Shown here: positions 1-64,000 of the stretch, piece after piece
Numbering within the stretch: position 1 is the stretch's first letter
How the letters are laid out: every line of letters begins with the position of its first letter
DNA from: Synechococcus sp. Nb3U1
Lineage (GTDB): Bacteria > Cyanobacteriota > Cyanobacteriia > Thermostichales > Thermostichaceae
Direction of reading: 5' to 3'
Length of the DNA: 64,000 nt
Assembly: GCF_021533835.1 (NCBI RefSeq)
Contig: NZ_JAKFYQ010000003.1
Span: 124,001 to 188,000 of the forward strand
Made by a program: the position numbers and the translations under genes
The notes under the pieces: generated by a model
What the model was told of the DNA's origin: nothing
The model's input: the letters and a program-made list of their open reading frames with translations, nothing else
Database searches by the model: none

Positions 1-2
1 TC

Positions 3-485
3 AAACCGGAATCGATCCAAACCCCAATGGCTTCGATGTTGGCGCCGATGCTGGCAGCAGAGAAAAAGTTGGTGCTCGTCTCGATCATGCGGGCTGGACA
101 AGGGATCCTTGACGGCATGTTGGAGCTGATCCCGGCAGCACGGGTAGGGCATATCGGCCTATACCGGGATCCCCATACCCTGATCCCCATCGAGTACTAC
201 TTCAAGGTGCCCACTGATATTGAGGATCGGGAGGTGTTGGTGGTGGATCCGATGTTGGCTACAGGCCATTCAGCCACTGCAGCTGTTCTCCGTCTGCGTC
301 AGACCCGCCCCAAGTCGATCCGCTTTGTCTGTTTGGTGGCTGCCCCAGAAGGGATCCAACATTTCCATGAGCAGAACCCCGATGTACCCATCTACACTGC
401 CGCAGTGGATGACGGCCTAGATGAGCACGGCTACATCATCCCCGGCCTGGGGGATGCGGGGGATCGCCTGTTTGGTACCCGTTGA
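3..485 (+). CDS. upp: Uracil phosphoribosyltransferase, 3' part
   Basis: The product makes UMP from uracil and PRPP in pyrimidine salvage. The reading frame is open from base 3, so the gene starts before the window. Recognisable family blocks are the IMRAGQG loop, the [10 protein letters not shown] segment, the PRPP-binding stretch [12 protein letters not shown] and the uracil-binding C terminus [16 protein letters not shown], which ends at the usual family terminus. In most homologues the second block reads ILRAG, so IMRAG is a mild variant. The gene is convergent with the chemotaxis cluster that follows, with only about 30 bases between stops. Confidence 0.93.
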
Positions 486-515
486 GGTGGCTTGAGGTTG
501 ACTCTGAGGCAGAGG

Positions 516-3500
516 TTAGGAAGCTGGACTGGCGGACAACAACTGTTCTCCCTCCAGCATGCGAGCGGCAGCGCTGAGTAGCTCCTCTTCCAGATAGGGT
601 TTGGTGAAGTAGGCGGTTGCCCCCAGTTCCCGCGCCGTTTGCCGGTGCCGTTCGGCTCCCCGTGAGGTGAGCATGGCCACAGGCAGACGGTTGAGGGTAC
701 TGTCTTCCCGTAGACGAGTCAGCAACTCCAGTCCATCCATCCGCGGCATTTCGATGTCGCAGAAAATCAGATCGCAGGGCAAACCACCCCGCAGCTTTTC
801 CCAGGCATCCTGGCCATCCCGGGCCTGTTCCACCCGGTAGCCCACCTTCTGGAAAGACATCGAGAGCAACTCGCGCACCGTAATCGAGTCGTCCACGATC
901 AGCACCGTGGTTTGGTGCACCTCTTCCGGTGTGGGTTCATCATCCCGATGATCCAACCAGAAGCGGTTCAGATCCCGACGACGACCGTGGGCCATATCCA
1001 CCAGCTCGATGATGTCGGCAATCGGCAACACCCGCCCGTTCCCCAGCACCGTCGCCCCGGAAATACCCGGCGGCTTGGCCACAGGCCCGCGCAGTTGCTT
1101 GATCACGATTTCCTGCTCTTCCACAAAGCTGTCTACCTGCAGGGCAACATACTGGCCAGCACTTTGCAGGATGACGATGGGGATGATGCCCTCATCCTGG
1201 CTGATGCTGTAGACCTCAGAGCGGCTGCGGTTGTGGCTGCGGCTGTAGGCCAACAGATCCGAGAGGGGTTGGAAATGCAGGCGTTGATCCCGCCAGGGAA
1301 TGGTGGGCCGCCCTTGCTCGTCCATCTGCACTTCGTCGGCAGGAATATCCAGCATCTCCTCTACCCCATCGAGGGGGAAGGCCATCAGGGCTTTGTCGCT
1401 GACACAGACCATGGCTTTGGAAATGCTCAGAGTGAGGGGCAGGCGGATGGTGAAGGTGGTGCCTTTACCTTGCACAGAATCCACCTGAATGCTGCCGCGC
1501 AGTTCACTGATGTTGCGGCGCACCACATCCAGACCGACACCTCGTCCGGCCAGATCGTCTACCTCTCCCTCGTCACGGGCACTAAAGCCAGGGTTGAAGA
1601 GGATGTTGAACACCTCGTCTTCATCCGCTTGCTCCGACAGCAGGCCCAGCCGTTGGGCTTTGGTTCTCACTTTGTCCACCGGGATCCCACCCCCATCATC
1701 CGAGACGACCATAATGGTTTGGTTGCCTTGATAGAAGGCTTTGATAGTGATCTTGCCTTCGGGGGATTTGCCGGCACGGCGGCGCTCCTCAGGCGGTTCG
1801 ATCCCGTGCACTAGGGCATTGTTCACCAGGTGGGTCATCGGGTCATAGAGTTCTTCGAGGATGGCCTTGTCGATCAGGGTGTCGCGCCCCTCTACCACCA
1901 AGTTGGCCTGCTTACCGGTCTTGATGGAGAGATCTCGAATGGCCCGGGGGAGCCGGTCGGCAATTTGCGAGAAGGGCACCATGCGCGCCCGGTTCAAGCC
2001 CTCCTGGAGCTGAGTGGTCACTTGGCGGAACTGGCGGGTGATCTGCTCTGCCTCGTCCACCGCAAACTCAATATCCGAAGACGACTCCCTTACCCGCACG
2101 ATCAACTCGATAATTTCTTGAGCCAGGGTATGGAAGGCCGTGAACTGATCCATCTCCAACTTGTCGAAGTCTTGGCCGGAGGAGTGACCACTCCTGTTGT
2201 TAGATCCGCCAGATCCGCCTGGCTTGCCTTCTCCATAGCGACCGGAGCCAACAGTAACCGCGCCGCTGTAGGCGGAGCTACGGCTGGAAAACAAAGCCGA
2301 TTCCAGCAAAGAACGGTCATATTGATCCCGCATTTGCTGGCCCAAATCCCCCAACTGCTGTACCCGTCCCAAAAGGCCATCTAGGAACTGGCGCAGACGC
2401 GTTTGGTTTTGCTCCATGCTGTTGCGGTTGACCACCAACTCTCCCACCAAGTTGTTGATGGAGTCGAGGTGGCGCACTTCCACCCGCATCACCGGGTTAC
2501 TAAAGGCAGGGGTTCGCCGGGTGCTGGGGGCTGTCACCGCTGGGGTTGGTGCGGTAACCGGAGCAGCAACGGTAGGAGTCGGTACTGATGCGGCAATCGG
2601 GGCTTTGGGAGCTGTGCCCAAGTCTCCCAACAGAGATTCCAGTTGTGCCTCAAAATCGATTCCAACATCACTGGTGGCCACAGGTTCTGGGGCAAGAACA
2701 GGCTCTTCAAGGGTGGCTGTTGGCTCTCCTTCATCGAAGAGGGCGGCCAAATCATCCAAGCGGGGGCCGGAGTCGAAGTCCAAGTCCTCTATCTCTGCTT
2801 CTGCCGCCAGGCTGGACTCACTGGCAAAGAAGTCATCCTCGGCAAAGAGTCCGGCCAATTGGCTTTCCAAATCCACCTCTGCCGGAGCAGGGGGGAGTTC
2901 TGGTTCGGGCATAAGCGCTGCTGCGGGGCTGTCCAGTTCTTCGCCAAAGCTCGTAACGGCCTCTTCCTCGGCGAAGAACTGACTCAATTCGTCCAGATCA
3001 ACTTGCCCATCCCCATCTGCATCCATGGCCGAGAGCGAGGGATTGGTCTCCAGATTTAAGCCTTCGGTATCCGCCTCATCCGTAAACAGGGCATCGAGGC
3101 GGTCGAAAGAGGCTTCGGTAGAGGCGGCAATGCCTCCCAAGTCGGTGGACTGCGGTTCCACGAGGGCCTCTTCTTGGGCCGGGAACATGTCTTCCAGCAG
3201 ACTCCAATCTGTATCGCCCGCGCTGACTGGTTCGGGAAGTTCTGCCGCCGCGGATTCTGGTGCGCCCCAAGCCCAAGCCTCAGACAAGTCTGACAAGTCT
3301 GACGGAGGCACCTCGAGCGTAGTCTCTGGGCTCACTGTCTCCTCTAGGTCATCACTAGAGAAGAGATCACCAAAGCTAAGCTCCGCTTCTGTGTCTGCTG
3401 TGGGCGGTAGCGGCATCGAGTCCTCTGCGAGAACAAAGGAGGCTTCTTCAGATTCACCAGATTCAACGGGTGTCTCTGGTTCTGTCCACAGGCTGTCTGG

Positions 3501-6263
3501 GGGTGCGGCAAACTCCTCCAAGCGGGGAAAAGGCTCATCTGCTAGGAAGTCTTCAAACTCGGCTGAATCTACCGATTCTGGGGTGGAGAACAGGGAATCG
3601 GCTTCCCCTGCAGGTGTGGAAAAGAGCTCTTCTAGACTTTCCTCTTCCGCATCGAGGGCTAGAGTATCGGAGAACTCCACCTCCTGAGATCCTGTCTCTG
3701 CCGGTTGTGAGAAATCCGAGGCCAAATCCTCCCAATCCGATAGCTCGGCAGGGGGAGAAAAATCATCCAGATCCAGGCCGGCAGGAGGTTCGGCCAAAAA
3801 GTCTGCGGCAGCATTTTCAAGATCTGACTCCAGATCTGAGGGTTTTGCCCCCCAAAGCTCGGCTCCGAACTCTGCAAATTCAAAACTGGATCCATCCGAG
3901 CCCAACAGATTTGCCTCTTCAGCCACACCTTCTGGAGCAAGTTCCTCCGCCGATTCTGCCAGCAAATTTGCCAGGGATCCGGTGGCCTCCTCGGCTCCGG
4001 GGGTGAAACCGGGCACCTCACCCATCCACAGGTCAAAAGCATCCTCCGGTGCGGCTTCCTCGACGGATCCCTCGGAAATGAGGTCGGATGCAGGCGCTGG
4101 CTCAGCAGAATAGGTCAGAAAATCTAGCGCCGACGGGGAATCCTCAGCGGGAGGCTCTGTCCAGGTGGATAACGCCTCTGCTGCAGACGACGGGGAAAGA
4201 TCCCAGGACTGACCGGTCTCCTCAGCCCACTCCAGCTCTGGGGGTTCTGCCGGTAAAGACTCCGCCACCGCTTGATCCACCACTTCTGCAAACAGATCCG
4301 ACAAATCCCCTTCGGCTTTCACCTCCTCCAGCCGTTGGCTCAGATCCTCGAGATCTTGCGAGAAAGGCTCGGGGGAGGGTGCGAGCAGTTCCGGTGGTGG
4401 TTCTTCGATACCAGAAAGCTCTTCGGCATTGGCAAACAGATCGTCAAAGGCAGTGGAGGCTTCCTCTTCCAAACCCAAGGGGGTGGGGTCAAAGCCTTCT
4501 AGGTCAGAGGCTAAGCTGATCTCCGGTTCACTACCCAGTTCGGGTGGGGTTGCGCCCAAACCAGAATCTGAGGAGGGATCCCAATTCCCCCACAGATCCT
4601 CGGCTTCGGTTTCCCCAGCAGAAGCAATTTCCGGCTCCCATCCCTCGCCAGGGCTAACTGCATCTGGCCAGCTCAGATCCAGTTCCGCCTCCCCCATGTC
4701 TGGGATGAACAGGTTGCCTGGGGCAGCGCCCTCTTCCAACGTCCACTCCGATTCTGCACCAGATGGTTGCTCCTCCAACAACAGATCCCAAGCGGCTTCT
4801 ACACCCTCGGTTTCCGGCAACGCACTCTCTCCGATCCAATCCCATTCGGAGGATCCCTGCGATAAGTCGCCGCTGGCGCGAACGGGAGTCTCGGGGGCTT
4901 CTTCTAAAGGCTCGGGTTCCCAGCTCAGGTCAGAGCTGAAACGCTCTTCTGGAGGGATCCCGGCAGCCGCCCACTCCTCTGGTGCACCAATGCCATCGGG
5001 TTCTGGGAACAGAGGTTCTGGCTCTGCCGCAACCTCAGGTTCTGGCTCCCCAGTCAGGCCGAAGTCGAAGGCTTTGAGGGTTTCTGGCTCTTCAAGGGCT
5101 ACTGGAATAGGACAGAAGGCCAATAGCTCAGCGGAAGGCTCAATGCTGCTTGCCGTGCCACTGCCCAGCGATTGGTGGGCTTGCTTCAGATCCCGCAATA
5201 CTGGCAGCGCCAGTTGGCGCAGATCCTGGCCGGGATCCGCCAAAATTTCACCAATCAGACGGGTCAGAGAAGTCCACCCCCCCACGTCTAGCCCTGAGGA
5301 CTGTCCCAGATCGTGCAAAGATTGCGCCAAGGTTTGCAGCGCCGGTCGAGTTGCCGGATCGTCGGGTCGTTTGAACAGATCCAACATCTGGCGCAGCAAA
5401 GGAGGGATCTGCTGTTGCACCAGCACCTCTAGAGGAGCCAAGGGTGCGCTGGGGGCTGCGGGTTGAGCCAATTGTTGCAATTCTGCGGAAGCGGCTACCT
5501 GCTCAGGTCTGCCTTCCAAAATTAATTGTTGCCCCTGTTTCAAGTCCCGTAGGGCAACCAAGGCCAAAGTGCGCAGATCTGTGTCGGGGTTTTGGAGCGC
5601 TTGCCCTACTGTTTCTGTTAGCTGTTGCCAGCCGGTGAGGGCATGGGTCTGGCCAATCTCTGTCAAGATGCTGTTCACTTGGGCCAATCGCTCCCGGATA
5701 TCTGTTTGATCCCGCTGCTTGAACAGATCCAACATCTGACGTAACCGTTGCGGCACCACCTCGGCCATATCCTGTTGGAGGGTGCGGGCCACCGCTGCAA
5801 CCACAGGAGCCGGGGTGGGGGTGGGAACGGATCCCTCGCCGAGGAGGTTTTGAATATGCTTTTCGGTTTCCTGAAAAACAGGCTCCAACTCTGCCAAGGT
5901 TGCGTTGCCCACTTCTTCAGTCAGGCCCCGAGGACTTTGCAGCTCTTCTAAAAGCATCGACAGACTGTCGAAAGCCCGTAACAGTAGAGTTTCCAGGTGT
6001 TGATCCACCGGCACTCCGCCCGGATGGGAGCGAAAGATGTTGAAGAAATCCTCCATACGGTGGGCTGTCCGCTGGATGCTGGTCAGGCCGAGCATGGCGG
6101 ATCCCCCCTTGATGGAGTGAGCGGCCCGAAACAGCTCATTGATCAGCTCTGGGTCATTCATGCTGTCCCGCAGGCTGAGGAGCACTTGTTCGATCGTTGT
6201 CAGGTGATCCCGGGCTTCTTCAATGAAATAACTTAGGATCCGCTTCTGTGCTTCTTCGTTCAT
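516..6263 (-). CDS. pilL: Giant CheA-type hybrid histidine kinase (Pil/Tax3-like)
   Basis: This is the 1915-residue central kinase of a chemosensory pathway of the type that governs type IV pilus motility in cyanobacteria. Order: an HPt domain with phospho-His at residue 49 (AAHSIKGG); two tandem copies of an about 90-residue helical unit (about 165-260 and 280-365, each with RQMLDLFK); a roughly 850-residue acidic Pro/Ser/Glu-rich linker; the dimerisation and ATPase region from about 1259 (VNNALVHG, DDGGGIP, GRGVGLDVV); a CheW-like domain; and a C-terminal receiver with phospho-acceptor Asp at 1836 (FCDIEMPRMDG). The linker holds a perfect EF-hand loop at residues 1081-1092 and repeated xLF acidic motifs. 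It is the last gene of the cluster. Confidence 0.93.
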   Translation of the reverse strand: MNEEAQKRILSYFIEEARDHLTTIEQVLLSLRDSMNDPELINELFRAAHSIKGGSAMLGLTSIQRTAHRMEDFFNIFRSHPGGVPVDQHLETLLLRAFDSLSMLLEELQSPRGLTEEVGNATLAELEPVFQETEKHIQNLLGEGSVPTPTPAPVVAAVARTLQQDMAEVVPQRLRQMLDLFKQRDQTDIRERLAQVNSILTEIGQTHALTGWQQLTETVGQALQNPDTDLRTLALVALRDLKQGQQLILEGRPEQVAASAELQQLAQPAAPSAPLAPLEVLVQQQIPPLLRQMLDLFKRPDDPATRPALQTLAQSLHDLGQSSGLDVGGWTSLTRLIGEILADPGQDLRQLALPVLRDLKQAHQSLGSGTASSIEPSAELLAFCPIPVALEEPETLKAFDFGLTGEPEPEVAAEPEPLFPEPDGIGAPEEWAAAGIPPEERFSSDLSWEPEPLEEAPETPVRASGDLSQGSSEWDWIGESALPETEGVEAAWDLLLEEQPSGAESEWTLEEGAAPGNLFIPDMGEAELDLSWPDAVSPGEGWEPEIASAGETEAEDLWGNWDPSSDSGLGATPPELGSEPEISLASDLEGFDPTPLGLEEEASTAFDDLFANAEELSGIEEPPPELLAPSPEPFSQDLEDLSQRLEEVKAEGDLSDLFAEVVDQAVAESLPAEPPELEWAEETGQSWDLSPSSAAEALSTWTEPPAEDSPSALDFLTYSAEPAPASDLISEGSVEEAAPEDAFDLWMGEVPGFTPGAEEATGSLANLLAESAEELAPEGVAEEANLLGSDGSSFEFAEFGAELWGAKPSDLESDLENAAADFLAEPPAGLDLDDFSPPAELSDWEDLASDFSQPAETGSQEVEFSDTLALDAEEESLEELFSTPAGEADSLFSTPESVDSAEFEDFLADEPFPRLEEFAAPPDSLWTEPETPVESGESEEASFVLAEDSMPLPPTADTEAELSFGDLFSSDDLEETVSPETTLEVPPSDLSDLSEAWAWGAPESAAAELPEPVSAGDTDWSLLEDMFPAQEEALVEPQSTDLGGIAASTEASFDRLDALFTDEADTEGLNLETNPSLSAMDADGDGQVDLDELSQFFAEEEAVTSFGEELDSPAAALMPEPELPPAPAEVDLESQLAGLFAEDDFFASESSLAAEAEIEDLDFDSGPRLDDLAALFDEGEPTATLEEPVLAPEPVATSDVGIDFEAQLESLLGDLGTAPKAPIAASVPTPTVAAPVTAPTPAVTAPSTRRTPAFSNPVMRVEVRHLDSINNLVGELVVNRNSMEQNQTRLRQFLDGLLGRVQQLGDLGQQMRDQYDRSLLESALFSSRSSAYSGAVTVGSGRYGEGKPGGSGGSNNRSGHSSGQDFDKLEMDQFTAFHTLAQEIIELIVRVRESSSDIEFAVDEAEQITRQFRQVTTQLQEGLNRARMVPFSQIADRLPRAIRDLSIKTGKQANLVVEGRDTLIDKAILEELYDPMTHLVNNALVHGIEPPEERRRAGKSPEGKITIKAFYQGNQTIMVVSDDGGGIPVDKVRTKAQRLGLLSEQADEDEVFNILFNPGFSARDEGEVDDLAGRGVGLDVVRRNISELRGSIQVDSVQGKGTTFTIRLPLTLSISKAMVCVSDKALMAFPLDGVEEMLDIPADEVQMDEQGRPTIPWRDQRLHFQPLSDLLAYSRSHNRSRSEVYSISQDEGIIPIVILQSAGQYVALQVDSFVEEQEIVIKQLRGPVAKPPGISGATVLGNGRVLPIADIIELVDMAHGRRRDLNRFWLDHRDDEPTPEEVHQTTVLIVDDSITVRELLSMSFQKVGYRVEQARDGQDAWEKLRGGLPCDLIFCDIEMPRMDGLELLTRLREDSTLNRLPVAMLTSRGAERHRQTARELGATAYFTKPYLEEELLSAAARMLEGEQLLSASPAS
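2988..3023 (-). other. EF-hand calcium-binding loop inside the CheA linker
   Basis: These 36 bases encode DADGDGQVDLDE (residues 1081-1092). It has Asp at loop positions 1, 3, 5 and 9, Gly at 6, a hydrophobic residue at 8 and Glu at 12, which is the full canonical EF-hand consensus. The flanks (LSAM before, LSQFF after) could form the two helices. Calcium binding is inferred from the motif only. Confidence 0.75.
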
Positions 6264-6441
6264 GACAGGAGGCCCTTCCTACAGCCCACAGTATTAATCA
6301 GTAGTAACAGATCAGACAGATTGAAGCTCGTTTATGCGGAGATTTAGGTGCGCCATGCAACAAGGATCCCTGGATAAAAAGGGCTAGACCCCCTCTATTG
6401 AGATCCTTCTCCCTAGAATGCCCTCAAAACGGTAGAATTGC

Positions 6442-8904
6442 TCATTCATCCCCAACCCGGAATCGACCTACCGAAGTTTGCAGCTCACGAGCGATACTCA
6501 CCAACTGCTGCAGCGAGGCGGCCACCTTTTGAGACTCTTTTGAGGTCTCGTTGGCGGTCAGCTCCACCGATTGCATCACCTGCGCCACAGAACGGGAGGT
6601 TTCCGTCTGTTGCACGGTGGCCTGAGAAATGGCCCGCACCAACCCATCGATTTGCCGACTGACGCCAATGATCTCGTCCAAGCTGTTCTTGGCCTGCTCG
6701 GCCCGCCGAGTGCCCTCGATCACTAGCTGGGTGCCTTCCTCCATAGCCGTCATCACGTTGCCGGTTTCCGACTGGATCTGCAACACGATCTGCTCGATCT
6801 CTTTCGAGGCTTTTGCAGCCCGGTCTGCCAGTTGGCGCACCTCATCGGCCACAATGGCAAAGCCCCGCCCCGATTCCCCGGCACGGGCAGCCTCAATACT
6901 GGCGTTCAAGGCGAGCAAGTTGGTGCGGGAGGCAATTTGAGAGATCAAGGCGACGATCTTGGAAATTTCCTGGGAGGATTCCGCCAATCGCTTCACCTTA
7001 CGGGTGGTTTCCGCCACGGTTTCTCGGATCTCTAGAATGCCGCTCACGGTGCGATCCACCGCTTCTCCCCCTCGGGATGCTGCTTCTGTTGCCTGTGCAG
7101 TCACATTGGCTGCCTCACGGGCATTGCTGGCCACCTCTTGAATAGAATCCGTCATCATTTGAATGGAGTTGAGGGAGGTGGAAATATCCTCCGCCTGGCG
7201 CAAAGCATCAGCAGAAAGGCTGCGAGCAAAGTCCTCATTTTGGAGAGCCGCATCATTCACGGAGGTGGCGGCGCGTTTCACCTGGCTAACAATATCTCGC
7301 AGGCTGCGGATGGTCAGGTTAAAGGAGTCGGCAACGGCCCCGAGTACGTCAGCAGTCACTTCTGCCCGTACGGTGAGGTCGCCTCGAGCGGCACCTTCCA
7401 CATCGTCTAGCAGGCGGATCACCTGGCGCTGTAGGTCTTCCTTGGCCTGCCCCTGTTCGGTGGCCCGTTGGTTTAACTCTGTGAAGTTGGCTTCAATGGC
7501 TGCAACCATTTGGTTGAAGCTGTTGGCCAGGCAACCCAACTCGTCATTGGCACCGGCTTTGGCCCGTACCGAATAATTCCCTTGCGCCAAAGTAGCAAAG
7601 TGGCTGGCCAATTCATTGGTGCTGGAGCGAATTTGCTTGGCATTGTTAGCGCCAAGCAGTACCCCTGCCCCTGTACCGATAACTCCACCCCCAATCACGC
7701 CCCCAATCAGGCGAGCACCCCCACTGGCCGGGATCCCGAGGCCGATCACCAACCCAGCGGCCAAACTGACGGCCCCTTGAATCAGTGCCATGGCCAACTG
7801 CTGATCGGCGATCGGTCGATTGGAGAGGCCGGAGAATACCCCGGCTGCCTTGGCCGTCGGAATCGGCATGGAGGAAGTCGGTGTCCGAGGTTGCGAACTG
7901 GAGGTCGTCCCTGCACTCACTCCAGCCATCGAGGTCATATCACCGGCTTCACCTTCATCCCCGTAGAAAATATCCATCTGCCCACTGCCGTCCATATCGG
8001 CGATCTCTCGATCCAGGCTGTCGAGTTCATCAATGTCAAACAGAGTGGGGCCAGGGCTGGCTGTGTCTTCTTCGGGGGCAGGGATCGGCTCGCTCATCGG
8101 GGCGGCCAACTCTGTGGGTAGGCTCTCTTCCAGGGATCCCTCATCTCCGAAAGCGGGTAGAGAGAAACCCATCTGATCCGGAAAATCTTCGCTACCGGCC
8201 ACCTGAGTGATGGACTCGCTTTCCATCGCCTCGAGGGGCTCTTGATCGAACTCATTTAGGAAGGCAAAATCGTCATCGGTCACGCGATCTTCTGGTTCTT
8301 CCACAATCGGTGGTGTCAGCAGAGAGCTTGGCTCAAAAGATTCACCAGAGGGATCCGGCATCTGTAGCCCAGTCTCAAAGGGATCCTCAAATCCTTCTTC
8401 TCCAGCGAAGATATCCTCATCAGTTCCCACTGGGAAGGGATCCCCTCCAAAGGGGTCGGCAAAAGGATCTGGCGCAGAAAAGTCCTCCGATCCCTCTTCT
8501 ATGCCCTCAAACTGCGGGAAGGGATCCCCTTCCGGAAACCCATTTGGATTGGAGAAGACATCGGACGTGGAGAAATTCTCCTCCTGAAGGCTCTCCATTG
8601 CTTCTGGATAGGGCATATCCGCCAATTCCGGCGCCATTTGCAACAGCTCATCCAGGCCTTTTTGCGCCGACTGCAACTCATCCGGGCTGCTGGAGGTTTG
8701 CAGAATGATGTCGTAGGTGTGACGAGCTTCAAGCAACTGACCCGCCTGCTTTTGAGCAGAAGCCAGCAACAGCTTGACAGCAGTATCCTGCGGCTGAGCA
8801 GCGATCACCTGGTTGAACAACCGCACCGCCTGGACGTAGTCTCCTTGCCAAAATGCGGCCACCGCATCGGTGTAGTCTCTTCGATTGTTCGCGCTCGAAA
8901 CCAT
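6442..8904 (-). CDS. pilJ: Methyl-accepting chemotaxis protein (PilJ-like)
   Basis: This receptor of the Pil/Tax3 cluster has about 820 residues. The N terminus is a TPR-like helical repeat ([17 protein letters not shown]). It is followed by an acidic linker of about 250 residues rich in DPF, DIF and DVF tripeptides, a Gly-rich hydrophobic segment with two possible membrane spans, two HAMP-like stretches and a complete MCP signalling domain with the hairpin tip [16 protein letters not shown]. No periplasmic sensor domain is visible. I placed the start at the ATG of base 8904 because AAGGGAGGA lies five bases upstream; a GTG five codons earlier has no such site. The linker contains an EF-hand-like loop. 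Confidence 0.92.
7963..7998 (-). other. EF-hand-like loop in the MCP linker
   Basis: The encoded [12 protein letters not shown] matches the EF-hand loop at positions 1, 3, 5 (Ser), 6 (Gly), 8 and 9. It has Tyr in place of Glu at position 12, so it is an imperfect loop. It matters because the kinase of the same cluster has a perfect loop in its own linker. Confidence 0.4.
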
Positions 8905-9249
8905 GGATCCTCCCTTCACTGCTTCGTTACCTCTGTTCGCGCTTCAACACGGATTCAACGGAACTCTCCTCAACACCCATACCCCAGAACCTCTCGTGGT
9001 ATATATGAGTTATATCCCCAGTGTGTTCTGCGGCCTCTGCTCTCCCAACCTCTGGCAATTTACCTGACAATTTACTTTTTACTTTTTGCGACCTGTCGAA
9101 CGCTCCGTTGGGGAGATCGGGGAGGGGGCATCCTCGAGAACTGGATGACTCCCATAGAAGATTAGGTAATTTCAGCTTTTCCCCTCTCCAAAATGGTTCA
9201 ATCTGATCGTTTGATACGAACTATACACCCTCTCCCCACCGACACTTCA
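8905..9249. other. Spacer between the MCP and CheW genes
   Basis: This stretch has no supportable gene. It contains an AT-rich run around 9000-9016 (TATATATGAGTTATATCC on the plus strand) that could supply a -10 element for the MCP gene on the minus strand, but I see no convincing -35 partner. Confidence 0.4.
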
Positions 9250-9768
9250 TCACCCCCAATGATTAGATCTCAGGATGGCTGACTGATCCAGCAATGGCAA
9301 GGTTGACCCCGTCTCGGCCACCATCCATTCCCCCCGCAAAAAGGGAGCCATAGCTTCGGGAGCCGTGAAGGCAGGCCGTACCGATTCGGTCTTCAGCCAT
9401 TCCATGCCCACAATTAAATCCACAGCCAAGCCCATGAGCAAATCTTGTTGCTCCATGACCGCCACCACCGGGAGCTCAGTGCGATCCACATTCAAGGGTG
9501 GGCTAATTCCCAAAAACTGCCCGAGATCAGCGACCCAAATGATTTCGCCCCGCAAATTGAGGGTGCCTAGCAAAACAGGTGCCACATTGGGCATGGGGGT
9601 GATTTTCTCAGGCCCAATGCTCATCACCTCCACCACCGAAACTGCTGGCAGAGCAAATTGTTCTCCAGTCGTCACCTTGAACTTCAGGAATAGCTCCCCT
9701 TCTGGGGCCTCCATTTCCTGTAATTCTTGGGTCTCATCCCCTATTAATAAATCCAGATCCCCCAGCAT
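9250..9768 (-). CDS. pilI: CheW-like adaptor (PilI-like)
   Basis: This adaptor couples the receptor to the CheA kinase. The single CheW domain carries the usual blocks FLKFKVTTGEQFALPAVSVVEVM and LLGTLNLRGEIIWVADLGQFLG. The chosen ATG at 9768 is preceded by GGGGGAG five bases away; an ATG ten codons further upstream lacks a ribosome binding site. The gene lies between two receiver genes and the MCP gene on the same strand, the order known from cyanobacterial pil/hmp clusters. Confidence 0.9.
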   Translation of the reverse strand: MLGDLDLLIGDETQELQEMEAPEGELFLKFKVTTGEQFALPAVSVVEVMSIGPEKITPMPNVAPVLLGTLNLRGEIIWVADLGQFLGISPPLNVDRTELPVVAVMEQQDLLMGLAVDLIVGMEWLKTESVRPAFTAPEAMAPFLRGEWMVAETGSTLPLLDQSAILRSNHWG

Positions 9769-9888
9769 GGTGCTCCCCCGCGTGATGGTTTGATGCATAT
9801 TAGCGGCCCGCTTATACCCTTCTCCAAAAGTGCTGGAGTACAGCGTGCCTTGCGGGCATCACCGGAAGGGATGGGTAACGGGCGGTTC

Positions 9889-10254
9889 TTAACCTCTCAA
9901 TAATTGTTTAATCGTACCTACTAATTCTTGAGGCTGAAAGGGCTTGGCAATATAGGCATCAGCCCCCTGCCGGATCCCCCAGTAGCGATCAAATTCTTCC
10001 CCCTTAGAGGAACACATCACAATCGGTGTGTTTTGGGTCAGAGGATCGGCTTTGAGGCGACGGCACACTTCGTAGCCATTCATGCGTGGCATGACAATAT
10101 CTAGCACGATCAAATCTGGCCTGTCGCCCTGCACCGCTTCTAGGGCTTCCAATCCATCCCCAACAACGGTCACCTCCAGCCCACTCTGCTTCAGCAAGTT
10201 GCTGATCATCTCCCGCTGAGATTGGCTGTCTTCTACAACCAAAACGCGACTCAT
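9889..10254 (-). CDS. CheY-like single-domain response regulator
   Basis: This is a receiver-only protein of 121 residues. Acidic pocket residues (VVEDSQ at the N terminus), the phospho-acceptor in LIVLDIVMPRMNGYEV, the Ser of MCSSKG and the Lys of IAKPF are all present. Its start codon overlaps the stop of the upstream receiver gene by four bases, so the two are translationally coupled. It is a paralogue of that neighbour, making this cluster one receiver richer than the usual PilG/PilH pair. Confidence 0.92.
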   Translation of the reverse strand: MSRVLVVEDSQSQREMISNLLKQSGLEVTVVGDGLEALEAVQGDRPDLIVLDIVMPRMNGYEVCRRLKADPLTQNTPIVMCSSKGEEFDRYWGIRQGADAYIAKPFQPQELVGTIKQLLRG

Positions 10255-10628
10255 TTCCGGTTGATCTCCCGCAACTGGTTTTTGATGGTAGCTAGTAATT
10301 CCTGAGGTTTGAAGGGTTTGGTCACATAGGCATCCGCCTGGTTGCGCTTAGCCCACTCGATGTCAAAGGCCTGATCCTTGGTGGAACACATGACGATGCG
10401 AATGTGCTTGGTACTTTCATCTCCCTTCACTTCTCGGCACACCTCGTAGCCATTCATACGCGGCATAACCACATCCAGCACCACTAAGTCCGGCTTTTGC
10501 TGACGGATAGCATCCATGGCCTCTACGCCGTCCATGGCTGTCGAGACTTCCAACCCACTGTCGGAAAGCAGACTAGAAATGGTCTCTAGGTAGGTACGGT
10601 TGTCATCCACCACCAGCACTTTACTCAT
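10251..10628 (-). CDS. pilH: CheY-like response regulator (PilH-like)
   Basis: This 125-residue receiver has an intact phosphorylation site (VVLDVVMPRMNGYEVC), the conserved Asp pair near the N terminus (VVDDNRTY), Ser/Thr in MCSTKD and Lys in VTKPFKP. It probably competes for or relays phosphate from the CheA hybrid. A four-base overlap links it to the next receiver gene. Confidence 0.9.
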   Translation of the reverse strand: MSKVLVVDDNRTYLETISSLLSDSGLEVSTAMDGVEAMDAIRQQKPDLVVLDVVMPRMNGYEVCREVKGDESTKHIRIVMCSTKDQAFDIEWAKRNQADAYVTKPFKPQELLATIKNQLREINRK

Positions 10629-10820
10629 CGTTGTCTTGCTCCTGTTGTTTTTGGCACCCCACCCGTTGCGCCTGCTTCGATTGAGACCTGGTATGATCTC
10701 GCTCCAGCTCCCTGATGCTAGGTTGGCTGTGCTACCCCTATTGTTTCGATGGGGTTACCCTTCTGTCCAGTATTCCCTCTTTGGGAGGGTTTGGCTGCCA
10801 CTTCTTTGACTCACTGTTGC

Positions 10821-11963
10821 TTACTCATTAGGGCTGCGTTTCGGAGGTGGGCCTACATAGGATTCAACAATGGTCAGTAATTCCTTCTCAGCGAAGGGCT
10901 TGCTGAGGAATTCGTTAGCTCCGGCCATGCGGGCTTTGATGCGGTCGGTGAAGCCATCTTTGCCGGTCAGCATGATCATGGGGGTTTGGCGAAATTGGCT
11001 GGACTTGCGCAACATGGCACACAGCTCGTAGCCGTCCAATTTAGGCATGGCCACATCGCAGAGGATCATGTCGGGGTTGAGAAGAAACACCTGCCCTAGG
11101 GCTTTGAGAGGGTTGCCGATGGTGGTCACCTGATAGCCCTCGTTCTGCAAGATAAACTCCACGGTTTTTTGGATGGCCATGGAGTCGTCGATGCAGAAGA
11201 TGTGGCTGGGTTTGCCGCTCAGGCTGACGGGACGACTGGGTTTAGGTTCTGCAATCAGGATAGGTTCTGACAGTTGAATGGCCCCCTGCCGGACATAGGG
11301 GTAGATGGCTTTGGCTACAGTCAGGGTATCTCGACCGAGGTAACGCCCCATTTGACGGATGCTGGTTTTGCCGTTTGACCACTCGCTCAGGGCCTTGAAA
11401 ACAGGGGCAGGCAGATTTTGCTGCAGGGGGGTGGGGTTGAGGAGGGTGGGGGCTTGGTTGGGGGTTTGGATGTAGGGGTATAATTTTTTCCACTCCTGCA
11501 CTTGCGTCACAATCTCCGTCAGTAGCGGGGTAACGGGGAAGGTGGTTAGCTGAGGGGCTAACGGGGATCCGGCCTCAAAAATAAAAGAGCCGTGGTGGAG
11601 GCTGAGCAGATCGAAGAGGACTTCCCGCACCATGCTCAGGAGGATTTGTTTGCCTTGGCTGGGGTTGAGTTTGTGGTTTTCGAGTAAAGACCAGAGGCGG
11701 TTGTACTCGGGAGCGTTGACGGCGGCCTTGTGGGGGATCTGGATTTGGTCGAGGGCGGCTTCTACCTTGAATCGGTGTAGGTAGTCCCGCAGGCGGGTGA
11801 TGTTGCCTTCAGTGTCGGAGGCGTAGATGATCCGCCCGTTGAGAAAAAAAACAAACCAGTAGGCGGAGGGGCTGGCCTCCACGAAAAGCTCCCCGGTGCG
11901 CTGGCCCAACTCGATCAGCTGGAGGATGCTGCGGATATCGATCTCTTGTAGTTTCCCCTGCAT
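10821..11963 (-). CDS. pilG: PatA-type response regulator (DUF4388 plus receiver)
   Basis: The protein has about 380 residues. An N-terminal DUF4388/PATAN domain starts at MQGKLQEIDIRSILQLIE, and a C-terminal receiver carries IFCIDDSMAIQ, the phospho-acceptor in MILCDVAMPKLDGYEL and the Lys of LSKPF. The family sits at the head of cyanobacterial pil/tax3 operons and steers motility or pattern. I chose the ATG at 11963 because the DUF4388 domain begins there; the open frame extends 60 codons further but that part is unlike the family and overlaps the spacer to yggT. Confidence 0.88.
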   Translation of the reverse strand: MQGKLQEIDIRSILQLIELGQRTGELFVEASPSAYWFVFFLNGRIIYASDTEGNITRLRDYLHRFKVEAALDQIQIPHKAAVNAPEYNRLWSLLENHKLNPSQGKQILLSMVREVLFDLLSLHHGSFIFEAGSPLAPQLTTFPVTPLLTEIVTQVQEWKKLYPYIQTPNQAPTLLNPTPLQQNLPAPVFKALSEWSNGKTSIRQMGRYLGRDTLTVAKAIYPYVRQGAIQLSEPILIAEPKPSRPVSLSGKPSHIFCIDDSMAIQKTVEFILQNEGYQVTTIGNPLKALGQVFLLNPDMILCDVAMPKLDGYELCAMLRKSSQFRQTPMIMLTGKDGFTDRIKARMAGANEFLSKPFAEKELLTIVESYVGPPPKRSPNE

Positions 11964-12189
11964 GGGAGCCCTGCCTAAAGTCCAGCGAGATATGACTATT
12001 ATGCCGTTAGTCTTCTTAGTGCTATCCCAAACTGCGGTGGATTGGGCCGTTTCTGCAGAAAAGACTTGGAGTTTGCTCCGTTCCAATCCTCCGATTCCCA
12101 CTGGGGTGGCCGCTGCCGGTCGCGGGATCCCGGCGGCTGTCACAATAGAAGGGATCCGAATCTGTTGCTCCCTTTCTTCTGTAAAGTCT

Positions 12190-12474
12190 ATGCTCCTGTT
12201 TCTCTCTGCCTGGGTACTTGGCCCATTGCTGGCGATCTATACTCTTCTGTTTGTACTGCGCATCTTTCTGTCTTGGTACCCGCAACTGGATACCGCCCGA
12301 CTGCCTTACGCTCTGGTGATTGGGGCAACGGAATTTCTGTTGCGGCCCACTCGCAAGTTGATTCCACCTTTGGGGGGAGTGGATATGGCCCCTGTGGTTT
12401 GGGTGGGCTTGGTCACTTTACTGCGGGAGGTTTTGCTGGGTCAGCAGGGGTTGCTGACGATGGCTTTGCACTGA
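12190..12474 (+). CDS. YggT family membrane protein
   Basis: This protein of 94 residues has two hydrophobic segments (FLSAWVLGPLLAIYTLLFVLRIFLSW and APVVWVGLVTLLREVLL) separated by the hallmark loop with FLLRPTRKLIPPLGGVDMAP. The family (YggT/Ycf19) is linked to membrane or nucleoid organisation in cyanobacteria and plastids. The frame is open upstream, but the family start is the ATG at 12190. A near-tandem repeat (TTTGCACTGAAGAA / TTTGCATTGAGAA) covers its stop codon. Confidence 0.85.
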   Translation: MLLFLSAWVLGPLLAIYTLLFVLRIFLSWYPQLDTARLPYALVIGATEFLLRPTRKLIPPLGGVDMAPVVWVGLVTLLREVLLGQQGLLTMALH

Positions 12475-12562
12475 AGAATTTGCATTGAGAATGCTTGAGG
12501 GGTTTGCAGAGCCCACCAGTCTGGGCTGGGCTGCTCTGCCATTTTTGGGAACCCCGTTGCGG

Positions 12563-13348
12563 CTATTGGGGCACTGGGATCCCACTTACCCCCAACTGGT
12601 GGCGTCGGCTGGGGTAATCGGCGAGGCTCACCGACAGCGCCCGGGATCCGGCCAGGCTGGAAGCGGGGATGCGGATGGTGCCCTGAAACACCTGACCATT
12701 GGGGGGAAGTTCTCCGGGCAAGCCTTGGGTGAGGGCATTGATCGCCCGGCCATTGTCGTCAGTGATGTTCATGAAGCTGTAGAGGAAGCGCACCGTCTCC
12801 GCTGAGTTGTTTTGCATGGCTACATTGAGAACCACCTGACCTCCTTCTCGACGGGCGGAGAGCACCTGCATGGAAACCTGTCCGCTAGCGGCAATTTGCT
12901 GGGGTGGGGGGGTGGGAATGATCGGAGGGGGTGTCGGAGTGGGAGGGGGTGTCGGAGTGGCGGCAAGCGGTGTGGGTGGGGGCGTGGGAGCTTCCGCCAG
13001 TTCTGGGGAAAGGCTAGGGGTTGGAGTGGGGGTGGGTGTCGGGGTTGGGGGGGGCGTTGCGGTCACCAGGGGGGTTGGGGTGGGAGCGGGCTTGAGGTTG
13101 GCCTCGGCTTCGGCAATCACTTGCGCTTCATTCACCAGAGGTACCGTGCGGGGATCCCGTGCTTCGCCTGGGGCGGCAGCACCGTCGGAACTGACAACGG
13201 GAGAAGAGACCCCCGAGAGGGCTCGTTGGCCAAATAGATAGCCTAGACAGGCGCTCAACACCGCTGTGAAGAGAAACGCACTCAGCCAAAACAACACCCC
13301 AGAGAGTGTGGAGGCGAGATCCCGCGATGGTGTGGCTTGGCTCCTCAA
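12563..13348 (-). CDS. Membrane-anchored protein with Pro/Thr-rich linker
   Basis: I do not recognise the family with certainty. The 261-residue product has an N-terminal hydrophobic anchor (VLFWLSAFLFTAVLSACLGYLF), then about 80 residues of PTP/PPT repeats typical of flexible wall- or periplasm-spanning linkers, and a C-terminal beta-rich domain (VSMQVLSARREGGQVVLNVAMQ to LSVSLADYP) resembling small FxLYD or immunoglobulin-like domains. The domain would sit outside the cytoplasmic membrane. The neighbouring minus-strand gene also encodes a one-span protein. Confidence 0.75.
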   Translation of the reverse strand: MRSQATPSRDLASTLSGVLFWLSAFLFTAVLSACLGYLFGQRALSGVSSPVVSSDGAAAPGEARDPRTVPLVNEAQVIAEAEANLKPAPTPTPLVTATPPPTPTPTPTPTPSLSPELAEAPTPPPTPLAATPTPPPTPTPPPIIPTPPPQQIAASGQVSMQVLSARREGGQVVLNVAMQNNSAETVRFLYSFMNITDDNGRAINALTQGLPGELPPNGQVFQGTIRIPASSLAGSRALSVSLADYPSRRHQLGVSGIPVPQ

Positions 13349-13397
13349 CGGACAACGGCTCCTGCTGCTCAGACTGCTTTACCCATGATACGAAAGG

Positions 13398-13667
13398 TTA
13401 AGGAGCCTGAGGGTTGAGGGGGGTGGAGTTTTTGCTCTGTTGCGGACGGGTCTGTAGAGTGGTGCTATCCAAATTGGGCAGTCGATCCCCTAACCACCAA
13501 CCCGGATCCTCCCAGGTGAGGGATCCCAGCCATTTTCTGGCTTGATCTGCTAGAACCAAGCCCAGCAAAACTGGGGCAGTGGTCAAGCTGAGGGCAAGAT
13601 GGATCCAACCAGCAGTGGGGGACTGAGATGCCGCTTTCGGAGCCTGGATGTCCTGGATATTCTGCAT
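13398..13667 (-). CDS. Small one-span membrane protein, unknown
   Basis: The 89-residue product has one hydrophobic segment (IHLALSLTTAPVLLGLVLA) followed by a Trp-rich, then Gln/Pro-rich tail. I do not recognise it. It is on the same strand as, and about 50 bases upstream of, the Pro-rich membrane protein gene, so both may be cotranscribed. Its promoter would be shared with cobU, which diverges from it. Confidence 0.5.
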   Translation of the reverse strand: MQNIQDIQAPKAASQSPTAGWIHLALSLTTAPVLLGLVLADQARKWLGSLTWEDPGWWLGDRLPNLDSTTLQTRPQQSKNSTPLNPQAP

Positions 13668-13715
13668 GACAAGGCTTTCGCTACTCTATGTAAACTCGTT
13701 CCCATCCTAACCCCC

Positions 13716-14297
13716 ATGCCGATCGTGCTTATCTGTGGCCCGGCTCGCTCCGGCAAAAGTCGTCTGGCCGAAAAGCTGGCGATGGCTTCGGGTTTATCGG
13801 TGATGTATCTGGCTACTGGGCCTAAAGCTGATCCGGTGAGGGATCCGGAATGGGCAGAACGGGTGCAACGGCACCGGCAGCGACGACCGTCCAGTTGGAA
13901 AACCTGGGAAACAGGCCTGGATTTGAGTGCAAAACTAGAGAAGTTGCCGCAGCCCTGTTGTGCTCTGGTGGATTCCTTGGGGGGCTGGGTGGCCCAGGGA
14001 TTGGACTATTCTCCCTCAGAATGGGATCCCTGGGTGCAGTCTTTCCTGGCCCACCTAGAGGGCTTTGCCGGGTATGTGATTTTGGTGGCGGAGGAGGTGG
14101 GGTGGGGGGTGGTGCCCGCTTACCCGATGGGGCGCTTGTTTCGGGATCGGCTGGGGGAGTTGACCCAGAAAGTGGGGGTCGTGGCGGATCAGGTCTTTTT
14201 GGTCACGGCAGGTTTTGCCCTGGAGATCAGCCGCTTGGGGATCCCGGTGGATCAGGTGTGGCAGGTGTGGGATCCCGGTGATCCAGAGCTGCGATAA
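13716..14297 (+). CDS. cobU: Adenosylcobinamide kinase / guanylyltransferase
   Basis: This enzyme phosphorylates adenosylcobinamide and transfers GMP to it in the late steps of cobalamin assembly. The P-loop GPARSGKS stands at residues 8-15. Other family blocks are VMYLATGPKAD, RRPSSWKTWE and LVDSLGGWV. About 193 residues from the ATG at 13716 is the family length; the frame is open further upstream but no family sequence is found there. The window also has cobI (59831), so cobalamin genes are dispersed. Confidence 0.93.
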   Translation: MPIVLICGPARSGKSRLAEKLAMASGLSVMYLATGPKADPVRDPEWAERVQRHRQRRPSSWKTWETGLDLSAKLEKLPQPCCALVDSLGGWVAQGLDYSPSEWDPWVQSFLAHLEGFAGYVILVAEEVGWGVVPAYPMGRLFRDRLGELTQKVGVVADQVFLVTAGFALEISRLGIPVDQVWQVWDPGDPELR

Positions 14298-14371
14298 GCT
14301 GCAAAAGGCCCCATGGCGAGAAATCCCTGGCTCTGTTCAAGGTTCATAAATGCTCGCATAGCTGTGAAATT

Positions 14372-14866
14372 GTGCCCATCACCCTTTACCTTTCTGCCAA
14401 AGCCATCCAAACCCTGGATTTGACTCCGGGACATGAGTTGATGCAAACCGTGATGGCGGATCCCGCTCGGGCCGCCCAACAGGTGCAATGCGTGATCGAC
14501 TACCCGCGTAGCCCTGAAGATCCACGGGAGTTGTCGGAGATCCCGGAGGTGCGCCTATGGTTCATCCGTTGGGATACGATTTATCCCTGGTTGCCCTACT
14601 TCCTCGATTGGCGACAGGGGGAACTGGCTCGCTATGCCGCGATGCTGGTGCCCCATCAATTTAATGCCCGTGAAGGGATCCTCTATAATCCAGAGGCGCT
14701 GGAAATCTTCGTTTACCAAAAACTGTTTGTGCTGATGCGCTGGCTGAAACAACAGCAGTTGGGCTCGGTTTCCACGCTGCGGGATATGGCTTTGGTGTTT
14801 GGCTTCGAGATCCAGCCGCAGTTTTTGGCCCTTTGGGATGCAGAGACTCTGGGTGGAGAAGCATGA
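14372..14866 (+). CDS. crr6: CRR6 (DUF1817), NDH-1 assembly factor
   Basis: The 164-residue protein matches the CRR6 family over its length, including the block PEVRLWFIRWDTIYPWLPYFLDWRQGELARYAAMLVPHQF when read in parts. The family is needed for assembly of the photosynthetic NDH-1 complex, acting with the NdhI subunit in the cytoplasm or chloroplast stroma. The start is GTG at 14372 with only a weak ribosome binding site. Its TGA stop overlaps the ATG of the next gene (ATGA), so the two are coupled. Confidence 0.88.
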   Translation: MPITLYLSAKAIQTLDLTPGHELMQTVMADPARAAQQVQCVIDYPRSPEDPRELSEIPEVRLWFIRWDTIYPWLPYFLDWRQGELARYAAMLVPHQFNAREGILYNPEALEIFVYQKLFVLMRWLKQQQLGSVSTLRDMALVFGFEIQPQFLALWDAETLGGEA

Positions 14867-15489
14867 GTGTGCTGATGGCGGGCACTTGGGTGGGGCCGGG
14901 GATCCCCAGTGTGACGGAGGTAGCTCAGGCTTGGGTCTCTGGCTCTCAGCGCTCCTACCACTGGCTGAGGGGGGATCCCCTGCCTTCAGAAGTGCATCTG
15001 CGGGAGCTTTGGCAGCAGATCTCGACATTGAACCACGAAGGGACGGCAGAGCCTCTGCTGGTCTTGCTGGGTAGCCTTGCCGATCCGATCGGGGCGGGAC
15101 AAACCTGGGCGGATCTGTCTCGAGCTTGGAATTTGCCGGTCTTGCTGACGCTGCCGAGGGGGTCGGCGGCGAGCCAAGCGGTCGCCTTTGCGGCGTTGCT
15201 GCACCAAGCTCAGGCCCGCTGTTTGGGATGGGTTCTGCTCGGTGAGCCGAGGTTTGGAGGTTCGACGGCTGCTGGTGGAGTGTTGGGATCCCGGCCAGAC
15301 TTTCCCGCCTCTACGGTTCAGGATCGCCGGTCTTTGGAGCTAGAAGATCTAGAAGATCTGAATGAACTGGATTCAGCCCTGGCCACGTACCTGGAAGCTC
15401 AATTGGGGATCCCGGTGTTGGGACGTATGGATCTGCGGGGGCAGATCACCTGGGATACGGATTCTCTAGCGGCAATGGGCTATATCTAG
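14863..15489 (+). CDS. BioD-like protein lacking the P-loop
   Basis: The central and C-terminal parts resemble dethiobiotin synthetase: PLLVLLGSLADPIGAGQTWADLSRAWNLPVLLTLP in pieces, then ARCLGWVLLGE and LGIPVLGRMD. The N terminus, where BioD has GTDTGVGKT, reads GTWVGPGIPS, so no nucleotide-binding Lys is present. It is therefore unlikely to be a working dethiobiotin synthetase and may have another role. Its ATG overlaps the crr6 stop. Residues LEDLEDL come from a 9-bp in-frame tandem repeat, and a 12-bp tandem repeat covers the stop codon. Family assignment is an inference. Confidence 0.6.
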   Translation: MSVLMAGTWVGPGIPSVTEVAQAWVSGSQRSYHWLRGDPLPSEVHLRELWQQISTLNHEGTAEPLLVLLGSLADPIGAGQTWADLSRAWNLPVLLTLPRGSAASQAVAFAALLHQAQARCLGWVLLGEPRFGGSTAAGGVLGSRPDFPASTVQDRRSLELEDLEDLNELDSALATYLEAQLGIPVLGRMDLRGQITWDTDSLAAMGYI

Positions 15490-15500
15490 GGCTATACCTA
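15477..15500 (+). repeat. 12-bp tandem doublet over a stop codon
   Basis: GGGCTATATCTA (15477-15488) is followed at once by GGGCTATACCTA (15489-15500), with one mismatch. The stop codon TAG at 15487-15489 sits on the junction. Confidence 0.85.
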
Positions 15501-15542
15501 AATGACTCTGTTGCCTTCCTCGTCATCTGTTGGGGTGCTGCC

Positions 15543-16307
15543 ATGACCTCCTCTGTCCTTTCTCCATCCCCGACTGTCCAGGGTTTAACGGAAGCAGAAC
15601 TGCGCCGTCAGCTGGCGGCCTGCTATCGGCTGATTGCCCGTTTTGGCATGGATGATCTGGTTTACACCCACATTTCCGTGCGCCTGCCGGGGCCAGAAGA
15701 CCATTTTTTGATCAACCCCTTTGGCTTGTTGTTCGAGGAGGTGACTGCCTCCAACCTGGTCAAGATCGATACCGATGGGCAGATTGTGGAACCTAGTAAC
15801 TGGCCGATTAACCCCGCTGGCTTTGTTATCCACAGCGCCATCCACAGTGCCCGTCCCGATATCTGCTGCGTGCTGCACACCCACACCACTGCTGGAATGG
15901 CGGTTGCCGCTTTGCCCGAAGGGTTGTTGCCGATCAGCCAATTTGCCATGCAGTTTTATGGCCATCTGGCTTACCACGACTATGAAGGCCTTGCCCTCGA
16001 TTTGGCGGAGCGGGAACGGTTGATCGCCGATCTCGGATCCCATCACAGCCTGATCCTGCGCAATCATGGTCTGCTTACCGTCGGGCGCACCATTCCGGAA
16101 GCCTTCGTGCGCATGTACTACTTGGAACAATCTTGCCGCATTCAGATCGCGGCCCAGTCGACCAACTCTAACCTGCTCATCCCGCCCGCCTCTGTTTGTG
16201 AGCATACCGCCAGGCAGTTCGAGCGGGGGGGAGGCCCGATCGGGGAACGGGAATGGCAAGCCCTGATCCGCAAGTTGGATCGTGAGGATCCCTCCTACCA
16301 GGATTGA
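15543..16307 (+). CDS. Class II aldolase / adducin family protein
   Basis: This 254-residue protein is of the fuculose-1-phosphate aldolase or adducin fold. Zinc-binding histidines are visible in VLHTHTTAG and in SLILRNHGLLTVG, and the N-terminal domain has the typical DDLVYTHISVRLPG. Such enzymes split or epimerise sugar phosphates, but the substrate cannot be read from sequence; eukaryote-like adducin heads are another possibility. It starts at the ATG of base 15543. Confidence 0.88.
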   Translation: MTSSVLSPSPTVQGLTEAELRRQLAACYRLIARFGMDDLVYTHISVRLPGPEDHFLINPFGLLFEEVTASNLVKIDTDGQIVEPSNWPINPAGFVIHSAIHSARPDICCVLHTHTTAGMAVAALPEGLLPISQFAMQFYGHLAYHDYEGLALDLAERERLIADLGSHHSLILRNHGLLTVGRTIPEAFVRMYYLEQSCRIQIAAQSTNSNLLIPPASVCEHTARQFERGGGPIGEREWQALIRKLDREDPSYQD

Positions 16308-16346
16308 ACTGGAACCACCCGCTTCCTTATGGGGTTGGGATCCCGT

Positions 16347-17483
16347 CTAGCTGCGGTAGACCCGATACACCGGCAGGGTGAAATGGAAGCTGCTCCCCTT
16401 ACCTGGGGTAGACTCTACCCAGATTTGCCCATAGTGAGCTCGTAAAATCCGCCGACAAAGGGAAAGCCCAATGCCATAACCTTCCTGCTGTTGATCCCGC
16501 GACAGGCGTACCGAGTCGGAGAAGATGTTCTCTTGGTCGGCTGCCGGGATCCCTGGGCCTGTATCGCTAACGGTGACCTGAACTTTTTGGCTGGTACGGT
16601 GCAGGACGTTCAGACGAATGGATCCCTGGGCAGGGGTATATTTGATGGCGTTATCCAGCAAATTGAACAAAACCTGGCGAATCTTATCGCCATCCACTTG
16701 CACTGAAGGCAAATCCACAGGAATATCCGCCTGGAACTGCAGTTGTTTGCGCTGCATCCGCGGCCACAACTCCTCGATCACCGATTGGCAAAGGCTGGGC
16801 AACTGGATTTCTACAGCTCGAATGGTTAGCTCCGATGTCGTACCCCGGGCAGACTCCAGGATGTCGGTGATCATGCCATCCATTTTGCGCAGTTGCTGGC
16901 GGGCATGGTCGAATAGTTGCTGCTCCAGCTCTTCATCCAGGGATCCCTCACGCCCTTGTTGTAAGGTTTCTACCGCTAGGGCTGTAGCGGTTAGGGGGCT
17001 GCGTAAATCGTGAACCAGCATCGCCAAGATACGGTCTTTGAAATGAAGCTGCTCCCGCAATTGTGTCCGTTCCTGTCGCAGCAGGAACACCTCTTCCGAC
17101 ATTTGCAACAGGGCTTCGGTAGTGGGAGGTGTAGGGGTGGGATCCTGCCCGGCATTCTCTTGATTAGAGACCAAGGCCACTTGCCCTTGCCAACGGGGCC
17201 ACCACACCTCCAATTGCGTAGCCAAATCTCCTCCAGCCAGTACCTGAGCAGGCAAGGGTTCAGCCTTTACCAACGCCGGGGTAACCACCAGTTTGTAATG
17301 CTCCGCCAGATAGGGGTGATCCTCTAGCAGCACGACTTCCAACTTAGCAGGGTATTGACCCGCTAGCCCTCGAATGTGCTGACGTAACTGCTCGGCAAGA
17401 TCAGCAATACTGGCTCGATTCTTGGCAAACAACAACAGGCGGATACCCGAGCGAGTGGAAGCGCGATCTAGCGAAGTTTGCAT
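16347..17483 (-). CDS. sasA: Circadian histidine kinase SasA
   Basis: SasA binds KaiC through its KaiB-like N-terminal thioredoxin fold and passes clock output to RpaA. Residues about 13-105 (RLLLFAKNRASIADLAEQL to LEVVLLEDHPYLAEHYKLVVTPAL) form that domain. The kinase core has phospho-His 158 in MLVHDLRSPLT, the N box NLLDNAIKYTP, G1 VSDTGPGIP and G2 GYGIGLSLC. The length of 378 residues fits the family. No kai genes are in this window. Confidence 0.93.
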   Translation of the reverse strand: MQTSLDRASTRSGIRLLLFAKNRASIADLAEQLRQHIRGLAGQYPAKLEVVLLEDHPYLAEHYKLVVTPALVKAEPLPAQVLAGGDLATQLEVWWPRWQGQVALVSNQENAGQDPTPTPPTTEALLQMSEEVFLLRQERTQLREQLHFKDRILAMLVHDLRSPLTATALAVETLQQGREGSLDEELEQQLFDHARQQLRKMDGMITDILESARGTTSELTIRAVEIQLPSLCQSVIEELWPRMQRKQLQFQADIPVDLPSVQVDGDKIRQVLFNLLDNAIKYTPAQGSIRLNVLHRTSQKVQVTVSDTGPGIPAADQENIFSDSVRLSRDQQQEGYGIGLSLCRRILRAHYGQIWVESTPGKGSSFHFTLPVYRVYRS

Positions 17484-17687
17484 AGGCCAAAACCGAAAGG
17501 GCCAAAGATGAGTGTGGGGATAACAGTACCTGAGGTGCCTGGAAACCGGGGATCCCTCCCCATCAGACTCTTCTCCTCCTTGCTAACATCTAACCTTAGG
17601 AAAAGCTTAAGAAGTGTCATCGAATGTAATGAAGAAAACAATCTTGCCTCCGTCCGTTGGATTGGCCAGATGCAGCAGATGAGAAAA

Positions 17688-17870
17688 CTAGTGAAACAGG
17701 TAAGCCAGCCCCACCAAGATTGCCACCAACCCGATTGAGGTGAGGGCAAAGTGCAGCAGGGAAGTCTTACCTTTGCGCACCATGTTGCGCATGGCCAGAC
17801 GGGTATAGCTGGGTTGAGGGGCCGAGGTCTCAGGGACAGAAACGGGATCAGCAGAGGAAGGCTGCGACAT
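17688..17870 (-). CDS. DUF3285 family membrane micro-protein
   Basis: This 60-residue protein has a Ser/Pro-rich N terminus, the family core SYTRLAMRNMVRKGKTSLLHF and one C-terminal membrane span (ALTSIGLVAILVGLAYLF). The family is found throughout cyanobacteria with no assigned role known to me. It lies between sasA and the radical SAM gene, all on the minus strand but with spacers of more than 90 bases. Confidence 0.85.
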   Translation of the reverse strand: MSQPSSADPVSVPETSAPQPSYTRLAMRNMVRKGKTSLLHFALTSIGLVAILVGLAYLFH

Positions 17871-17969
17871 CAGAATGCCTGAGGCAACAACTTAAGGTTA
17901 CCTTTAGGCTAGCTCAAACCGCCCACCAGATAAAGGTGCGCCCTATCTTGACACTGGTGGAAGTCCCTA

Positions 17970-19268
17970 CTATGGCTCGCGGTGATAGGGCCGATGGTGG
18001 TGGGCTTCAAAGCCTTCCGGCTTCAACACTCTGGCTTCTCCTTGCAACAGCCCACTCACCCCCAGAGAGCCTTGTGGGATCCGGGCCGGTTCCACATAGT
18101 CCTGCGGTTCCTCATAGGCCACGATCAGTCCTTCATAATTGCGCAGCACAACCCGATGGGATCCCTGACTGAGGATGTAGTTGGGGCCAACCGGCACCTT
18201 GCCTCCCCCTTCCGGTAAATCCACCACGAAAGTGGGCACCGCATAGCCGCTGGTGTGGCCGCGCAAGCCTTCGATAATTTCGATCCCTTTGGAGATAGAG
18301 GTGCGGAAGTGACCGGCCCCCTTCACCAAGTCACACTGGTAGAGATAGTAGGGACGCACCCGGTTCTGGACAAGCTTGTGAACCAGTTGCCGTTGGATCT
18401 CGAGGCTGTCGTTGATCCCGGCCAGCAACACACTTTGGCACCCCAACGGGATCCCTGCATCCGCCAGTTTGGCCAGCGCCTCGCTCAGTTCGGGAGTGAT
18501 CTCCTTGGGATGGTTGATGTGTACATTCAGCCAAAAGGGGTGATGGCGGCGCAGCAGGGCACAGAGATCGGCGGTGATCCGTTGGGGCAAAAACACCGGC
18601 ACACGAGTGCTCATGCGTACAATCTCAATGTGCTCAATCTGGCGGAGTTGGCCGAGTAGGTACTCCAGCAAGGCATCGGAAAGGGTAAGGGGATCCCCGC
18701 CACTGAGCAAGACATCCCGCACCTGCGGGGTACGGCGCAAGTACTCTATCTGCCGATCCAACTGCTGCTTGCTAAACGCCTGCTGCGGATCCCCTACCAT
18801 GCGGCTGCGGGTGCAGTAGCGACAGTAGCTGGCACAGTGGGTCGTCACCAACATCAACACCCGATCCGGGTAGCGGTGCACCAAACCGGGCACAGGGCTG
18901 TGCTCGTCCTCCGCCAGACTATCTACCCGCATCCCCTCAAAGGCTTGAAATTCCCGGCTGAGGGGAATCACCTGCCGACGGATCGGACAGTGGGGATCCA
19001 CCGGATCGATAAGGCGGGCAAAGTAGGGGGTGATATCGACACGAAACTTCCTCTCCTGATCCAAAGCCTCCTTTTCCTCCGGTGTAAGCTGTATCAGCTG
19101 TTCCAAATCTGCGCGGGAGTTGAGGCGATGCCCCAGTTGCCAGTGCCAATCCGCCCACTCAGTTAGCGGCACTTCTGACCATGGATTGGGGATGGCAGCT
19201 TGGGGAACAGCGGTGGCTGGCATAAAAGCTTGTGTTACTTTGGATACAGCTGCTTTGCGGATTAACAC
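17970..19268 (-). CDS. KamA-type radical SAM aminomutase
   Basis: The 432-residue protein belongs to the lysine 2,3-aminomutase family, which moves an amino group using SAM and PLP. The [4Fe-4S] motif CxxxCxxC is at C145, C149 and C152 (THCASYCRYCTRS). Other blocks are DVLLSGGDPLTLSD and the PLP region with GTPYAV-like sequence HTSGYAVPTFVVDLPEGGGKVP. The substrate may be lysine or glutamate and cannot be settled here. The longest frame starts at GTG; the ATG 15 codons later is the other option. Confidence 0.87.
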   Translation of the reverse strand: MLIRKAAVSKVTQAFMPATAVPQAAIPNPWSEVPLTEWADWHWQLGHRLNSRADLEQLIQLTPEEKEALDQERKFRVDITPYFARLIDPVDPHCPIRRQVIPLSREFQAFEGMRVDSLAEDEHSPVPGLVHRYPDRVLMLVTTHCASYCRYCTRSRMVGDPQQAFSKQQLDRQIEYLRRTPQVRDVLLSGGDPLTLSDALLEYLLGQLRQIEHIEIVRMSTRVPVFLPQRITADLCALLRRHHPFWLNVHINHPKEITPELSEALAKLADAGIPLGCQSVLLAGINDSLEIQRQLVHKLVQNRVRPYYLYQCDLVKGAGHFRTSISKGIEIIEGLRGHTSGYAVPTFVVDLPEGGGKVPVGPNYILSQGSHRVVLRNYEGLIVAYEEPQDYVEPARIPQGSLGVSGLLQGEARVLKPEGFEAHHHRPYHREP

Positions 19269-19717
19269 GGAAGCACTAGCTTCAGCATAATCGTTTTCGC
19301 GCCCACTTTCTCGAGTGGCTTCTTAATTGAACTTTTGTTAAATCAGACGGACGACTCTTGGGTGGGTTTCCTACAAGAATACCTTTGTCCTTAGGAGATT
19401 GTAGGAGAATGCTCTAGTGATATGCTCTGCTGATATGCTCTGCGTCAGTGATTAGCGTTGCTCTATGGGCCGCTACAGGCGAACGCGCTCGGGTGCCCTT
19501 GGCGTAAAGGACTGTGAATCGTCCTGGCTTGCCAAGATTATCTTTTAGGTTCTGATGTGCAAGTACAAGGCATAATCCTTTAGAAGTTATCGCTATCTCG
19601 GCATAGCTCCATCTTCTCGGGTTAAAGTCAAAGGCGTAGCTTCCAAAACCTGTCTACTGAGCTGTGTCTCCCCAACGTCTGCTGTCCACCTACCCGAATT
19701 GAGGTTAGAGATCAATC
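19269..19717. other. Divergent spacer between kamA-like and parA-like genes
   Basis: About 450 bases without a supportable gene, probably holding both divergent promoters. It contains two adjacent tandem doublets at 19392-19443. I found no tRNA, riboswitch or clear -35/-10 pair. Confidence 0.5.
19392..19443. repeat. Two neighbouring tandem doublets (10 bp and 13 bp)
   Basis: TAGGAGATTG (19392-19401) is followed by TAGGAGAATG (19402-19411). After CTCTAG comes TGATATGCTCTGC twice without mismatch (19418-19430 and 19431-19443). Confidence 0.9.
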
Positions 19718-20473
19718 ATGGCAAAAATTGTCTCCATCCACTCCTATCGAGGTGGGACTGGGAAGTCCAATACAACAGCCAACTTGTCTGCTCAAATCGC
19801 CAAGCAGGGCAAACGAGTGGCTGTCATCGATACGGATATCCAGTCCCCTGGAGTTCACGTGCTCTTTGGACTGGAAGAGGACAAGACAGGCCACACCCTG
19901 AACGATTATCTCTGGGGAAAATGCCGCATCGAAGAAGCTGCCCATGATTTGACCCCCAAGGCCGCCAAAGCAGCAGGAGGCACCCTCTATTTGGTTCCCT
20001 CCAGTGTCAAGGCTAGTGATATCGCCCGTATTCTCCGCGAGGGCTACGACGTCGGTATGCTCAACGATGGCTTCCAGTCCTTGCTCAAGAAGTTAAAGCT
20101 CGACTACCTGTTCATCGATACCCACCCCGGCCTCAACGAAGAAACGCTGCTTTCTATCACTATCTCGGATGTCCTGGTGTTGATCCTGCGCCCAGATCGG
20201 CAAGACTTCCAAGGGACAGCCGTGACGGTGGATGTGGCTCGCCGTCTTGAGGTTCCCAACATGTTGTTGGTGGTGAACAAAGTGCTCACCTCCTTCGATT
20301 TCGCCAAAGTTAAGCAGCAGGTGGAGTCCACCTACAATCTGACGGTGGCTGGAGTGCTTCCCCTTTCAGAAGATATGGTCAAATTGGGCAGTGCTGGCAT
20401 TTTTAGCCTTGAATTTCCCGATCACCAATGGAGCAAGACGATTCAGCAAATCGCCGCCTACATTCTTCGTTAA
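19718..20473 (+). CDS. ParA/MinD-like ATPase at the head of the RiPP island
   Basis: This P-loop ATPase of 251 residues resembles MinD/ParA. The Walker A is SYRGGTGKS: the second Lys (GK) is present, but the signature Lys of the deviant Walker A motif is Arg. Walker A' is VAVIDTDIQSPGVH and the switch region is YLFIDTHPGLNEETLL. Such ATPases place protein complexes on membranes or DNA. Its location directly before the export genes suggests a role in locating the exporter, which is inference. The ATG follows TTAGAGATCA, a weak ribosome binding site. Confidence 0.88.
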   Translation: MAKIVSIHSYRGGTGKSNTTANLSAQIAKQGKRVAVIDTDIQSPGVHVLFGLEEDKTGHTLNDYLWGKCRIEEAAHDLTPKAAKAAGGTLYLVPSSVKASDIARILREGYDVGMLNDGFQSLLKKLKLDYLFIDTHPGLNEETLLSITISDVLVLILRPDRQDFQGTAVTVDVARRLEVPNMLLVVNKVLTSFDFAKVKQQVESTYNLTVAGVLPLSEDMVKLGSAGIFSLEFPDHQWSKTIQQIAAYILR

Positions 20474-20489
20474 TTTGCATGGCCAATTG

Positions 20490-20535
20490 GGATCCCAGTT
20501 CACCCTCAGTCTGTCTGGGATCCAAGTCTTTCTTC
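20490..20535. terminator. Possible bidirectional terminator
   Basis: GGATCCCAG (20490-20498) and CTGGGATCC (20515-20523) form a nine-base-pair stem with a 16-base loop, followed by the T-rich AAGTCTTTCTTCTTC. It stands between the convergent parA-like and tolC-like genes. Confidence 0.5.
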
Positions 20536-20656
20536 TTCATTAAATCTTGATTTTGTTGCTTGTTTGTGAAGGTGTCCCGCGTCCAATGGTGTCCAAAGAT
20601 CGGTGCAGGGGGATCCTTATTTGGAGCTTCAATGGACTATCCGATGGCACAAACGC

Positions 20657-20705
20657 TATGAATGAAGGTTATGAATGATGAAAAAAGGTAAATCAAGTAA
20701 ATTAA
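20657..20705. repeat. Two tandem doublets (13 bp and 9 bp)
   Basis: TATGAATGAAGGT / TATGAATGATGAA (20657-20682) and GTAAATCAA / GTAAATTAA (20688-20705) lie at the 3' end of the tolC-like gene, the second reaching its stop codon. Confidence 0.7.
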
Positions 20706-22375
20706 GGAGTCGGTGCGGGAGTGTCCTCCAGTTCCCCAGATAAGGTGCTGGTGGCTCGTTGTATTCGGGCAAGGGCGCGGTTGTAGCCAAGAATCGCCTG
20801 TACCAGGCTGCTATTGGCTTCCGTCAGTCGGGATTCCGCATTCAGCACATCCAACTGGGTGCCTAAACCAGCCTGGAAGCGCAATCGGGCAATGCGCAGA
20901 GCCTCTTGGGTTTGCTCTAGAGTAAGAGAGGCAGTGGCGATGTTGCGCTCGTTCACATCCAGCTCCACAAAGGCTTGCTCCACCTCCAGGCGAATTTGGG
21001 CAGCCAAATCTGCCACCTGCAAGGCCGAAGAATTGGCGGTGGCCTGTTGTTGCTCTACCTGAGCTCGTGTACGCCCCCCGTCGGAAAAGGTCCACAGAGC
21101 ATCCAGTTGCAAAGAGTACCCGGCACCCAAACCTTCAACACGGCTGGCGGGGCGCGGATCGTCGGTGTAGAGCTGCACCAAGTTGACATTCCCAGAAACG
21201 CTCACCTGAGGTAGCAAATTGGCTAAAGCTGCCCGCCCTTGAGCTTGGCTAATCAATCTCTGCAGCCGTTGTTGCTCCAGCTCGGGTCGATTCTGCAGAG
21301 CACGAACAATACTTTCCTCCAAACTCAGCTCCCACTTGCCAGCCTGTTCAGCCTCTGCTGAGGTGCGGATGCTGGTATCTGGCGGCAAGTTCAGCAGACG
21401 GGCCAAAGCACGAGGGGCGATCGCTTGGGTTCCTCGGGCTTGGGCCAGACGCAAATTGGCGTTCTCCAACTGAATTTGGGCGTTGAGCACATCCAGGCGG
21501 GTGGCCAAACTGGCTCTCAGCAGTGCTTCTGCATCTTGCAAGCTACGACTGGCCTCACGGACAGCCGCCTCTTGGATCACCACCTGTTGATCGGCTTCCT
21601 GCAGGTTGTAATAGGCATCGATCACCTCCAGGCGCAACTGTTGCAGGGCATTTTGCAGCTCCAGCTCACTGACTCGCAGTTGAGACTCTGCCGCTTCTAC
21701 CAGCGCATCCCGTCGCCCCCCGGCATAGAGGGTTTGGTTGATGGTGATCAAGGCATTCAGGCTGAGGGTACCGTAGTTTTGGGTGCCGCCGATGCTATCC
21801 GGCAGGGATTCCGCCTCTCCCAATCGCTGTTGCAGTTGTTGAGACACGGAGAAAATCTGTAGCTGCTGCTGGATCAGTTCCACCGGATCAGTTGGCAAAG
21901 GCAACGCCTGCAAACGGGATAGCTCGGCAGTAAGCAGGGGAATGGCCGCCTCGCTGTTGCGCAGTTGTTGTTCTAACTGTTGCCTACTGATCGTGGTCTG
22001 GACATCTCCGGTGGCTGAAATGGAACGGTTGGCGGACAACTGCAGGTTCAGGGTCGGATTGAATTCCGCCTGGGCAGCGCGCAGAGCAGCTCGACTGCTA
22101 TCAATCTGGGTTAGAGCCAGTTGTAGCCGCAGACTATTGGCTTCCGCGAGAGCCAGCGCCTCCTCCAAGCTCAGAGTCAGCACTTCCCGGATCTGGACTG
22201 CTTCCACCCGCGAAGGCAACTCGGGTATCTCGATCTCTGCCTCAGGGGAAAGTTCCGCTGCTGTCGGGATCCCTTGCCCGGCAGACATCATGGCGGATCC
22301 CAACCAAGCCGCCAAACCGAGCACAAGAACACGGATTCGAGACAGAGGAGAAAACGACATCGGAAGCAGGCTCAT
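20702..22375 (-). CDS. TolC-like outer-membrane efflux protein
   Basis: This is a type I secretion outer-membrane channel of the TolC/OEP family. After a signal peptide (VLVLGLAAWLGSAMMSAGQ) come two OEP repeats with long coiled coils: the first from about LTLSLEEALALAEANSLRLQLAL and the second from ESIVRALQNRPELEQQRLQ. It ends with a short Pro/Thr tail. It is transcribed opposite to the HlyD-ABC-LanM genes but lies among them, so it is the natural outer-membrane partner for that exporter. The first ATG (22375) was taken; a TTG lies seven codons upstream. Confidence 0.9.
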   Translation of the reverse strand: MSLLPMSFSPLSRIRVLVLGLAAWLGSAMMSAGQGIPTAAELSPEAEIEIPELPSRVEAVQIREVLTLSLEEALALAEANSLRLQLALTQIDSSRAALRAAQAEFNPTLNLQLSANRSISATGDVQTTISRQQLEQQLRNSEAAIPLLTAELSRLQALPLPTDPVELIQQQLQIFSVSQQLQQRLGEAESLPDSIGGTQNYGTLSLNALITINQTLYAGGRRDALVEAAESQLRVSELELQNALQQLRLEVIDAYYNLQEADQQVVIQEAAVREASRSLQDAEALLRASLATRLDVLNAQIQLENANLRLAQARGTQAIAPRALARLLNLPPDTSIRTSAEAEQAGKWELSLEESIVRALQNRPELEQQRLQRLISQAQGRAALANLLPQVSVSGNVNLVQLYTDDPRPASRVEGLGAGYSLQLDALWTFSDGGRTRAQVEQQQATANSSALQVADLAAQIRLEVEQAFVELDVNERNIATASLTLEQTQEALRIARLRFQAGLGTQLDVLNAESRLTEANSSLVQAILGYNRALARIQRATSTLSGELEDTPAPTP

Positions 22376-22764
22376 AGAGGGGAACCGCAGGAACAACCCA
22401 GCTTAATATGCCGAGTTCACTTAGCCAATACAGGGGATCCGAGCCCGAGACCGTTACAGAAATTATTACTTCATTGCTTTATAAAGGTCAGGCAAAGAAA
22501 CAAAGAAAGAAGAAAGCCCCATGAAGAAGAAAATGACTAGACAGTCCAGTCTTCCCAGCCATAGGGCATCATCTAGCAAGCTCAAAATCAGTCAAGAACA
22601 TAAGGAGTGTTAAGCTGCTCGAATCCTATCTATGAAGTTGCATAATAGACTCAACTTGCCACGGCGAACTCACGCTTTTGAGTCTACCGACTTTTGTATG
22701 GTTTGGGTTATGAGCTTTAGAGATTATCTAACGCTATAATCTGTTCGATCCCAGGGATTTGGGT
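22376..22764. other. Divergent regulatory spacer before the export genes
   Basis: Nearly 390 bases, AT-richer than the genes around it. It should hold the promoters of the tolC-like gene and of the HExxH gene. Small open frames here (38 residues or fewer) do not look like RiPP precursors: none has a double-Gly leader or a Cys/Ser/Thr-rich end. Confidence 0.5.
22712..22740 (+). promoter_or_regulatory. Candidate sigma-70 promoter of the export operon
   Basis: A perfect TATAAT stands at 22735-22740, about 24 bases before the ATG of the HExxH gene. The -35 region is poor. Transcription would start near 22747, leaving a short leader. Confidence 0.5.
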
Positions 22765-23964
22765 ATGGATGTCGATTCCTTTCGCGCTGATGTTCATCGC
22801 TTCTTCGGGGCCAGTCAAGCGGCATCAGATCAGTTGCTAGCCTACGGTCAGAATGCCTTTGCCCAACCTCCTTCGCCCCAAAACTGGGACATTTCCCCAG
22901 AACCGCATATAGCCGCTTGGCAAGCGTATCAGGCGGAAACCTTGGGGCAAGGGGTTTTTCCTGTGCTGCAACAAAAACTCGTACAGTTACGCTTTCCTAT
23001 TCAGCTGGGTATTTCCGAAGCAGACTCCTACCGAGCGGCAACCCGGCGTGGCATCTCCGTCGAGGGCATGGCAGAGGCAACTGGACTACACCTCGAACAT
23101 CCGGAGGGCTTACAGTTGCAAATTCATCCCAGTTTGGCGGGGCCAATCCCGGTGCTGATTCCGGCATGTCGGGAGGATTTTGTGACTTTGGTGCGGGCTC
23201 TAACGATGCGCAATGAGCCCAAGCCTGTGCCCGATTCCATGGGGGCTTGTATTGTGGCGGGTTTTAACAATTGGGATCGAGTGGGCACCTATCGGCAGTA
23301 TTGGCAAGCACAACACCCCGAGTTAAATCCGGAACGAGATTGGGCAGCGGAATTCCAGCGGCTCATTCCCCGCAAAGAGTTATACCAGGATCGGTTTATT
23401 CTGCTGAGCTTAGGGCCCTACAGCAATGTATCGGCCTCTCAGTTGGATCTAGGCGAAAAAGAGTGGTTAGACTTCTCCCTAACCGTGCGCCTAGAGCACG
23501 AATCCACCCACTACTTAACGCGGCGGTTGCTGGGATCCATGCGCAACAACGTCTTGGATGAGCTGATTGCCGATTATCGCGGCATTGTTTCTGTTCTGGG
23601 CCATTTTCGAGCCGATTGGTTCCTACACTTTGTTGGCCTGGAAAATTACCCCTACTACCGCGAAGGGGGCAGGTTGCAAAACTATCGCGGTCAACCTCCC
23701 CTTTCCGATGAGGCTTTTCAGGTTTTGCAAGCGATGGTCAAAGCAGCTGCTGAGCACCTGGAAGCCTTTGATCGCCAGCAGGCAGAGTCTCTGAGTAGCG
23801 CTGCTGCTCAAATTCGGCTGATTCTGGCCTTAACAGCCTTAAGCTTGGAAGCACTGGCCTGTACAGAAGCTCGAGATCACTTGCAGCAAGCTTGGGATCG
23901 CACGCCAGAAATTCCTTCTCCCGACAGTGGCCCGCAGCTCGTGGGTTCTTTCTCGTCGGGGTGA
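22765..23964 (+). CDS. HExxH (zinc metallopeptidase-like) protein of the RiPP island
   Basis: I do not recognise a named family. The roughly 399-residue soluble protein has HESTH at residues 245-249 in a helical context (LEHESTHYLTRRLLG) and, 17 residues after the second His, the acidic block LDELIADYRG with Glu 266. That arrangement resembles zinc metallopeptidases of the gluzincin type. No signal peptide is seen, so it would act in the cytoplasm. It is the first gene of the run leading to the exporter and LanM. A role in leader-peptide removal or peptide trimming is a guess from position. Start: ATG at 22765, with AGGG about ten bases upstream. Confidence 0.7.
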   Translation: MDVDSFRADVHRFFGASQAASDQLLAYGQNAFAQPPSPQNWDISPEPHIAAWQAYQAETLGQGVFPVLQQKLVQLRFPIQLGISEADSYRAATRRGISVEGMAEATGLHLEHPEGLQLQIHPSLAGPIPVLIPACREDFVTLVRALTMRNEPKPVPDSMGACIVAGFNNWDRVGTYRQYWQAQHPELNPERDWAAEFQRLIPRKELYQDRFILLSLGPYSNVSASQLDLGEKEWLDFSLTVRLEHESTHYLTRRLLGSMRNNVLDELIADYRGIVSVLGHFRADWFLHFVGLENYPYYREGGRLQNYRGQPPLSDEAFQVLQAMVKAAAEHLEAFDRQQAESLSSAAAQIRLILALTALSLEALACTEARDHLQQAWDRTPEIPSPDSGPQLVGSFSSG

Positions 23965-24046
23965 TCCCAAAGATTCGCCGATTCAATTGCTTCTTTTTTG
24001 CGTTCTCATTTGGTGCTGGTAGACAAACACGCTGGAGTTCTTGCCC

Positions 24047-25159
24047 ATGTCAGACATTCTCCTGCAAGAGATGAGCAACAGCGACATCGACTGGATGCTA
24101 AACGCTGGTCACAAGCTGGATCTGATACCCGATGGGATCCTGTTTCGGCAAGGCAGCCAGCTCGACCACGTCTACCTGCTGTTGGAGGGCAGCCTTAGCT
24201 TGCGATTGGCCATTGCTCAGTCGGGCCGCAGGGCACTGAACCGCGCCTTTGCCGCTCTGGGGGGAGAAGAAGACACCGGCAAAGAGGTGGGACGACTGGG
24301 CAACGGGGAGGTAACCGGCGAAAGCGTCCTCTACAAAAAAGATCTGCCCACTCCGGTAACGGTACAGGCAATCACCCGCTCCTCGTTGTTGGCTTTGCCC
24401 TTGACGATGCTGCGTCCCAAATTGGCGGATGTGGGCTTTGGATCCCGCTTCTATCGCATGGTGGCCTTGATGTTGGCTAGCCGCATTGAAGCCATTGCCG
24501 GGCAAATGGGCCGGAATATCGGGCGCATCGCCGCTGATCAGCCCCAGTTGCGAGAGGTGCTGTCGGTGTTTGGGGAGTTGCACGATAGCGATATCGACTG
24601 GATGATCGCCGCTGGAGAAACGCGGGTATTGCCCCCGGGGGGAGTGCTCATCCAAGCTTTTCGCCCCGTCGATGCCCTGTACATTTTAATCAAGGGATCC
24701 CTCTCGGTATCCGTCAGTGAAGACGAAGGTAACGCCCTTAACCGAGCTTTTTCCGCATTGGGAGCAACCTCCACAACCCCAACCCGCGAGATCGATTGTC
24801 TGGCCAAGGGGCAAATGGTGGGGGAAATGGCCTTTTTGGAGGGACGTCCTTCGGCAGTCACCATCGCTGCCAAGGAAGAATCCTTTGTCTTGACGCTGCC
24901 TCGCCAGCAGTTGGCGGCCAAGTTGCAGTTGGATCTAGACTTTGCCGTGCGCTTCTACCGGGTGCTCGGGTTGCTGTTGCTGGATCGCTTCCAAGGCACG
25001 ATCAACCGCGTCGGGTTGGGCCGCCGCACCTACAGTGGCGATCAGCCCCTGGACAGTCGGTTTGAAGATGAGCTGGAGACCGAAGATTTGGATCAGCTCA
25101 GTTTGGCAGGTACCCGCTTTGACTGGATGGTGAAGCGGCTGCTGCAAACGCTGTCTTAA
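24047..25159 (+). CDS. Double cyclic-nucleotide-binding-fold protein
   Basis: The protein of about 370 residues has two cNMP-binding (CAP-like) folds in tandem, at about 10-160 and 180-330, each with LIPDGILFRQGSQLDHVYLLLEGSLSL-type strands. Each half begins with SDIDWM, so it arose by duplication. In the phosphate-binding cassettes the Arg that grips the cyclic phosphate is missing: GESVLYKKDLPTPVTV and GEMAFLEGRPSAVTI. It may thus bind something else or act as a scaffold. The second ABC exporter downstream has its own similar N-terminal region, as is known for NHLM-type exporters. Start: ATG at 24047 rather than a TTG two codons earlier. Confidence 0.85.
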   Translation: MSDILLQEMSNSDIDWMLNAGHKLDLIPDGILFRQGSQLDHVYLLLEGSLSLRLAIAQSGRRALNRAFAALGGEEDTGKEVGRLGNGEVTGESVLYKKDLPTPVTVQAITRSSLLALPLTMLRPKLADVGFGSRFYRMVALMLASRIEAIAGQMGRNIGRIAADQPQLREVLSVFGELHDSDIDWMIAAGETRVLPPGGVLIQAFRPVDALYILIKGSLSVSVSEDEGNALNRAFSALGATSTTPTREIDCLAKGQMVGEMAFLEGRPSAVTIAAKEESFVLTLPRQQLAAKLQLDLDFAVRFYRVLGLLLLDRFQGTINRVGLGRRTYSGDQPLDSRFEDELETEDLDQLSLAGTRFDWMVKRLLQTLS

Positions 25160-25204
25160 CAGGATCCCTTGAATCCTACTCGCTATCGGTTGGAGGTGTC
25201 GGGC

Positions 25205-26644
25205 ATGGCAGATAACAATACCGGGTTATTCCGCAAAGAATCCTTAGAGCGGCTTTCCTCGCCGGAGCAATTGGATCAGTTGCTACAGGTGGTCAACCCA
25301 CGGGATTGGTTGCCGTTGGGCTGCTTGGCGGCTCTGGTGGGGGCTGGTCTGGTGTGGAGCATTTTTGGGCGGATCCCGCTCACCGTCAGTGGCCAGGGGG
25401 TGTTGGTTTATCCCAGCCGGTTAATACCCGTACAGGCCACCAGCGCAGGTTCGATTCTGCAGCTCAATGCCCAAGTGGGGGATCGCTTAGAGGCAGGGCA
25501 GGTATTGGCGGTGCTCGACCAAGCTGAACTGCAAAAGCGCCTAGACGAAGCCCGCAATGAACTGGAAAAGTTGCGTACCCAAAACCAAACCCTGACCGAC
25601 CTGGAAAATCAGCGCCTGGATTTAGAACTGCGCAATTTGCAGGCGCAGCGGCAGAACCTCGCCCTGAGCATTGCCGAAGCCCAAGAAGCCATTCCGGTCT
25701 TGCGCGACAAAGGGATTGCCGCCACCGAAGAGCAGCAGCGCAATCTGGAACAACGCTTGGTAGAAGCCCAACAGCAGGTACCCGTTTTGCTGGAGCGACT
25801 GGAGCAGCGCCGCCGTCTCTTAGAAGATCAGGTAGTGACGGGAGATGTGGTGCTCAGTGCCGAGCAAGAATACCTGGCGGGGGTAGCCCGCATTTCCGAT
25901 ATTCAAGCCCAACTCAAACAAATCGAAGCCAGCTTGGCGGAGGCAGAGCGCAACTATCTGAGCAACCTACGCCAATTGGATAGCACCCGCATTGAGCTGC
26001 AGAGCCTCGACAGCCGCGAAAATACCCTACGACAGCAAACCCTAGAAGCTCGGCTAGCCCGCCAAAACCAAATTGAGCAGCAGCAGAGCACCATTGCCCA
26101 GTTGGAGTTACAACTCCTGACCCAAAGCCAGATTCGCGTCGAACATACGGGGGTAGTTACCGAGTTGACGGTGATCCCCGGTCAGGTGGTGGGCACGGGA
26201 CAACGCCTTGGCACCCTGGAGGTGGAAGACGAAGATAGTCCTCTGATCGCCATCAACTCCTTTTCGGTGGGGGATGGCAAGCGCATTCAACCGGGCATGC
26301 CGATTCAGGTGACACCGGTTTCAGTGCGTCGGGAAGAATTTGGCGGCATCTTGGGGCAAGTCACGCAAGTCTCCAATCTGCCGGTTTCTCAGGATGAGGC
26401 ATTGCGGTTGGTGGGCAATGAAGGCTTGGTGCGGGCGTTGGTGAGTGACTCCCCCACCATTCAGGTCTACGCCAACTTAGATTTGGATCCGAATACGGTC
26501 AGTGGCTACCGCTGGTCTTCGTCCTTGGGGCCACCCGTGCAAATTACGGCCGGAACCACCACTCTCACCCGCGTCACCATCGGGGAGCGAGCTCCCATCA
26601 CCTTTGTCATGCCGTTCTTGAGGGATATCACGGGTGTCTATTAA
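25205..26644 (+). CDS. HlyD-type periplasmic adaptor (NHLM secretion family)
   Basis: This membrane-fusion protein would join the inner-membrane ABC exporter to the TolC-like channel. It has one N-terminal span (LPLGCLAALVGAGLVWSIFG), a biotinyl-lipoyl-like half-domain (GSILQLNAQVGDRLEAGQVLAVLD), a long coiled coil (about 115-300) and the beta-barrel end. The length and order fit the adaptor of NHLM bacteriocin systems. The chosen ATG at 25205 has GGAGGT eight bases upstream. Its end overlaps the start of the C39 exporter gene by 11 bases. Confidence 0.92.
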   Translation: MADNNTGLFRKESLERLSSPEQLDQLLQVVNPRDWLPLGCLAALVGAGLVWSIFGRIPLTVSGQGVLVYPSRLIPVQATSAGSILQLNAQVGDRLEAGQVLAVLDQAELQKRLDEARNELEKLRTQNQTLTDLENQRLDLELRNLQAQRQNLALSIAEAQEAIPVLRDKGIAATEEQQRNLEQRLVEAQQQVPVLLERLEQRRRLLEDQVVTGDVVLSAEQEYLAGVARISDIQAQLKQIEASLAEAERNYLSNLRQLDSTRIELQSLDSRENTLRQQTLEARLARQNQIEQQQSTIAQLELQLLTQSQIRVEHTGVVTELTVIPGQVVGTGQRLGTLEVEDEDSPLIAINSFSVGDGKRIQPGMPIQVTPVSVRREEFGGILGQVTQVSNLPVSQDEALRLVGNEGLVRALVSDSPTIQVYANLDLDPNTVSGYRWSSSLGPPVQITAGTTTLTRVTIGERAPITFVMPFLRDITGVY

Positions 26645-28889
26645 CTTCATCAATCCCCTACTGCGGCGACCGCCTTCTCGTGTCAAAACCCCCACCTTGC
26701 TGCAGATGGAGGCGGTGGAATGTGGTGCAGCGGCTCTAGGTATCATCATGGGCTACTACCGCCGCATCGTCCCCTTGCCAGAGTTGCGTCGGGAATGTGG
26801 GGTATCGCGAGACGGTAGTAAAGCCTCCAACGTACTGAAGGCGGCCCGTCGCTACCAAATGGAGGCCAAAGGTTTCAAAAAGGATCTGGACGGCCTTAAG
26901 GAGATTCCGGTACCTTACATCGTCTTCTGGAACTTCAACCACTTCCTGGTGGTGGAGGGAATGACGCCGCAGTGGGTTTATCTGAACGATCCGGCCTCGG
27001 GTAAACGGCGGGTGAGCTGGCGAGAATTCGATGAAGGCTACACGGGTGTAGTTTTGGTCATCCGCCCTGGCCCCGATTTCAAGCGGGCCGGTCGCAAACC
27101 CAGTGTGATTGGCTCCTTGCAAAAGCGCTTACAGGGATCCTACGGCGCGTTGACTTACTGTCTGTTGGCGGGCTTCCTGCTGACGATGGTGGGTTTGGTG
27201 GTGCCGGTCTTCAACCAAATCTTTGTCGATTCGATTCTGATTCAGGGGCGACAAAATTGGCTGCGGCCCCTGCTGCTGGTGATGGTGGTAACCACCCTGT
27301 TGCAGGCGGTGATCCTGCAGGTGCAGCAGCGATATTTGCGACGGCTTCGTCTCAAGCTCTCCATTGGCATGTCCAGCCAGTTTCTCTGGCACATTTTGCG
27401 CTTGCCCATGAGCTTCTATGCCCAGCGTTACTCTGGGGAAATTGCCAACCGCCTTAGCCTCAACGATCAGGTGGCGGGCGCTCTCTCCGGGCAGTTGGCC
27501 ACCAGTGTGATCAATGCGGCCATGGTGATTTTCTATGCTTTGGTCATGCTGCAGTACGACCCGGTGCTGACGGCGATCGGGATTTTCTTCGCCTTGGTCA
27601 ATGTTTTTAGTTTGCAGTGGGTGGCCCAGAAACGGGTGGATGGCAACCTACGTCTGTCCCAAGAACAGGGGAAATTGTTCGGGACGGCCATCTCCGGCCT
27701 CTACAGTATGGAAACCCTGAAGGCCTCCGGTTTGGAATCAGATTTCTTCGGGCGGTGGTCGGGCTACTACGCCAAGATGGTGAACGCCCAACAGGCTTTG
27801 GCTATCACCAACCAAAACTTAGGGGTTTTGCCCTCTTTGCTCACCTCCCTCACCTCGATGTTGATCCTGGTGGTGGGCGGGTTCCGCGTCATGGGGGGTA
27901 GCCTCAGCATTGGGATGTTGGTGGCCTTCCAAACCCTGATGCAGAGCTTCCTGTCGCCGGTGAACGAGCTGGTGGGGTTCGGGAGCTTGCTGCAAGATCT
28001 GGAGGGCAACCTGAATCGGCTAGACGATGTGTTGCAAAACCCCACCGATTCGCAACTGCCCAAAGCTCCGCCCCCCTCTGTTCAACCCGCCACCCCGACG
28101 ACCGTCAAGCTCCAGGGCTATTTGGAACTGCGGAACATCAGCTTTGGCTACAGCCATGTGGATCCCCCATTGATCGAAGGGTTTAATCTCAAGGTGAATC
28201 CCGGCCAGCGGGTAGCACTGGTGGGGGGGAGTGGCTCGGGAAAATCCACCATGGCTAAGGTGGTCTCCGGCCTTTACGAGGCTTGGGGAGGGGAGGTGCT
28301 ATTCGATGGGATCCCACGTGAGCAGTGGCCCCGCTCCGTGATCACCAACTCCATGGCCATCGTTGAGCAGGAAATTCTCCTCTTTAGCGGCAGCGTAAGG
28401 GATAACCTCACCCTTTGGGATGCCACCATCCCGCAGGCCAACTTGATTCAAGCCTGTCAGGATGCCGTCATCCATGATGTCATCCTCTCCATGCCGGGGG
28501 GGTACGGGGCAGACCTGCTGGAAGGGGCGACCAACCTCAGCGGTGGACAGCGGCAACGGCTGGAAATTGCCCGCGCTCTGGTGAACAACCCGACGATCCT
28601 GATTTTGGACGAAGCCACCAGCGCTCTCGATGCAGAAACAGAAAAGATCATCGACCAGAACCTGCGCCGGCGCGGCTGTACCTGTTTGATCGTGGCCCAC
28701 CGCCTCAGCACCATCCGGGATTGCGATGAGATCATCGTCCTGGAGCGGGGCAAAGTGGTGCAGCGGGGCACCCACCAAGAACTCTGGGAACAGGGTGGCT
28801 ATTACGCCCGCCTGCTGCAAAGCGAAGAGGAAGAAAACGAAGACAGTTCAGAAGGTGGTGAGTCCGACTCCGCACAAGGGGAGGCTTGA
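26634..28889 (+). CDS. C39-peptidase ABC exporter (NHLM ABC1)
   Basis: This 751-residue exporter cuts the leader after a double-Gly site and pumps the peptide out. The N-terminal C39 domain has its triad at Cys30 (EAVECGAAAL), His103 (FNHFLVVEG) and Asp119 (NDPASGKR). Six membrane helices follow, then the ATPase with Walker A GGSGSGKS, signature LSGGQRQR and Walker B ILILDEATSALD. It starts at GTG with GAGGG upstream inside the adaptor gene and overlaps the end of that gene. Its presence implies a precursor with a GG-type leader somewhere in the genome. Confidence 0.94.
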   Translation: MSINFINPLLRRPPSRVKTPTLLQMEAVECGAAALGIIMGYYRRIVPLPELRRECGVSRDGSKASNVLKAARRYQMEAKGFKKDLDGLKEIPVPYIVFWNFNHFLVVEGMTPQWVYLNDPASGKRRVSWREFDEGYTGVVLVIRPGPDFKRAGRKPSVIGSLQKRLQGSYGALTYCLLAGFLLTMVGLVVPVFNQIFVDSILIQGRQNWLRPLLLVMVVTTLLQAVILQVQQRYLRRLRLKLSIGMSSQFLWHILRLPMSFYAQRYSGEIANRLSLNDQVAGALSGQLATSVINAAMVIFYALVMLQYDPVLTAIGIFFALVNVFSLQWVAQKRVDGNLRLSQEQGKLFGTAISGLYSMETLKASGLESDFFGRWSGYYAKMVNAQQALAITNQNLGVLPSLLTSLTSMLILVVGGFRVMGGSLSIGMLVAFQTLMQSFLSPVNELVGFGSLLQDLEGNLNRLDDVLQNPTDSQLPKAPPPSVQPATPTTVKLQGYLELRNISFGYSHVDPPLIEGFNLKVNPGQRVALVGGSGSGKSTMAKVVSGLYEAWGGEVLFDGIPREQWPRSVITNSMAIVEQEILLFSGSVRDNLTLWDATIPQANLIQACQDAVIHDVILSMPGGYGADLLEGATNLSGGQRQRLEIARALVNNPTILILDEATSALDAETEKIIDQNLRRRGCTCLIVAHRLSTIRDCDEIIVLERGKVVQRGTHQELWEQGGYYARLLQSEEEENEDSSEGGESDSAQGEA

Positions 28890-28891
28890 GT

Positions 28892-31810
28892 ATGTTGGCT
28901 ATCGATCGCATCCAAACCCTAAAGGGATCCCTCAAAGTGGTGCGGGGCAACCGCCCCCTGCTCTTGGAGCAGGGGATCTGGATTCTACAGTCGGGGGGCT
29001 TGGCGGTATTTGCCGTGCGCCGAGAGGGCGGGGCCCTACAGGGAATGCGCCGTTATCTATTTACGGTACAAGCGGGTACGGTAATGATGGCCTTTCGCCC
29101 GGAGGAGACCGCTTCCTCCAACGGGGTCGAGGTCAAACCCGATTCCGATTATGGTCTGCTGGCTGTCGCTCTAGAAGAATCGGAAGTGTTGCAACTAGAA
29201 CCCGAGGAATGGGATCCCTTTTTGGCGACTGAGAGCGGCCATGAGGGGGTGGTGGACTGGATCGGCAAACTGGGATCCTCCTTTCACGCCCCTTTGCCCA
29301 GCCGGGTTCCGAAACCTGCGGCCACCGCCAACGTCTCGTTATTGGAGCAGGAAACCTTTCAGCCCACCACACCGGTTTGGGTGGAGCTGCGGGCCGGGCA
29401 AGTGCAGCTGTTGGGTCTACCGGAAATGGCCTTGCCCACCATGGGCCAAGTTTTGCCGGTTTCGGAACATTTGTGGCTGTTGGCCACCGAACCCAGCCAA
29501 GTGCGCCAAGAGGGCACCGCCAGCCTCTCGCCGGGTCAAATCCGGGGTGGCATTCAAACGTTGCTAGAACACCTCTACACCTATCTGAAGCTGCGGGAGC
29601 AAGAGCAACTCCAGGTGGAGGTCGCCCAATATCAAGCCCGCGAACAACTGAACCAACAGACGGCAGCCAATGCCTTGGGGGGCTTGGCAGGGGTGCTCAA
29701 CCCTCGGCGCACCGAGGTACTCGCCCAGGGTGCGCCGGTGCTGATCGCCGCTCAGGCGGTGGGGAACATGATGGGGGCAGAAATCTCCCCTCCAGCCCGC
29801 TCCGAGGATCTGACACGGGTGAAAGATCCGATTGAAGCGATCACCCGCGCCTCCCGGTTGCGTTTTCGCCGGGTATTGCTGCGGGCCAACTGGTGGAAAC
29901 AAGATAACGGCCCTCTCTTGGCCTACACCGAAGTGGAGAACTGTCCTGTCGCCCTTCTACCCAAGGGGGCTGGCCAGTATGAGCTGTTCGACCCGGAGAC
30001 CCAAACCCGGAAACCAATGAACGCCAAACTGGCAGAAACCCTGACCCCTGTGGCCTATATGTTCTATCGCCCGCTGCCCCAACAGGCGGACAAAGCTTTG
30101 AACCTGTTGCGCCATGTGATGCGGGGCCGCTATCGGGATCTGTTGATTGTGGTCAGTTTGGCCATCGGCGGTACCCTGTTGGGGATGCTGACACCGCAGG
30201 CAACGGCGATTTTGATGGATACCGCCATTCCCGACAGTAACCGCTCCTTGCTGCTGCAATTGGGGATGGGTCTTTTGGCTGCAGCCTTGGGATCCGCCAT
30301 TTTCGAGCTATCGCAAGGGATCCTGATCACTCGCCTGGAAACCGGTACTGAAACCGATATGCAAACGGGGCTTTGGGATCGTCTGCTGACGCTACCCACC
30401 GCCTTCTTTCGTCGCTACTCAATTGGGGATTTGGTGGGGCGGGTCTCGGCGGTACAACAAATCCGCCAGCAAATCGGGGCAACCACAATGCGCAGCATCC
30501 TCTCCAGCATTTTTGCCCTACTGAACCTGGCGCTGCTGTTCACCTACAGCGTCACCCTCACCTGGGTGGCCTTGGGAGTGGCGCTGGTTTCCATTTTGGT
30601 GACGACGGCCTCCGGGATCCTGCTGTTGCGGCAAAATCAGCCCTTGCTGGAGTTGAGTGGCGAACTGAATGGCTTGATGGTGCAGCTGATCGACGGTGTG
30701 TCAAAGCTGCGGGTAGCGGGAGCAGAACAACGGGCCTTCGCCCATTGGGCCAAAGGGTACCAAGAGCAAGTGCGCCGGACGGTGAATATCCAGCTCATCG
30801 AAGGGGCGGTACAAACCGTGAACCAGTTGATCCCGACGGTGACTTCCATTTTGCTCTTTTGGTTTGCGGTGGGGCTGATTCAGAGGGCACAAGCCCAAGG
30901 GGGGGTGGGGCTGACGGCAGGAACCTTCCTGGCTTTTAATTCTGCTTTTGGCACCTTTATGGGGGGGATGACCGACCTGAGCAACACCATCACCACCAGC
31001 TTGGATGTGGTGCAACTGTGGCGACGGGCCAAGGTGATTCTGGAAGAGAAGCCAGAAGTGGATCCGAGCAAGGCCGATCCGGGACGACTGAGCGGCGGTA
31101 TTTTGCTCGATCACATCACCTTCCGCTACCGCGAGGATGGCCCTCTCACCCTGGAAGATCTGACGGTACGCGCTGACCCGGGGGAGTTTATCGCCTTGGT
31201 TGGCCCCTCCGGCAGTGGCAAATCCACGGTGTTTCGCCTGCTGTTGGGCTTTGATATGCCTCTGTCGGGCACCGTCTATTTCGATGGCCAGGACTTGGCC
31301 GGGTTGGATGTGGCGGCGGTGCGGAAGCAGATTGGGGTGGTGCTGCAAAACAGCCGCATTATGTCCGGCTCCATCTTTGACAACATTGCGGCTGGCGCTC
31401 TGGTCACCCTGGATGAAGCCTGGGAAGCAGCTCGCATGGCCGGTTTTGCCGAGGATGTGGAATCGATGCCCATGGGAATGCACACGGTGATCAGTGAAGG
31501 GGGGGGCAACCTCTCCGGCGGCCAACGGCAGCGGCTGATCATCGCCCGTGCCCTGGTGTTGCGGCCCAAGATCCTCTTGTTTGATGAGGCCACCAGCGCC
31601 CTCGATAACCGCACGCAAGCGATCGTCAGCGCCAGTGTGGATCGTCTGCGGGCCACCCGGATCGTCATTGCCCACCGGCTCAGCACCATTCGCAACGCCG
31701 ATCGCATTTATGTGATCGAGGCTGGGCGGGTGGTGCAGCAGGGCAGCTTCGACAAACTCAGCCAGGAACCGGGCTTGTTCGCGGAGTTGATGGCTCGACA
31801 GACGGCTTAA
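28892..31810 (+). CDS. Second ABC exporter with cNMP-fold N terminus (NHLM ABC2)
   Basis: This 970-residue exporter has no C39 peptidase. Its first 260 or so residues resemble the cyclic-nucleotide-like N-terminal region typical of the second ABC protein of NHLM systems, followed by a linker, six membrane helices (from about 410) and an ATPase with GPSGSGKS, LSGGQRQR and LLFDEATSALD. It probably pairs with the upstream exporter as a heterodimer. The ATG at 28892 follows AGGGGAGG at seven bases; the upstream gene ends at 28889, so they nearly touch. Confidence 0.93.
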   Translation: MLAIDRIQTLKGSLKVVRGNRPLLLEQGIWILQSGGLAVFAVRREGGALQGMRRYLFTVQAGTVMMAFRPEETASSNGVEVKPDSDYGLLAVALEESEVLQLEPEEWDPFLATESGHEGVVDWIGKLGSSFHAPLPSRVPKPAATANVSLLEQETFQPTTPVWVELRAGQVQLLGLPEMALPTMGQVLPVSEHLWLLATEPSQVRQEGTASLSPGQIRGGIQTLLEHLYTYLKLREQEQLQVEVAQYQAREQLNQQTAANALGGLAGVLNPRRTEVLAQGAPVLIAAQAVGNMMGAEISPPARSEDLTRVKDPIEAITRASRLRFRRVLLRANWWKQDNGPLLAYTEVENCPVALLPKGAGQYELFDPETQTRKPMNAKLAETLTPVAYMFYRPLPQQADKALNLLRHVMRGRYRDLLIVVSLAIGGTLLGMLTPQATAILMDTAIPDSNRSLLLQLGMGLLAAALGSAIFELSQGILITRLETGTETDMQTGLWDRLLTLPTAFFRRYSIGDLVGRVSAVQQIRQQIGATTMRSILSSIFALLNLALLFTYSVTLTWVALGVALVSILVTTASGILLLRQNQPLLELSGELNGLMVQLIDGVSKLRVAGAEQRAFAHWAKGYQEQVRRTVNIQLIEGAVQTVNQLIPTVTSILLFWFAVGLIQRAQAQGGVGLTAGTFLAFNSAFGTFMGGMTDLSNTITTSLDVVQLWRRAKVILEEKPEVDPSKADPGRLSGGILLDHITFRYREDGPLTLEDLTVRADPGEFIALVGPSGSGKSTVFRLLLGFDMPLSGTVYFDGQDLAGLDVAAVRKQIGVVLQNSRIMSGSIFDNIAAGALVTLDEAWEAARMAGFAEDVESMPMGMHTVISEGGGNLSGGQRQRLIIARALVLRPKILLFDEATSALDNRTQAIVSASVDRLRATRIVIAHRLSTIRNADRIYVIEAGRVVQQGSFDKLSQEPGLFAELMARQTA

Positions 31811-31834
31811 CCTGGGTCTTGTCTGGAGGCTCAA

Positions 31835-31858
31835 GATTTTCTCAAAGATTTTCTCAAA
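31835..31858. repeat. Perfect 12-bp tandem doublet before lanM
   Basis: GATTTTCTCAAA occurs twice in a row (31835-31846, 31847-31858) and is followed by the partial copy GATCTTC. It lies in the short spacer between the second ABC gene and lanM. Confidence 0.9.
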
Positions 31859-31869
31859 GATCTTCATGG

Positions 31870-34310
31870 CCTCGGGATCCCTTCCCCTTAGCGGTATGCA
31901 CAAATGCTCGTGGAATCGGTGACCGCGTTGACGGTGATGCAAACGATCCTGTATCGCTCCGAATCGCTCCTGGAACGGCGGCGCAGGCTGAGGATCCCTT
32001 CCGGGCCAGAGATCGCCCACGCAGAGGATCCCACGGCTTTGCACTGGGGGGATCCGGTGGCAGAGGCTCGGCTCCAGGCCTGGCAACAGGCGGCTGCCAA
32101 AGGGGATGCTGATAAATGGGCACGCCGATTGGCCTGGGATGGGATTACAACTGAGCAGTTGCGCCAGTGGTTGAGCCATCCTGAACCCTGGGGGATCCCG
32201 CCTGAGCCATGGCCCCCCTGGGCCCTCCTGCTCCAGCAGGTTTTGCAGATGGCCCCAACTCTTGATCCCCAAGCCTACGGCTATCTGGATCCCGAGCAAC
32301 CCTTGCCCTTTGAGCCCTTTTTTCAGCCTTTTTTGCAGGTGGCTCGGCAGGCATTGGGCCAGCGGATCCCAAATCCTCCTCTTGAAGAAACCGCCCGACG
32401 AACCTTGGAGTGGAGCTTGGTGGAATATCTGAGCGAACTGGCCACTCCCACCCTGTTAGGAGCCTTTCGAGACTGGCGTTCCGGCGGGGATCCGATGCGG
32501 GCTTTCCTGCGCCGGCACCTGAAAAAACGGGAGGGATCCCCCTCTCAAGAGCAATACTGGGCTTTTTTGCGGAGTTGGTGTGGAGAAAACCTAACCCATC
32601 AACTGCAGGAGTACAGCGTGTTGGGACGGGTGTTGGCTACAGCCACTTGGCACTGGGTGGAAGCCACCGCCGAGTTTTTACAGCATTTGCAGGCCGATTG
32701 GCCCCTTTTGGAGCAAACCTACGCCCAGCCGGGATCCCTGCACTTGGTAACGAGGGTGAAACCGGGACTGTCGGATCCGCATCAGCAGGGGCGACGGGTG
32801 ATCGGCCTCAGCTTCGAGAATGGGCTGCAGTTGGTGTATAAACCCAAAAGTTTGGCCCTGGAGGTGGCCTTTGCCCGGCTGTTGAGTTGGATAGGGGAGC
32901 GAGCCGGGGAATCTTTGCTGCCGCTCAAGGCTCCGGTGACATTGGATCGACACACCCATGGTTGGGTGGAGTTTATGGCGGCTTTGCCCTGTGCGGATGG
33001 GGAAGCGGCAGGTCGCTATTTCCGTCGCTCCGGGATGTTGCTGGCGCTGGTGCATTTGCTGGAGGGCACCGATTGCCACTTCGAGAACCTGATCGCCTAT
33101 GGAGAACACCCCATCTTGGTGGATGGCGAAGCCCTCTTTCACCAACGGCCCCGCCCCCAGGGATCCGGATCCCTGCCCCCTCTCAATGCTCTGCAAAAAG
33201 CAGCTCGCCTTTTGGCAGATTCGGTCTTGCGCACGGTGATCTTGCCCCACTGGGGATCCGCCCCCAACCAACAGTGGGATGTGGATCTGGGGGGATTGGG
33301 GGGATCCGAGCAACAAGTGATGCAAGTCTCCACCTGGAAACACTTGAACACCGATGAGATGGAGATCGGCATCGATGCGGTTTCCATGACCCTCAGCGAT
33401 TCACCCTCCCATTTGGCGGGGGAACCGACCGTTTTGAACCCTGCTCCAGAGTCAGTCCAGGCCCCACGCTCCCTTCTGTCTGCCAACGATTACTTAGAGG
33501 ATCTGATCACGGGCTACCGGGAAATGGGCCAATTTGTGATCGACCATCGGGAGGCGTTGCTGGCAGCAGATGGCCCGATCGAAGCGATGCGCCATTCCCA
33601 GTCCCGCTATATTTTCCGCTCCACCCGCATCTACGCCGTCATTCAGGAGCAGTCCCTGAATCCTAAGTTGATGAAATGGGGCCTTGATCGCAGCCTGGCC
33701 CTGGAATCCCTCAGTCGCGCCTATCTGCTGGGAACCGAAAAGCCTCGACATTGGCCGCTGTTGGCCGCAGAATTGGCCGCGATGGAAATTCTCGATATTC
33801 CCTGTTTTTTGGCGGATTGCCAGCGGGATGAGCTGGTTCTTGATCCCATTCATGCAGGAGATCCGCCCAGCACGATTCCCGACTTTTTTGAGGGATCCAG
33901 TTTTGAACGGGCTAGGCAAAACCTGCTGGTGTTCGATGCCTCTGCCCTGGAGCACCAAGCCGACATCATTCGACGAACCCTGTACGGACGCTATTGGGTG
34001 GAACCTCCATACGCACCCGGAGGTGGGCCAGAGGGGACATCACCGCAGGTGTTGATTCCCATTCCCAGCTCCAGCCCCCCTGAAGCAGACAAGTTCCCAG
34101 AACAGCTCCGGCAAGAGGCGATTCGCTTGGGGCAGCGGTTGCGCTCACAGGCGATTGTGGGGGAGGAAGGCAGCTTAGGCTGGCTGGGCATTGTGCCCCG
34201 CCCTTCTTTACAGGAGTTTTTGTTGCGGGAATTGCCGCTGGGGTTGAGCGATGGCTTGGTGGGCATAGCCCTATTTTTTGCCGCCTTGGCCCGCGTCACC
34301 GGGGATCCCC
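31870..34310. repeat. Dense GGATCC palindromes (example stretch)
   Basis: I counted 17 copies of GGATCC by eye in this 2.4-kb stretch, most of them as GGGATCC or GGGATCCC. About 0.6 would be expected at equal base frequencies. The same palindrome is scattered over the whole window, within genes and in spacers. Confidence 0.9.
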
Positions 34311-35353
34311 TCTGGACAGAGACCACCCTTGCGACGTTGAAACTGCCCCGACAGGCCCTGCAGGAAATTCAAGCCCATCCCAGCCACGGCCTTGAGCGTT
34401 CGCGCCAGCGGGCCGGAGTCCTTTTGGGGTTGAGCGGGGCAAGTGGGATCCCTTCCATCACCTATGGTCTGGCCTGCTGTGGAGAATGGTTGGCCGAGCC
34501 TATGTTGCTAGAGGAAGCCTTGGCCCCACTGCCAGTGATCCAGCTAGCCTGGGAACAGGGAGCGGGGATCCCAGGAACTATTGATGTGATGCAGGGTAGT
34601 GCCGGCACCCTATTGGCCCTATTGGGACTGTGGGAACGGGTGCAGCCGCAGGCTCAGGAGCGCGTTTTGCAGTTGGCACAGGCGTGTGGGTCTCACATTC
34701 AGGCCAGTTACGCCGCCAGCCAAAGGGGAGCTGTAACCCAGTCGCTGACCGGATTCGCCCAAGGGGCCGCCGGGATCGCCTACAGTCTGGTGCGTTTGTT
34801 TCGGGTGACCCAACAGCCTGTTTGGCTGGAGCTGGCGGAGGCCTTTTGCCAGGAGGAACGGCAATACTTTGATCCTGAACACAGAAATTGGCTGGATTTA
34901 CGCAGCGCCCACCCCTCGACAGGAGCTTCTGATACCCCCCGGTTTGGCCTCAGTTGGGCCCAAGGGGCAGCGGGGATTGGGTTGGCTCGGTTGGCGAGTC
35001 TGCCGGAGTACGACACCCCCCTCTGTCGTCAGGAGATCGAGATCGCCCTAGCGACCACCCGTGCTGCTGGGCTGTGGGGCATCGATAGCTTGTATTGGGG
35101 TAATCTTGGCCGGTTGGAATTGTGGATTAGCGCTGCTCAACAGCTCGGTCAACCCAGTCTTCTGGTGGAGGCCCAAGCAGCTGCCCTCCATCGGGTTCAA
35201 CAGACAACCGAGTCTGGCTCCTACACCTTGTTTGCAGGACGGGCCCAGCAAATTGACAATCCGCCCCTTTTCCATGGGTGGGCGGGCATTGGGTATCAAC
35301 TGCTGCGGCTGGCAGATCCCAACGGGATTCCGGCGGTGCTGCTGTGGGGATAA
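31904..35353 (+). CDS. lanM: LanM-type lanthipeptide synthetase with degenerate cyclase half
   Basis: The 1149-residue enzyme has the class II layout. In the dehydratase half (about 100-700) the kinase-like site is complete: Lys313 (LVYKPK), Asp390/His392/Asn395 (DCHFEN) and Asp407 (ILVDGE), plus FRSTRIYAVI. It should phosphorylate and dehydrate Ser/Thr. The C-terminal LanC-like half (about 760-1149) keeps the fold motifs (DVMQGSAGT, NWLDLR, GWAGIGYQLLRL). Yet the three catalytic motifs are altered: the expected HG is AQG (951-954), WCHG is WAQG (1018-1021) and CHG is YWG (1064-1066). No Zn ligand remains. The gene ends the export run; no precursor gene adjoins it. Confidence 0.92.
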   Translation: MLVESVTALTVMQTILYRSESLLERRRRLRIPSGPEIAHAEDPTALHWGDPVAEARLQAWQQAAAKGDADKWARRLAWDGITTEQLRQWLSHPEPWGIPPEPWPPWALLLQQVLQMAPTLDPQAYGYLDPEQPLPFEPFFQPFLQVARQALGQRIPNPPLEETARRTLEWSLVEYLSELATPTLLGAFRDWRSGGDPMRAFLRRHLKKREGSPSQEQYWAFLRSWCGENLTHQLQEYSVLGRVLATATWHWVEATAEFLQHLQADWPLLEQTYAQPGSLHLVTRVKPGLSDPHQQGRRVIGLSFENGLQLVYKPKSLALEVAFARLLSWIGERAGESLLPLKAPVTLDRHTHGWVEFMAALPCADGEAAGRYFRRSGMLLALVHLLEGTDCHFENLIAYGEHPILVDGEALFHQRPRPQGSGSLPPLNALQKAARLLADSVLRTVILPHWGSAPNQQWDVDLGGLGGSEQQVMQVSTWKHLNTDEMEIGIDAVSMTLSDSPSHLAGEPTVLNPAPESVQAPRSLLSANDYLEDLITGYREMGQFVIDHREALLAADGPIEAMRHSQSRYIFRSTRIYAVIQEQSLNPKLMKWGLDRSLALESLSRAYLLGTEKPRHWPLLAAELAAMEILDIPCFLADCQRDELVLDPIHAGDPPSTIPDFFEGSSFERARQNLLVFDASALEHQADIIRRTLYGRYWVEPPYAPGGGPEGTSPQVLIPIPSSSPPEADKFPEQLRQEAIRLGQRLRSQAIVGEEGSLGWLGIVPRPSLQEFLLRELPLGLSDGLVGIALFFAALARVTGDPLWTETTLATLKLPRQALQEIQAHPSHGLERSRQRAGVLLGLSGASGIPSITYGLACCGEWLAEPMLLEEALAPLPVIQLAWEQGAGIPGTIDVMQGSAGTLLALLGLWERVQPQAQERVLQLAQACGSHIQASYAASQRGAVTQSLTGFAQGAAGIAYSLVRLFRVTQQPVWLELAEAFCQEERQYFDPEHRNWLDLRSAHPSTGASDTPRFGLSWAQGAAGIGLARLASLPEYDTPLCRQEIEIALATTRAAGLWGIDSLYWGNLGRLELWISAAQQLGQPSLLVEAQAAALHRVQQTTESGSYTLFAGRAQQIDNPPLFHGWAGIGYQLLRLADPNGIPAVLLWG

Positions 35354-35400
35354 GGGGCATTGTCTATACTCAAGCCATTAATTCCCAAGGACTGTCAAGG

Positions 35401-35796
35401 ATGTCAGATCCGAATCAAGAGATCAAAGATCTACTTCTGGCTTTAGACAAAAAGCTGGATGGATTCGACCGAAAATTTGAAACTCAGATCACAGAACTCA
35501 AAATTGAGATCCGTCTTGTCAAGACCGAGTTACACGCTAAAATCGACCTGACCCGAAATGAGCTGGAGTCTAAAATTGATCTTGCCCAGAGTGGGCTTGA
35601 AGGCAAAATTGCTGAGCTGAGCGGCAAGATGGATGGCTACGGAAAACGGCTGGATCAACAGAAATTTATCAGTCGAGGTGCAATTGTCGCTCTTGTGGTG
35701 GGAGTGGCCCCTGGTTTTATTAAATATTCTGTTTTTCTCCTCTTGATCTGGGCCTCTTTTCTAGATTCAGCTCTCAATAGCCCTGTTGTCATGTAG
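35401..35796 (+). CDS. Coiled-coil protein with C-terminal membrane span
   Basis: This 131-residue protein consists of heptad-rich coiled coil (repeats of the form K-I-D-L-x-x-x-E-L-E, residues about 5-85) and one C-terminal hydrophobic segment (AIVALVVGVAPGFIKYSVFLLLIWASFL). It resembles DUF1640 or Bdr-like tail-anchored coiled-coil proteins; function unknown. It starts 47 bases after lanM, with AAGGA upstream, so it may be cotranscribed with the RiPP island. Confidence 0.75.
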   Translation: MSDPNQEIKDLLLALDKKLDGFDRKFETQITELKIEIRLVKTELHAKIDLTRNELESKIDLAQSGLEGKIAELSGKMDGYGKRLDQQKFISRGAIVALVVGVAPGFIKYSVFLLLIWASFLDSALNSPVVM

Positions 35797-35857
35797 ATCG
35801 GTGGCTCCTGCCCCAGTCTGCTCTAGGCTGGATCCCGGATGTGACTGCGAGTGCTTC

Positions 35858-37537
35858 ATGTTAGACAGGATCCCATCGGCCAGTTTTGACCTCAATCTCT
35901 GGCCTCATCTCCTGGCAACTCTGACGGAATCGGAGGTGTTGGATGCGCTGGAATCGGAGGTGATCAAAACCAACCTAGAGCGGTTTCTGCTGGTGCTAAC
36001 CGTCTCTTTGAGTGTGGCGACCTTGCCACAAGTGTTTCGCTGGGTACGGCAGATTCCCTATACCCTGCTGCTGGTGATCGTGGGTGCGGCCCTGGCGCTG
36101 GTGGATGTGCGCTTAGTCAATCTCTCGCCCGAGTTGATTCTGACCATTTTCCTGCCTCCATTGTTGTTTGAGGCGGCCTGGAACCTAAAGTGGGGAGATC
36201 TACGCCGGGATCTGTTCCCGATTACCCTGTTCGCGATGGTAGGGGTGATCATCTCGGTGGTCGGTATTGGGCTGGGGTTGGCGCAGTGGGCTGGGATCCC
36301 GTTATCGCTGGGGCTGTTGATCGGGGCAAGTCTGTCAGCAACAGATCCGGTTTCGGTGATCGCCCTATTTCGGGAACTGGGGGTGGGGGAGCGCATCAAA
36401 ACCCTGATGGAAGGGGAGAGCCTCTTCAACGATGGGGTGGCGGTGGTGGCCTTTGGCCTATTGGTCGGGATCCCGTTGGGCATCGAAACCTTTGATCTAC
36501 AGGTGACGGTGCTGCGGGTCTTTACGGTGGTAGGGATCGGCGTCGGCATGGGGGCGCTGGTGGGGTTTGGCATTTCTTATTTGACCCAACGGTTTGATCT
36601 GCCTCTGGTAGAGCAATCCCTCACCTTAATTGCCGCCTATGGTACCTATTTGGTGGTGGAAGAATTGGGGGGATCTGGAGTTATTGGTGTGGTGACAACG
36701 GGGTTGATTTTGGGAAATTTCGGATCCCGAATTGGTATGAATCCTCGCACCCGTTTGATCGTCAGTGAGTTCTGGGAGTTCCTTGCTTTTTTTGTCAATT
36801 CCATCGTGTTTTTGTTGATTGGCGATCAAATTCAATATAATATTTTAGGAGAAAACCTGATCCCAATCGGAGTAGCCATTGCTGCGATGGTAGGTTCCCG
36901 CGCGATCTCTACCTACGGGTTAAGCAATTTTTACAATGTCACGGTCTTATCTGCAAAGGGGCAGACTTTACCTGAAGCAATAGGATCCCATTCTGCTAGA
37001 GTGATTGGCTGGAAAGATCAGACGGTGTTGTGGTGGGGAGGGTTGCGCGGATCGGTCTCTATTGCTTTGGCTTTGAGCGTGCCTGAATCATTGCCCGGTC
37101 GAGAAGCGATCATCGCCACTGTGTTTGGAGTGGTTCTTTTCACGCTCTTGGTGCAGGGGCTGACGGTGAAACCCCTCTTGGTCAGCTTAGGCCTTTTGGG
37201 AGATCAACCCCTCAAACAGGAATATACCGAAAAGTTGGCCCGCCGCGCTGCTCTGCAGCGGGTTTTGGAACACCTGATCCAGATCGATGGGCGAGTAGAA
37301 GTGGAGGCGGATTTTTACCAGTACCAAAAGGCTTTAGTGGAAGGCGGGATCCGCGATTTGGAAGAAGAAATCAGCTCTTTACAGAGCCAACATCCGCAAC
37401 TAAAAAACTTTGCAGCCGAACAACTGCGGGAGGAACTCCTCTCCATCGAAGCCGATACCTATGCCGAATATGTGCGTTCTGGGCAACTGAATCAGGAATT
37501 GGCCCCGTTCCTGCAGGAGGTGCTGCGACAAGCCTAA
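35858..37537 (+). CDS. CPA1-type sodium/proton antiporter
   Basis: The product has about 560 residues with around 12 membrane helices. Family marks include LPPLLFEAAWNLKW, the ion-binding pair in LSATDPVSVIALFRELG and the following GESLFNDGVAVV. A cytoplasmic tail with helices ends it. It exchanges Na+ (or K+) for H+ at the plasma or thylakoid membrane. The frame is open for 24 codons further upstream; the ATG at 35858 gives a more usual N terminus but its ribosome binding site is poor. Confidence 0.9.
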   Translation: MLDRIPSASFDLNLWPHLLATLTESEVLDALESEVIKTNLERFLLVLTVSLSVATLPQVFRWVRQIPYTLLLVIVGAALALVDVRLVNLSPELILTIFLPPLLFEAAWNLKWGDLRRDLFPITLFAMVGVIISVVGIGLGLAQWAGIPLSLGLLIGASLSATDPVSVIALFRELGVGERIKTLMEGESLFNDGVAVVAFGLLVGIPLGIETFDLQVTVLRVFTVVGIGVGMGALVGFGISYLTQRFDLPLVEQSLTLIAAYGTYLVVEELGGSGVIGVVTTGLILGNFGSRIGMNPRTRLIVSEFWEFLAFFVNSIVFLLIGDQIQYNILGENLIPIGVAIAAMVGSRAISTYGLSNFYNVTVLSAKGQTLPEAIGSHSARVIGWKDQTVLWWGGLRGSVSIALALSVPESLPGREAIIATVFGVVLFTLLVQGLTVKPLLVSLGLLGDQPLKQEYTEKLARRAALQRVLEHLIQIDGRVEVEADFYQYQKALVEGGIRDLEEEISSLQSQHPQLKNFAAEQLREELLSIEADTYAEYVRSGQLNQELAPFLQEVLRQA

Positions 37538-37595
37538 GTGCAGCCGAACCCGTGGGTAAACTACTAGTATTCTCTCCCTCAGTCTTATCGTTCCC

Positions 37596-38582
37596 ATGAG
37601 CGAGACCCTTATCCAACTTCAAGAATGTTCTGCTGTCTACTCCGAGCCTGCTATCGCCATCACGGGCCTGACGAAAACCTATCGCACGGGCTTTTGGATG
37701 AACAAAGTGGTCAGTTCTCTCAAGGATTTTTCCCTAACGGTGGCCCGCGGGGAAACCTTTGGGCTGTTGGGGCCAAATGGAGCGGGCAAAACCACCACTA
37801 TCAAATGTCTGCTGGGAATTGTGGATCCCACCCGTGGCAGTGGCACCTTGCTGGGCAAACCCTTGGGGGATCGCTCCATTAAGCAACAGGTGGGGTACCT
37901 GCCGGAAAACCCCTATTTTTACGATTACCTAACGGCGTGGGAGTTTCTGCACTTTGCTGGGGAAGTGTTTCGGCTGCCCCACAGCCTGTTGAAAGAGCGG
38001 ATCCCGCAACTGCTGGAGTTGGTGGGGCTTTCTGTGGATACCGCCCGCAAAAAACAACTGCGCACCTACTCGAAGGGGATGCTACAACGCACCGGCATGG
38101 CCCAAGCCCTGATCAACGATCCGGAGCTAGTATTTTTGGATGAGCCGATGTCTGGGCTTGATCCGATGGGCCGCTACCAAATGCGGGAAATCATTTTGTC
38201 CCTCAAGCAACAGGGCAAAACGGTCTTTTTCAACAGCCATATTTTGGGAGATGTAGAGGTCATCTGTAACCGAGTTGGCCTGATCATCGGCGGCAAATTG
38301 GTACAGCAGGGCACCTTGGATGACTTGCTAGGGCAGACAGAAAGCTATCAGGTGCAAGGGCATGATGGAGATGTCGCTCAATTCCGCGATCGCCTCCAGC
38401 ATTTTCATCTCCAGGGATGCCATTGGTCGGGGGAATGGGGTGGATCCCTGTCGGAGTTGCTGGGGATCCTCAATCAGGCGGGGGCAGTGGTGACAGATTT
38501 ACATCTGCAACGACAGTCGTTAGAAGAATACTTTGTGGATCAGGTGCGAGCCATTGAAGGGGATCATCCCCTATCCGCCTAA
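37596..38582 (+). CDS. ABC transporter ATP-binding protein
   Basis: The 328-residue ATPase is of the CcmA/NatA type. Visible are Walker A GPNGAGKTT, signature YSKGMLQRTGMAQAL, Walker B LVFLDEPMSGLDP and the H-loop FNSHIL. A C-terminal regulatory extension ends in LEEYFVDQV. No permease gene is adjacent, so its membrane partner lies elsewhere. It overlaps the convergent next gene by four bases. Confidence 0.92.
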   Translation: MSETLIQLQECSAVYSEPAIAITGLTKTYRTGFWMNKVVSSLKDFSLTVARGETFGLLGPNGAGKTTTIKCLLGIVDPTRGSGTLLGKPLGDRSIKQQVGYLPENPYFYDYLTAWEFLHFAGEVFRLPHSLLKERIPQLLELVGLSVDTARKKQLRTYSKGMLQRTGMAQALINDPELVFLDEPMSGLDPMGRYQMREIILSLKQQGKTVFFNSHILGDVEVICNRVGLIIGGKLVQQGTLDDLLGQTESYQVQGHDGDVAQFRDRLQHFHLQGCHWSGEWGGSLSELLGILNQAGAVVTDLHLQRQSLEEYFVDQVRAIEGDHPLSA

Positions 38583-39232
38583 ACTTGCCGGCCATCGGAT
38601 AGTTGAATTTGCACCCCGGTTCGCAGGGTGGGTTCATCGGAGCCGCTAATTTTCAGCCCAAAGTGGTGAACTTGCAGCAGGGTGCGATCGGGATCTTCGG
38701 GGCGAATACAGGCCAGGTTCAGTTGGTGGGCCGCCCGCATTTCATCTTCTCCACAAGCGGCCTGCAATTCCTTTTGCCAGGAGACTTCTATCCCTCGATA
38801 AAGCAGTTCTAGGAGCAGCAGAGCCTTGATATAGTCCGGGATCCGTTCCGACTGAGCCATGAGCTGTTCCTGGGTCAGCCGTTTGCTGTCGTTGGTATCG
38901 TAGCCCAGTTGCGCCAAAGAGCGATCCAGGTGGATCCCGTGCAGGATCCGGTTCAAACTCCAGGCATAGGTGAGCACTTCTGCGGAAGCCGTTTGGGGAT
39001 CCTGTGGGTAGGCAACCGGAATGGGTGGGTGGGATAGGCGCAACTGACATAGGGCTCTGACCCACTCGATTTCAGGAGCGTCCACTTCGCCGTAGAGAAG
39101 GCCCCAAGATCCCACCTGCACCGACCAGGGAAAAGACAACCAGGGATCCGTTCGCCAGGAAAAGCTGGCCTCAGGTAACCCCACGGTTTCGAGGAGAGCT
39201 TTCAGCGCTTCGGGCAGTTGAGGGGATCCCAT
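38579..39232 (-). CDS. Hypothetical protein, 217 residues
   Basis: I do not recognise this protein. It is soluble, mixed alpha/beta, with many Trp and acidic residues and no signal peptide. The C terminus (TLLQVHHFGLKISGSDEPTLRTGVQIQLSDG) is predicted beta-rich. It begins with ATG at 39232 and its stop overlaps the end of the convergent ABC ATPase gene. The full-length open frame and codon pattern like its neighbours support a real gene. Confidence 0.7.
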   Translation of the reverse strand: MGSPQLPEALKALLETVGLPEASFSWRTDPWLSFPWSVQVGSWGLLYGEVDAPEIEWVRALCQLRLSHPPIPVAYPQDPQTASAEVLTYAWSLNRILHGIHLDRSLAQLGYDTNDSKRLTQEQLMAQSERIPDYIKALLLLELLYRGIEVSWQKELQAACGEDEMRAAHQLNLACIRPEDPDRTLLQVHHFGLKISGSDEPTLRTGVQIQLSDGRQV

Positions 39233-39348
39233 TGGGTGACCTTGTTGCAGACAGAGATGGCCTTATTCTCCCATCCTCCTTTGCCTCACAGGATGAGCCG
39301 CGAGAGTTCGCCAGAATGAAACTTTCCGCCACAGGTCGGCGGGGATCC

Positions 39349-40461
39349 CTAATCGGCGATGACGGTTCGGTAGTAACCCTCCAACTGCTGGGTGGCTGCC
39401 GACCAACTCCAGCGCTCTGCTTCTTGGCGGGCCTGCTGCCGAAATACCTGCCGCTGCCCGGTGCTGCTCAGGAGTTGCTGGGTGGCATGGACAAAATCGC
39501 TGTCGGAATTGGGATCGAAGAGAAACCCATTGCGGCCACTGTCCACCACATCGGTAATGCCCCCAGAACGAGGCGCAATCACAGGACAACCCGCCGCCAT
39601 CGCCTCCAACAAGACCAACCCCAAGGTCTCGGTGCGGGAGGGGAACACGAACAAATCCGCCGACGCAAAGGCTGCCGCCAGGGATCCCCCCTGCAAATAG
39701 CCCGTAAACACCACGTCATGCCCGGCAAAATGTTGCTCCAGGGATCCCCGTTCTGGCCCATCCCCGACAATGGCTAGGCGAGCCTGCGGGATCTGCTCCA
39801 ACAACACCTTGATCCGGCTCACCTCTTTTTCAGCAGAAAGCCGCCCCACATAGAGCAACAGGGGCCGTTCCGGTTGTCCTGCCGTGAGGCGATCCCGCAT
39901 ATCCGAACTGGTTGCCCCGGGATGAAACAACTCCGTATCCACCCCCCGCTGCCACAGTTGCACCCGTTCGATGCCATGCTCGCTCAGCTCCTGCACCATG
40001 GCCGTGGAGGTACACAGATTGACCCGCGCCAGATTGTGCCCCAGCTTCAGCAGGTTCCACAACACCCCCTCGAGAAAACCCAGCCCATAGTGCTTCAGGT
40101 ACTTGGGCAAATGGGTATGGTAGGAGGCCACCAAGGGGATCCCCATTGCTTGGCTATAGTAGAGGCCGCCCAATCCCAATACCGCTGGGTTCACCACATG
40201 GATCACATCCGGGCGAAAACGATTGAGCAACTTGCCAATGGCTGGGCCAGGGGCCGCCAGCTTTAATTCCGGGTACAGAGGCAATGGCATCCCCGGGATC
40301 CCGTAAACCCGGGCCCGCGCAAACCACCTGGGCGCACCCTGGGGTGCAACCACCAGTACCGAGTTGCCGTGGGCCGTTAAGTGACGAACGGTATGACAAA
40401 GCCGAGTGACGATGCCATCTACCTTGGGTAGGAACGTCTCCGTAAACAGAGCTATGCGCAT
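39349..40461 (-). CDS. sqdX: Sulfoquinovosyltransferase SqdX
   Basis: This GT4 glycosyltransferase (370 residues) moves sulfoquinovose from UDP-sulfoquinovose to diacylglycerol, making the sulfolipid of photosynthetic membranes. It has the N-terminal RIALFTETFLPKVDGIVTRL, the middle VVASYHTHLPKYLKHYGLG-type stretch (here VASYHTHLPKYLKHYGLG) and the donor site with FPSRTETLGLVLLEAMAAGCPVI split over two blocks. These fit SqdX better than other GT4 enzymes, though the substrate is by family inference. Confidence 0.87.
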   Translation of the reverse strand: MRIALFTETFLPKVDGIVTRLCHTVRHLTAHGNSVLVVAPQGAPRWFARARVYGIPGMPLPLYPELKLAAPGPAIGKLLNRFRPDVIHVVNPAVLGLGGLYYSQAMGIPLVASYHTHLPKYLKHYGLGFLEGVLWNLLKLGHNLARVNLCTSTAMVQELSEHGIERVQLWQRGVDTELFHPGATSSDMRDRLTAGQPERPLLLYVGRLSAEKEVSRIKVLLEQIPQARLAIVGDGPERGSLEQHFAGHDVVFTGYLQGGSLAAAFASADLFVFPSRTETLGLVLLEAMAAGCPVIAPRSGGITDVVDSGRNGFLFDPNSDSDFVHATQQLLSSTGQRQVFRQQARQEAERWSWSAATQQLEGYYRTVIAD

Positions 40462-40566
40462 CTAGAGATCCCAGGCTCGACGAAAAGACTCTAGGATGAG
40501 TGTTGCACAAAAAGGTAATGCCGTTGCGACTCTAGGCGGCTAGCTCTAAAAAACCATGGGCCAACT

Positions 40567-40701
40567 TCACTCCACCGGAAAAGAATAGGGGATCGGTTCT
40601 TTCAAAAGCTCCGGTTGCGCCCGACCGACGGTATCTGCGGTGGTTTTGCTGATCAACAACAGCGTGGCTGCTAGGGCCAGCCCGATAATGTCTCGCCACA
40701 T
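40567..40701 (-). CDS. Membrane micro-protein, 44 residues
   Basis: An ATG with AGGAG at seven bases starts a frame encoding MWRDIIGLALAATLLLISK, then a short polar tail ending in PIPYSFPVE. One membrane span at the N terminus is likely. I do not recognise it; it is unlike the photosystem or cytochrome b6f small subunits I know. It lies between sqdX and the M50-like gene on the same strand. The strong ribosome binding site and clear topology support it. Confidence 0.6.
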   Translation of the reverse strand: MWRDIIGLALAATLLLISKTTADTVGRAQPELLKEPIPYSFPVE

Positions 40702-40832
40702 AATGCACTCCTGGACTCCTCACTCCTCATGCCCACTACTGTAGCGGCGGTTTCCTCAATTGGGCAGTGATTTGTGACGGATTTTTGCGTGATGTGAATC
40801 ACTTCCAGAATTGCGGCTTTGCCCCATGCCAG

Positions 40833-41564
40833 CTAGTCACGGAAGGTAATCTGCAAACTGGTCATCAACAACACCAAAGAAGACACTGCCATCAAGCCGC
40901 CCCAAAACCAGTAGGGCAAGAACAGGTTCTGGGCAATTTGGCTGGAATCGGAGTGGAGCACCTGCCCGTTAATCACGGCGCTGGCGGTAAACAGATAATC
41001 TAGCTGACGATAGGTGCTCACACAGGCTTGCACCCCCAAAAATTGAATGACAAAACCCTGCATCCAGGGGGAAGCCCACAGCCCCAGCGCCAAAATCCCC
41101 AGCCCCAGGGCGGGAATAAACAGCAACCCAAACCCAGAGCGCACCCAGATCACTGCCGAAAGCAACAACAGGGATCCCAAAAACAACAACCCAAAGCGGG
41201 CTGTCCCCTGACGTCGAGAAGCCAGGATGAAAATAGCTCCCGCCATCGGTGGCCCCATTGGCCCGCCAGCGGCTACCAAAGCCCGACCCACTGGCCCCAA
41301 AAACAAGCGGCCACTGTGAAAGGCCAGCCCTGATCCATTCGAGTAAATTTCCAGACGATGAAAATCCCCACCGAGCAAGAGGGCCGTCAGGCCATGCCCC
41401 ATCTCATGGAACCAGGTGGCCAAAATTGTAAACGGGTAGAGGATGTAGTTGCCCCAGGGGAATTGCCAAAGCAGAACTGTCAGGCCTGCAGCAACAACCA
41501 ACCAAATCAAGCTGTGTTGAGCGGTTTTTTCTGGAGAGGGCGAAGGCAGCTCGGGCTCAGTCAT
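40833..41564 (-). CDS. M50-like membrane protein with HExxH
   Basis: The product of about 243 residues has seven or so hydrophobic segments and HEMGH within a membrane helix (ATWFHEMGHGLTALLLGG), as in site-2 proteases and related DUF proteins. A second conserved M50 motif (NxxPxxxxDG) is not evident, so peptidase activity is uncertain. I placed the start at MTEPELPSPSP; the frame is open 38 codons further but that part is Cys-rich and unlike a protein start. Confidence 0.8.
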   Translation of the reverse strand: MTEPELPSPSPEKTAQHSLIWLVVAAGLTVLLWQFPWGNYILYPFTILATWFHEMGHGLTALLLGGDFHRLEIYSNGSGLAFHSGRLFLGPVGRALVAAGGPMGPPMAGAIFILASRRQGTARFGLLFLGSLLLLSAVIWVRSGFGLLFIPALGLGILALGLWASPWMQGFVIQFLGVQACVSTYRQLDYLFTASAVINGQVLHSDSSQIAQNLFLPYWFWGGLMAVSSLVLLMTSLQITFRD

Positions 41565-41746
41565 AGAGTGAGGGAGGCTAAAATGCTTGCCGAAAAAGGC
41601 TAGGATGCCTTGTCTTCTCAGACTGCAGCAGCAGGTGGAGAGTTCCGCCAGCCTAGAAGAAATAGCCAGTGATAGCATGAAATCAAAAATTTCTACTCTA
41701 TGCTTTAGAAGCTTGAATGATTAGGCTTTGAAGGATACCGGGATCC

Positions 41747-42190
41747 ATGTGGCGACTGAGCTTTCTGCTAATGGCGATTTTGAGTGGGGTTCTCCTGCCG
41801 ATTCGCTACCAGTTGGATGGGAAATTGGCTCAAGCAACCGCTTCTGTACCGATGGCGGGGGTGGTATCGACCTGTGTCGGTGCCACAGTCTTGGTGGCGT
41901 TGTTGCTCTCGGGTCGTTTTGGTAGCGTGCATTGGGCCGGTTTGCGCTTCAGTCCTTGGTGGAGTTACTTAGGGGGAGTCTCGGGGGGATCCTACGTGCT
42001 GCTGGTGACCTATGCGGCTATCCAAGCCGGAACGACCCTGACGATTGGGGTTGGGATTGCCACCCAGATGCTGAGTAGCTTGTTGGTGGATCATTTCGGC
42101 TGGCTGGGACTGGAACGGCGGCCCTTGAGTTGGCAGCGGCTGCTGGCCGGGATCCTCTTGGTGGTGGCGGTGGTGTTGCTTCTCAGTTGA
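41747..42190 (+). CDS. DUF606/YdcZ-type membrane protein, first of a pair
   Basis: The 147-residue protein has five hydrophobic segments of the drug/metabolite transporter fold (YdcZ, DUF606 type), with the family-like GGVSGGSYVLLVTYAAIQAG and GIATQMLSSLLVDHFGWLG. It is followed after 13 bases by a second gene of the same family, as is common for this group, where two halves probably form one transporter. Substrate unknown. Confidence 0.85.
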   Translation: MWRLSFLLMAILSGVLLPIRYQLDGKLAQATASVPMAGVVSTCVGATVLVALLLSGRFGSVHWAGLRFSPWWSYLGGVSGGSYVLLVTYAAIQAGTTLTIGVGIATQMLSSLLVDHFGWLGLERRPLSWQRLLAGILLVVAVVLLLS

Positions 42191-42203
42191 GGGATACGCG
42201 CAG

Positions 42204-42710
42204 GTGAACCTGGAAATTTGGCAGGCAGGACTGGCGGCAGGCGTGGGGGGCGTTTTGTTTACCTTGGCCTTTGCCTTCAACAGCCGGTTGCACCGCTCCA
42301 TTCACAGTCCCCTGGCGGCCTCTGCCATTAGTTTCAGCATTTCTTTTTTGTTTGTCGGATCCCTGGTGGGGTTGTGGGGCGAATGGAACATCTCCTCCCT
42401 GGGACAGGCTCCTTGGTGGGCTTTTTGGGGGGGAGCTACGGGCAGTTGTTCGATTATTCTCAGCTTGCTGGCTTTACCTCGAATTGGGTTGGTAGCCTTG
42501 GGCATTGCCAGTGTGTTCGGGCAGCTGGGATTCTCGCTGCTGATCGAGCAATTTGGCTTGACCACCCTCGTCAGTGGTGTGCTGGGGGCCAAAGAGGTGC
42601 TGGGATTGGTCTTGATCCTGGTGGCTGTGGCGCTGATTCAATCGCAACGGGAAGTCACTCCCCCTGCAGAGAGCAAGGCAGAATCCATACCAGAGGATAA
42701 GGTAAGGTGA
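42204..42710 (+). CDS. DUF606/YdcZ-type membrane protein, second of a pair
   Basis: This 168-residue partner of the upstream protein starts at GTG. It shares the fold and repeated blocks (FWGGATGSCSIILSLLALPRIGLVALGIA and GQLGFSLLIEQFGL). A polar C-terminal tail follows. The pair likely forms an antiparallel heterodimer. A 9-bp tandem doublet (GGTGAAAGC / GGTGAAAGA, 42706-42723) runs across its stop codon. Confidence 0.85.
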   Translation: MNLEIWQAGLAAGVGGVLFTLAFAFNSRLHRSIHSPLAASAISFSISFLFVGSLVGLWGEWNISSLGQAPWWAFWGGATGSCSIILSLLALPRIGLVALGIASVFGQLGFSLLIEQFGLTTLVSGVLGAKEVLGLVLILVAVALIQSQREVTPPAESKAESIPEDKVR

Positions 42711-42744
42711 AAGCGGTGAAAGAACTCAACTAAGGGATCCCTGG

Positions 42745-43377
42745 ATGGCTACCTTCCTGCGAGACTGGAGCTACCGATACCCTTGGCTTTATCGCAGTAT
42801 CAGCCGTGTGGCTGCGTTGGCGGTGGGAGGCTACGGGCGATTGCGTAGACTGCCTTTACAGGGGATCCACATCCATCCCCAAGATCGGGTATTGGATCTC
42901 TGTTGTGGCCCGGCGGAGGTAACCCCAATTTTGGCAGAACTGAGCCAGCAGGTAACCGGGTTGGATGCCTCACCCAAGGCTCTGGCTGCGGCCCGAAAAC
43001 GCCTGCCTAAAGTTGAGTTTGTGGAAGCCTTGGCCCAGGATATGCCCTTCCCCGATAGCAGGTTTGACTGGGTTCACACTAGCTTGGCCCTGCACGAATT
43101 GCCCTTTGCCGACCTTGAACAGGTGCTACGGGAGGTGTGGCGGGTGCTCAAGCCGGGGGGAGGGTTATTGATTTTGGATTTACACGCCCCTGAGCAACCC
43201 CTGATCTGGCCGGGGTTGGCCTTGTTTCTGGTGTTTTTTGAAACCGACACCGCCTGGGAGCTACTGAAGCTGGATTTGCCGGAGCATTTGCGGCAGCAGG
43301 GTTGGCAGAATGTCTGCCAAATCTTACACGCATGGGGAGCTTTGCAAGTGATTCAGGCACAAAAGCCCTCTGGTTAG
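42745..43377 (+). CDS. SAM-dependent methyltransferase (UbiE-like)
   Basis: This class I methyltransferase of 210 residues has motif I VLDLCCGPAEVTPIL, motif II VEFVEALAQDMPFPDSRFDWV and the post-I VTGLDASPKAL. The closest type is the UbiE/MenG-like Methyltransf_11 group. The acceptor is not known. It starts with ATG at 42745 after a GGGATCCC palindrome. Confidence 0.88.
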   Translation: MATFLRDWSYRYPWLYRSISRVAALAVGGYGRLRRLPLQGIHIHPQDRVLDLCCGPAEVTPILAELSQQVTGLDASPKALAAARKRLPKVEFVEALAQDMPFPDSRFDWVHTSLALHELPFADLEQVLREVWRVLKPGGGLLILDLHAPEQPLIWPGLALFLVFFETDTAWELLKLDLPEHLRQQGWQNVCQILHAWGALQVIQAQKPSG

Positions 43378-43431
43378 TCCTTGTGCAATGGGGTCTTAGC
43401 TATTGGTAGGGATCCCTTCCAGGGGAGCTCC

Positions 43432-44265
43432 TTAACCTTGATGCCAAAAAGGAGTGCCGAGGACAGGTGTACTGGGTTGGGCTAAGTCTTGAGGTTGCAT
43501 GGCCCCGGCACGGTAAGCTTGGCGGCCGGCATGTACCGCATTGGCAAACGCTCCTGCCATAGCCACCGGATCTCGAGCCAAGGCCACAGCCGTATTCAAC
43601 AGCACCCCATCAAACCCCCATTCCATCACCTGGCAGGCGTGGGAGGGCAGACCCAGTCCAGCATCGATGATTAGGGGAACTTCGATACGTTCCCGCAGCA
43701 TACGCAGAGTGTAGGGGTTGAGAGGGCCTTTCCCCGTGCCGATGGGAGCCGCCCAGGGCATGATCACCCGGCAGCCCACATCCAGAAGGCGCTGGCAAAG
43801 CACCAAATCATCGGTGCTATAGGGCAAGACCTTGAATCCTCTCCGGATCAGCTCGGCAGCCGCAGTAGGCAGTTGCAGGATATCCGGCTGCAAGGTGTAG
43901 TCATCCCCGATCAGCTCCAACTTGATCCAGTCGGTGGCGAAGACCTCACGGGCCATTTCCGCGGTAGTGATGACCTCCTGGAGACTGTGGCAGCCAGCGG
44001 TATTGGGCAGTATCGGGATGCCCATCTTCTGCAATAAGACCCAAAATCCTTGCGAAGTGTCCGGCCCTAATGCTCCCTGTCGCCGTAACGAAGCTGTCAG
44101 CAAACAAGGGCGGGCACTAGCCACCGCCTGCTCCAAAATGGCCGGAGAGGGATAACGAGCCGTGCCCAGCATTAGGCGGCTTTTCAAAGGTCGATCGTAA
44201 AGGATCAAGGGATCCTGATCCTCATCAACTGGGGTCAAGGGGAAGGGATTGAAAAGGATGGACAT
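43432..44265 (-). CDS. thiG: Thiazole synthase ThiG
   Basis: ThiG builds the thiazole phosphate of thiamin from deoxyxylulose phosphate, dehydroglycine and ThiS thiocarboxylate. The Schiff-base Lys is in [12 protein letters not shown]. The phosphate loop [12 protein letters not shown] and [15 protein letters not shown] are present. It is the last gene of the thiO-thiS-thiG run and is separate from thiO, whereas some cyanobacteria have the two fused. Confidence 0.95.
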
Positions 44266-44290
44266 CTCTCAAGGGGCTTTCAAGGTGGGT

Positions 44291-44488
44291 CTAACCGCCA
44301 GCAGCGGGAGTAATAATTTCCAGCTGGTCGCCTTCTTGTAGAGCAGTTTGGGCGTACTGGGTGCGGGGTACAAAGTTCAGGTTAACGGCCACGGCAAAAG
44401 GGTTGCTGACCTCTATTAGAGCTACCGCCTCTGCCAAGGTAATGCCATCTGGCAGCTCACAGGGTTTCTGGTTAATCAAAACACGCAT
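44291..44488 (-). CDS. thiS: Sulfur carrier protein ThiS
   Basis: The 65-residue ubiquitin-like protein carries sulfur for thiazole formation and ends in the required Gly-Gly (EIITPAAGG). The ATG at 44488 lies inside the 3' end of thiO (13-base overlap), so translation is probably coupled. The open frame extends far upstream in thiO but the family start is clear. Confidence 0.93.
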   Translation of the reverse strand: MRVLINQKPCELPDGITLAEAVALIEVSNPFAVAVNLNFVPRTQYAQTALQEGDQLEIITPAAGG

Positions 44489-45696
44489 TGGGCAGGTTTC
44501 TCGGGAGCGGGTAAGCGACTGTTTGCAGTATCGACCTGAAAACGAATCCCCAACTGCATCGCCAGGGTGCGAGTGCCCTGATGTAAGTATTCTAGAGCAG
44601 CATCGTGTAGGGCGGGAGCAATCATAAAACCATGGCGATAGAGGCCATTGATCTGCAGGATCCGGGGTGAGGATTCGACCACCGCCGGTAGATGGTCGGG
44701 TAATGTCGGACGGCACTGGCTGCCTAGCTCCAAAATACGAGCTTCTGCAAAAGCCGGATGCACTGCATAGGCGGCACTGAGCAGCTCCAAGGTAGAACGC
44801 ACACTGATGGGGGAGAGATCATCGGCCTCAATCTCGGTAGCCCCGACTATGAAGAGATGCTCTTGCTTGGGGGCAATGTAGATCGGGTAACGGGGATGTA
44901 ACAGTCGAGTAGGACGCCTCAGGGTGACATCAGGAGCATACAGGCGTATCACTTCGCCCCGCACACCGCGCAACGGCTCGTCAGCGGCCCATTGACGGCT
45001 TGCCCCTAGGCCACGGCAATCCAAAACCCAACCCCCTGTGCGGTACTGCCAAGTTTGGGCTTCCTCCAGACCCAGGGCACAATTCCATTCCACTTCTAGG
45101 TTATGGGCCCGCAGCTTGGCCAGTAGGGCTGAGAGTAACTGGCGGTTGTCAAGCTGGCCCTCTTGGGGCAAATACAAGCCCTGGACAAATCGCCCCGCCA
45201 CTGCCGGTTCCATCTCCGCCAAAGCTTCGGCATCAAGGGGCTGAGGCGTGGGCAAGGAGCTGAGGCGGTTGAGAGCCTCCGCCAACAGGGCCGAAAACCG
45301 TTTGGCCTCCCCTTGATCCTGCCGATGCCAAAGGATAAGGGTCCCCTCCTGCTGGAAAAAAACGGGTTGGGGCAGGTGTGCCAGCAGAGATGGCCAGCGG
45401 GACAGCGAATAATACCCTTGAGCCACCACGCTGGGCTCTGTCACCGCGGACTCCGCCAGAGGTGCGAGCATCGCGGCGGCCATGTGGGCGGCACTGCTAC
45501 CTGTGTCGGCACTGGCGGCAGCATCCACGATGCGAACGGGATGCCCTGTTTCCACAAGACTCACAGCCATCAGACGACCCAGTAAGCCAGCGCCCATCAC
45601 CAGAACAGGTTCGCGTTCGCCGGAAGAGACCGGAGAAATTGGGGTGGACAACAACGGCACAGGAGATTCGGTCGGAATGGCCATGCTTGAGATCAT
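44476..45696 (-). CDS. thiO: Glycine oxidase ThiO
   Basis: This FAD-dependent oxidase of 406 residues supplies dehydroglycine for ThiG. The Rossmann motif is VMGAGLLGRLMAVSLVETGHPV, and the C-terminal FAD/substrate region includes GLYRHGFMIAPALHD. It heads the thi run on the minus strand. I saw no TPP riboswitch in the 160 bases upstream. Confidence 0.92.
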   Translation of the reverse strand: MISSMAIPTESPVPLLSTPISPVSSGEREPVLVMGAGLLGRLMAVSLVETGHPVRIVDAAASADTGSSAAHMAAAMLAPLAESAVTEPSVVAQGYYSLSRWPSLLAHLPQPVFFQQEGTLILWHRQDQGEAKRFSALLAEALNRLSSLPTPQPLDAEALAEMEPAVAGRFVQGLYLPQEGQLDNRQLLSALLAKLRAHNLEVEWNCALGLEEAQTWQYRTGGWVLDCRGLGASRQWAADEPLRGVRGEVIRLYAPDVTLRRPTRLLHPRYPIYIAPKQEHLFIVGATEIEADDLSPISVRSTLELLSAAYAVHPAFAEARILELGSQCRPTLPDHLPAVVESSPRILQINGLYRHGFMIAPALHDAALEYLHQGTRTLAMQLGIRFQVDTANSRLPAPEKPAQCVF

Positions 45697-45857
45697 AGCC
45701 AGCGGGGGATCCCAGGGTCTACCGGTTGACCAAGGGCGGGATGGGTGCTGAGGCAGGTTGTGAAGTTTGCCCTTGACCGATACTTATGCACAAATCCCAT
45801 GCCCAACTTGGGGCATCTTTAGGGAGGCCTCTTCTAGATTTTGGAGCTTGATCCTCC

Positions 45858-46862
45858 ATGAACCTGTTCTTTCCCCCATCAGACTGGCTGCTGGGCCAAA
45901 CTTTGCTGGAGCGCATCTTCACCTGGAGCTTTCTGATCTCCCTGCTGGTGTCGGGCATTCGCTTGGCAGTGCCGGTGTTGCTGGCGGTGTTGGGGGAGGT
46001 GATTACCCAACGTTCCGGCGTTCTCAATTTGGGCTTGGAAGGGATCCTGCTGATGGGATCCTTGGCGGGCTTTGCCACCACTTATCACCTGGAACAGGCA
46101 GGGGTGATGGGGGCGGCTTGGACAGGATTGGCTGCAGGGATCCTGGCGGGGATGGCCATGGGATCCGTGATGGCAATTTTGGCGGTGCGCCTCAAGGCAG
46201 ATCAGGTGGTGGCGGGGGTAACGCTGGTGTTGCTGGGGCAGGGGTTGAGCACCTATTTGTTTCGGCAACTGTTGCCCAACAGCAATGTGCGGGTAACGGG
46301 GCTTTCCCTCTGGCCCATTCCAGGCTTATCGGGGATCCCTGGGGTGGGCATGGTGTTGTTCAATCATGACCCGATGGTGTACCTGAGTGGGCTGCTGGTA
46401 CCCACCTGTTGGTTTCTGTTGTTTCGCACCCGCTTTGGTCGCTCGTTGCGGGCGGTGGGGGAAAATCCAGCGGCGGCAGAAACCTCTGGTATCAGCGTCG
46501 AGAGAACCCGTTGGATCGCCATTTTGATTGGCTCGGCTCTGGCGGGGTTAGGAGGGGCGGTACTGACGGTGGTACAGTTGCGCCTATTCGCGGAGGGGAT
46601 CACAGCCGGACGGGGTTGGATCGCAGTGGCGCTGGTGTTTTTTGCCCGTTGGCATCCTTGGCAAGCGCTGCTGGGTTCCTTGTTGTTTGGGGTGGCGGAT
46701 GCCTTGCAATTTCGCATTCAAGCCCTGGGATCCCAGCAATTTCCCTACGAGTTTTTGTTGATGTTGCCCTATCTGCTCACTTTGGCAGTGTTGTGGCGCA
46801 AAGGCAAACAGGTGGAAGCCCCGGCGGCTTTGGGGATCCCCTATCTGCGGGGGCAACGTTAG
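45858..46862 (+). CDS. ABC permease of the nucleoside (NupQ/BmpC) type
   Basis: The 334-residue permease has about nine hydrophobic segments and the branched-chain/sugar permease signature (LAVLGEVITQRSGVLNLGLEGILLMG, then GWIAVALVFFARWHPWQALLGSLLFG). Such proteins take up nucleosides or related solutes together with a second permease, an ATPase and a lipoprotein, none of which is adjacent here. Confidence 0.88.
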   Translation: MNLFFPPSDWLLGQTLLERIFTWSFLISLLVSGIRLAVPVLLAVLGEVITQRSGVLNLGLEGILLMGSLAGFATTYHLEQAGVMGAAWTGLAAGILAGMAMGSVMAILAVRLKADQVVAGVTLVLLGQGLSTYLFRQLLPNSNVRVTGLSLWPIPGLSGIPGVGMVLFNHDPMVYLSGLLVPTCWFLLFRTRFGRSLRAVGENPAAAETSGISVERTRWIAILIGSALAGLGGAVLTVVQLRLFAEGITAGRGWIAVALVFFARWHPWQALLGSLLFGVADALQFRIQALGSQQFPYEFLLMLPYLLTLAVLWRKGKQVEAPAALGIPYLRGQR

Positions 46863-46868
46863 ACGGTT

Positions 46869-47507
46869 TCAGATGGTTTCTGAAATGGCGGCGGCTCGAT
46901 CCCTGTCTCTATCCAAGGCCCTGAGTTCTCGAATGGAACGCCCTATTCGCAACACAAGCGTGAGGCCACAACCCGCCACCAAGAACGGGATCCCCCCATG
47001 CCACACGGCAAGGCCAAACTGAGCCAAGAGACAGCCCAAGCCAATCCAGGCCAAGCGATCCGTTTGCCCACAGGGACCCACCGATTGCACGCTGCCACCA
47101 GCCACCAAGCCCAACAGCCCAAACATCTGTACCCAACTGGTTAAGAGCAATAACGCCAACATCCAGGTGGGATCCCCGTGGGGCCACAGAGCCAAGATGA
47201 TCAACAGATCTGTAAATTCTCCTGGCAAGCGGTTCAGGTAAGCACCAAGCTTCGAGGTTTTGCCAAACTCCTCTGCCACCAATCCATCCAGAGTGTTGAT
47301 CACCATGCGCCCTAGAATACACAGCAGCGCCCCCATCCACCACCCCTGCCAAAGGCAGTAGGCAGCCCCCAACCCTGGCCCAAACGCCAGCACTGACAAA
47401 GCATTGGGGGAGAGATTCTGCAATCCCGGCATCCGGCGCAACAGCCGCCGCAACAGGTACTTAGTTTGGTAAAGGCCAAGATCAGGCTTGACGGAGGGGG
47501 AGGTCAT
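46869..47507 (-). CDS. CDP-alcohol phosphatidyltransferase-like protein, variant motif
   Basis: The 212-residue membrane protein aligns with the CDP-alcohol transferase core, but the motif DxxDG..AR........G...D...D reads NTLDGLVAEEFGKTSKLGAY followed by LN and LPG. Three of the four metal-binding Asp are replaced (Asn, Asn, Gly) and the AR pair is AE. Another acid group (EFTD) follows shortly. It may be an inactive or altered member; variant subfamilies with similar changes exist as far as I recall. The PlsC-like gene 50 bases upstream suggests lipid metabolism. Confidence 0.75.
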   Translation of the reverse strand: MTSPSVKPDLGLYQTKYLLRRLLRRMPGLQNLSPNALSVLAFGPGLGAAYCLWQGWWMGALLCILGRMVINTLDGLVAEEFGKTSKLGAYLNRLPGEFTDLLIILALWPHGDPTWMLALLLLTSWVQMFGLLGLVAGGSVQSVGPCGQTDRLAWIGLGCLLAQFGLAVWHGGIPFLVAGCGLTLVLRIGRSIRELRALDRDRDRAAAISETI

Positions 47508-47558
47508 GGGAGTTCTCCACTGAGGAAAGGGTTGAAGGTAAAACAGAATCCGCTTGGA

Positions 47559-48218
47559 TTAGGCCAATTCTTGCTGCAGCCGCGCCAACAGAGGCTCCAC
47601 ATCCATGCCCGCATAGGCTTCAAAAAAATGGATCTGCAGGGATCCCCCAGGTCGCCAAAAACGTCGCCCTACCGGCCAAGCCCGCTCCGTACCTTCTAAG
47701 CGCACCGGCACGATTCGCCAGCCGGTTCGTACCAGCAACTTCAGCAACCCCACCTGTACTTCAGTGCGCTTGCGACTGCCACTGGGGTAGAAGAGAATCC
47801 AATTCTTTTGGGGGGCCTGGAGCCGTTCGTACCAGGAGCGCAGGGAGGTTTTCTGTTCTCGGTCGAACGCTACCGCCTGACACAACAAGGAAGCCGCCAA
47901 AGCTCGATCCAAACGGTTAAAAAAGTAGTCTTGCGCCGCCAGCACCACCACCCGCTGCCGTTCACGGCCAGGCAAAGCTGCCAAGAGAGTCAACGTATCC
48001 AGGTGAGAGCGATGATTGGCCACCAACGCCACCCGATCCCCGGTGGGGATCCGCCCCGTCACCTGTAGCCGATAGTTGAGGCGCAACAAGAGTACCCCCA
48101 ACCAGCGGCCCAACCAGCGGCAATTTTCCCAGGTGATATCGGGCACTCTCGGATACCGCCCCAACCGCTTTACCAGGGGCTCCCCTACATCCGGCAGAGG
48201 GGAATATTGAAATTTCAT
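47559..48218 (-). CDS. PlsC-like acyltransferase
   Basis: The product of about 219 residues has the acyltransferase motifs NHRSHLD (the NHxxxxD catalytic block), a region with FYPSGSRKR (usual FPEGTRS) and a later IVPVRLEG. It would acylate glycerol phosphates or lysolipids at the membrane. FPEGTR-to-YPSGSR is a variation in the acceptor-binding block. The ATG at 48218 has GGAGG five bases upstream; the frame is open 30 codons further. Confidence 0.85.
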   Translation of the reverse strand: MKFQYSPLPDVGEPLVKRLGRYPRVPDITWENCRWLGRWLGVLLLRLNYRLQVTGRIPTGDRVALVANHRSHLDTLTLLAALPGRERQRVVVLAAQDYFFNRLDRALAASLLCQAVAFDREQKTSLRSWYERLQAPQKNWILFYPSGSRKRTEVQVGLLKLLVRTGWRIVPVRLEGTERAWPVGRRFWRPGGSLQIHFFEAYAGMDVEPLLARLQQELA

Positions 48219-48352
48219 GGCCGCCTCCACTGTGTCGAGAGGATCCCTAAAGACCAGAGTCTTTCTGGGATCCCTACCGCTATTGCTATCACGCCGAGCC
48301 GGAAACAACCTGTGAGCGGAGGACAGTCGCCAAACTGGTCAGGGGGTGTAGA

Positions 48353-48913
48353 TTATCGTTTTTGTTGCCGGAGCTTGCGCAATTCTTCTTCCACCTCCAG
48401 TTGATGAAATTGTTTTTCCAAATCATCCCAGGTATCGTTGGACTTCCCCCAGTTGCCAAAACCAAAATCCTGGCTGTTGGAACTTTGGGCTTGGGTGGCT
48501 TTCACCTCTTGTAGCTTGGTCTTCACCTCTTGGCGACGCTGTCGAATTTGCGGCAGCAATGCCTCCATTTGTTGGATTTTCTCTTTCAGGGTTTTCATCT
48601 GGTTCCACAACTGGCTGCCTTTTTGCAGCAGTTCTGCCTCTCGCCTTTGGGCTCCTTGGGCCAGATCCGGACGATTGGCCCGTTGGGCTTTTTCAATGCG
48701 GAAGTGCCAGGTTTTAATTTCTTCTCCCAGGTTGAGAATGCTCTTTTGCAGAGCTTGTTCTTGGGCGTGGCTCTCTTGTAGCAGTCGCAGAGTATCGGAC
48801 TCCTGCTGACGAAGCTGCTCTTCTAAGGCTTGTAGCTCGATTTCGGGGTGGGCCCTGAGAAATTCCTCCAAACGGGTTTCCAAAAATCGGATTAGATCGT
48901 CGAATAGTCCCAT
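48353..48913 (-). CDS. TIGR04376 family coiled-coil protein
   Basis: This 186-residue protein starts with the cyanobacterial family N terminus MGLFDDLIRFLETRLEEFL and then forms a long coiled coil to about residue 140. A short Asn/Ser-rich linker and a C-terminal helix with LEVEEELRKLRQQKR end it. No enzyme motif or membrane span is present. Role unknown. Confidence 0.82.
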   Translation of the reverse strand: MGLFDDLIRFLETRLEEFLRAHPEIELQALEEQLRQQESDTLRLLQESHAQEQALQKSILNLGEEIKTWHFRIEKAQRANRPDLAQGAQRREAELLQKGSQLWNQMKTLKEKIQQMEALLPQIRQRRQEVKTKLQEVKATQAQSSNSQDFGFGNWGKSNDTWDDLEKQFHQLEVEEELRKLRQQKR

Positions 48914-48977
48914 TGGCGGATCCCTTTGCCCCTGCCCTCAGTTGCGTTCAGGGTAGCCTAAGCTGGCTCCTTCCAGA

Positions 48978-49003
48978 TAGATCTACCCCATAGATCTATC
49001 CCG
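48978..49003. repeat. 13-bp tandem doublet
   Basis: TAGATCTACCCCA (48978-48990) is followed by TAGATCTATCCCG (48991-49003), two mismatches, in the spacer between the TIGR04376 gene and the ABC ATPase gene. Confidence 0.85.
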
Positions 49004-49040
49004 ATTCGAACAAACTTTATTGGGGATCCCTGTACCCCTC

Positions 49041-49808
49041 TCAACCCAACAAACGCCCATCTCCAACCCGAATAATGCGCTGGGCGGCCTGGGCCACTTC
49101 AATGCCGTGGGTGACCATGGCGATCGTCATCCCCTGCCGGTGCAGGTCGGCGAAAATGTTCAGCACCTCTTGGCTGGTATGGCTATCCAGAGCACCCGTC
49201 GGTTCATCCGCCAGAAGTAGGCGCGGGTGATTCACAATGGCGCGAGCGATAGCCACCCGCTGCTGTTGACCCCCGGAGAGTTGGGCCGGACGCTGATGCA
49301 GTTTGCTCCCTAACCCCACCTGTTCTAGAGCTTGCGTGGCCCGCTGCCGTTGCTCTGGTTCTGGGATGCCGCTATAAGCCAGGGGCAGCATTACATTTTC
49401 CAGGGCAGTTAAGACGGGGAGCAGATGAAACTGCTGAAAGACAAAGCCAATTTTTTGATTGCGAATTTGCGCCAGCTCCTGATCCGACAGGGTAGATACC
49501 TCCACCCCATCCAGCCAGTAGCGGCCAGAACTGGGCTGATCCAAACAACCGATCAGGTTCATCAGGGTGGATTTGCCCGAGCCCGATGGCCCCATAATGG
49601 CGCAATATTCCCCAGGCTCGATCACCAAGTCGATATCGTAAAGGGCTTGGAAACTGCCCTCTGGCAGCAGATAGATCTTATTCACCCCGACCATCTGCAC
49701 AACGGGGGAGCGGATTTCACGGCGGGCGGGGGCGGAGAGTTCGGTGAGGCGCTCTAGGGATCCCACAGATCCAGCTCGACCGTTTGCGAAGTGTTCTTGC
49801 TCAAACAT
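49041..49808 (-). CDS. ABC transporter ATP-binding protein (LolD/MacB type)
   Basis: The ATPase of about 255 residues has Walker A GPSGSGKST, signature LSGGQQQRVAIARA and Walker B LLLADEPTGALD, with the LolD/MacB-like FVFQQFHLLPVLTALENVMLPL. Such ATPases drive MacB/DevC-like permeases in lipid or peptide export. No permease is adjacent. The ATG at 49808 is chosen because AAGG lies five bases upstream. Confidence 0.9.
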   Translation of the reverse strand: MFEQEHFANGRAGSVGSLERLTELSAPARREIRSPVVQMVGVNKIYLLPEGSFQALYDIDLVIEPGEYCAIMGPSGSGKSTLMNLIGCLDQPSSGRYWLDGVEVSTLSDQELAQIRNQKIGFVFQQFHLLPVLTALENVMLPLAYSGIPEPEQRQRATQALEQVGLGSKLHQRPAQLSGGQQQRVAIARAIVNHPRLLLADEPTGALDSHTSQEVLNIFADLHRQGMTIAMVTHGIEVAQAAQRIIRVGDGRLLG

Positions 49809-49881
49809 GGTTGCCTTCGCTGTTTGGCCCATTCTAGCGTTGGGGTTATTTCCCGCCGCTGCGCTTTTGTTCCGGAAGCAG

Positions 49882-51690
49882 CTAACCGGAAGAGTAGATC
49901 TCCTCAGGCTGATGGTAGGGACAGGTTCCCTGGGGATCCACCCTTAAGCGGTAGAGAGGAGAGCGTTCTTGATCGCAGCGAAAGGCTGGGGTTTGGGAGG
50001 TCAAGATCTGGCGGGCAAAGCGGCAACTCTGGCATTTCATGCCACTTTTTGCAGAGCTTTTTGCAGAGATAGAAGAGCCGGCTGGGCGCGGCACGGATGT
50101 TCCTCCTGGGGGGGATGGGGTCTCTGCCGGACGAATCAATTCCCGGGGCGAAAGACCGCGTAGCACCAGTTCGGATCCCTGCCAACGGGCTTCCACTAAG
50201 CCGGTATCGGCCCAGGCCAGCCAACGGGGATCCTCGAGCAGCTGGGCGGGCAAACGCACCTGCACCCCGGCAATCGAGCGAGCAGCGGTGTGATCCTGCC
50301 ACACTTCTTCCACCTCCCCTTCGTAACGCACCGCCGGATCCCCGATCTCAGCAGAAGTGCTGCTCTTGAGATTAGCCAGATCAGCTCCCTTGAGCGGGGT
50401 TTGCAGGCGTCCATCCGGAAACTCCAGCCCATGTCCAGGCTGCGGGCAATGGACATGGTAGCGGTTGCACAGCTCCGGTAGATCCGCCAAATCCTGGGCC
50501 TGCTTAGGGCTGCCGTGGATCAGGACCAAATGTTGCGGTCGAAAGGTATGAATGATCTGGGTGAGGTGCCCGACATCGTTGTGGCTGTGCCAGGTCATGG
50601 ATTCCACTTGGATGCGGGAACGCAACAAAGCGGGCCAACGCTCAAACGGGGTGGCCAGTTCCACCTCCGGCAGTTGCACCAGCAAACAGGAGCGCTGCGG
50701 TTGCGCCAACAGTCTCGACCAGATCGGCTCCCAAGACTCTGGCCCAGCATCGGCATCGCACAGCAACAAGCCCTGCGGCAGAGGATCCGCCTCCGTCAGG
50801 GGCTGTACCTGAGGTTGCAGGCGCAATTCCCAAAACAAAGGCTGGTAGGTGGCAAAATTTTGCACCGGCTCCGGCATCTGGGGGAGCAACCGTTCGTAGA
50901 GATCACAGCCTGCGGCCAACCCTGGAGCCACCCACACCATCAGCTCCTTCGGGGATTGGGTAAAGCGGTGATGGGCCTTCAACAGAAAGATCAGCTCCTG
51001 CCCTAACCCCAACACAGGCAGAGGAAGTAACACCGTTTGCCCCGCTTCCAGAGCACTGAGCAGCCGCTCCACCAAACGATTTTCCAGGTGGCGACGGGCG
51101 GGATGCCGGGTGGCCCCTAGCGAGGCTTCCATCAGCAGCAGATCCGGCTGCCAATGGCGCAATGCCGTCAAATCGAAGCCAGGGGCAAAACGGGTGGAAG
51201 CCAACGAACAGTCGCCGCTATAAACACAGGTTTGGGCGGGGGTAGTTTGGGTATTTTGCAACAGCGTCGCTGCTGCCCCCGGCAGGTGTCCTGCGGAAAA
51301 AAAAGTGAGCATCAGATGGGGCAAAATTTCCCGCGCCTGGCCGAGGGGCAGAGCTCGAAAGGGGGGGAAACGCACTTCGCGGTCATAACCGAGCCATATC
51401 CCACGCTCCCACAGCCCCGTGGCCAAATGGGCCGTAACTGGAGTGGCATAAAGGGGTACTTGCGGGTAGCGACGATGAAAGACAGGCAGACCCTGCAAAT
51501 GGTCAAAATGGGCATGGCTACAGATGACAGCATCCGGGATCCCTGGCAAGGCTTTCAGGAGAACCGAGCCGGGCAACCCGCAATCTAGTAACACACGATG
51601 GGATCCCAGCTCTAACCAATAGGCACAACCCTGCTGGTGGGGATCCGTACCCAGCGGGATCAGTCGAAGGGGGGGGCGTTCTGGCTCCAC
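49882..51690 (-). CDS. Beta-CASP metallo-beta-lactamase RNase-like protein
   Basis: This 602-residue protein has the metal site ICSHAHFDHLQGL of the metallo-beta-lactamase fold, the second acid region VYSGDCSLAS, and a beta-CASP cap of the type found in RNA-processing nucleases (CPSF-73 and RNase J relatives). The C-terminal 55 residues hold a CxxC...C...C set (MKCQSCRFARQ, FRCDQ, TCPYH), possibly a zinc finger. An in-frame 12-bp tandem doublet gives SAKSSAKS just before it. Start is GTG. Confidence 0.85.
   Translation of the reverse strand: MEPERPPLRLIPLGTDPHQQGCAYWLELGSHRVLLDCGLPGSVLLKALPGIPDAVICSHAHFDHLQGLPVFHRRYPQVPLYATPVTAHLATGLWERGIWLGYDREVRFPPFRALPLGQAREILPHLMLTFFSAGHLPGAAATLLQNTQTTPAQTCVYSGDCSLASTRFAPGFDLTALRHWQPDLLLMEASLGATRHPARRHLENRLVERLLSALEAGQTVLLPLPVLGLGQELIFLLKAHHRFTQSPKELMVWVAPGLAAGCDLYERLLPQMPEPVQNFATYQPLFWELRLQPQVQPLTEADPLPQGLLLCDADAGPESWEPIWSRLLAQPQRSCLLVQLPEVELATPFERWPALLRSRIQVESMTWHSHNDVGHLTQIIHTFRPQHLVLIHGSPKQAQDLADLPELCNRYHVHCPQPGHGLEFPDGRLQTPLKGADLANLKSSTSAEIGDPAVRYEGEVEEVWQDHTAARSIAGVQVRLPAQLLEDPRWLAWADTGLVEARWQGSELVLRGLSPRELIRPAETPSPPGGTSVPRPAGSSISAKSSAKSGMKCQSCRFARQILTSQTPAFRCDQERSPLYRLRVDPQGTCPYHQPEEIYSSG
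50045..50068. repeat. Perfect 12-bp tandem doublet inside a gene
   Basis: CTTTTTGCAGAG occurs twice in a row (50045-50056, 50057-50068) and adds four residues to the beta-CASP protein just before its Cys cluster. Confidence 0.9.
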
Positions 51691-52094
51691 AGTTGTGTTG
51701 TTCTTAATCTACGAGACCACACTCAAACCCAGCAAGCGATGCCAGGAATTCTGGCTAGGGATCCCCTTCGGTACCAACAGGTGTGTCGCCCTCAAGAGTC
51801 GATCTACCCATACTTCAGCATAGCTTTTGCTACCCGACCGTTTCCATGACGACAATACAGCCCTTTCATCTCGCACAGGGTACATCTCGCTACGCACCAT
51901 CACCTGATTACTCTCTGTCCAGGGCACAAGCATTGGAGTAAGCAACCCGCGTAAGCTGTCGTGCAGGATTGCAGCAGCCAAGTTGTGAAGATTTTTGGAA
52001 GATTACGAGATCTGCTTCTGATGGGGGAACTTGCAGGGATCCCTGTAGTCGTGAGTAGTTTAGACTGTTTCACCTGTTCTTTCAGAGACGCGGT
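51691..52094. other. Divergent spacer before the amino-acid ABC operon
   Basis: About 400 bases between two divergent genes. A 90-codon minus-strand frame (51709-51981, TTG start) is present but nothing supports it. The promoter of the substrate-binding protein gene should lie near 52030-52070, where no consensus pair is convincing. Confidence 0.4.
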
Positions 52095-52910
52095 ATGACC
52101 TTATTGAAACGACGGAAAACCTTGCTTGGCCTAGCCCTAGGTTCTGTAGCGGCGGCTGGGGTATGGTTGGAGCCCAGTTGGGTACAGGCTCAAGCCCGTG
52201 AAACCCTCACCATGGGCACCTCCCCCGACTACCCTCCCTATGAGTACTACGACACCTCCAGCGGCCAAGAGCAGATTGTGGGTTTTGATATCGATATTGC
52301 CAACTACATTGCCGAAGAACTGGGTTTTAACCTGCGGGTTGTGGGTATGGATTTCAGCGGCCTCATCCCTGCTTTACAAGCCAATCGGGTCGATTTTGTT
52401 ATGGCGGGGATGACCCCCACCGAAGAACGCAAACAAAACGTCGATTTCTCGGATGTCTATTTCGTGGCCCAAAACACGATCATCGCCAGGGCCGGCAGCA
52501 ACCTTGCCACCCCTGCCGATCTGGCCGGCAAGCGAGTTGGAGTGCAGTTGGGCACCATTCAAGAGGAAGAAGCCAAAGGGTATGCGGAAGCGGATCCCAG
52601 CATCGATGTGCGCTCTCTGAATAAAATTGGCGAAATTATTCAGGAGATCAAAGCGGGCCGTTTGGATGCCGCCATCATCGAAGATACGGTAGCGGCTGGG
52701 TTTGCCGCTTCTAACCCTGATTTGGAGTTCAATGTCATTCCAGAAGCGGATCCGGATGCCCCGCGGGGTTCGGCCATTGCCTTTCCAAAGGGATCCCCTC
52801 GCGTGGCCGACTTCAACCGCGTTTTGGCGGGGATGGAAGCCAGCGGCAAAATGGATGAACTAATCCTGAAATGGTTTGGGGAAGATTCTCCGGCGTTGGC
52901 AGCCGAGTAG
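52095..52910 (+). CDS. Amino-acid ABC transporter substrate-binding protein
   Basis: This periplasmic receptor of 271 residues has a signal peptide (KRRKTLLGLALGSVAAAGVW...VQA) and the SBP_bac_3 fold: MGTSPDYPPYEYYD, VGFDIDIANYIAEELG, VDFVMAGMTPTEERK and GSAIAFPKGSP. It is the first gene of a three-gene operon for a polar amino acid; the exact amino acid cannot be told from sequence. Confidence 0.93.
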   Translation: MTLLKRRKTLLGLALGSVAAAGVWLEPSWVQAQARETLTMGTSPDYPPYEYYDTSSGQEQIVGFDIDIANYIAEELGFNLRVVGMDFSGLIPALQANRVDFVMAGMTPTEERKQNVDFSDVYFVAQNTIIARAGSNLATPADLAGKRVGVQLGTIQEEEAKGYAEADPSIDVRSLNKIGEIIQEIKAGRLDAAIIEDTVAAGFAASNPDLEFNVIPEADPDAPRGSAIAFPKGSPRVADFNRVLAGMEASGKMDELILKWFGEDSPALAAE

Positions 52911-53134
52911 GGAGCTGCCAGATCAAAACGCTCTTCCGGTTTCATCAGAACGGAGAGAGGTTTGGCCAAAAGTAGCAATCAACACGGTAATCTTTAGGGA
53001 CTTCCTTAGGATGATGCGGGGCTGTTTTGCCTTTGTCCTGGGGAGTCCCTTTGGATGTTTAGGGGCGAGTCGGTTGAGGAAAAAGAGGGGTAAGACTGTG
53101 TGGGAAGCTACTTTTCCAGGTTCTGAGGTTTGAG

Positions 53135-53794
53135 ATGAATCTCGATTTTTCTCAAATCCAGGGGGATATCCCGTTTATCGTGGCCGGGATCCGTGTCACC
53201 CTGCAATTTACGCTTTTGTCGGTGATCTTCGGCTTTGCTTGGGGGACGGTTCTCTCTCTGTTCAAGATCTCCAACATCCCCCCTCTGCGTTGGTTTGCGG
53301 TGGCCTATACCTCGGTTTTTCGCGGTACACCCCTGATTTTGCAGCTCACCTTGATTTACTTTGCTACGCCGCAACTGCTTAACTACGACATTTCTCCCCT
53401 GCAAGCTGGGGTGCTCACCTTCAGCCTCAACTCCGGCGCTTACACCTCCGAAACCATTCGCGGCGGCATTTTGGCTGTAGACAGGGGGCAATGGGATGCG
53501 GCGGCCTCGCTGGGTGTGCCCTACCGCCAGATGATGTTGGATCTGATTTTTCCACAAGCCCTGAAAAACATTCTTCCGGCCCTCGTGAATGAAAGTATTG
53601 CGCTGCTCAAAGATTCGGCCTTGGTTTCGGTGATCAGCGTCACGGATGTGATGCGGCGGGCGCAAATCGTGGCAGCAGGCAAGTTTCTTTATTTTGAACC
53701 TTTGATTGTGGCTGGGATCATCTACTATCTGCTGGTGATCAGCCTGACCTGGGTTGCCCAACAGTTTGAACGGAGGTTACGGGCCAGTGATTAA
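53135..53794 (+). CDS. Amino-acid ABC transporter permease
   Basis: The 219-residue His/Glu/Gln/Arg-type permease has about five spans and the EAA-like loop [19 protein letters not shown]. It is 225 bases from the binding-protein gene and overlaps the ATPase gene by eight bases. The N terminus [25 protein letters not shown] is typical. Confidence 0.93.
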
Positions 53795-54509
53795 AGTTCA
53801 GGATCTCCACAAAAAATTTGGTGCTTTGCACGTGCTCAAGGGCATTAGCACCGAAATTCCCTTGGGATCCGTAGTGGCGATCATCGGCCCTTCAGGTTGC
53901 GGAAAATCTACCTTTTTGCGCTGTATCAATCGGTTAGAAGTGCCTACCTCCGGCCACATTACCATTAATGGTACCGATATCACGGATCCCAGTACCGACA
54001 TCCTCAAGGTGCGGCAGCGGGTGGGCATGGTTTTCCAGCACTTCAACATCTTTCCCCACATGACGGTGTTGCAAAACCTTATCTATGCCCCCCTGAAGGT
54101 GAAGAAAGTTCCCAAGGATCAAGCCCTAGCCAAAGCACATGAATTGCTGGATCGAGTGGGCCTCTCGGACAAAGCCGATGTCTATCCTTCCCGGCTCTCA
54201 GGGGGACAAAAGCAACGGGTGGCGATTGCCCGCTCCCTGGCTATGGAACCGCAAGTGATGCTCTTCGATGAACCTACGTCAGCTTTGGATCCGGAGATGG
54301 TACGGGAGGTATTGGATGTGATGAAATCCTTGGCTCAGTCTCACATGACGATGGCCATCGTCACCCATGAGATGGGGTTTGCCCGTGAGGTGGCGGATCG
54401 CATTTGTTTCTTCGACAGTGGCCTTTTGGTGGAAGATGCCCCCCCGGCAGAGTTCTTCAGCAACCCCCAGAGCGAACGGGCCAAGCAGTTCCTGGAAAAA
54501 ATGCTCTAA
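53787..54509 (+). CDS. Amino-acid ABC transporter ATP-binding protein (GlnQ type)
   Basis: This ATPase of 240 residues has Walker [10 protein letters not shown], signature [15 protein letters not shown], Walker [17 protein letters not shown] and H-loop [15 protein letters not shown] placed the start at GTG 53787, since GGAGGT lies upstream and the family begins [11 protein letters not shown]. Its start lies within the last codons of the permease gene. Confidence 0.94.
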
Positions 54510-54539
54510 GTGAAACTGTTCTGGGTATAACTGTTCTGG
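54510..54539. repeat. 15-bp tandem doublet between convergent genes
   Basis: GTGAAACTGTTCTGG (54510-54524) and GTATAACTGTTCTGG (54525-54539) fill nearly the whole gap between the stop codons of the ATPase gene and the convergent GT2-like gene. Two mismatches. Confidence 0.9.
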
Positions 54540-54543
54540 AGTG

Positions 54544-56100
54544 CTAATCCTCTGTCAAGCTCGAGACCGGGTCTGCAACCTCTTCAGGGGGGGTGGCCGC
54601 TCTTCTGCGGGAGAATTGCAACCTAGCAAAATCGTGATCGTCGGGGCGCACCGTCAGGATCAACAGGTTGTAAACCGCCCAAAGCAAGCCAAGTACAAAC
54701 CCAGCCCAAGCGGGATCCCAAGAGCCCAAAAGACGAACGGATCCCACCCCGATGGCCAAGAGGGTGAGCAGAATGGCCAAGGCTTGCGGCCCTAACGACA
54801 ATTGTGACGGCTTTTCTGGATCGGGGATCACCCCTTGCAGCGATTGCACCAGAGCCTGAATGGACTGAAAAAACTGGCTGCCCGTCTGTCGTTCCGACTG
54901 CCAAGCGGCTCTCCAAAGAGAGGGAGGGAAAGCAAGGAACCAACTGAAACGACCCAGTAACACATAGGGTAAGAACCACGCGAAGAATTCTCCGTCAAAT
55001 GCAGGTACAGGTGTCCAGCCTGTCCACAGATAAGCTATCGGCACCGCCAGATAGGCGATCTCCGCCACCCCGCCCGCGCCCCAGAGGGTCAGCCATAGGT
55101 ATTGAAACTGCTGCTGCTGGCTGGTTTGCCCTCTCCAAAAGGGGTTTTCCTTGAGGGCAGAAAACAAAGCCAAGAGAGCAATGCGTCGATTGCGCAGGGG
55201 TAGTAGAGCTCCTGTCACCTGGGTTTCTCTCACCAAATGGGATACCCACCCCTGCCGATGAAGCTGACACCCCAATCGCACCGGTTTGCAAGAGTCTAGG
55301 TCGGGGATCCCTTCCAGGGCTTGCCGCCGTATTAAGCAGCCGGATCCCAACAATGGTGCTGCCTGGTAACCTCGGGATCCCACTGCCAAAACCTGCTGCA
55401 ACGGGTGAACAGCCCTTGGCTGGCCGAGGGTGCGCAGCATCACCTGTACAAAGCCCGTGCGGTTGGCGATGGGAGCACGCTCCGGTGAGTCGTAAAAGAG
55501 AGGCAAGGCTTGAAACAGCAAGCTTGGATCGGGAAACTGGCCCGGATCCAAGAGCAGAAAATAGTCTCCTTTTACCCGCCCCAACTGCAGAACGTAGGCC
55601 AAGGGATCCACCGCTGGATTTGGACAAGCCCAATACTCGCAGGGAACAGCCCGAGCTACCTTGGCCATCGCCTCATCTTCGGCCAGATCGACCACGTGAA
55701 CGAACAGCCGATCCCACGGGTAATTCAGGCGCAGAGCTGCCAGTGCCGTTTGTCGAGTTGCCTCCACAGAATCCCAGCGGCGCATCACCAGCACATCCAC
55801 CCGCGGCATCTGGAAGAATGCTTGTTGAAACACCTCTGGCACAGGCAGATGACTTAACTGATGGAGAAAGCGACTCAAGAAAAAAGCAACAGCCGCTAAC
55901 CAGACGAACAGCTCCGCACACCAAAAGAGAAAGGATCCGAAACCCGTCAATCCTGCCGTTAGCCGCCAAAAGAGATACATCACCCCAGCAATGAGGTGAA
56001 GCAGACCTACAGAACGAAACAGATGCACCCGCATCGGCCCCAAATCTCGCACAATCCTGTTGTACTGACCTGCTTGACCTGTAGAGATTCCCACTCCCAC
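54544..56100 (-). CDS. Degenerate GT2 (cellulose-synthase-like) membrane protein
   Basis: The 518-residue protein has two N-terminal spans, a GT2-like domain and several C-terminal spans, like BcsA-type synthases. But the catalytic motifs are altered: where the DxD-type site is expected the sequence is YFLLLDPGQFPDPSLL, and no QxxRW is found in the place after LGSGCLIRRQALEG. It may be a non-catalytic relative. The start is uncertain (GTG 56100 or ATG 56034). Confidence 0.7.
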   Translation of the reverse strand: MGVGISTGQAGQYNRIVRDLGPMRVHLFRSVGLLHLIAGVMYLFWRLTAGLTGFGSFLFWCAELFVWLAAVAFFLSRFLHQLSHLPVPEVFQQAFFQMPRVDVLVMRRWDSVEATRQTALAALRLNYPWDRLFVHVVDLAEDEAMAKVARAVPCEYWACPNPAVDPLAYVLQLGRVKGDYFLLLDPGQFPDPSLLFQALPLFYDSPERAPIANRTGFVQVMLRTLGQPRAVHPLQQVLAVGSRGYQAAPLLGSGCLIRRQALEGIPDLDSCKPVRLGCQLHRQGWVSHLVRETQVTGALLPLRNRRIALLALFSALKENPFWRGQTSQQQQFQYLWLTLWGAGGVAEIAYLAVPIAYLWTGWTPVPAFDGEFFAWFLPYVLLGRFSWFLAFPPSLWRAAWQSERQTGSQFFQSIQALVQSLQGVIPDPEKPSQLSLGPQALAILLTLLAIGVGSVRLLGSWDPAWAGFVLGLLWAVYNLLILTVRPDDHDFARLQFSRRRAATPPEEVADPVSSLTED

Positions 56101-56123
56101 TTTTTTGGTTCAGCACTGGGGAC

Positions 56124-56189
56124 AGGAGATACCCAGGAGATACTTCATTCTGAAGTATCTCCACATGACCTGAAACATAACCTGAAACA
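56124..56189. repeat. Hairpin and tandem doublets between rpmA and the GT2-like gene
   Basis: AGGAGATACCC / AGGAGATACTT (56124-56145) is an 11-bp doublet. GGAGATACTTC (56136-56146) and GAAGTATCTCC (56152-56162) form a perfect 11-bp stem with a five-base loop. TGACCTGAAACA / TAACCTGAAACA (56166-56189) is a further doublet. On the minus strand the hairpin is about 50 bases after the rpmA stop, without a T run, so it could be an operator or processed 3' end rather than a simple terminator. Confidence 0.7.
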
Positions 56190-56213
56190 GAGGAAAACCA
56201 CCTCCCCCACAGC

Positions 56214-56483
56214 TCACTCAACAGCAGCCTCAGCCGGATAGACGCTGACTTTCTGCCGACGCTTGCCGTAGCGCTCAAAGGTAACAATGCCACTCACCAC
56301 AGAAAACAGAGTGTCATCCCCACCGATGCGTACATTGGTTCCAGGGTGAAACTTGGTTCCCCGCTGCCGCACCAAAATATGGCCAGGATGAACCAGCTCA
56401 CCCCCGTAGCGCTTTACCCCTAGCCGTTTGGCATTGGAGTCACGACCGTTGCGGGTACTGCCTGTTCCTTTCTTGTGAGCCAT
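56214..56483 (-). CDS. rpmA: Ribosomal protein bL27
   Basis: The 89-residue protein of the large subunit has the standard start [24 protein letters not shown] and the [15 protein letters not shown] block. It follows rplU on the minus strand, the usual pair. Confidence 0.97.
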
Positions 56484-56573
56484 AATGCCTCCTAATGCAA
56501 CTGTGTCTTACAGGTTCACTGGAAATCAGAGGAAATTAAACGAAATCAACATCGTGTGTGCGAAGTCTGGAGC

Positions 56574-56981
56574 TCATTCCCCATCCTCAGGGATCCCTGC
56601 TACTTCCCCTTCCACAGAGGTTGTCGGTTCTGCCGTGGGTTCTTCCGTCGCCAAAGAAACCCCATTCAGCTCAATAGACTCGATCAACACCCGGGTCAGT
56701 TCTTGCCGATGTCCCTTTTTCTTGCGGGTCTTTTTTTTCGGCTTCATTTTGTAAACGATGACTTTGGTGCCGCGCCGATGGTGCAAGATCCGAGCTTTGA
56801 CAACTGCCTCCGAGACATAGGGATGTCCCAAAGTCACCTGCCCCTCATGGTTCACCAGCAACACCTGAGACAAATCCAAAGCGCTATCTTCGTCAGTCTC
56901 GGGTAAGCGCTCTATATCGTAAAAACGCCCTGGCTCAACCCAAAGCTGCTTGCCACCGGTTTCGACAATCGCATAAGTCAT
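56574..56981 (-). CDS. rplU: Ribosomal protein bL21
   Basis: The core (MTYAIVETGGKQLWVEPGRFYDIERL to VYKMKPKKKTRKKKGHRQELTRVLIESI) is standard bL21. A C-terminal extension of about 30 acidic residues (ATEEPTAEPTTSVEGEVAGIPEDGE in parts) goes beyond the roughly 103 residues of E. coli. It is first in the rplU-rpmA pair. Confidence 0.96.
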   Translation of the reverse strand: MTYAIVETGGKQLWVEPGRFYDIERLPETDEDSALDLSQVLLVNHEGQVTLGHPYVSEAVVKARILHHRRGTKVIVYKMKPKKKTRKKKGHRQELTRVLIESIELNGVSLATEEPTAEPTTSVEGEVAGIPEDGE

Positions 56982-57152
56982 GGTTTCTCCTCGCCGTACA
57001 GGTGCCCACTTGCGGGTCTTGGAACCTGATCCGAGCGTTTACAGCGATCTCTAATGCTAACGGAAAGGTGGATGCCCTGTCACTCCATCTTTGGTTTTTG
57101 GACAGCCACCAAGCTGCGCTAAGCTGTGGAGGTTAGTTAGCCCACTTGAGTC

Positions 57153-57338
57153 ATGGATGCAGCTGAAATTGCCGCTTTGAAAGACCGCATCAAACTGATC
57201 CGGGAGCGCCGACCGACGGTGGCTAAGCTTTTGGAAAAACCCAATCTGGGTAGTTTGCGCGTGGATGTCAACCAAGCCCTAGAAGAGATTGACGAGTTGC
57301 TCTATGAGTTCGACCAAACCTTCGGCGCTGAAAGCTAG
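57153..57338 (+). CDS. Small helical cyanobacterial protein, 61 residues
   Basis: The product is acidic, helical and soluble (AALKDRIKLIRERRPTVAKLLEKP ... EEIDELLYEFDQTF). I recall similar short proteins in cyanobacteria without a function. It is convergent with the peroxiredoxin gene, whose stop overlaps it by four bases. Confidence 0.75.
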   Translation: MDAAEIAALKDRIKLIRERRPTVAKLLEKPNLGSLRVDVNQALEEIDELLYEFDQTFGAES

Positions 57339-57889
57339 CCGTTGATGAGCTGTTGCAGTTGCGCCAGTACCTCAGCGCTATGACGAGAGGGATGCACGAT
57401 GGGGTCAATCTCCCGCAGGATCCCTTCTCGGTCAATTAAGAATGTGTTGCGCAGGGCCACATCCCCCATCCACGAGCCATAGGCTTGGCTAACCTGACCA
57501 TTTGGATCCGACAGCAATGGGAACTGTAGTCCCTCTGCCGAACAGAACCGTTCGTGGGAGTCTACCGAGTCGGCACTGATGCCCACAATTTGTGCCCCCA
57601 TCGCCCGGAACTTGGGCAGATCCTGCTGAAAGCGGCGGGCTTCGATGGTGCAACCTGAGGTGAAATCGCGGGGGTAAAAGTACAAAACTACCCAGTCTCC
57701 CCGAAAATCTGCCAGATGACGTAACCGCCCCGTTTGATCCGCCAACTCGAACTCGGGTGCAGGGAAGCCGATTTGAGGCAAAGGGGTGGTTCCCCACTGA
57801 GCCCAGGCAGGTTGAACAACACCGAGACCCACGAGCAACCCAACAAGGCTCAACCACCGCCAAATCATGCGCCACCCTTTGACTATCAC
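57335..57889 (-). CDS. bcp: Exported peroxiredoxin Q/BCP
   Basis: This 184-residue thiol peroxidase has a signal peptide (LSLVGLLVGLGVVQPAWA), so it acts in the periplasm or thylakoid lumen. The peroxidatic Cys is C80 in YPRDFTSGCTIE. The resolving Cys that many BCP proteins have five residues later is Arg (TIEARRF), so it is either 1-Cys or uses C at the later FCSAEG. Family blocks GVSADSVDSHERF-like (GISADSVDSHERF) support the assignment. Confidence 0.9.
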   Translation of the reverse strand: MIVKGWRMIWRWLSLVGLLVGLGVVQPAWAQWGTTPLPQIGFPAPEFELADQTGRLRHLADFRGDWVVLYFYPRDFTSGCTIEARRFQQDLPKFRAMGAQIVGISADSVDSHERFCSAEGLQFPLLSDPNGQVSQAYGSWMGDVALRNTFLIDREGILREIDPIVHPSRHSAEVLAQLQQLING

Positions 57890-57945
57890 CTGAACACCTC
57901 TTTGGGGAATCTTCTATCTAGTTTACATAACTTTACGATGTTGAT

Positions 57946-58476
57946 TCAGGACAGCCACTTACAGAGCAACAATTGGGGGGACACCCCCAGCCACCGCCAC
58001 AGTCGGTCGGTGCGCTCGATCGGGGTGTAACGAAGTTGGGAATACAGTTGCCGGGCGGGAAGATTGTCTTCTAAAACGTGCAGATGTAAACGGCGATAGC
58101 CCCACACCTGAACCACCCCTTCAGCGCTGAGCAAAAGCTGACGAGCTATCCCTCGCCGCCGCCAACGGGGCAATACCGCCAAATTGGAAAGGTAAGGGTA
58201 CTTCCCATGGGCCATGACTCGCAGGGAGATTTCTACGATGCCCACCACACGGGATCCGACCGAAGCCGCCAAACAGCAGTAGTAGGGATCCCTTGAGCCC
58301 AGACGCAAGCGCAAATCCTCGCGAATGCCCAGCTTGCGAATTCGGTAGATCCAGCGTTGCAGCCCTTGGGGTGGATGGAAAACCTGAGTGAGCACCTCCG
58401 CCAACGGCTCCAAATCACTCGGTGCAGCCGGATAAACCACAAGAGAAGGTAACACAGACTGGGAAGAGGCACTCAA
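57946..58476 (-). CDS. GNAT family N-acetyltransferase
   Basis: The 176-residue protein has the acetyl-CoA binding motif VLPRWRRRGIARQLL with the R-x-x-G-x-A loop, preceded by strands VGSRVVGIVEISLRV and ending with LHVLEDNLPARQLYSQLRY. It may be of the RimI kind, but the substrate is unknown. Confidence 0.88.
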   Translation of the reverse strand: MSASSQSVLPSLVVYPAAPSDLEPLAEVLTQVFHPPQGLQRWIYRIRKLGIREDLRLRLGSRDPYYCCLAASVGSRVVGIVEISLRVMAHGKYPYLSNLAVLPRWRRRGIARQLLLSAEGVVQVWGYRRLHLHVLEDNLPARQLYSQLRYTPIERTDRLWRWLGVSPQLLLCKWLS

Positions 58477-58815
58477 TCATCAACCCTATGCATCTTCTTA
58501 TTCTCGCAAACAACCCGCCAACAATCCCACAAACAATTAAGTGGCGACAATCCAAACGGGGCCGCCACTTGCTTGATAGACTTTGACCAGTCTGAGATTA
58601 TCAATAGAACTCAAACTCAAGGAGAAAAACCTCCCGACATGATGCGAACTAACCGCATCCAGGTTTTATTTAGTTTTTCTAGCCCGGAACTGCTCCAAAT
58701 GATCCAAATGAATTGGCTCAACTATTTAGCCGATAAACAATAGTCTGGCGAACTCAGTCTCTGGCCTAATGCTTATGAGCACTGGTTTCTGATGCCAGAA
58801 GCCAAGATCTAAGGC
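58477..58815. other. Gene-poor stretch with an interrupted micro-frame
   Basis: An ATG at 58639 with AAGGAG upstream opens a 34-codon frame (MMRTNRIQVLFSFSSPELLQ and 14 more residues) ended by TAG at 58741-58743. The same frame continues for 22 more sense codons to TAA at 58812. This could be a small gene broken by one amber codon, or chance. Confidence 0.3.
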
Positions 58816-58974
58816 TTACGATGAACTCTCTAAATCGCTAACGTGACAGGCTGAGCCATCGATGCGATAGATATCATCTGTGATCGGTTGGTAACCGACC
58901 TCGACCAGATCTGACTTGGCAGGAGTAAACACGCGGATAATTGCTCTAGCAATCTTTGAGAGAAAGGCAAACAT
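58816..58974 (-). CDS. Micro-protein of 52 residues with strong ribosome binding site
   Basis: An ATG at 58974 is preceded by GAGGAGG at five to six bases, one of the best ribosome binding sites in the window. The product has an amphipathic, basic N-terminal helix (MFAFLSKIARAIIRVFTPAK) and an acidic C terminus ending GSACHVSDLESSS. I do not recognise it. It is isolated in the gene-poor stretch. Confidence 0.55.
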   Translation of the reverse strand: MFAFLSKIARAIIRVFTPAKSDLVEVGYQPITDDIYRIDGSACHVSDLESSS

Positions 58975-59602
58975 AGAAACCTCCTCAAGACGAGAGTGGA
59001 ACCATGAATTGCTAAAGCCCGCAGCTCTTAACCACACTGAACACAGATCCCGATTCACCAGAGTCTGCAGGTTGAGGGCACCTGAACCCGATCATGGGCT
59101 TCCCAATTGTTAATCGATCATGAATGGAGACTCGAAATAGTCGCTTGAGTTTACTGAACTGGCACAACCGCTTGTCATCGCTTGTCAGCTATAGAATGGA
59201 GCGATCTCTTGTCCAAAGCGGCTCACTGCAACAAACCCCGCTGCTATCTGATTTAACTCCCATGTCCTATTTACAGGAAAACCTGTGCAAGTACCAGATG
59301 CCCTGGTTGGCGAGACAGTCACGTTCTGGAAAAGTCTGTCGTAGTAACGGATCGGAAGTTTGGATCAAAGCGTTGGCCGACAGAGAATTTTGGATTTGAC
59401 CAAAGCGCAGAGTGATGTCTCGCGTTTGAAATGAAGCTGAGATATTATCCCCCTTCCTTGAATCACCACATCTCTACTTTAACCTGCGGCTAACCTCTGT
59501 ACAACGCCTGGCAACTGTTCTTAATAAGCCAGATCATTCCTTTAATTTGCCTTTTTATCTTGTTTCATTTAGAGGTTTCATCTCCTTTTAAGGTGAGACA
59601 AA

Positions 59603-59647
59603 GCTGTTTTGCCCAGCAAAAGTAGCCTGTTTTCCTTGGGGAAAACA
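59603..59647. other. Two adjacent small hairpins
   Basis: TTTTGC / GCAAAA with loop CCA (59607-59621, extended by GCT/AGC) is followed by TGTTTTCC / GGAAAACA with loop TTGG (59628-59647). Neither has a T run behind it. They may mark a small RNA or an untranslated region. Confidence 0.4.
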
Positions 59648-59707
59648 AGCCGACTGCAACACAAATTTGAGCAAAATACAGGAGCCTTCTTAACCTCTTC
59701 CTTGGCC

Positions 59708-59787
59708 CTAGATGACTTGCTAGATGACTTATCCGCTAGAAGATAACTAGAAGATGTCTTTGCACTTGTCTTTGTATTTATCTTAGG
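59708..59787. repeat. Ladder of 11-12-bp doublets
   Basis: In order: CTAGATGACTTG, CTAGATGACTTA, spacer TCCG, CTAGAAGATAA, CTAGAAGATGT, CTTTGCACTTGT, CTTTGTATTTAT, CTTAGG. Three separate doublets stand head to tail, each unit beginning with CT. Confidence 0.85.
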
Positions 59788-59830
59788 AAATGAGTCCCCT
59801 CCCCTGTCCAGCCCGGAGGTTAAGAAAACC

Positions 59831-60547
59831 TTAATTCCGTTGCCGTGAGCGCAGAATCAGTAAGGAAAAATAGGGTGGTTGGTAATCGGCGAGCCCCTCT
59901 AGGGTGGGAAAAAGAGCTTGTTGAGGCCATCCGGCCCAAACCACTAAGCTTGCCTGATCTAGCCAGGACTTTTCTGCGAGCCACTGCCAAACCTGCGGGT
60001 AAACAGGGGCCACTTTCATGAGCACCACCACCTCTGCCCAGGCGCACGCCTGCTCCAAGTCGCTGAGGGCAAACATGGCAGGCAAAATCGCCAATTTCTC
60101 GGATCCCATCACCAATGGGGATCCCAACAGGGCGGCGGCAGCTAGAGGAGAAGATACCCCTGGAATCGCCTGAACAGATAAGTTCGGGATCCGCTCTCGC
60201 AGGGCCTGGGCGACATAGGCGAAGGTGCTGTAGAGGCCGACATCCCCCGCACAGACAAAAGCGACATCTTCTCCTTGTTCTAGGGGTGGGGCCAGTTGCT
60301 CGGCAGCAGCCATCCAGGCAGCTTGTAACTGAGCCGAGTGGGTGACAAAGGGCAGGTGGAGGGAGAGCAGGGTTTGTTCCGGTTGCAGCCATGAGCGAAC
60401 AATTTGAAAAGCTAGGCCCGGCTGACCGGCGGCACCTTGCGGGCAGGCCAACCATTTCACGGAGCGGAGGAGTTTGGCTCCTTTAACCGTAAGCCAATCG
60501 GGATCCCCAGCTCCAGCGCTAATGCCCCAAAAAGTTCCCAGTCCCAT
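59831..60547 (-). CDS. cobI: Precorrin-2 C20-methyltransferase
   Basis: The 238-residue SAM-dependent enzyme methylates C20 of precorrin-2 (or the cobalt form, CbiL) in corrin ring synthesis. The N terminus GTFWGISAGAGDPDWLTVKG, the GEDVAFVCAGDVGLYSTF block and VQAIPGVSSPLAAAALLG are diagnostic. The STAS gene lies about 30 bases upstream on the same strand. Confidence 0.92.
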   Translation of the reverse strand: MGLGTFWGISAGAGDPDWLTVKGAKLLRSVKWLACPQGAAGQPGLAFQIVRSWLQPEQTLLSLHLPFVTHSAQLQAAWMAAAEQLAPPLEQGEDVAFVCAGDVGLYSTFAYVAQALRERIPNLSVQAIPGVSSPLAAAALLGSPLVMGSEKLAILPAMFALSDLEQACAWAEVVVLMKVAPVYPQVWQWLAEKSWLDQASLVVWAGWPQQALFPTLEGLADYQPPYFSLLILRSRQRN

Positions 60548-60579
60548 CCCCGCTTCAACAACCTAAGGGAATAGCAAAC

Positions 60580-60972
60580 TTAGGCAGGCTCTGCATTGTC
60601 GGTGCCTGCTGCGGTCAGGTGGTCTAGGGCTTCTTGTAGAGAGCTGCGCAACGAGAGGAACTTCTCCAATCGCACCAGTTTCACGGTTTGGGTGACGCGG
60701 GCATTACTCACCACCTGGAAAATACCGGAGTGGCTCTGCACTAGCTTGGCCAACTGTACCAAAGCACCCACACCGGAGCTATCCACAAAGTCGATCCCTG
60801 TCAAATCCAAGATGATGTTGGGGGATCCCTCTTCCAAATACTTGGTGACGACTTTACGAAAGATGGGTTCAGAAAAGGCATCCAGAAGGCCGGTCAGGTG
60901 AAAGACCTGGCAGTTTTCCAGTGCTTCGTGGCTGCCGCGTAAACTGACCGTTAAAGACAGTGGTTCCGGAAT
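60580..60972 (-). CDS. STAS domain protein with apparent ATT start
   Basis: This is an anti-sigma-factor-antagonist-like protein of about 130 residues with the STAS core ILDLTGIDFVDSSGVGALVQLAK (phosphorylatable Ser in DSSG). Cyanobacterial relatives start with the strand LSLTVSLRG, which here lies upstream of every ATG, GTG or TTG in frame. The only suitable initiation site is ATT at 60972, with AAGGAG (60980-60985) exactly seven bases upstream. The frame above ATT is open to a stop at about 61050 but has no standard start. Using TTG at 60837 would cut off 45 residues of the domain. Confidence 0.8.
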   Translation of the reverse strand: MPEPLSLTVSLRGSHEALENCQVFHLTGLLDAFSEPIFRKVVTKYLEEGSPNIILDLTGIDFVDSSGVGALVQLAKLVQSHSGIFQVVSNARVTQTVKLVRLEKFLSLRSSLQEALDHLTAAGTDNAEPA

Positions 60973-61224
60973 GGCTCTTCTCCTTTTAATAATCTCGACA
61001 GAGGGGTACGCTCTGGATCCCGGCTGTGCAGGCCGGATCTCCGGCGTGGTGATAGCTTAACATCCTGCTTCACCTAAATTATCGCCACAAGTGGCATTCT
61101 GTTTTCCCTTCGGCCCCGTGGCAAGCCCAGAGTCCTTGAGTAGGATGGGAGCAACTTGTGTTGCGCAACAGTAACACAGATAGAGTTGCCGGATTGGAAT
61201 AGAGACCTTATGTAGGATCCCCGT

Positions 61225-64000
61225 GTGAGGAGGGGCGAGCCGTTGGGTGAAGATCAGTGGGATAAGGACGTGCAGCAGCGACGACTCAACCTAACTTGGG
61301 TGGGGGCAGGTTTGGGTCTTGGCCTGACGGCGGCTTCTTTCGGGGCGGTGTGGGGTGCCAGTGCTTACATCCAAGGGCAGTTGTTGCCTCAGGTAGAAGA
61401 GACCTTATCGCAGGCGTTGCGGCGACAGGTGGAGTTGGGGGAGGTCACCTTCCTCGCCCCTTGGCAGGTGAGCTTGGGAGAAAGCCGGATTGAGCATTTG
61501 GCCACGATAGGTTCCATCGACCTCAGCCCTGATTTCTGGACTTGGGTACAAACGGGGGAATGGGTGCTGAACCTCACCCTTGATCAACCGCAACTGCTGA
61601 TGATGGAAACCTTGGATCGCGGTTGGGCGGATATTCAGTTTCAACTGCCGCAGCCTGAGGGGGAGGGATCCCTGCCCATTCAGGGCTTGAATGTTCATCT
61701 GCGGCGGGGATCTCTGACGGCCATCCCGTTGGTGGGGGAACGGCGACAGTTTGATCAACTGCAGGCCCAGGCGCAGATTTGGTTGGCCGGGGAGCCGCAA
61801 GCTCCAGCAGAGCAAAAGGACTCCGTCCCGCTGCCGCCAACGGGAGGGCGAGCCAGTTTCCAGCTTTCCGCAAGATTGCAATCGCCGGATACTTCGGGCG
61901 GCCATCCGGTACGCCTTAGGGGGGTGGCGGATTTTCCCCAGGCTTCCGGTTCGGTTTGGGTTTCATCTCGGAGTGTACCGCTGGATTTGCTGCCCAGCCT
62001 CTTACCCCAGGTGCCTCTAACCGATGTGCAAGGGAATGCCGGTTTGGAGTTGGAGGTGGCTTGGGGTCGGGATCAACCGCTAGACCTGACAGGACAAGCT
62101 CGCCTGCAACAGGCCCGCCTTGGGCTGGAGATGTTGCCTCATCCTTTTGAGGAAGTGAGTGGTTCTGTCCGGTTTACTTTGCAAGGACTGGATCTGGAGC
62201 AGGTGAGCGGTACCTTCGGCCAACTGCCCTTCCGGGATCTGAATGGCCCGATTCGCTTCGGTGCTGAAGGGTTCGATTTACGGGCAGACCTTCCCCAGGC
62301 CAGCTTGGCGCAGGTACAACAAACTTTCGATTTTGACCTGCCCGTGGATGTGGAGGCGGTGCTGGGGGGATCCCTGACGGTGGGGGGATCCCTGACGCAG
62401 CCAGAAATCCGGGGTCAGCTTCAGGCGCAGGCTCCTGGGCGGGTGGATCGGATCCCGTTGCCGCAGTACGGTTTGGATTTTCGGTTTGCCAACCAGACTT
62501 TAGCCTTTGAGCGGATCGACTTGGCAGCTGCTGGTGGACGCATTCAAGGTTCCGGTCAGCTCCAACTAGGCCTGCGTCCCGCTGACGCGAAGGGATCCCG
62601 ACTGGAGGGCTTGTTTCAACTTCAGGTGAGGGGGGCGGATGCCGAGCAGGTGGTGGGCTGGTATGGGGGCAGCTTGCCGCGCTCGGTGGGGCAGGTGTCC
62701 GGGCAGGTGGAGGTGGCTCTGATGGGATCCCAGCCACGGATCCAAGGGACTTGGGAGGCCACCGGGGGAGAGATTGCTGGCACGGGGCAAGTGCAGATTC
62801 TGCGTGCCCTGGAACCTGGGGCACTGCCGGATACCCGCGGCTGGGTGGTGGAGATTCCGCAGGCGATGTTAAGGCTGGGGGAGGGGCAGGCAGCACTGTC
62901 GGGGCAGTGGGCGCAGGGGCAAATTCAGGCGCAAGTGGCTCCGCAAAATCTCCCCTTGTCTTTCTTCAACCCAGAGTTGGCAGGATCTCTCTCGGGGGAT
63001 ATTACGGCTCAGGTGAACACGGCTGAAATAACGGCATCGAGTGTCTTGGCGGCATTGCGGGCAGAAGGATCTGTAGCCCTTTCTCAACCTCTAGGCGACA
63101 TCAAGGGGCAGGTGGCCTGGGATGGATCCGGCTTGGTGATTGAGCGCGGAGAAGCGCTGGGGCTGGCAACAGTGCAAGGGCGGATCCCGGTGGATCCCGA
63201 AACCCTCCAGGTGGGATCCCTAGATTTGGCTGTGCAGGCAGATGAGGTTTCGCTGGCTCAGATCCCGGGTGTACCCGACCCGGTGCAGGGGGTTCTGCAG
63301 GGTTCCGGTCGAGTACAGGGATCCCTGGATGATTTGCAGGTGCAGGGGGATGCTCAGCTACGGGGCCTGACTCTGGGGGGGATCGGCTTTGAGGATATGG
63401 CGGGGCCTTTTCGCTGGTCTAGGCAAGGGACAGAGGTGGCTTTGCAGGGGCAAAGAGACCAGTTGGCGCTGAGTTTGGATCCCCAGTTTCAACCGCTGCA
63501 GTTCCGGGTGCGCCGGGGAGAAGCGGAGGCAATCGGTCAGCGACAGGAAGACCTTCTGCAGGTAGGGGTGAACCAGTTGCCCTTGCCCCTGGTGGCTGGG
63601 TGGGTGGCAGAAGGGCCTTTGGCCAGCTTGGAAGGGATCCTCAGCGGCGATCTGGCCATCAACCTCAGGAATCGCGCTGTACAAGGGCGAGCCTCCGTCG
63701 CGGATCTGCGCTTAGCAGGCATTGAGGCGCAAGGGTTCTCTCTGGATTTCGACTATCGGGTGGATCGCCTTACCGTCACTCAAGCGCGGTTGGATTTGTT
63801 CGAGAGCACCTACACCGCTAGCGGTACGCTGCGTCTGCCGGAAGCCCCCCTCCTGGCCCGCTTGGATCCCAGCCGCGAAACCCCTGTGCCTCAGATCGAA
63901 CTGCAGATCAGTACCACCCAAGGCCGCCTGGAAGATATCATCTCCACCTTTAAGTGGCGGCAATGGAGCGATCTGACCCGCCGCGGCTTCCAGTTACCCC
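61225..64000 (+). CDS. TamB/Tic236-like protein, 5' part
   Basis: The frame is open to the window end (at least 925 codons). It starts with a signal anchor (LTWVGAGLGLGLTAASFGAVWGASAY), then the conserved AsmA/TamB-like block and long beta-rich repeats with GxxxxxGxxxQPEIRGQLQA pattern, ending in the TamB-like RLEDIISTFKWRQWSDL. TamB proteins span the periplasm to the outer membrane and serve lipid or protein transport. The start is GTG 61225 (AGGA upstream) or TTG 61243 (AGGAGG upstream). At 62363-62397 a GGGGGATCCCTGACG-like unit occurs twice. Confidence 0.9.
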   Translation, partial: MRRGEPLGEDQWDKDVQQRRLNLTWVGAGLGLGLTAASFGAVWGASAYIQGQLLPQVEETLSQALRRQVELGEVTFLAPWQVSLGESRIEHLATIGSIDLSPDFWTWVQTGEWVLNLTLDQPQLLMMETLDRGWADIQFQLPQPEGEGSLPIQGLNVHLRRGSLTAIPLVGERRQFDQLQAQAQIWLAGEPQAPAEQKDSVPLPPTGGRASFQLSARLQSPDTSGGHPVRLRGVADFPQASGSVWVSSRSVPLDLLPSLLPQVPLTDVQGNAGLELEVAWGRDQPLDLTGQARLQQARLGLEMLPHPFEEVSGSVRFTLQGLDLEQVSGTFGQLPFRDLNGPIRFGAEGFDLRADLPQASLAQVQQTFDFDLPVDVEAVLGGSLTVGGSLTQPEIRGQLQAQAPGRVDRIPLPQYGLDFRFANQTLAFERIDLAAAGGRIQGSGQLQLGLRPADAKGSRLEGLFQLQVRGADAEQVVGWYGGSLPRSVGQVSGQVEVALMGSQPRIQGTWEATGGEIAGTGQVQILRALEPGALPDTRGWVVEIPQAMLRLGEGQAALSGQWAQGQIQAQVAPQNLPLSFFNPELAGSLSGDITAQVNTAEITASSVLAALRAEGSVALSQPLGDIKGQVAWDGSGLVIERGEALGLATVQGRIPVDPETLQVGSLDLAVQADEVSLAQIPGVPDPVQGVLQGSGRVQGSLDDLQVQGDAQLRGLTLGGIGFEDMAGPFRWSRQGTEVALQGQRDQLALSLDPQFQPLQFRVRRGEAEAIGQRQEDLLQVGVNQLPLPLVAGWVAEGPLASLEGILSGDLAINLRNRAVQGRASVADLRLAGIEAQGFSLDFDYRVDRLTVTQARLDLFESTYTASGTLRLPEAPLLARLDPSRETPVPQIELQISTTQGRLEDIISTFKWRQWSDLTRRGFQLP

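Follow-up and report, generated by a model that had tools for sequence, protein, structure and literature searches.

The LanM gene and its transport module

We analysed a 64,000-nucleotide stretch of the Synechococcus sp. Nb3U1 genome (the window), which carries a LanM-family gene on the forward strand. Upstream of this gene, on the same strand, lie genes for a TIGR03896 protein, an HlyD-like protein, an ABC transporter with a C39 peptidase and a second NHLP-type ABC transporter, with TolC, DUF7005 and ParA-like genes beyond. The features are given below in window coordinates, with the basis of each assignment in brackets.

19718–20473, + strand: MinD/ParA-like ATPase, a repeated member of the transport module (annotation; recurrence)
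20702–22396, − strand: TolC-family outer-membrane efflux protein (PF02321; recurrence)
22759–23964, + strand: DUF7005 protein, a recurrent neighbour of zinc-less LanM transport modules (PF22541; recurrence)
24041–25159, + strand: bacteriocin-transport-associated cyclic-nucleotide-binding protein (TIGR03896, 267 bits)
25169–26644, + strand: HlyD-like secretion protein of an NHLP system (TIGR03794, 362 bits)
26634–28889, + strand: C39-peptidase ABC transporter for NHLP-type export (ABC1), with a predicted role in cleavage behind GG and in export (TIGR03796, 1165 bits; Peptidase_C39)
28886–31810, + strand: NHLP-type export ABC transporter, permease/ATPase subunit (ABC2) (TIGR03797, 986 bits)
31904–35353, + strand: LanM-family protein of 1149 aa, class II dehydratase plus a LanC-like half without zinc ligands (translation; TIGR03897; Pfam)
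32840–33625, + strand: dehydratase catalytic residues K313, D390, H392, N395, D407, R568 and T574, all kept (positions in ORF; invariant in alignment)
34754–34765, + strand: FAQG, residues 951–954, replacing FSHG; catalytic His to Gln (alignment)
34955–34966, + strand: WAQG, residues 1018–1021, replacing WCHG; first zinc ligand Cys to Ala, and His to Gln (alignment)
35093–35101, + strand: YWG, residues 1064–1066, replacing CCG/CHG; second ligand to Tyr and third to Trp, the latter fixed throughout the zinc-less clade (alignment)

In the profile search, the 1149-aa protein matched the LanM family TIGR03897 with 690.6 bits (cut-off 304), and Pfam placed DUF4135 at residues 237–636 and LANC_like at residues 777–1147 (144 bits), the dehydratase and LanC-like domains that define membership of the LanM sequence family. 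The interval 34190–35353 covers the LanC-like half alone (residues 763–1149); the gene itself starts at 31904. The residues and motifs named in an earlier sequence-only reading all lay at the positions claimed for them in this ORF. The elimination residues R568 and T574 (Arg and Thr, spacing six) were also present, so that all seven dehydratase active-site residues examined, from K313 to T574, are kept.

A zinc-less cyclase half shared by a cyanobacterial clade

In an alignment with 124 cyanobacterial LanMs, the columns of the catalytic His, the first Cys, the neighbouring His and the third ligand were all substituted in the window LanM, which lacks the zinc ligands and catalytic His of a functional LanM (FAQG/WAQG/YWG). 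The fold motifs DVMQGSAGT at 894 and GWAGIGYQLL at 1125 were retained, so the alignment bore out the earlier description of a cyclase half that had lost its zinc and catalytic residues and kept its fold motifs. That reading had also allowed that shifted motifs might restore the site; inspection of all Cys positions in the LanC-like half (858/859, 928, 982 and 1041) revealed no set of Cys and His able to rebuild it, and C928, the only conserved one, is also present in zinc-intact relatives. The AlphaFold2 model of this half (pLDDT 88.9) predicted an intact fold, and its best solved structural match was the class II enzyme LicM2 (Z 38, rmsd 2.6 Å, 345 residues). A class III origin of the cyclase half was rejected on this match, on the span of TIGR03897 across the domain and on an alignment of about 37–41% to zinc-intact class II LanMs.

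LanM homologues were found in 51 of 390 cyanobacterial genomes, and their alignment split in two, one group having FSHG/WCHG/CCG and the other carrying replacements of the Q, A and W types. On a tree limited to dehydratase columns, which excludes the zinc trait itself, the query fell within a zinc-less cyanobacterial clade of 16 rows (SH-aLRT 95). All 16 members lacked the zinc site and all 16 carried Trp at the last ligand position (1065), while the remaining conserved cyclase positions largely matched those of zinc-intact proteins. Over the whole tree the zinc trait requires five changes, at least three of them forced by well-supported branches. In clade pairs, the cyclase half had a dN/dS of 0.11–0.24, the same range as in the dehydratase half and in zinc-intact LanMs; these values were computed on clade relatives, the query having no relative close enough. 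By this measure the cyclase half in the clade is under ordinary purifying selection. Since loss of the zinc site is common to 12 genomes of one clade, it is not a chance event. The earlier proposal of selection rather than decay therefore held: the zinc-less relatives form an old clade with low dN/dS, and the likely substrates have lost Cys (below). The orthologue comparison proposed in the same reading showed site loss conserved throughout the clade, always with Trp, and on this ground decay of the single window copy was rejected.

Precursor peptides and tailoring genes

The LanM gene lies on contig C3, where the profile search detected neither a Nif11 nor an NHLP leader. Nif11-leader peptides were encoded on other contigs, at C1:341–343 kb and C2:778–779 kb, and thus not within the seven genes of LanM that Walker et al. 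set for a precursor gene. Four of the genome's peptides matched TIGR03798 above the cut-off, with leaders ending in GG, and no further Nif11 or NHLP precursor exceeded the cut-off in this genome. A sixth peptide resembling Nif11 (C1:1589633) scored under the family cut-off; it contains a single Cys and lacks the KW tail. The five cores after GG are EAVIATAVIATISTIASAVIPLTPQIKIPKPKW, EAVIATAIISAISTIASAAIPLTPQIKIPKPKW, FLFPIPGFPGFPGGGGGLPFPLPKIPKPKW, EMLVATALTVGLATALGSAISIAIAPKVKW and EVKVSLTIAIVSATVGATASVVTGWVPKPPKPKW. They are mostly hydrophobic, end in KW and contain no Cys (0/5), in place of the Cys-bearing substrate of a functional LanM, if they are indeed substrates of the window LanM. Ser or Thr occurs in four of the five; the remaining core, FLFPIPGFPG...KW, has neither, so its dehydration is impossible.

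To relate zinc status to precursor Cys, we combined two locus sets and reduced them at 90% identity, which left 77 LanMs with precursors; cores were cut automatically after a GG-like motif, and a few may be mis-cut. The results showed that all 57 zinc-intact loci were Cys-rich, with Cys in 100 of 101 cores and none ending in KW, whereas 15 of 20 zinc-deficient loci were Cys-poor, with Cys in only 8 of 63 cores (at most one each) and 35 cores ending in KW. The association was strong (Fisher p 4e-12), a figure inflated by shared ancestry: the tree offers two to four independent contrasts, of which those on well-supported branches agree, and a two-trait sign test found agreement in 2/2 pairs (p 0.5), too few independent pairs for significance. 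Where the zinc site was lost outside the query clade (the second LanM of L059, L071 and L076), the cores were likewise Cys-free. Single-Cys cores occurred with five LanMs of the clade. Clade cores contained more Thr than Ser, and Lys preceded the terminal Trp in 35 of 46. All 12 genomes with a W-type zinc-less LanM encoded KW-type precursors, which in the other genomes examined mostly adjoined the LanM gene.

Several kinds of gene recurred near zinc-less LanMs: those for two MBL-fold proteins (MBL1 and MBL2), a zinc-type MDR reductase, a 2OG-Fe(II) oxygenase, a JmjC_2 protein, an FkbM methyltransferase and a protein family of 616 aa. Within the fetched stretches, the LtnJ-type reductase was present at 8, MBL1 at 10 and the 616-family at 9 of 18 zinc-less loci, compared with none of 78 zinc-intact loci in each case. 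Across the 390 cyanobacterial genomes, W-type zinc-less LanM, KW precursors, MBL1 and the 616-family co-occurred (Fisher about 1e-20). In the window genome, MBL1 adjoins the precursors on C1, and an operon at C1:962.9–970.5 kb contains 2OG, 616-family, reductase, MBL2 and JmjC genes. The 616-family protein had no Pfam match and no PDB sequence match, and a structure model from three sequences reached a pLDDT of 39. The reductase (L268 11673–12785) aligned over almost the full length with the gene on pMRC01 that comes after a DUF4135 (LanM-type) gene (34%, 348 aa, 2e-60); among the matches listed, ordinary MDR enzymes scored 1e-14 or weaker, far below the pMRC01 gene. From its place in the cluster order we take this pMRC01 gene to be ltnJ of lacticin 3147. 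By homology, the window genome encodes a putative dehydroalanine reductase of the LanJA type found in the npn pathway.

Five genus sisters had no LanM homologue in the search of cyanobacterial genomes. The sister genome G005 encodes two intact KW precursors and MBL1; searches of this draft genome detected neither a LanM gene nor one for an NHLM transporter, the reductase or the 616-family. One G005 core is one residue apart from a window-genome core, with 12 synonymous versus 1 non-synonymous differences over 33 codons. Either G005 has recently lost the remaining pathway, or the draft has missed it, or the peptides serve some purpose that does not involve LanM.

Proposed pathway, alternatives and precedents

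Taken at the level of sequence, these observations make it likely that the window LanM is a dehydration-only enzyme, part of a pathway with scattered genes that turns the KW Nif11 precursors into linear peptides with reduced and oxidised residues. The enzyme would phosphorylate Ser/Thr of Nif11-leader precursors and eliminate the phosphate, and its LanC-like half, predicted neither to bind zinc nor to activate thiols, would be retained to support the dehydratase structurally or to handle its substrate. The likely substrates are the Cys-free KW peptides from the two other loci; this pairing rests on leader type and co-occurrence, since the genes for precursors, reductase and LanM are found apart from one another. 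The LtnJ-like reductase, encoded at a further locus, probably converts Dha/Dhb to D-Ala/D-Abu, and the MBL-fold, 2OG-Fe(II) and JmjC proteins may add further changes. The C39-ABC/HlyD/TolC module of the window would then cut the leader after GG and export a linear, mostly hydrophobic peptide.

A missing zinc site is not in itself proof that cyclisation is lost, since the class III LanKCs form rings with no zinc ligands. Dehydration without ring closure by the enzyme itself, as proposed in the sequence-only reading, gained support from the zinc-less clade together with likely substrates that lack Cys. The same reading had envisaged products that stay linear or are cyclised, spontaneously or by another protein. 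Thioether closure by either route found no support, because the cores are Cys-free and the profile search of the genome returned LanM as its sole LANC_like match, leaving no second cyclase. The product is probably not a plain dehydropeptide, since the genome encodes the LtnJ-like reductase and oxygenases, companions of zinc-less LanMs elsewhere.

We weighed four other explanations against dehydration followed by reduction and oxidation. Linear Dha/Dhb dehydropeptides could themselves be the end product, with the reductase serving another substrate or some cores only. This seems unlikely, although the reductase is absent from the fetched stretches at the zinc-less loci L048, L065, L118 and L119, and NpnJA reduces only Dha (PMC12328550), so that Dhb may remain on the Thr-richer clade cores; against it stands the restriction of the reductase to zinc-less loci, eight in number, and its presence in the window genome. 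Alternatively, the LanC-like half might close rings zinc-free through a non-Cys nucleophile, whereby addition of the KW-tail Lys, or of a backbone amine, to Dha would form lysinoalanine or a comparable link. The penultimate Lys of most clade cores, a pocket remodelled around one fixed residue (W1065) rather than degraded, and the lysinoalanine proposed in PMC11356792 for the P. galeata peptide would fit such a reaction. However, the LtnJ-like reductase would remove the acceptor, and the KW tail also occurs on a Ser/Thr-free core and persists in LanM-less G005, which argues for a tail role independent of dehydration; we regard non-Cys closure as quite improbable.

There is similarly little chance that the KW peptides are LanM-independent and matured by MBL1 and the oxygenases, with a different, undetected precursor as the LanM substrate. 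MBL1 does adjoin the precursors in both the window genome and G005, where LanM is lacking, and one core has no Ser/Thr to modify. Nevertheless, KW-type precursors accompany W-type zinc-less LanMs without exception, mostly side by side in other genomes, and the window genome has no other Nif11 or NHLP precursor above the cut-off. A LanM decaying or pseudogenised on the way to loss is very hard to credit. The genus sisters without a homologue, and G005, which lost or never had the operon, are what decay would predict, but the 1149-codon frame is intact with every dehydratase residue kept, like replacements and purifying selection extend across a broad clade, and the companion genes are intact.

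Beyond the window genome, we put forward more tentatively that the clade LanMs may serve as dehydratases in a separate and widespread family of cyanobacterial RiPPs. Hydrophobic KW peptides of this family would be dehydrated, D-reduced and oxidised by a conserved MBL/2OG/JmjC/616-family set, yielding linear peptides active on membranes, and the pocket of the former cyclase, where Trp is fixed, would be reused as a substrate holder. Nature has in effect run an experiment here, since one half of an enzyme with two functions disappears along with the corresponding residue of its substrate, and the system makes testable the question of what a cyclase fold does once cyclisation is lost. If the proposed pathway is correct, linear peptides with D-amino acids and additional oxidative changes would be accessible by ribosomal synthesis, and peptide engineering would benefit from a leader-guided dehydratase that is unable to form rings.

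ProcM and the prochlorosins likewise pair a LanM with precursors that have Nif11 leaders and are encoded at dispersed sites of a cyanobacterial genome; unlike the window system, ProcM-type enzymes retain the zinc site and their cores retain Cys. Precedents from P. galeata, the cyanotins, Haft et al., npn and CcaM indicate that the kind of system is already known. Haft et al. (PMC2887384) noted that Cys-free NHLPs would presumably stay dehydrated, and dehydration persists in LctM mutated at the zinc ligands (cited in PMC11356792). Walker et al. 2020 (PMC7268733) named the cyanotins, some of them without Cys, and described precursor family II 26 with Nif11 leaders. Cyanotins share with the window system the Nif11 leader, the cyanobacterial hosts, LanM and, in some, Cys-free cores; they are a mixed group defined by precursors near LanM, whereas the precursors of the window genome lie far from it. 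CcaM, the LanMbC of the dehydrazoles, resembles the window LanM in joining a DUF4135 dehydratase to a zinc-less cyclase-like domain and forming no lanthionine; it only dehydrates and needs the domain to do so (PMC10676384). However, CcaM has a class III-type cyclase domain, which the window LanM does not have, and needs azoles made by a YcaO enzyme. The window domain is class II, with replacements that arose within cyanobacterial LanMs, and no syntenic YcaO cyclodehydratase occurred among the genes annotated at 17970–38582 of the window.

As described in PMC5808125, the npn prepeptide lacks Cys, and LtnJ and NpnJA convert Dha to D-Ala (PMC5808125; PMC12328550). The npn cluster (2015) thus resembles the proposed pathway in its Cys-free prepeptide, LanM dehydratase, LanJA-type dehydroalanine reductase and linear peptide with D-Ala, the last a feature of npn, and by analogy this work is a functional precedent for the window pathway. 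Our search of the open-licence literature did not find the clade or its clade-wide rule, the pairing with mostly Cys-free KW peptides, the fixed Trp or the tailoring set. Among the closest known systems is that of P. galeata CCNP1313 (plasmid pPg_03, NZ_CP112877), for which PMC11356792 (2024) described a LanM lacking the zinc site and a Nif11 precursor free of Cys; the RiPP section of that paper does not discuss the adjoining reductase, MBL, 2OG and 616-family genes or a clade-wide rule. Its LanM belongs to the same clade (L058/G157), with zinc-ligand loss of the same kind (Ala, Met, Trp), a Cys-free KW core and the same transport module. It differs from the window system in that the genes are clustered and the two LanMs are about 35% identical.

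A protein family that accompanies zinc-less LanMs

The Synechococcus sp. Nb3U1 operon with 2OG, reductase, MBL2 and JmjC genes also encodes the 616-family protein, which has relatives at three other fetched loci (L-numbers):
L268 9799-11676, Nb3U1 copy
L122 9147-10928, relative
L119 19042-20877, relative
L121 7343-9163, relative

The conserved protein is about 600-650 aa long and had no match in Pfam, NCBIfam or PDB. It was present in 11 of 390 cyanobacterial genomes, and all 11 also carried a zinc-less LanM.

Precursors beside zinc-deficient LanMs

Single-Cys precursors were detected at zinc-less LanM loci of Coleofasciculus and Nostoc-type cyanobacteria:
L117 46-405
L118 8316-9518
L119 8832-9627
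L120 202-564

Each precursor contained exactly one Cys, near the beginning of the core in a motif such as FCTP; this pairing with a zinc-less LanM may be an intermediate stage. Outside the clade of the window's LanM, three LanMs had incomplete zinc sites (YCC, SSC, SDC) and adjoined arrays of Cys-free NHLP-leader precursors:
L071 3485-6859
L071 12726-16004
L059 11653-15006

The sister genome and precursor turnover

The LanM and transport genes form an island (window 18000-35400). Counterparts of its left (to ~17936) and right (from 35401) flanks lie on separate contigs of the sister-species genome G005, and the DNA between them was not found there. The KW precursors (Nif11 leaders, Cys-free cores ending in KW) are intact and nearly identical in G005 (L227 9216-10285, contig C16), and the MBL1 gene is also retained. 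Even so, searches of G005 turned up neither a LanM nor an NHLM transporter nor a LanJ-like reductase.

Other Nif11-type sequences were as follows:
L016 7575-7805, Nb3U1, broken precursor, leader without core
L228 9600-9971, G005, broken precursor, leader fused to unrelated sequence
L018 4580-4957 (C1:1589633), Nb3U1, Nif11-like peptide below the family cut-off

The broken precursors are signs of array turnover in both genomes. The tail of the Nif11-like peptide ends in Cys (WWGDDYGC) rather than KW; this peptide is the sole Cys-containing candidate in Nb3U1.

Follow-up and report, generated by a model that had tools for sequence, protein, structure and literature searches.

A conserved ATT-class start codon in a cyanobacterial gene for an Ssr1600-type anti-sigma factor antagonist

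Introduction

Near one end of the DNA analysed here, a 64,000-nucleotide stretch from Synechococcus sp. Nb3U1 that we refer to as the window, a gene for a STAS-domain protein appears to be initiated at ATT. This raises the question whether the codon is the true start of the gene, whether it is a peculiarity of this strain, and what it might mean for the amount of protein that is made. To our knowledge, non-canonical start codons that are kept by selection are rare. Literature searches, judged by title or abstract opening, returned no publication devoted to a conserved ATT start of this gene, and no experiment on its start came to light. Two sources could already include the gene discussed here, namely Sato and Tajima 2012 (Genomics), to which PMC8557916 refers for non-canonical starts, ATT and ATA among them, and Table S6 of PMC8557916 itself, with eight revised genes of Nostoc PCC 7120 that start at ATA or ATT.

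The features of the start region and of the open frame are as follows:

60580..60972, minus strand: STAS-domain gene (putative Ssr1600 orthologue), open frame from ATT, 130 codons plus stop
60970..60972, minus strand: ATT, start codon as indicated by the codon of the relatives and the NTG-free leader
60973..60974, minus strand: pyrimidine pair CC directly 5' of the start; a pair is present in 215 of 219 relatives
60980..60985, minus strand: Shine-Dalgarno sequence (SD) AAGGAG, 7 bases 5' of the ATT; an SD match of at least 5 bases is present in 197 of 219 relatives
61057..61059, minus strand: upstream in-frame stop codon TAA, read from the sequence
60835..60837, minus strand: first in-frame NTG, a TTG at codon 46, read from the sequence
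60580..60582, minus strand: stop codon of the STAS gene

Results and Discussion

The open frame and its product

The first-pass annotation had claimed that AAGGAG stands seven bases before the ATT and that no in-frame ATG, GTG or TTG occurs before residue 46. Both statements hold: the SD is found at 60985-60980 on the minus strand, and the TTG at 60837 is codon 46. The family N terminus LSLTVSLRG described in the same annotation is likewise present near the ATT, but its offset had to be corrected, as it begins at codon 5, i.e. four codons after the ATT and not five. On the upstream side, 28 codons separate the TAA (61059-61057) from the ATT (60972), and none of them is an NTG.

In profile searches, the product of the gene scores above the cut-off of TIGR00377 (59.9 versus 53.45 bits) and matches PF01740 (STAS; 57 bits versus a cut-off of 22.6 bits, E 1.8e-15); by sequence, the product belongs to the anti-sigma factor antagonists with a STAS domain. 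A second STAS protein is encoded in the same genome. Residues 64-67 form a DSSG motif with a putative phosphorylatable serine, which aligns with D58-S59-S60 of Ssr1600 at an offset of six. In Synechocystis, Ssr1600 is the antagonist of the anti-sigma factor/kinase Slr1861, which in turn controls SigC (PMC12329169). Our comparison with Ssr1600 used the 20 residue numbers given in PMC12329169 and not the gene of PCC 6803 by name: 18 of these 20 residues fit the window protein at offset 6, whereas the other tested offsets gave at most 4, and all 20 fit at offset 6 in 20 of the 140 loci compared. By residue numbering, the window protein matches an Ssr1600 orthologue. Because the published residue numbers fit at exactly six, Ssr1600 has most likely been annotated from what is really the seventh codon of its frame, six codons downstream of the actual start; in one of our loci (L228), codon 7 is a TTG. 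The term "start codon" is absent from the main text of PMC12329169, and the constructs described there would presumably lack the six N-terminal residues. Every one of the 59 genomes encodes proteins with a HATPase_c_2 domain, as do 12 of the 14 control genomes, so their presence does not single out a Slr1861-type partner.

The codon at the start position in relatives

Protein searches found homologues of the STAS gene in all 59 genomes of the nearest set and, at a threshold of 1e-20, in 185 of 386 genomes sampled from the phylum. The phylum matches all belong to the window's own class or are closer still, and the phylum genomes without a match at 1e-20 comprise at least one of this class (G152, the only such genome of the class among those listed) and at least 19 from the rest of the phylum. 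We read 259 loci, namely 80 on named contigs, 29 from the nearest set, 140 in fetched regions and 10 in the family of a Chamaesiphon genome. Of these, 219 are distinct over the stretch from -30 to +60. Two loci were left out (L001, the same place as L082, and L087, whose contig begins at residue 20), and the register of five others was corrected manually to allow for small indels (L208, L224, L239, L263 and L274); L214 comes without most of its leader, so that the tables of folding and of position conservation cover 218 loci.

At the codon aligned to the ATT of the window, the 219 distinct relatives have ATT in 166 cases, ATC in 29, ATA in 20, ATG in three and CTG in one, while GTG and TTG are found in none of the 219. 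As far as the sequences go, 215 relatives thus carry ATT, ATC or ATA, and 216 carry a start other than AUG, GUG or UUG. The CTG, another codon outside this canonical set, stands in L253 (genome G194) and is preceded by the strong SD AAGGAGGT. The same picture emerged at 14 additional places taken from the listed phylum matches, which stand outside the 219 and outside the gene tree: all 14 have ATT, ATA or ATC, and ten of them are new sequences.

Selection on the codon and the ATG exceptions

The gene tree was a quick FastTree run on the protein (about 120 residues) without its first three codons. Counted by parsimony, this tree requires at least 13 changes for ATA, 11 for ATC and one for ATG. 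Fourfold sites within this gene provide the comparison. At the six with a T majority, changes involving G make up 39% of the G/A/C changes, against which at most one change involving G among 25 has a P of about 8e-5; when all 17 fourfold sites are taken, the G share is 33% and P about 6e-4. Change counts and P values alike are rough because the gene is short, the tree quick and parsimony counts noisy. Taken at this resolution, the pattern of changes shows an avoidance of AUG at the start position in the relatives read, and judged by the relatives the ATT start is old and kept by selection. The absence of GTG and TTG says less than the absence of ATG, because both are two steps away from ATT.

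The only ATG genes (G417/L046, G424 and G425) sit in a single family, that of a Chamaesiphon genome, in which 11 genomes were searched, one without a match (loci L285-L293 and L046/L283). All three have lost the strong SD; the seven other genes read in this family have ATC together with AGGAGG. ATG without SD and ATC with AGGAGG form a natural trade-off pair for start strength within one family.

Two neighbouring genes served as controls, for each of which the NTG nearest the aligned start was taken, so that an ATT-type start would appear only as "none". For carA, the codon is ATG in 76 of 76 cases, with an SD of five bases in one; among 113 RNase III-domain genes, an NTG was assigned as start 112 times, with one "none". 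Both controls describe the choice of SD and codon and do not amount to an open search for rare starts.

Start signals and alternative starts

An SD match of at least five bases precedes the conserved codon in 197 of the 219 relatives, with a spacing of five bases in 157. Shorter matches are confined to 22 loci, of which 16 belong to family f3 and three are the ATG genes; in family f3, the codon is ATT, ATC or ATA in all 20 loci read. A pyrimidine pair stands before the start in 215 of 219 loci, and at five further in-frame positions the corresponding count is 37 to 103 (of 218 or 219). We considered this pair as a gene-specific feature that would extend anticodon pairing and set the idea aside: the pair also precedes the start in 71 of 76 carA genes and in 64 of 112 RNase III-domain genes, and because both genes show it, it looks like a general start context in these genomes. 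An RNA structure that hides the start was rejected as well, since the region from -35 to +35 is less structured than its shuffles (mean z +0.86, 218 loci), and no conserved fold around the start was found in 70-base folds of the same 218 loci. In these folds, the unpaired fraction is 41% for the SD, 67% for the start codon and 53% for the whole stretch, so that the SD is not especially open.

These data bear on three other accounts of the codon. A strain-specific point change from ATG, which the first-pass annotation had offered as the other reading, is refuted and has a practically negligible probability: all four of the other readable members of the genus (L083-L086) have ATT, 215 of the 219 relatives have ATT, ATC or ATA, and because the relatives keep this class of codon, the ATT is not a point change here. 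A canonical start farther upstream, which would yield a longer protein and turn the ATT into an internal codon, could draw on the 61 of 219 loci that carry an upstream in-frame NTG, and two close relatives (L003/L085 and L086) have an ATG seven codons up. However, an SD match of five bases stands before this NTG in only two of the 61, whereas SD and pyrimidine pair point at the ATT, and bases upstream of position -13 show almost no conservation. Moreover, no such start with an NTG codon can exist in the window, nor in 155 of the 215 loci whose upstream stop is visible, as these 155 have no NTG between this stop and the start codon; in 48 loci, the stop is at most three codons away. We therefore hold an upstream start to be extremely improbable as an account of the gene, although a longer form is possible in the 61 loci with an upstream NTG.

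Translation from a downstream NTG would give a shorter protein, in line with the published numbering of Ssr1600, which begins six codons after the ATT. Among the 155 loci without an upstream NTG, however, the position of the first downstream NTG varies widely, between codon 5 and codon 102, and because of this range there is no downstream start common to the relatives; in 73 loci, no NTG occurs at all from the upstream stop to codon 21. In the window, the first NTG is codon 46 and lies inside the predicted fold: in an AlphaFold2 model computed from 22 aligned sequences (mean pLDDT 87.7, with a mean of 89 for residues 1-10), a start at this codon would remove the strands 11-18 and 21-30 as well as most of the helix 35-48. 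The family alignment of the 22 proteins, in turn, holds from the ATT itself, with I1 nearly invariant, E3 invariant, and codons 3, 5 and 7-13 invariant throughout. Accordingly, a downstream start is very improbable, and the ATT is borne out as the start codon by the SD, the NTG-free leader and the same codon class in nearly all distinct relatives (215/219).

A start codon that may limit the antagonist

The best reading of the sequences is a start that would lower expression or be sensitive to IF3, as the first-pass annotation had suggested. In the mechanism that we propose and consider rather probable, an Ssr1600-type antagonist is translated from AUU, and the combination of a strong SD with a codon disfavoured by IF3 would hold the amount of this antagonist below that of its anti-sigma partner. 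According to PMC5472188, initiation complexes are destabilised by IF3 unless the codon is AUG, GUG or UUG, a set to which AUU, AUC and AUA do not belong; from a strong SD and such a codon, a low, IF3-dependent output is therefore expected. Going by established work on initiation, the strong SD would recruit 30S subunits, the complex with the initiator tRNA would be unstable because the third base of the codon is mismatched, and IF3 would reject the AUU-type complex most of the time. The antagonist would then be made at a low, capped rate and remain the limiting component in relation to the kinase/anti-sigma factor that it opposes (Slr1861 in Synechocystis); the rate of its synthesis would shift with the ratio of IF3 to 30S subunits. 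SigC, finally, would stay held by the anti-sigma factor unless unphosphorylated antagonist accumulates.

A limit on the antagonist at the level of the start codon fits because Ssr1600 acts by amount: suppressor mutants with mere traces of Ssr1600 rescue cells with an omega-less RNA polymerase in high CO2, and when Ssr1600 is over-produced, growth becomes slower in high CO2, an effect absent in ambient air (PMC12329169). The same paper calls phosphorylated Ssr1600 abundant in high CO2; the protein is thus not vanishingly rare in Synechocystis, which counts against our explanation.

Alternatively, a codon of the AUH class could simply be weak without any dependence on IF3. The start would then be a static low setting of expression, for which variation in the level of IF3 is irrelevant. 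This fits the behaviour of the three genes of the Chamaesiphon family, which swapped a weak codon with a strong SD for ATG without an SD, as would be expected under a constraint on output, and the lack of a conserved fold near the start (mean z +0.86 in 218 loci) also speaks for it. On the other hand, a strong SD would be odd if only low output mattered, and the neighbouring genes pair ATG or another NTG with a weak SD; we regard a purely static setting as somewhat unlikely. The conserved odd start suggests a deliberate brake on the amount of protein. Returning to the IF3-dependent limit that we prefer, a broader version of it can be put forward tentatively, though we rate it as rather doubtful: an IF3-gated start on the antagonist that frees the growth-limiting sigma factor SigC may have fed the state of the translation machinery into the choice of sigma factor ever since the common ancestor of the oxygenic cyanobacteria. 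If true, the growth programme would be inherently coupled to the status of ribosomes and IF3.

Comparison with known systems

By analogy, the closest precedent for the start of the STAS gene would be sigR of Streptomyces. There, too, a rare start codon is combined with an extended SD (a GTC start behind AGGAGGTG), the start is conserved across relatives (32/34 GTC, 2/34 GTT), the gene belongs to a sigma/anti-sigma switch in which stoichiometry matters, and its start is misannotated in genomes (PMC5472188). IF3 represses the GTC start of sigR, and with canonical starts the ratio of sigma to anti-sigma factor is disturbed (PMC5472188). The two cases differ in the limited component, which is the sigma factor in sigR and the anti-anti-sigma factor here, and in the codon and its breadth, with GUY in one genus as opposed to AUH in many families of one class. 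Furthermore, the effect of IF3 has been demonstrated for sigR, whereas it is proposed for the start considered here.

The infC gene of E. coli likewise starts with AUU, a class repressed by IF3, but there the codon provides autoregulation of IF3 (PMC5472188), whereas the STAS product is not IF3. As a candidate of the same kind, cyanobacterial infC was rejected: in the window's genus, the codon at the aligned start is TTG in 6/6 genomes (e.g. L112:2046-1489), and the starts are mixed in the other loci compared. Because of the TTG in all six, the IF3 gene itself seems not to use an AUU-type start in this genus. In E. coli pcnB, an AUU start limits a dosage-sensitive product whose function differs from that of the STAS gene. 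A further likeness exists to rsbW of Listeria, where a partner-switching regulator initiated at ATA or ATT is made in lower amounts and sigma activity is altered, the mutants with ATA or ATT starts having higher SigB activity (PMC13068326). In contrast to the present case, these are ATG to ATA/ATT mutants selected under acid challenge (PMC13068326) and not a conserved natural start, and rsbW encodes the anti-sigma factor, whereas our gene encodes the antagonist. The Ssr1600/Slr1861/SigC cascade of Synechocystis (PMC12329169) involves the same protein family, as judged by residue numbering.

The proposed mechanism is of a known kind; the unusual part is its breadth and its place in the SigC cascade. 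While the clearest case compared, sigR, is confined to one genus, the start of the STAS gene holds in many cyanobacterial families and belongs to a recently described growth cascade. Because gene callers that allow only ATG, GTG or TTG cannot place this start, annotated proteins begin at the wrong codon, and such annotations, and perhaps the constructs built on them, drop the native control. The question that arises is whether translation capacity, via IF3, sets the choice of sigma factor.

Gene neighbourhood

Two further features of the window flank the STAS gene:

60547-59831: precorrin-2 C20-methyltransferase (NF004614), downstream of the STAS gene
61225-63999: divergent long open frame with a GTG start, at least 925 codons, running off the window

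In 72 of the 80 named loci (L002-L081), the STAS gene is flanked by both carA (TIGR01368) and the RNase III-domain gene (PF00636), which we take to be mini-RNase III; L046:1212-3698 is an example of this cluster. The window differs from it in that the downstream gene is the precorrin-2 C20-methyltransferase in place of the usual neighbour. With the NTG nearest the aligned start, the 113 RNase III-domain genes, which lie downstream of the STAS gene in L046 and other loci, begin with TTG in 55 cases, GTG in 48 and ATG in nine, with one unresolved; weak starts thus occur in two genes of one cluster, the STAS gene and the RNase III-domain gene. On its other side, the STAS gene of the window has a common intergenic region with the divergent frame at 61225-63999.
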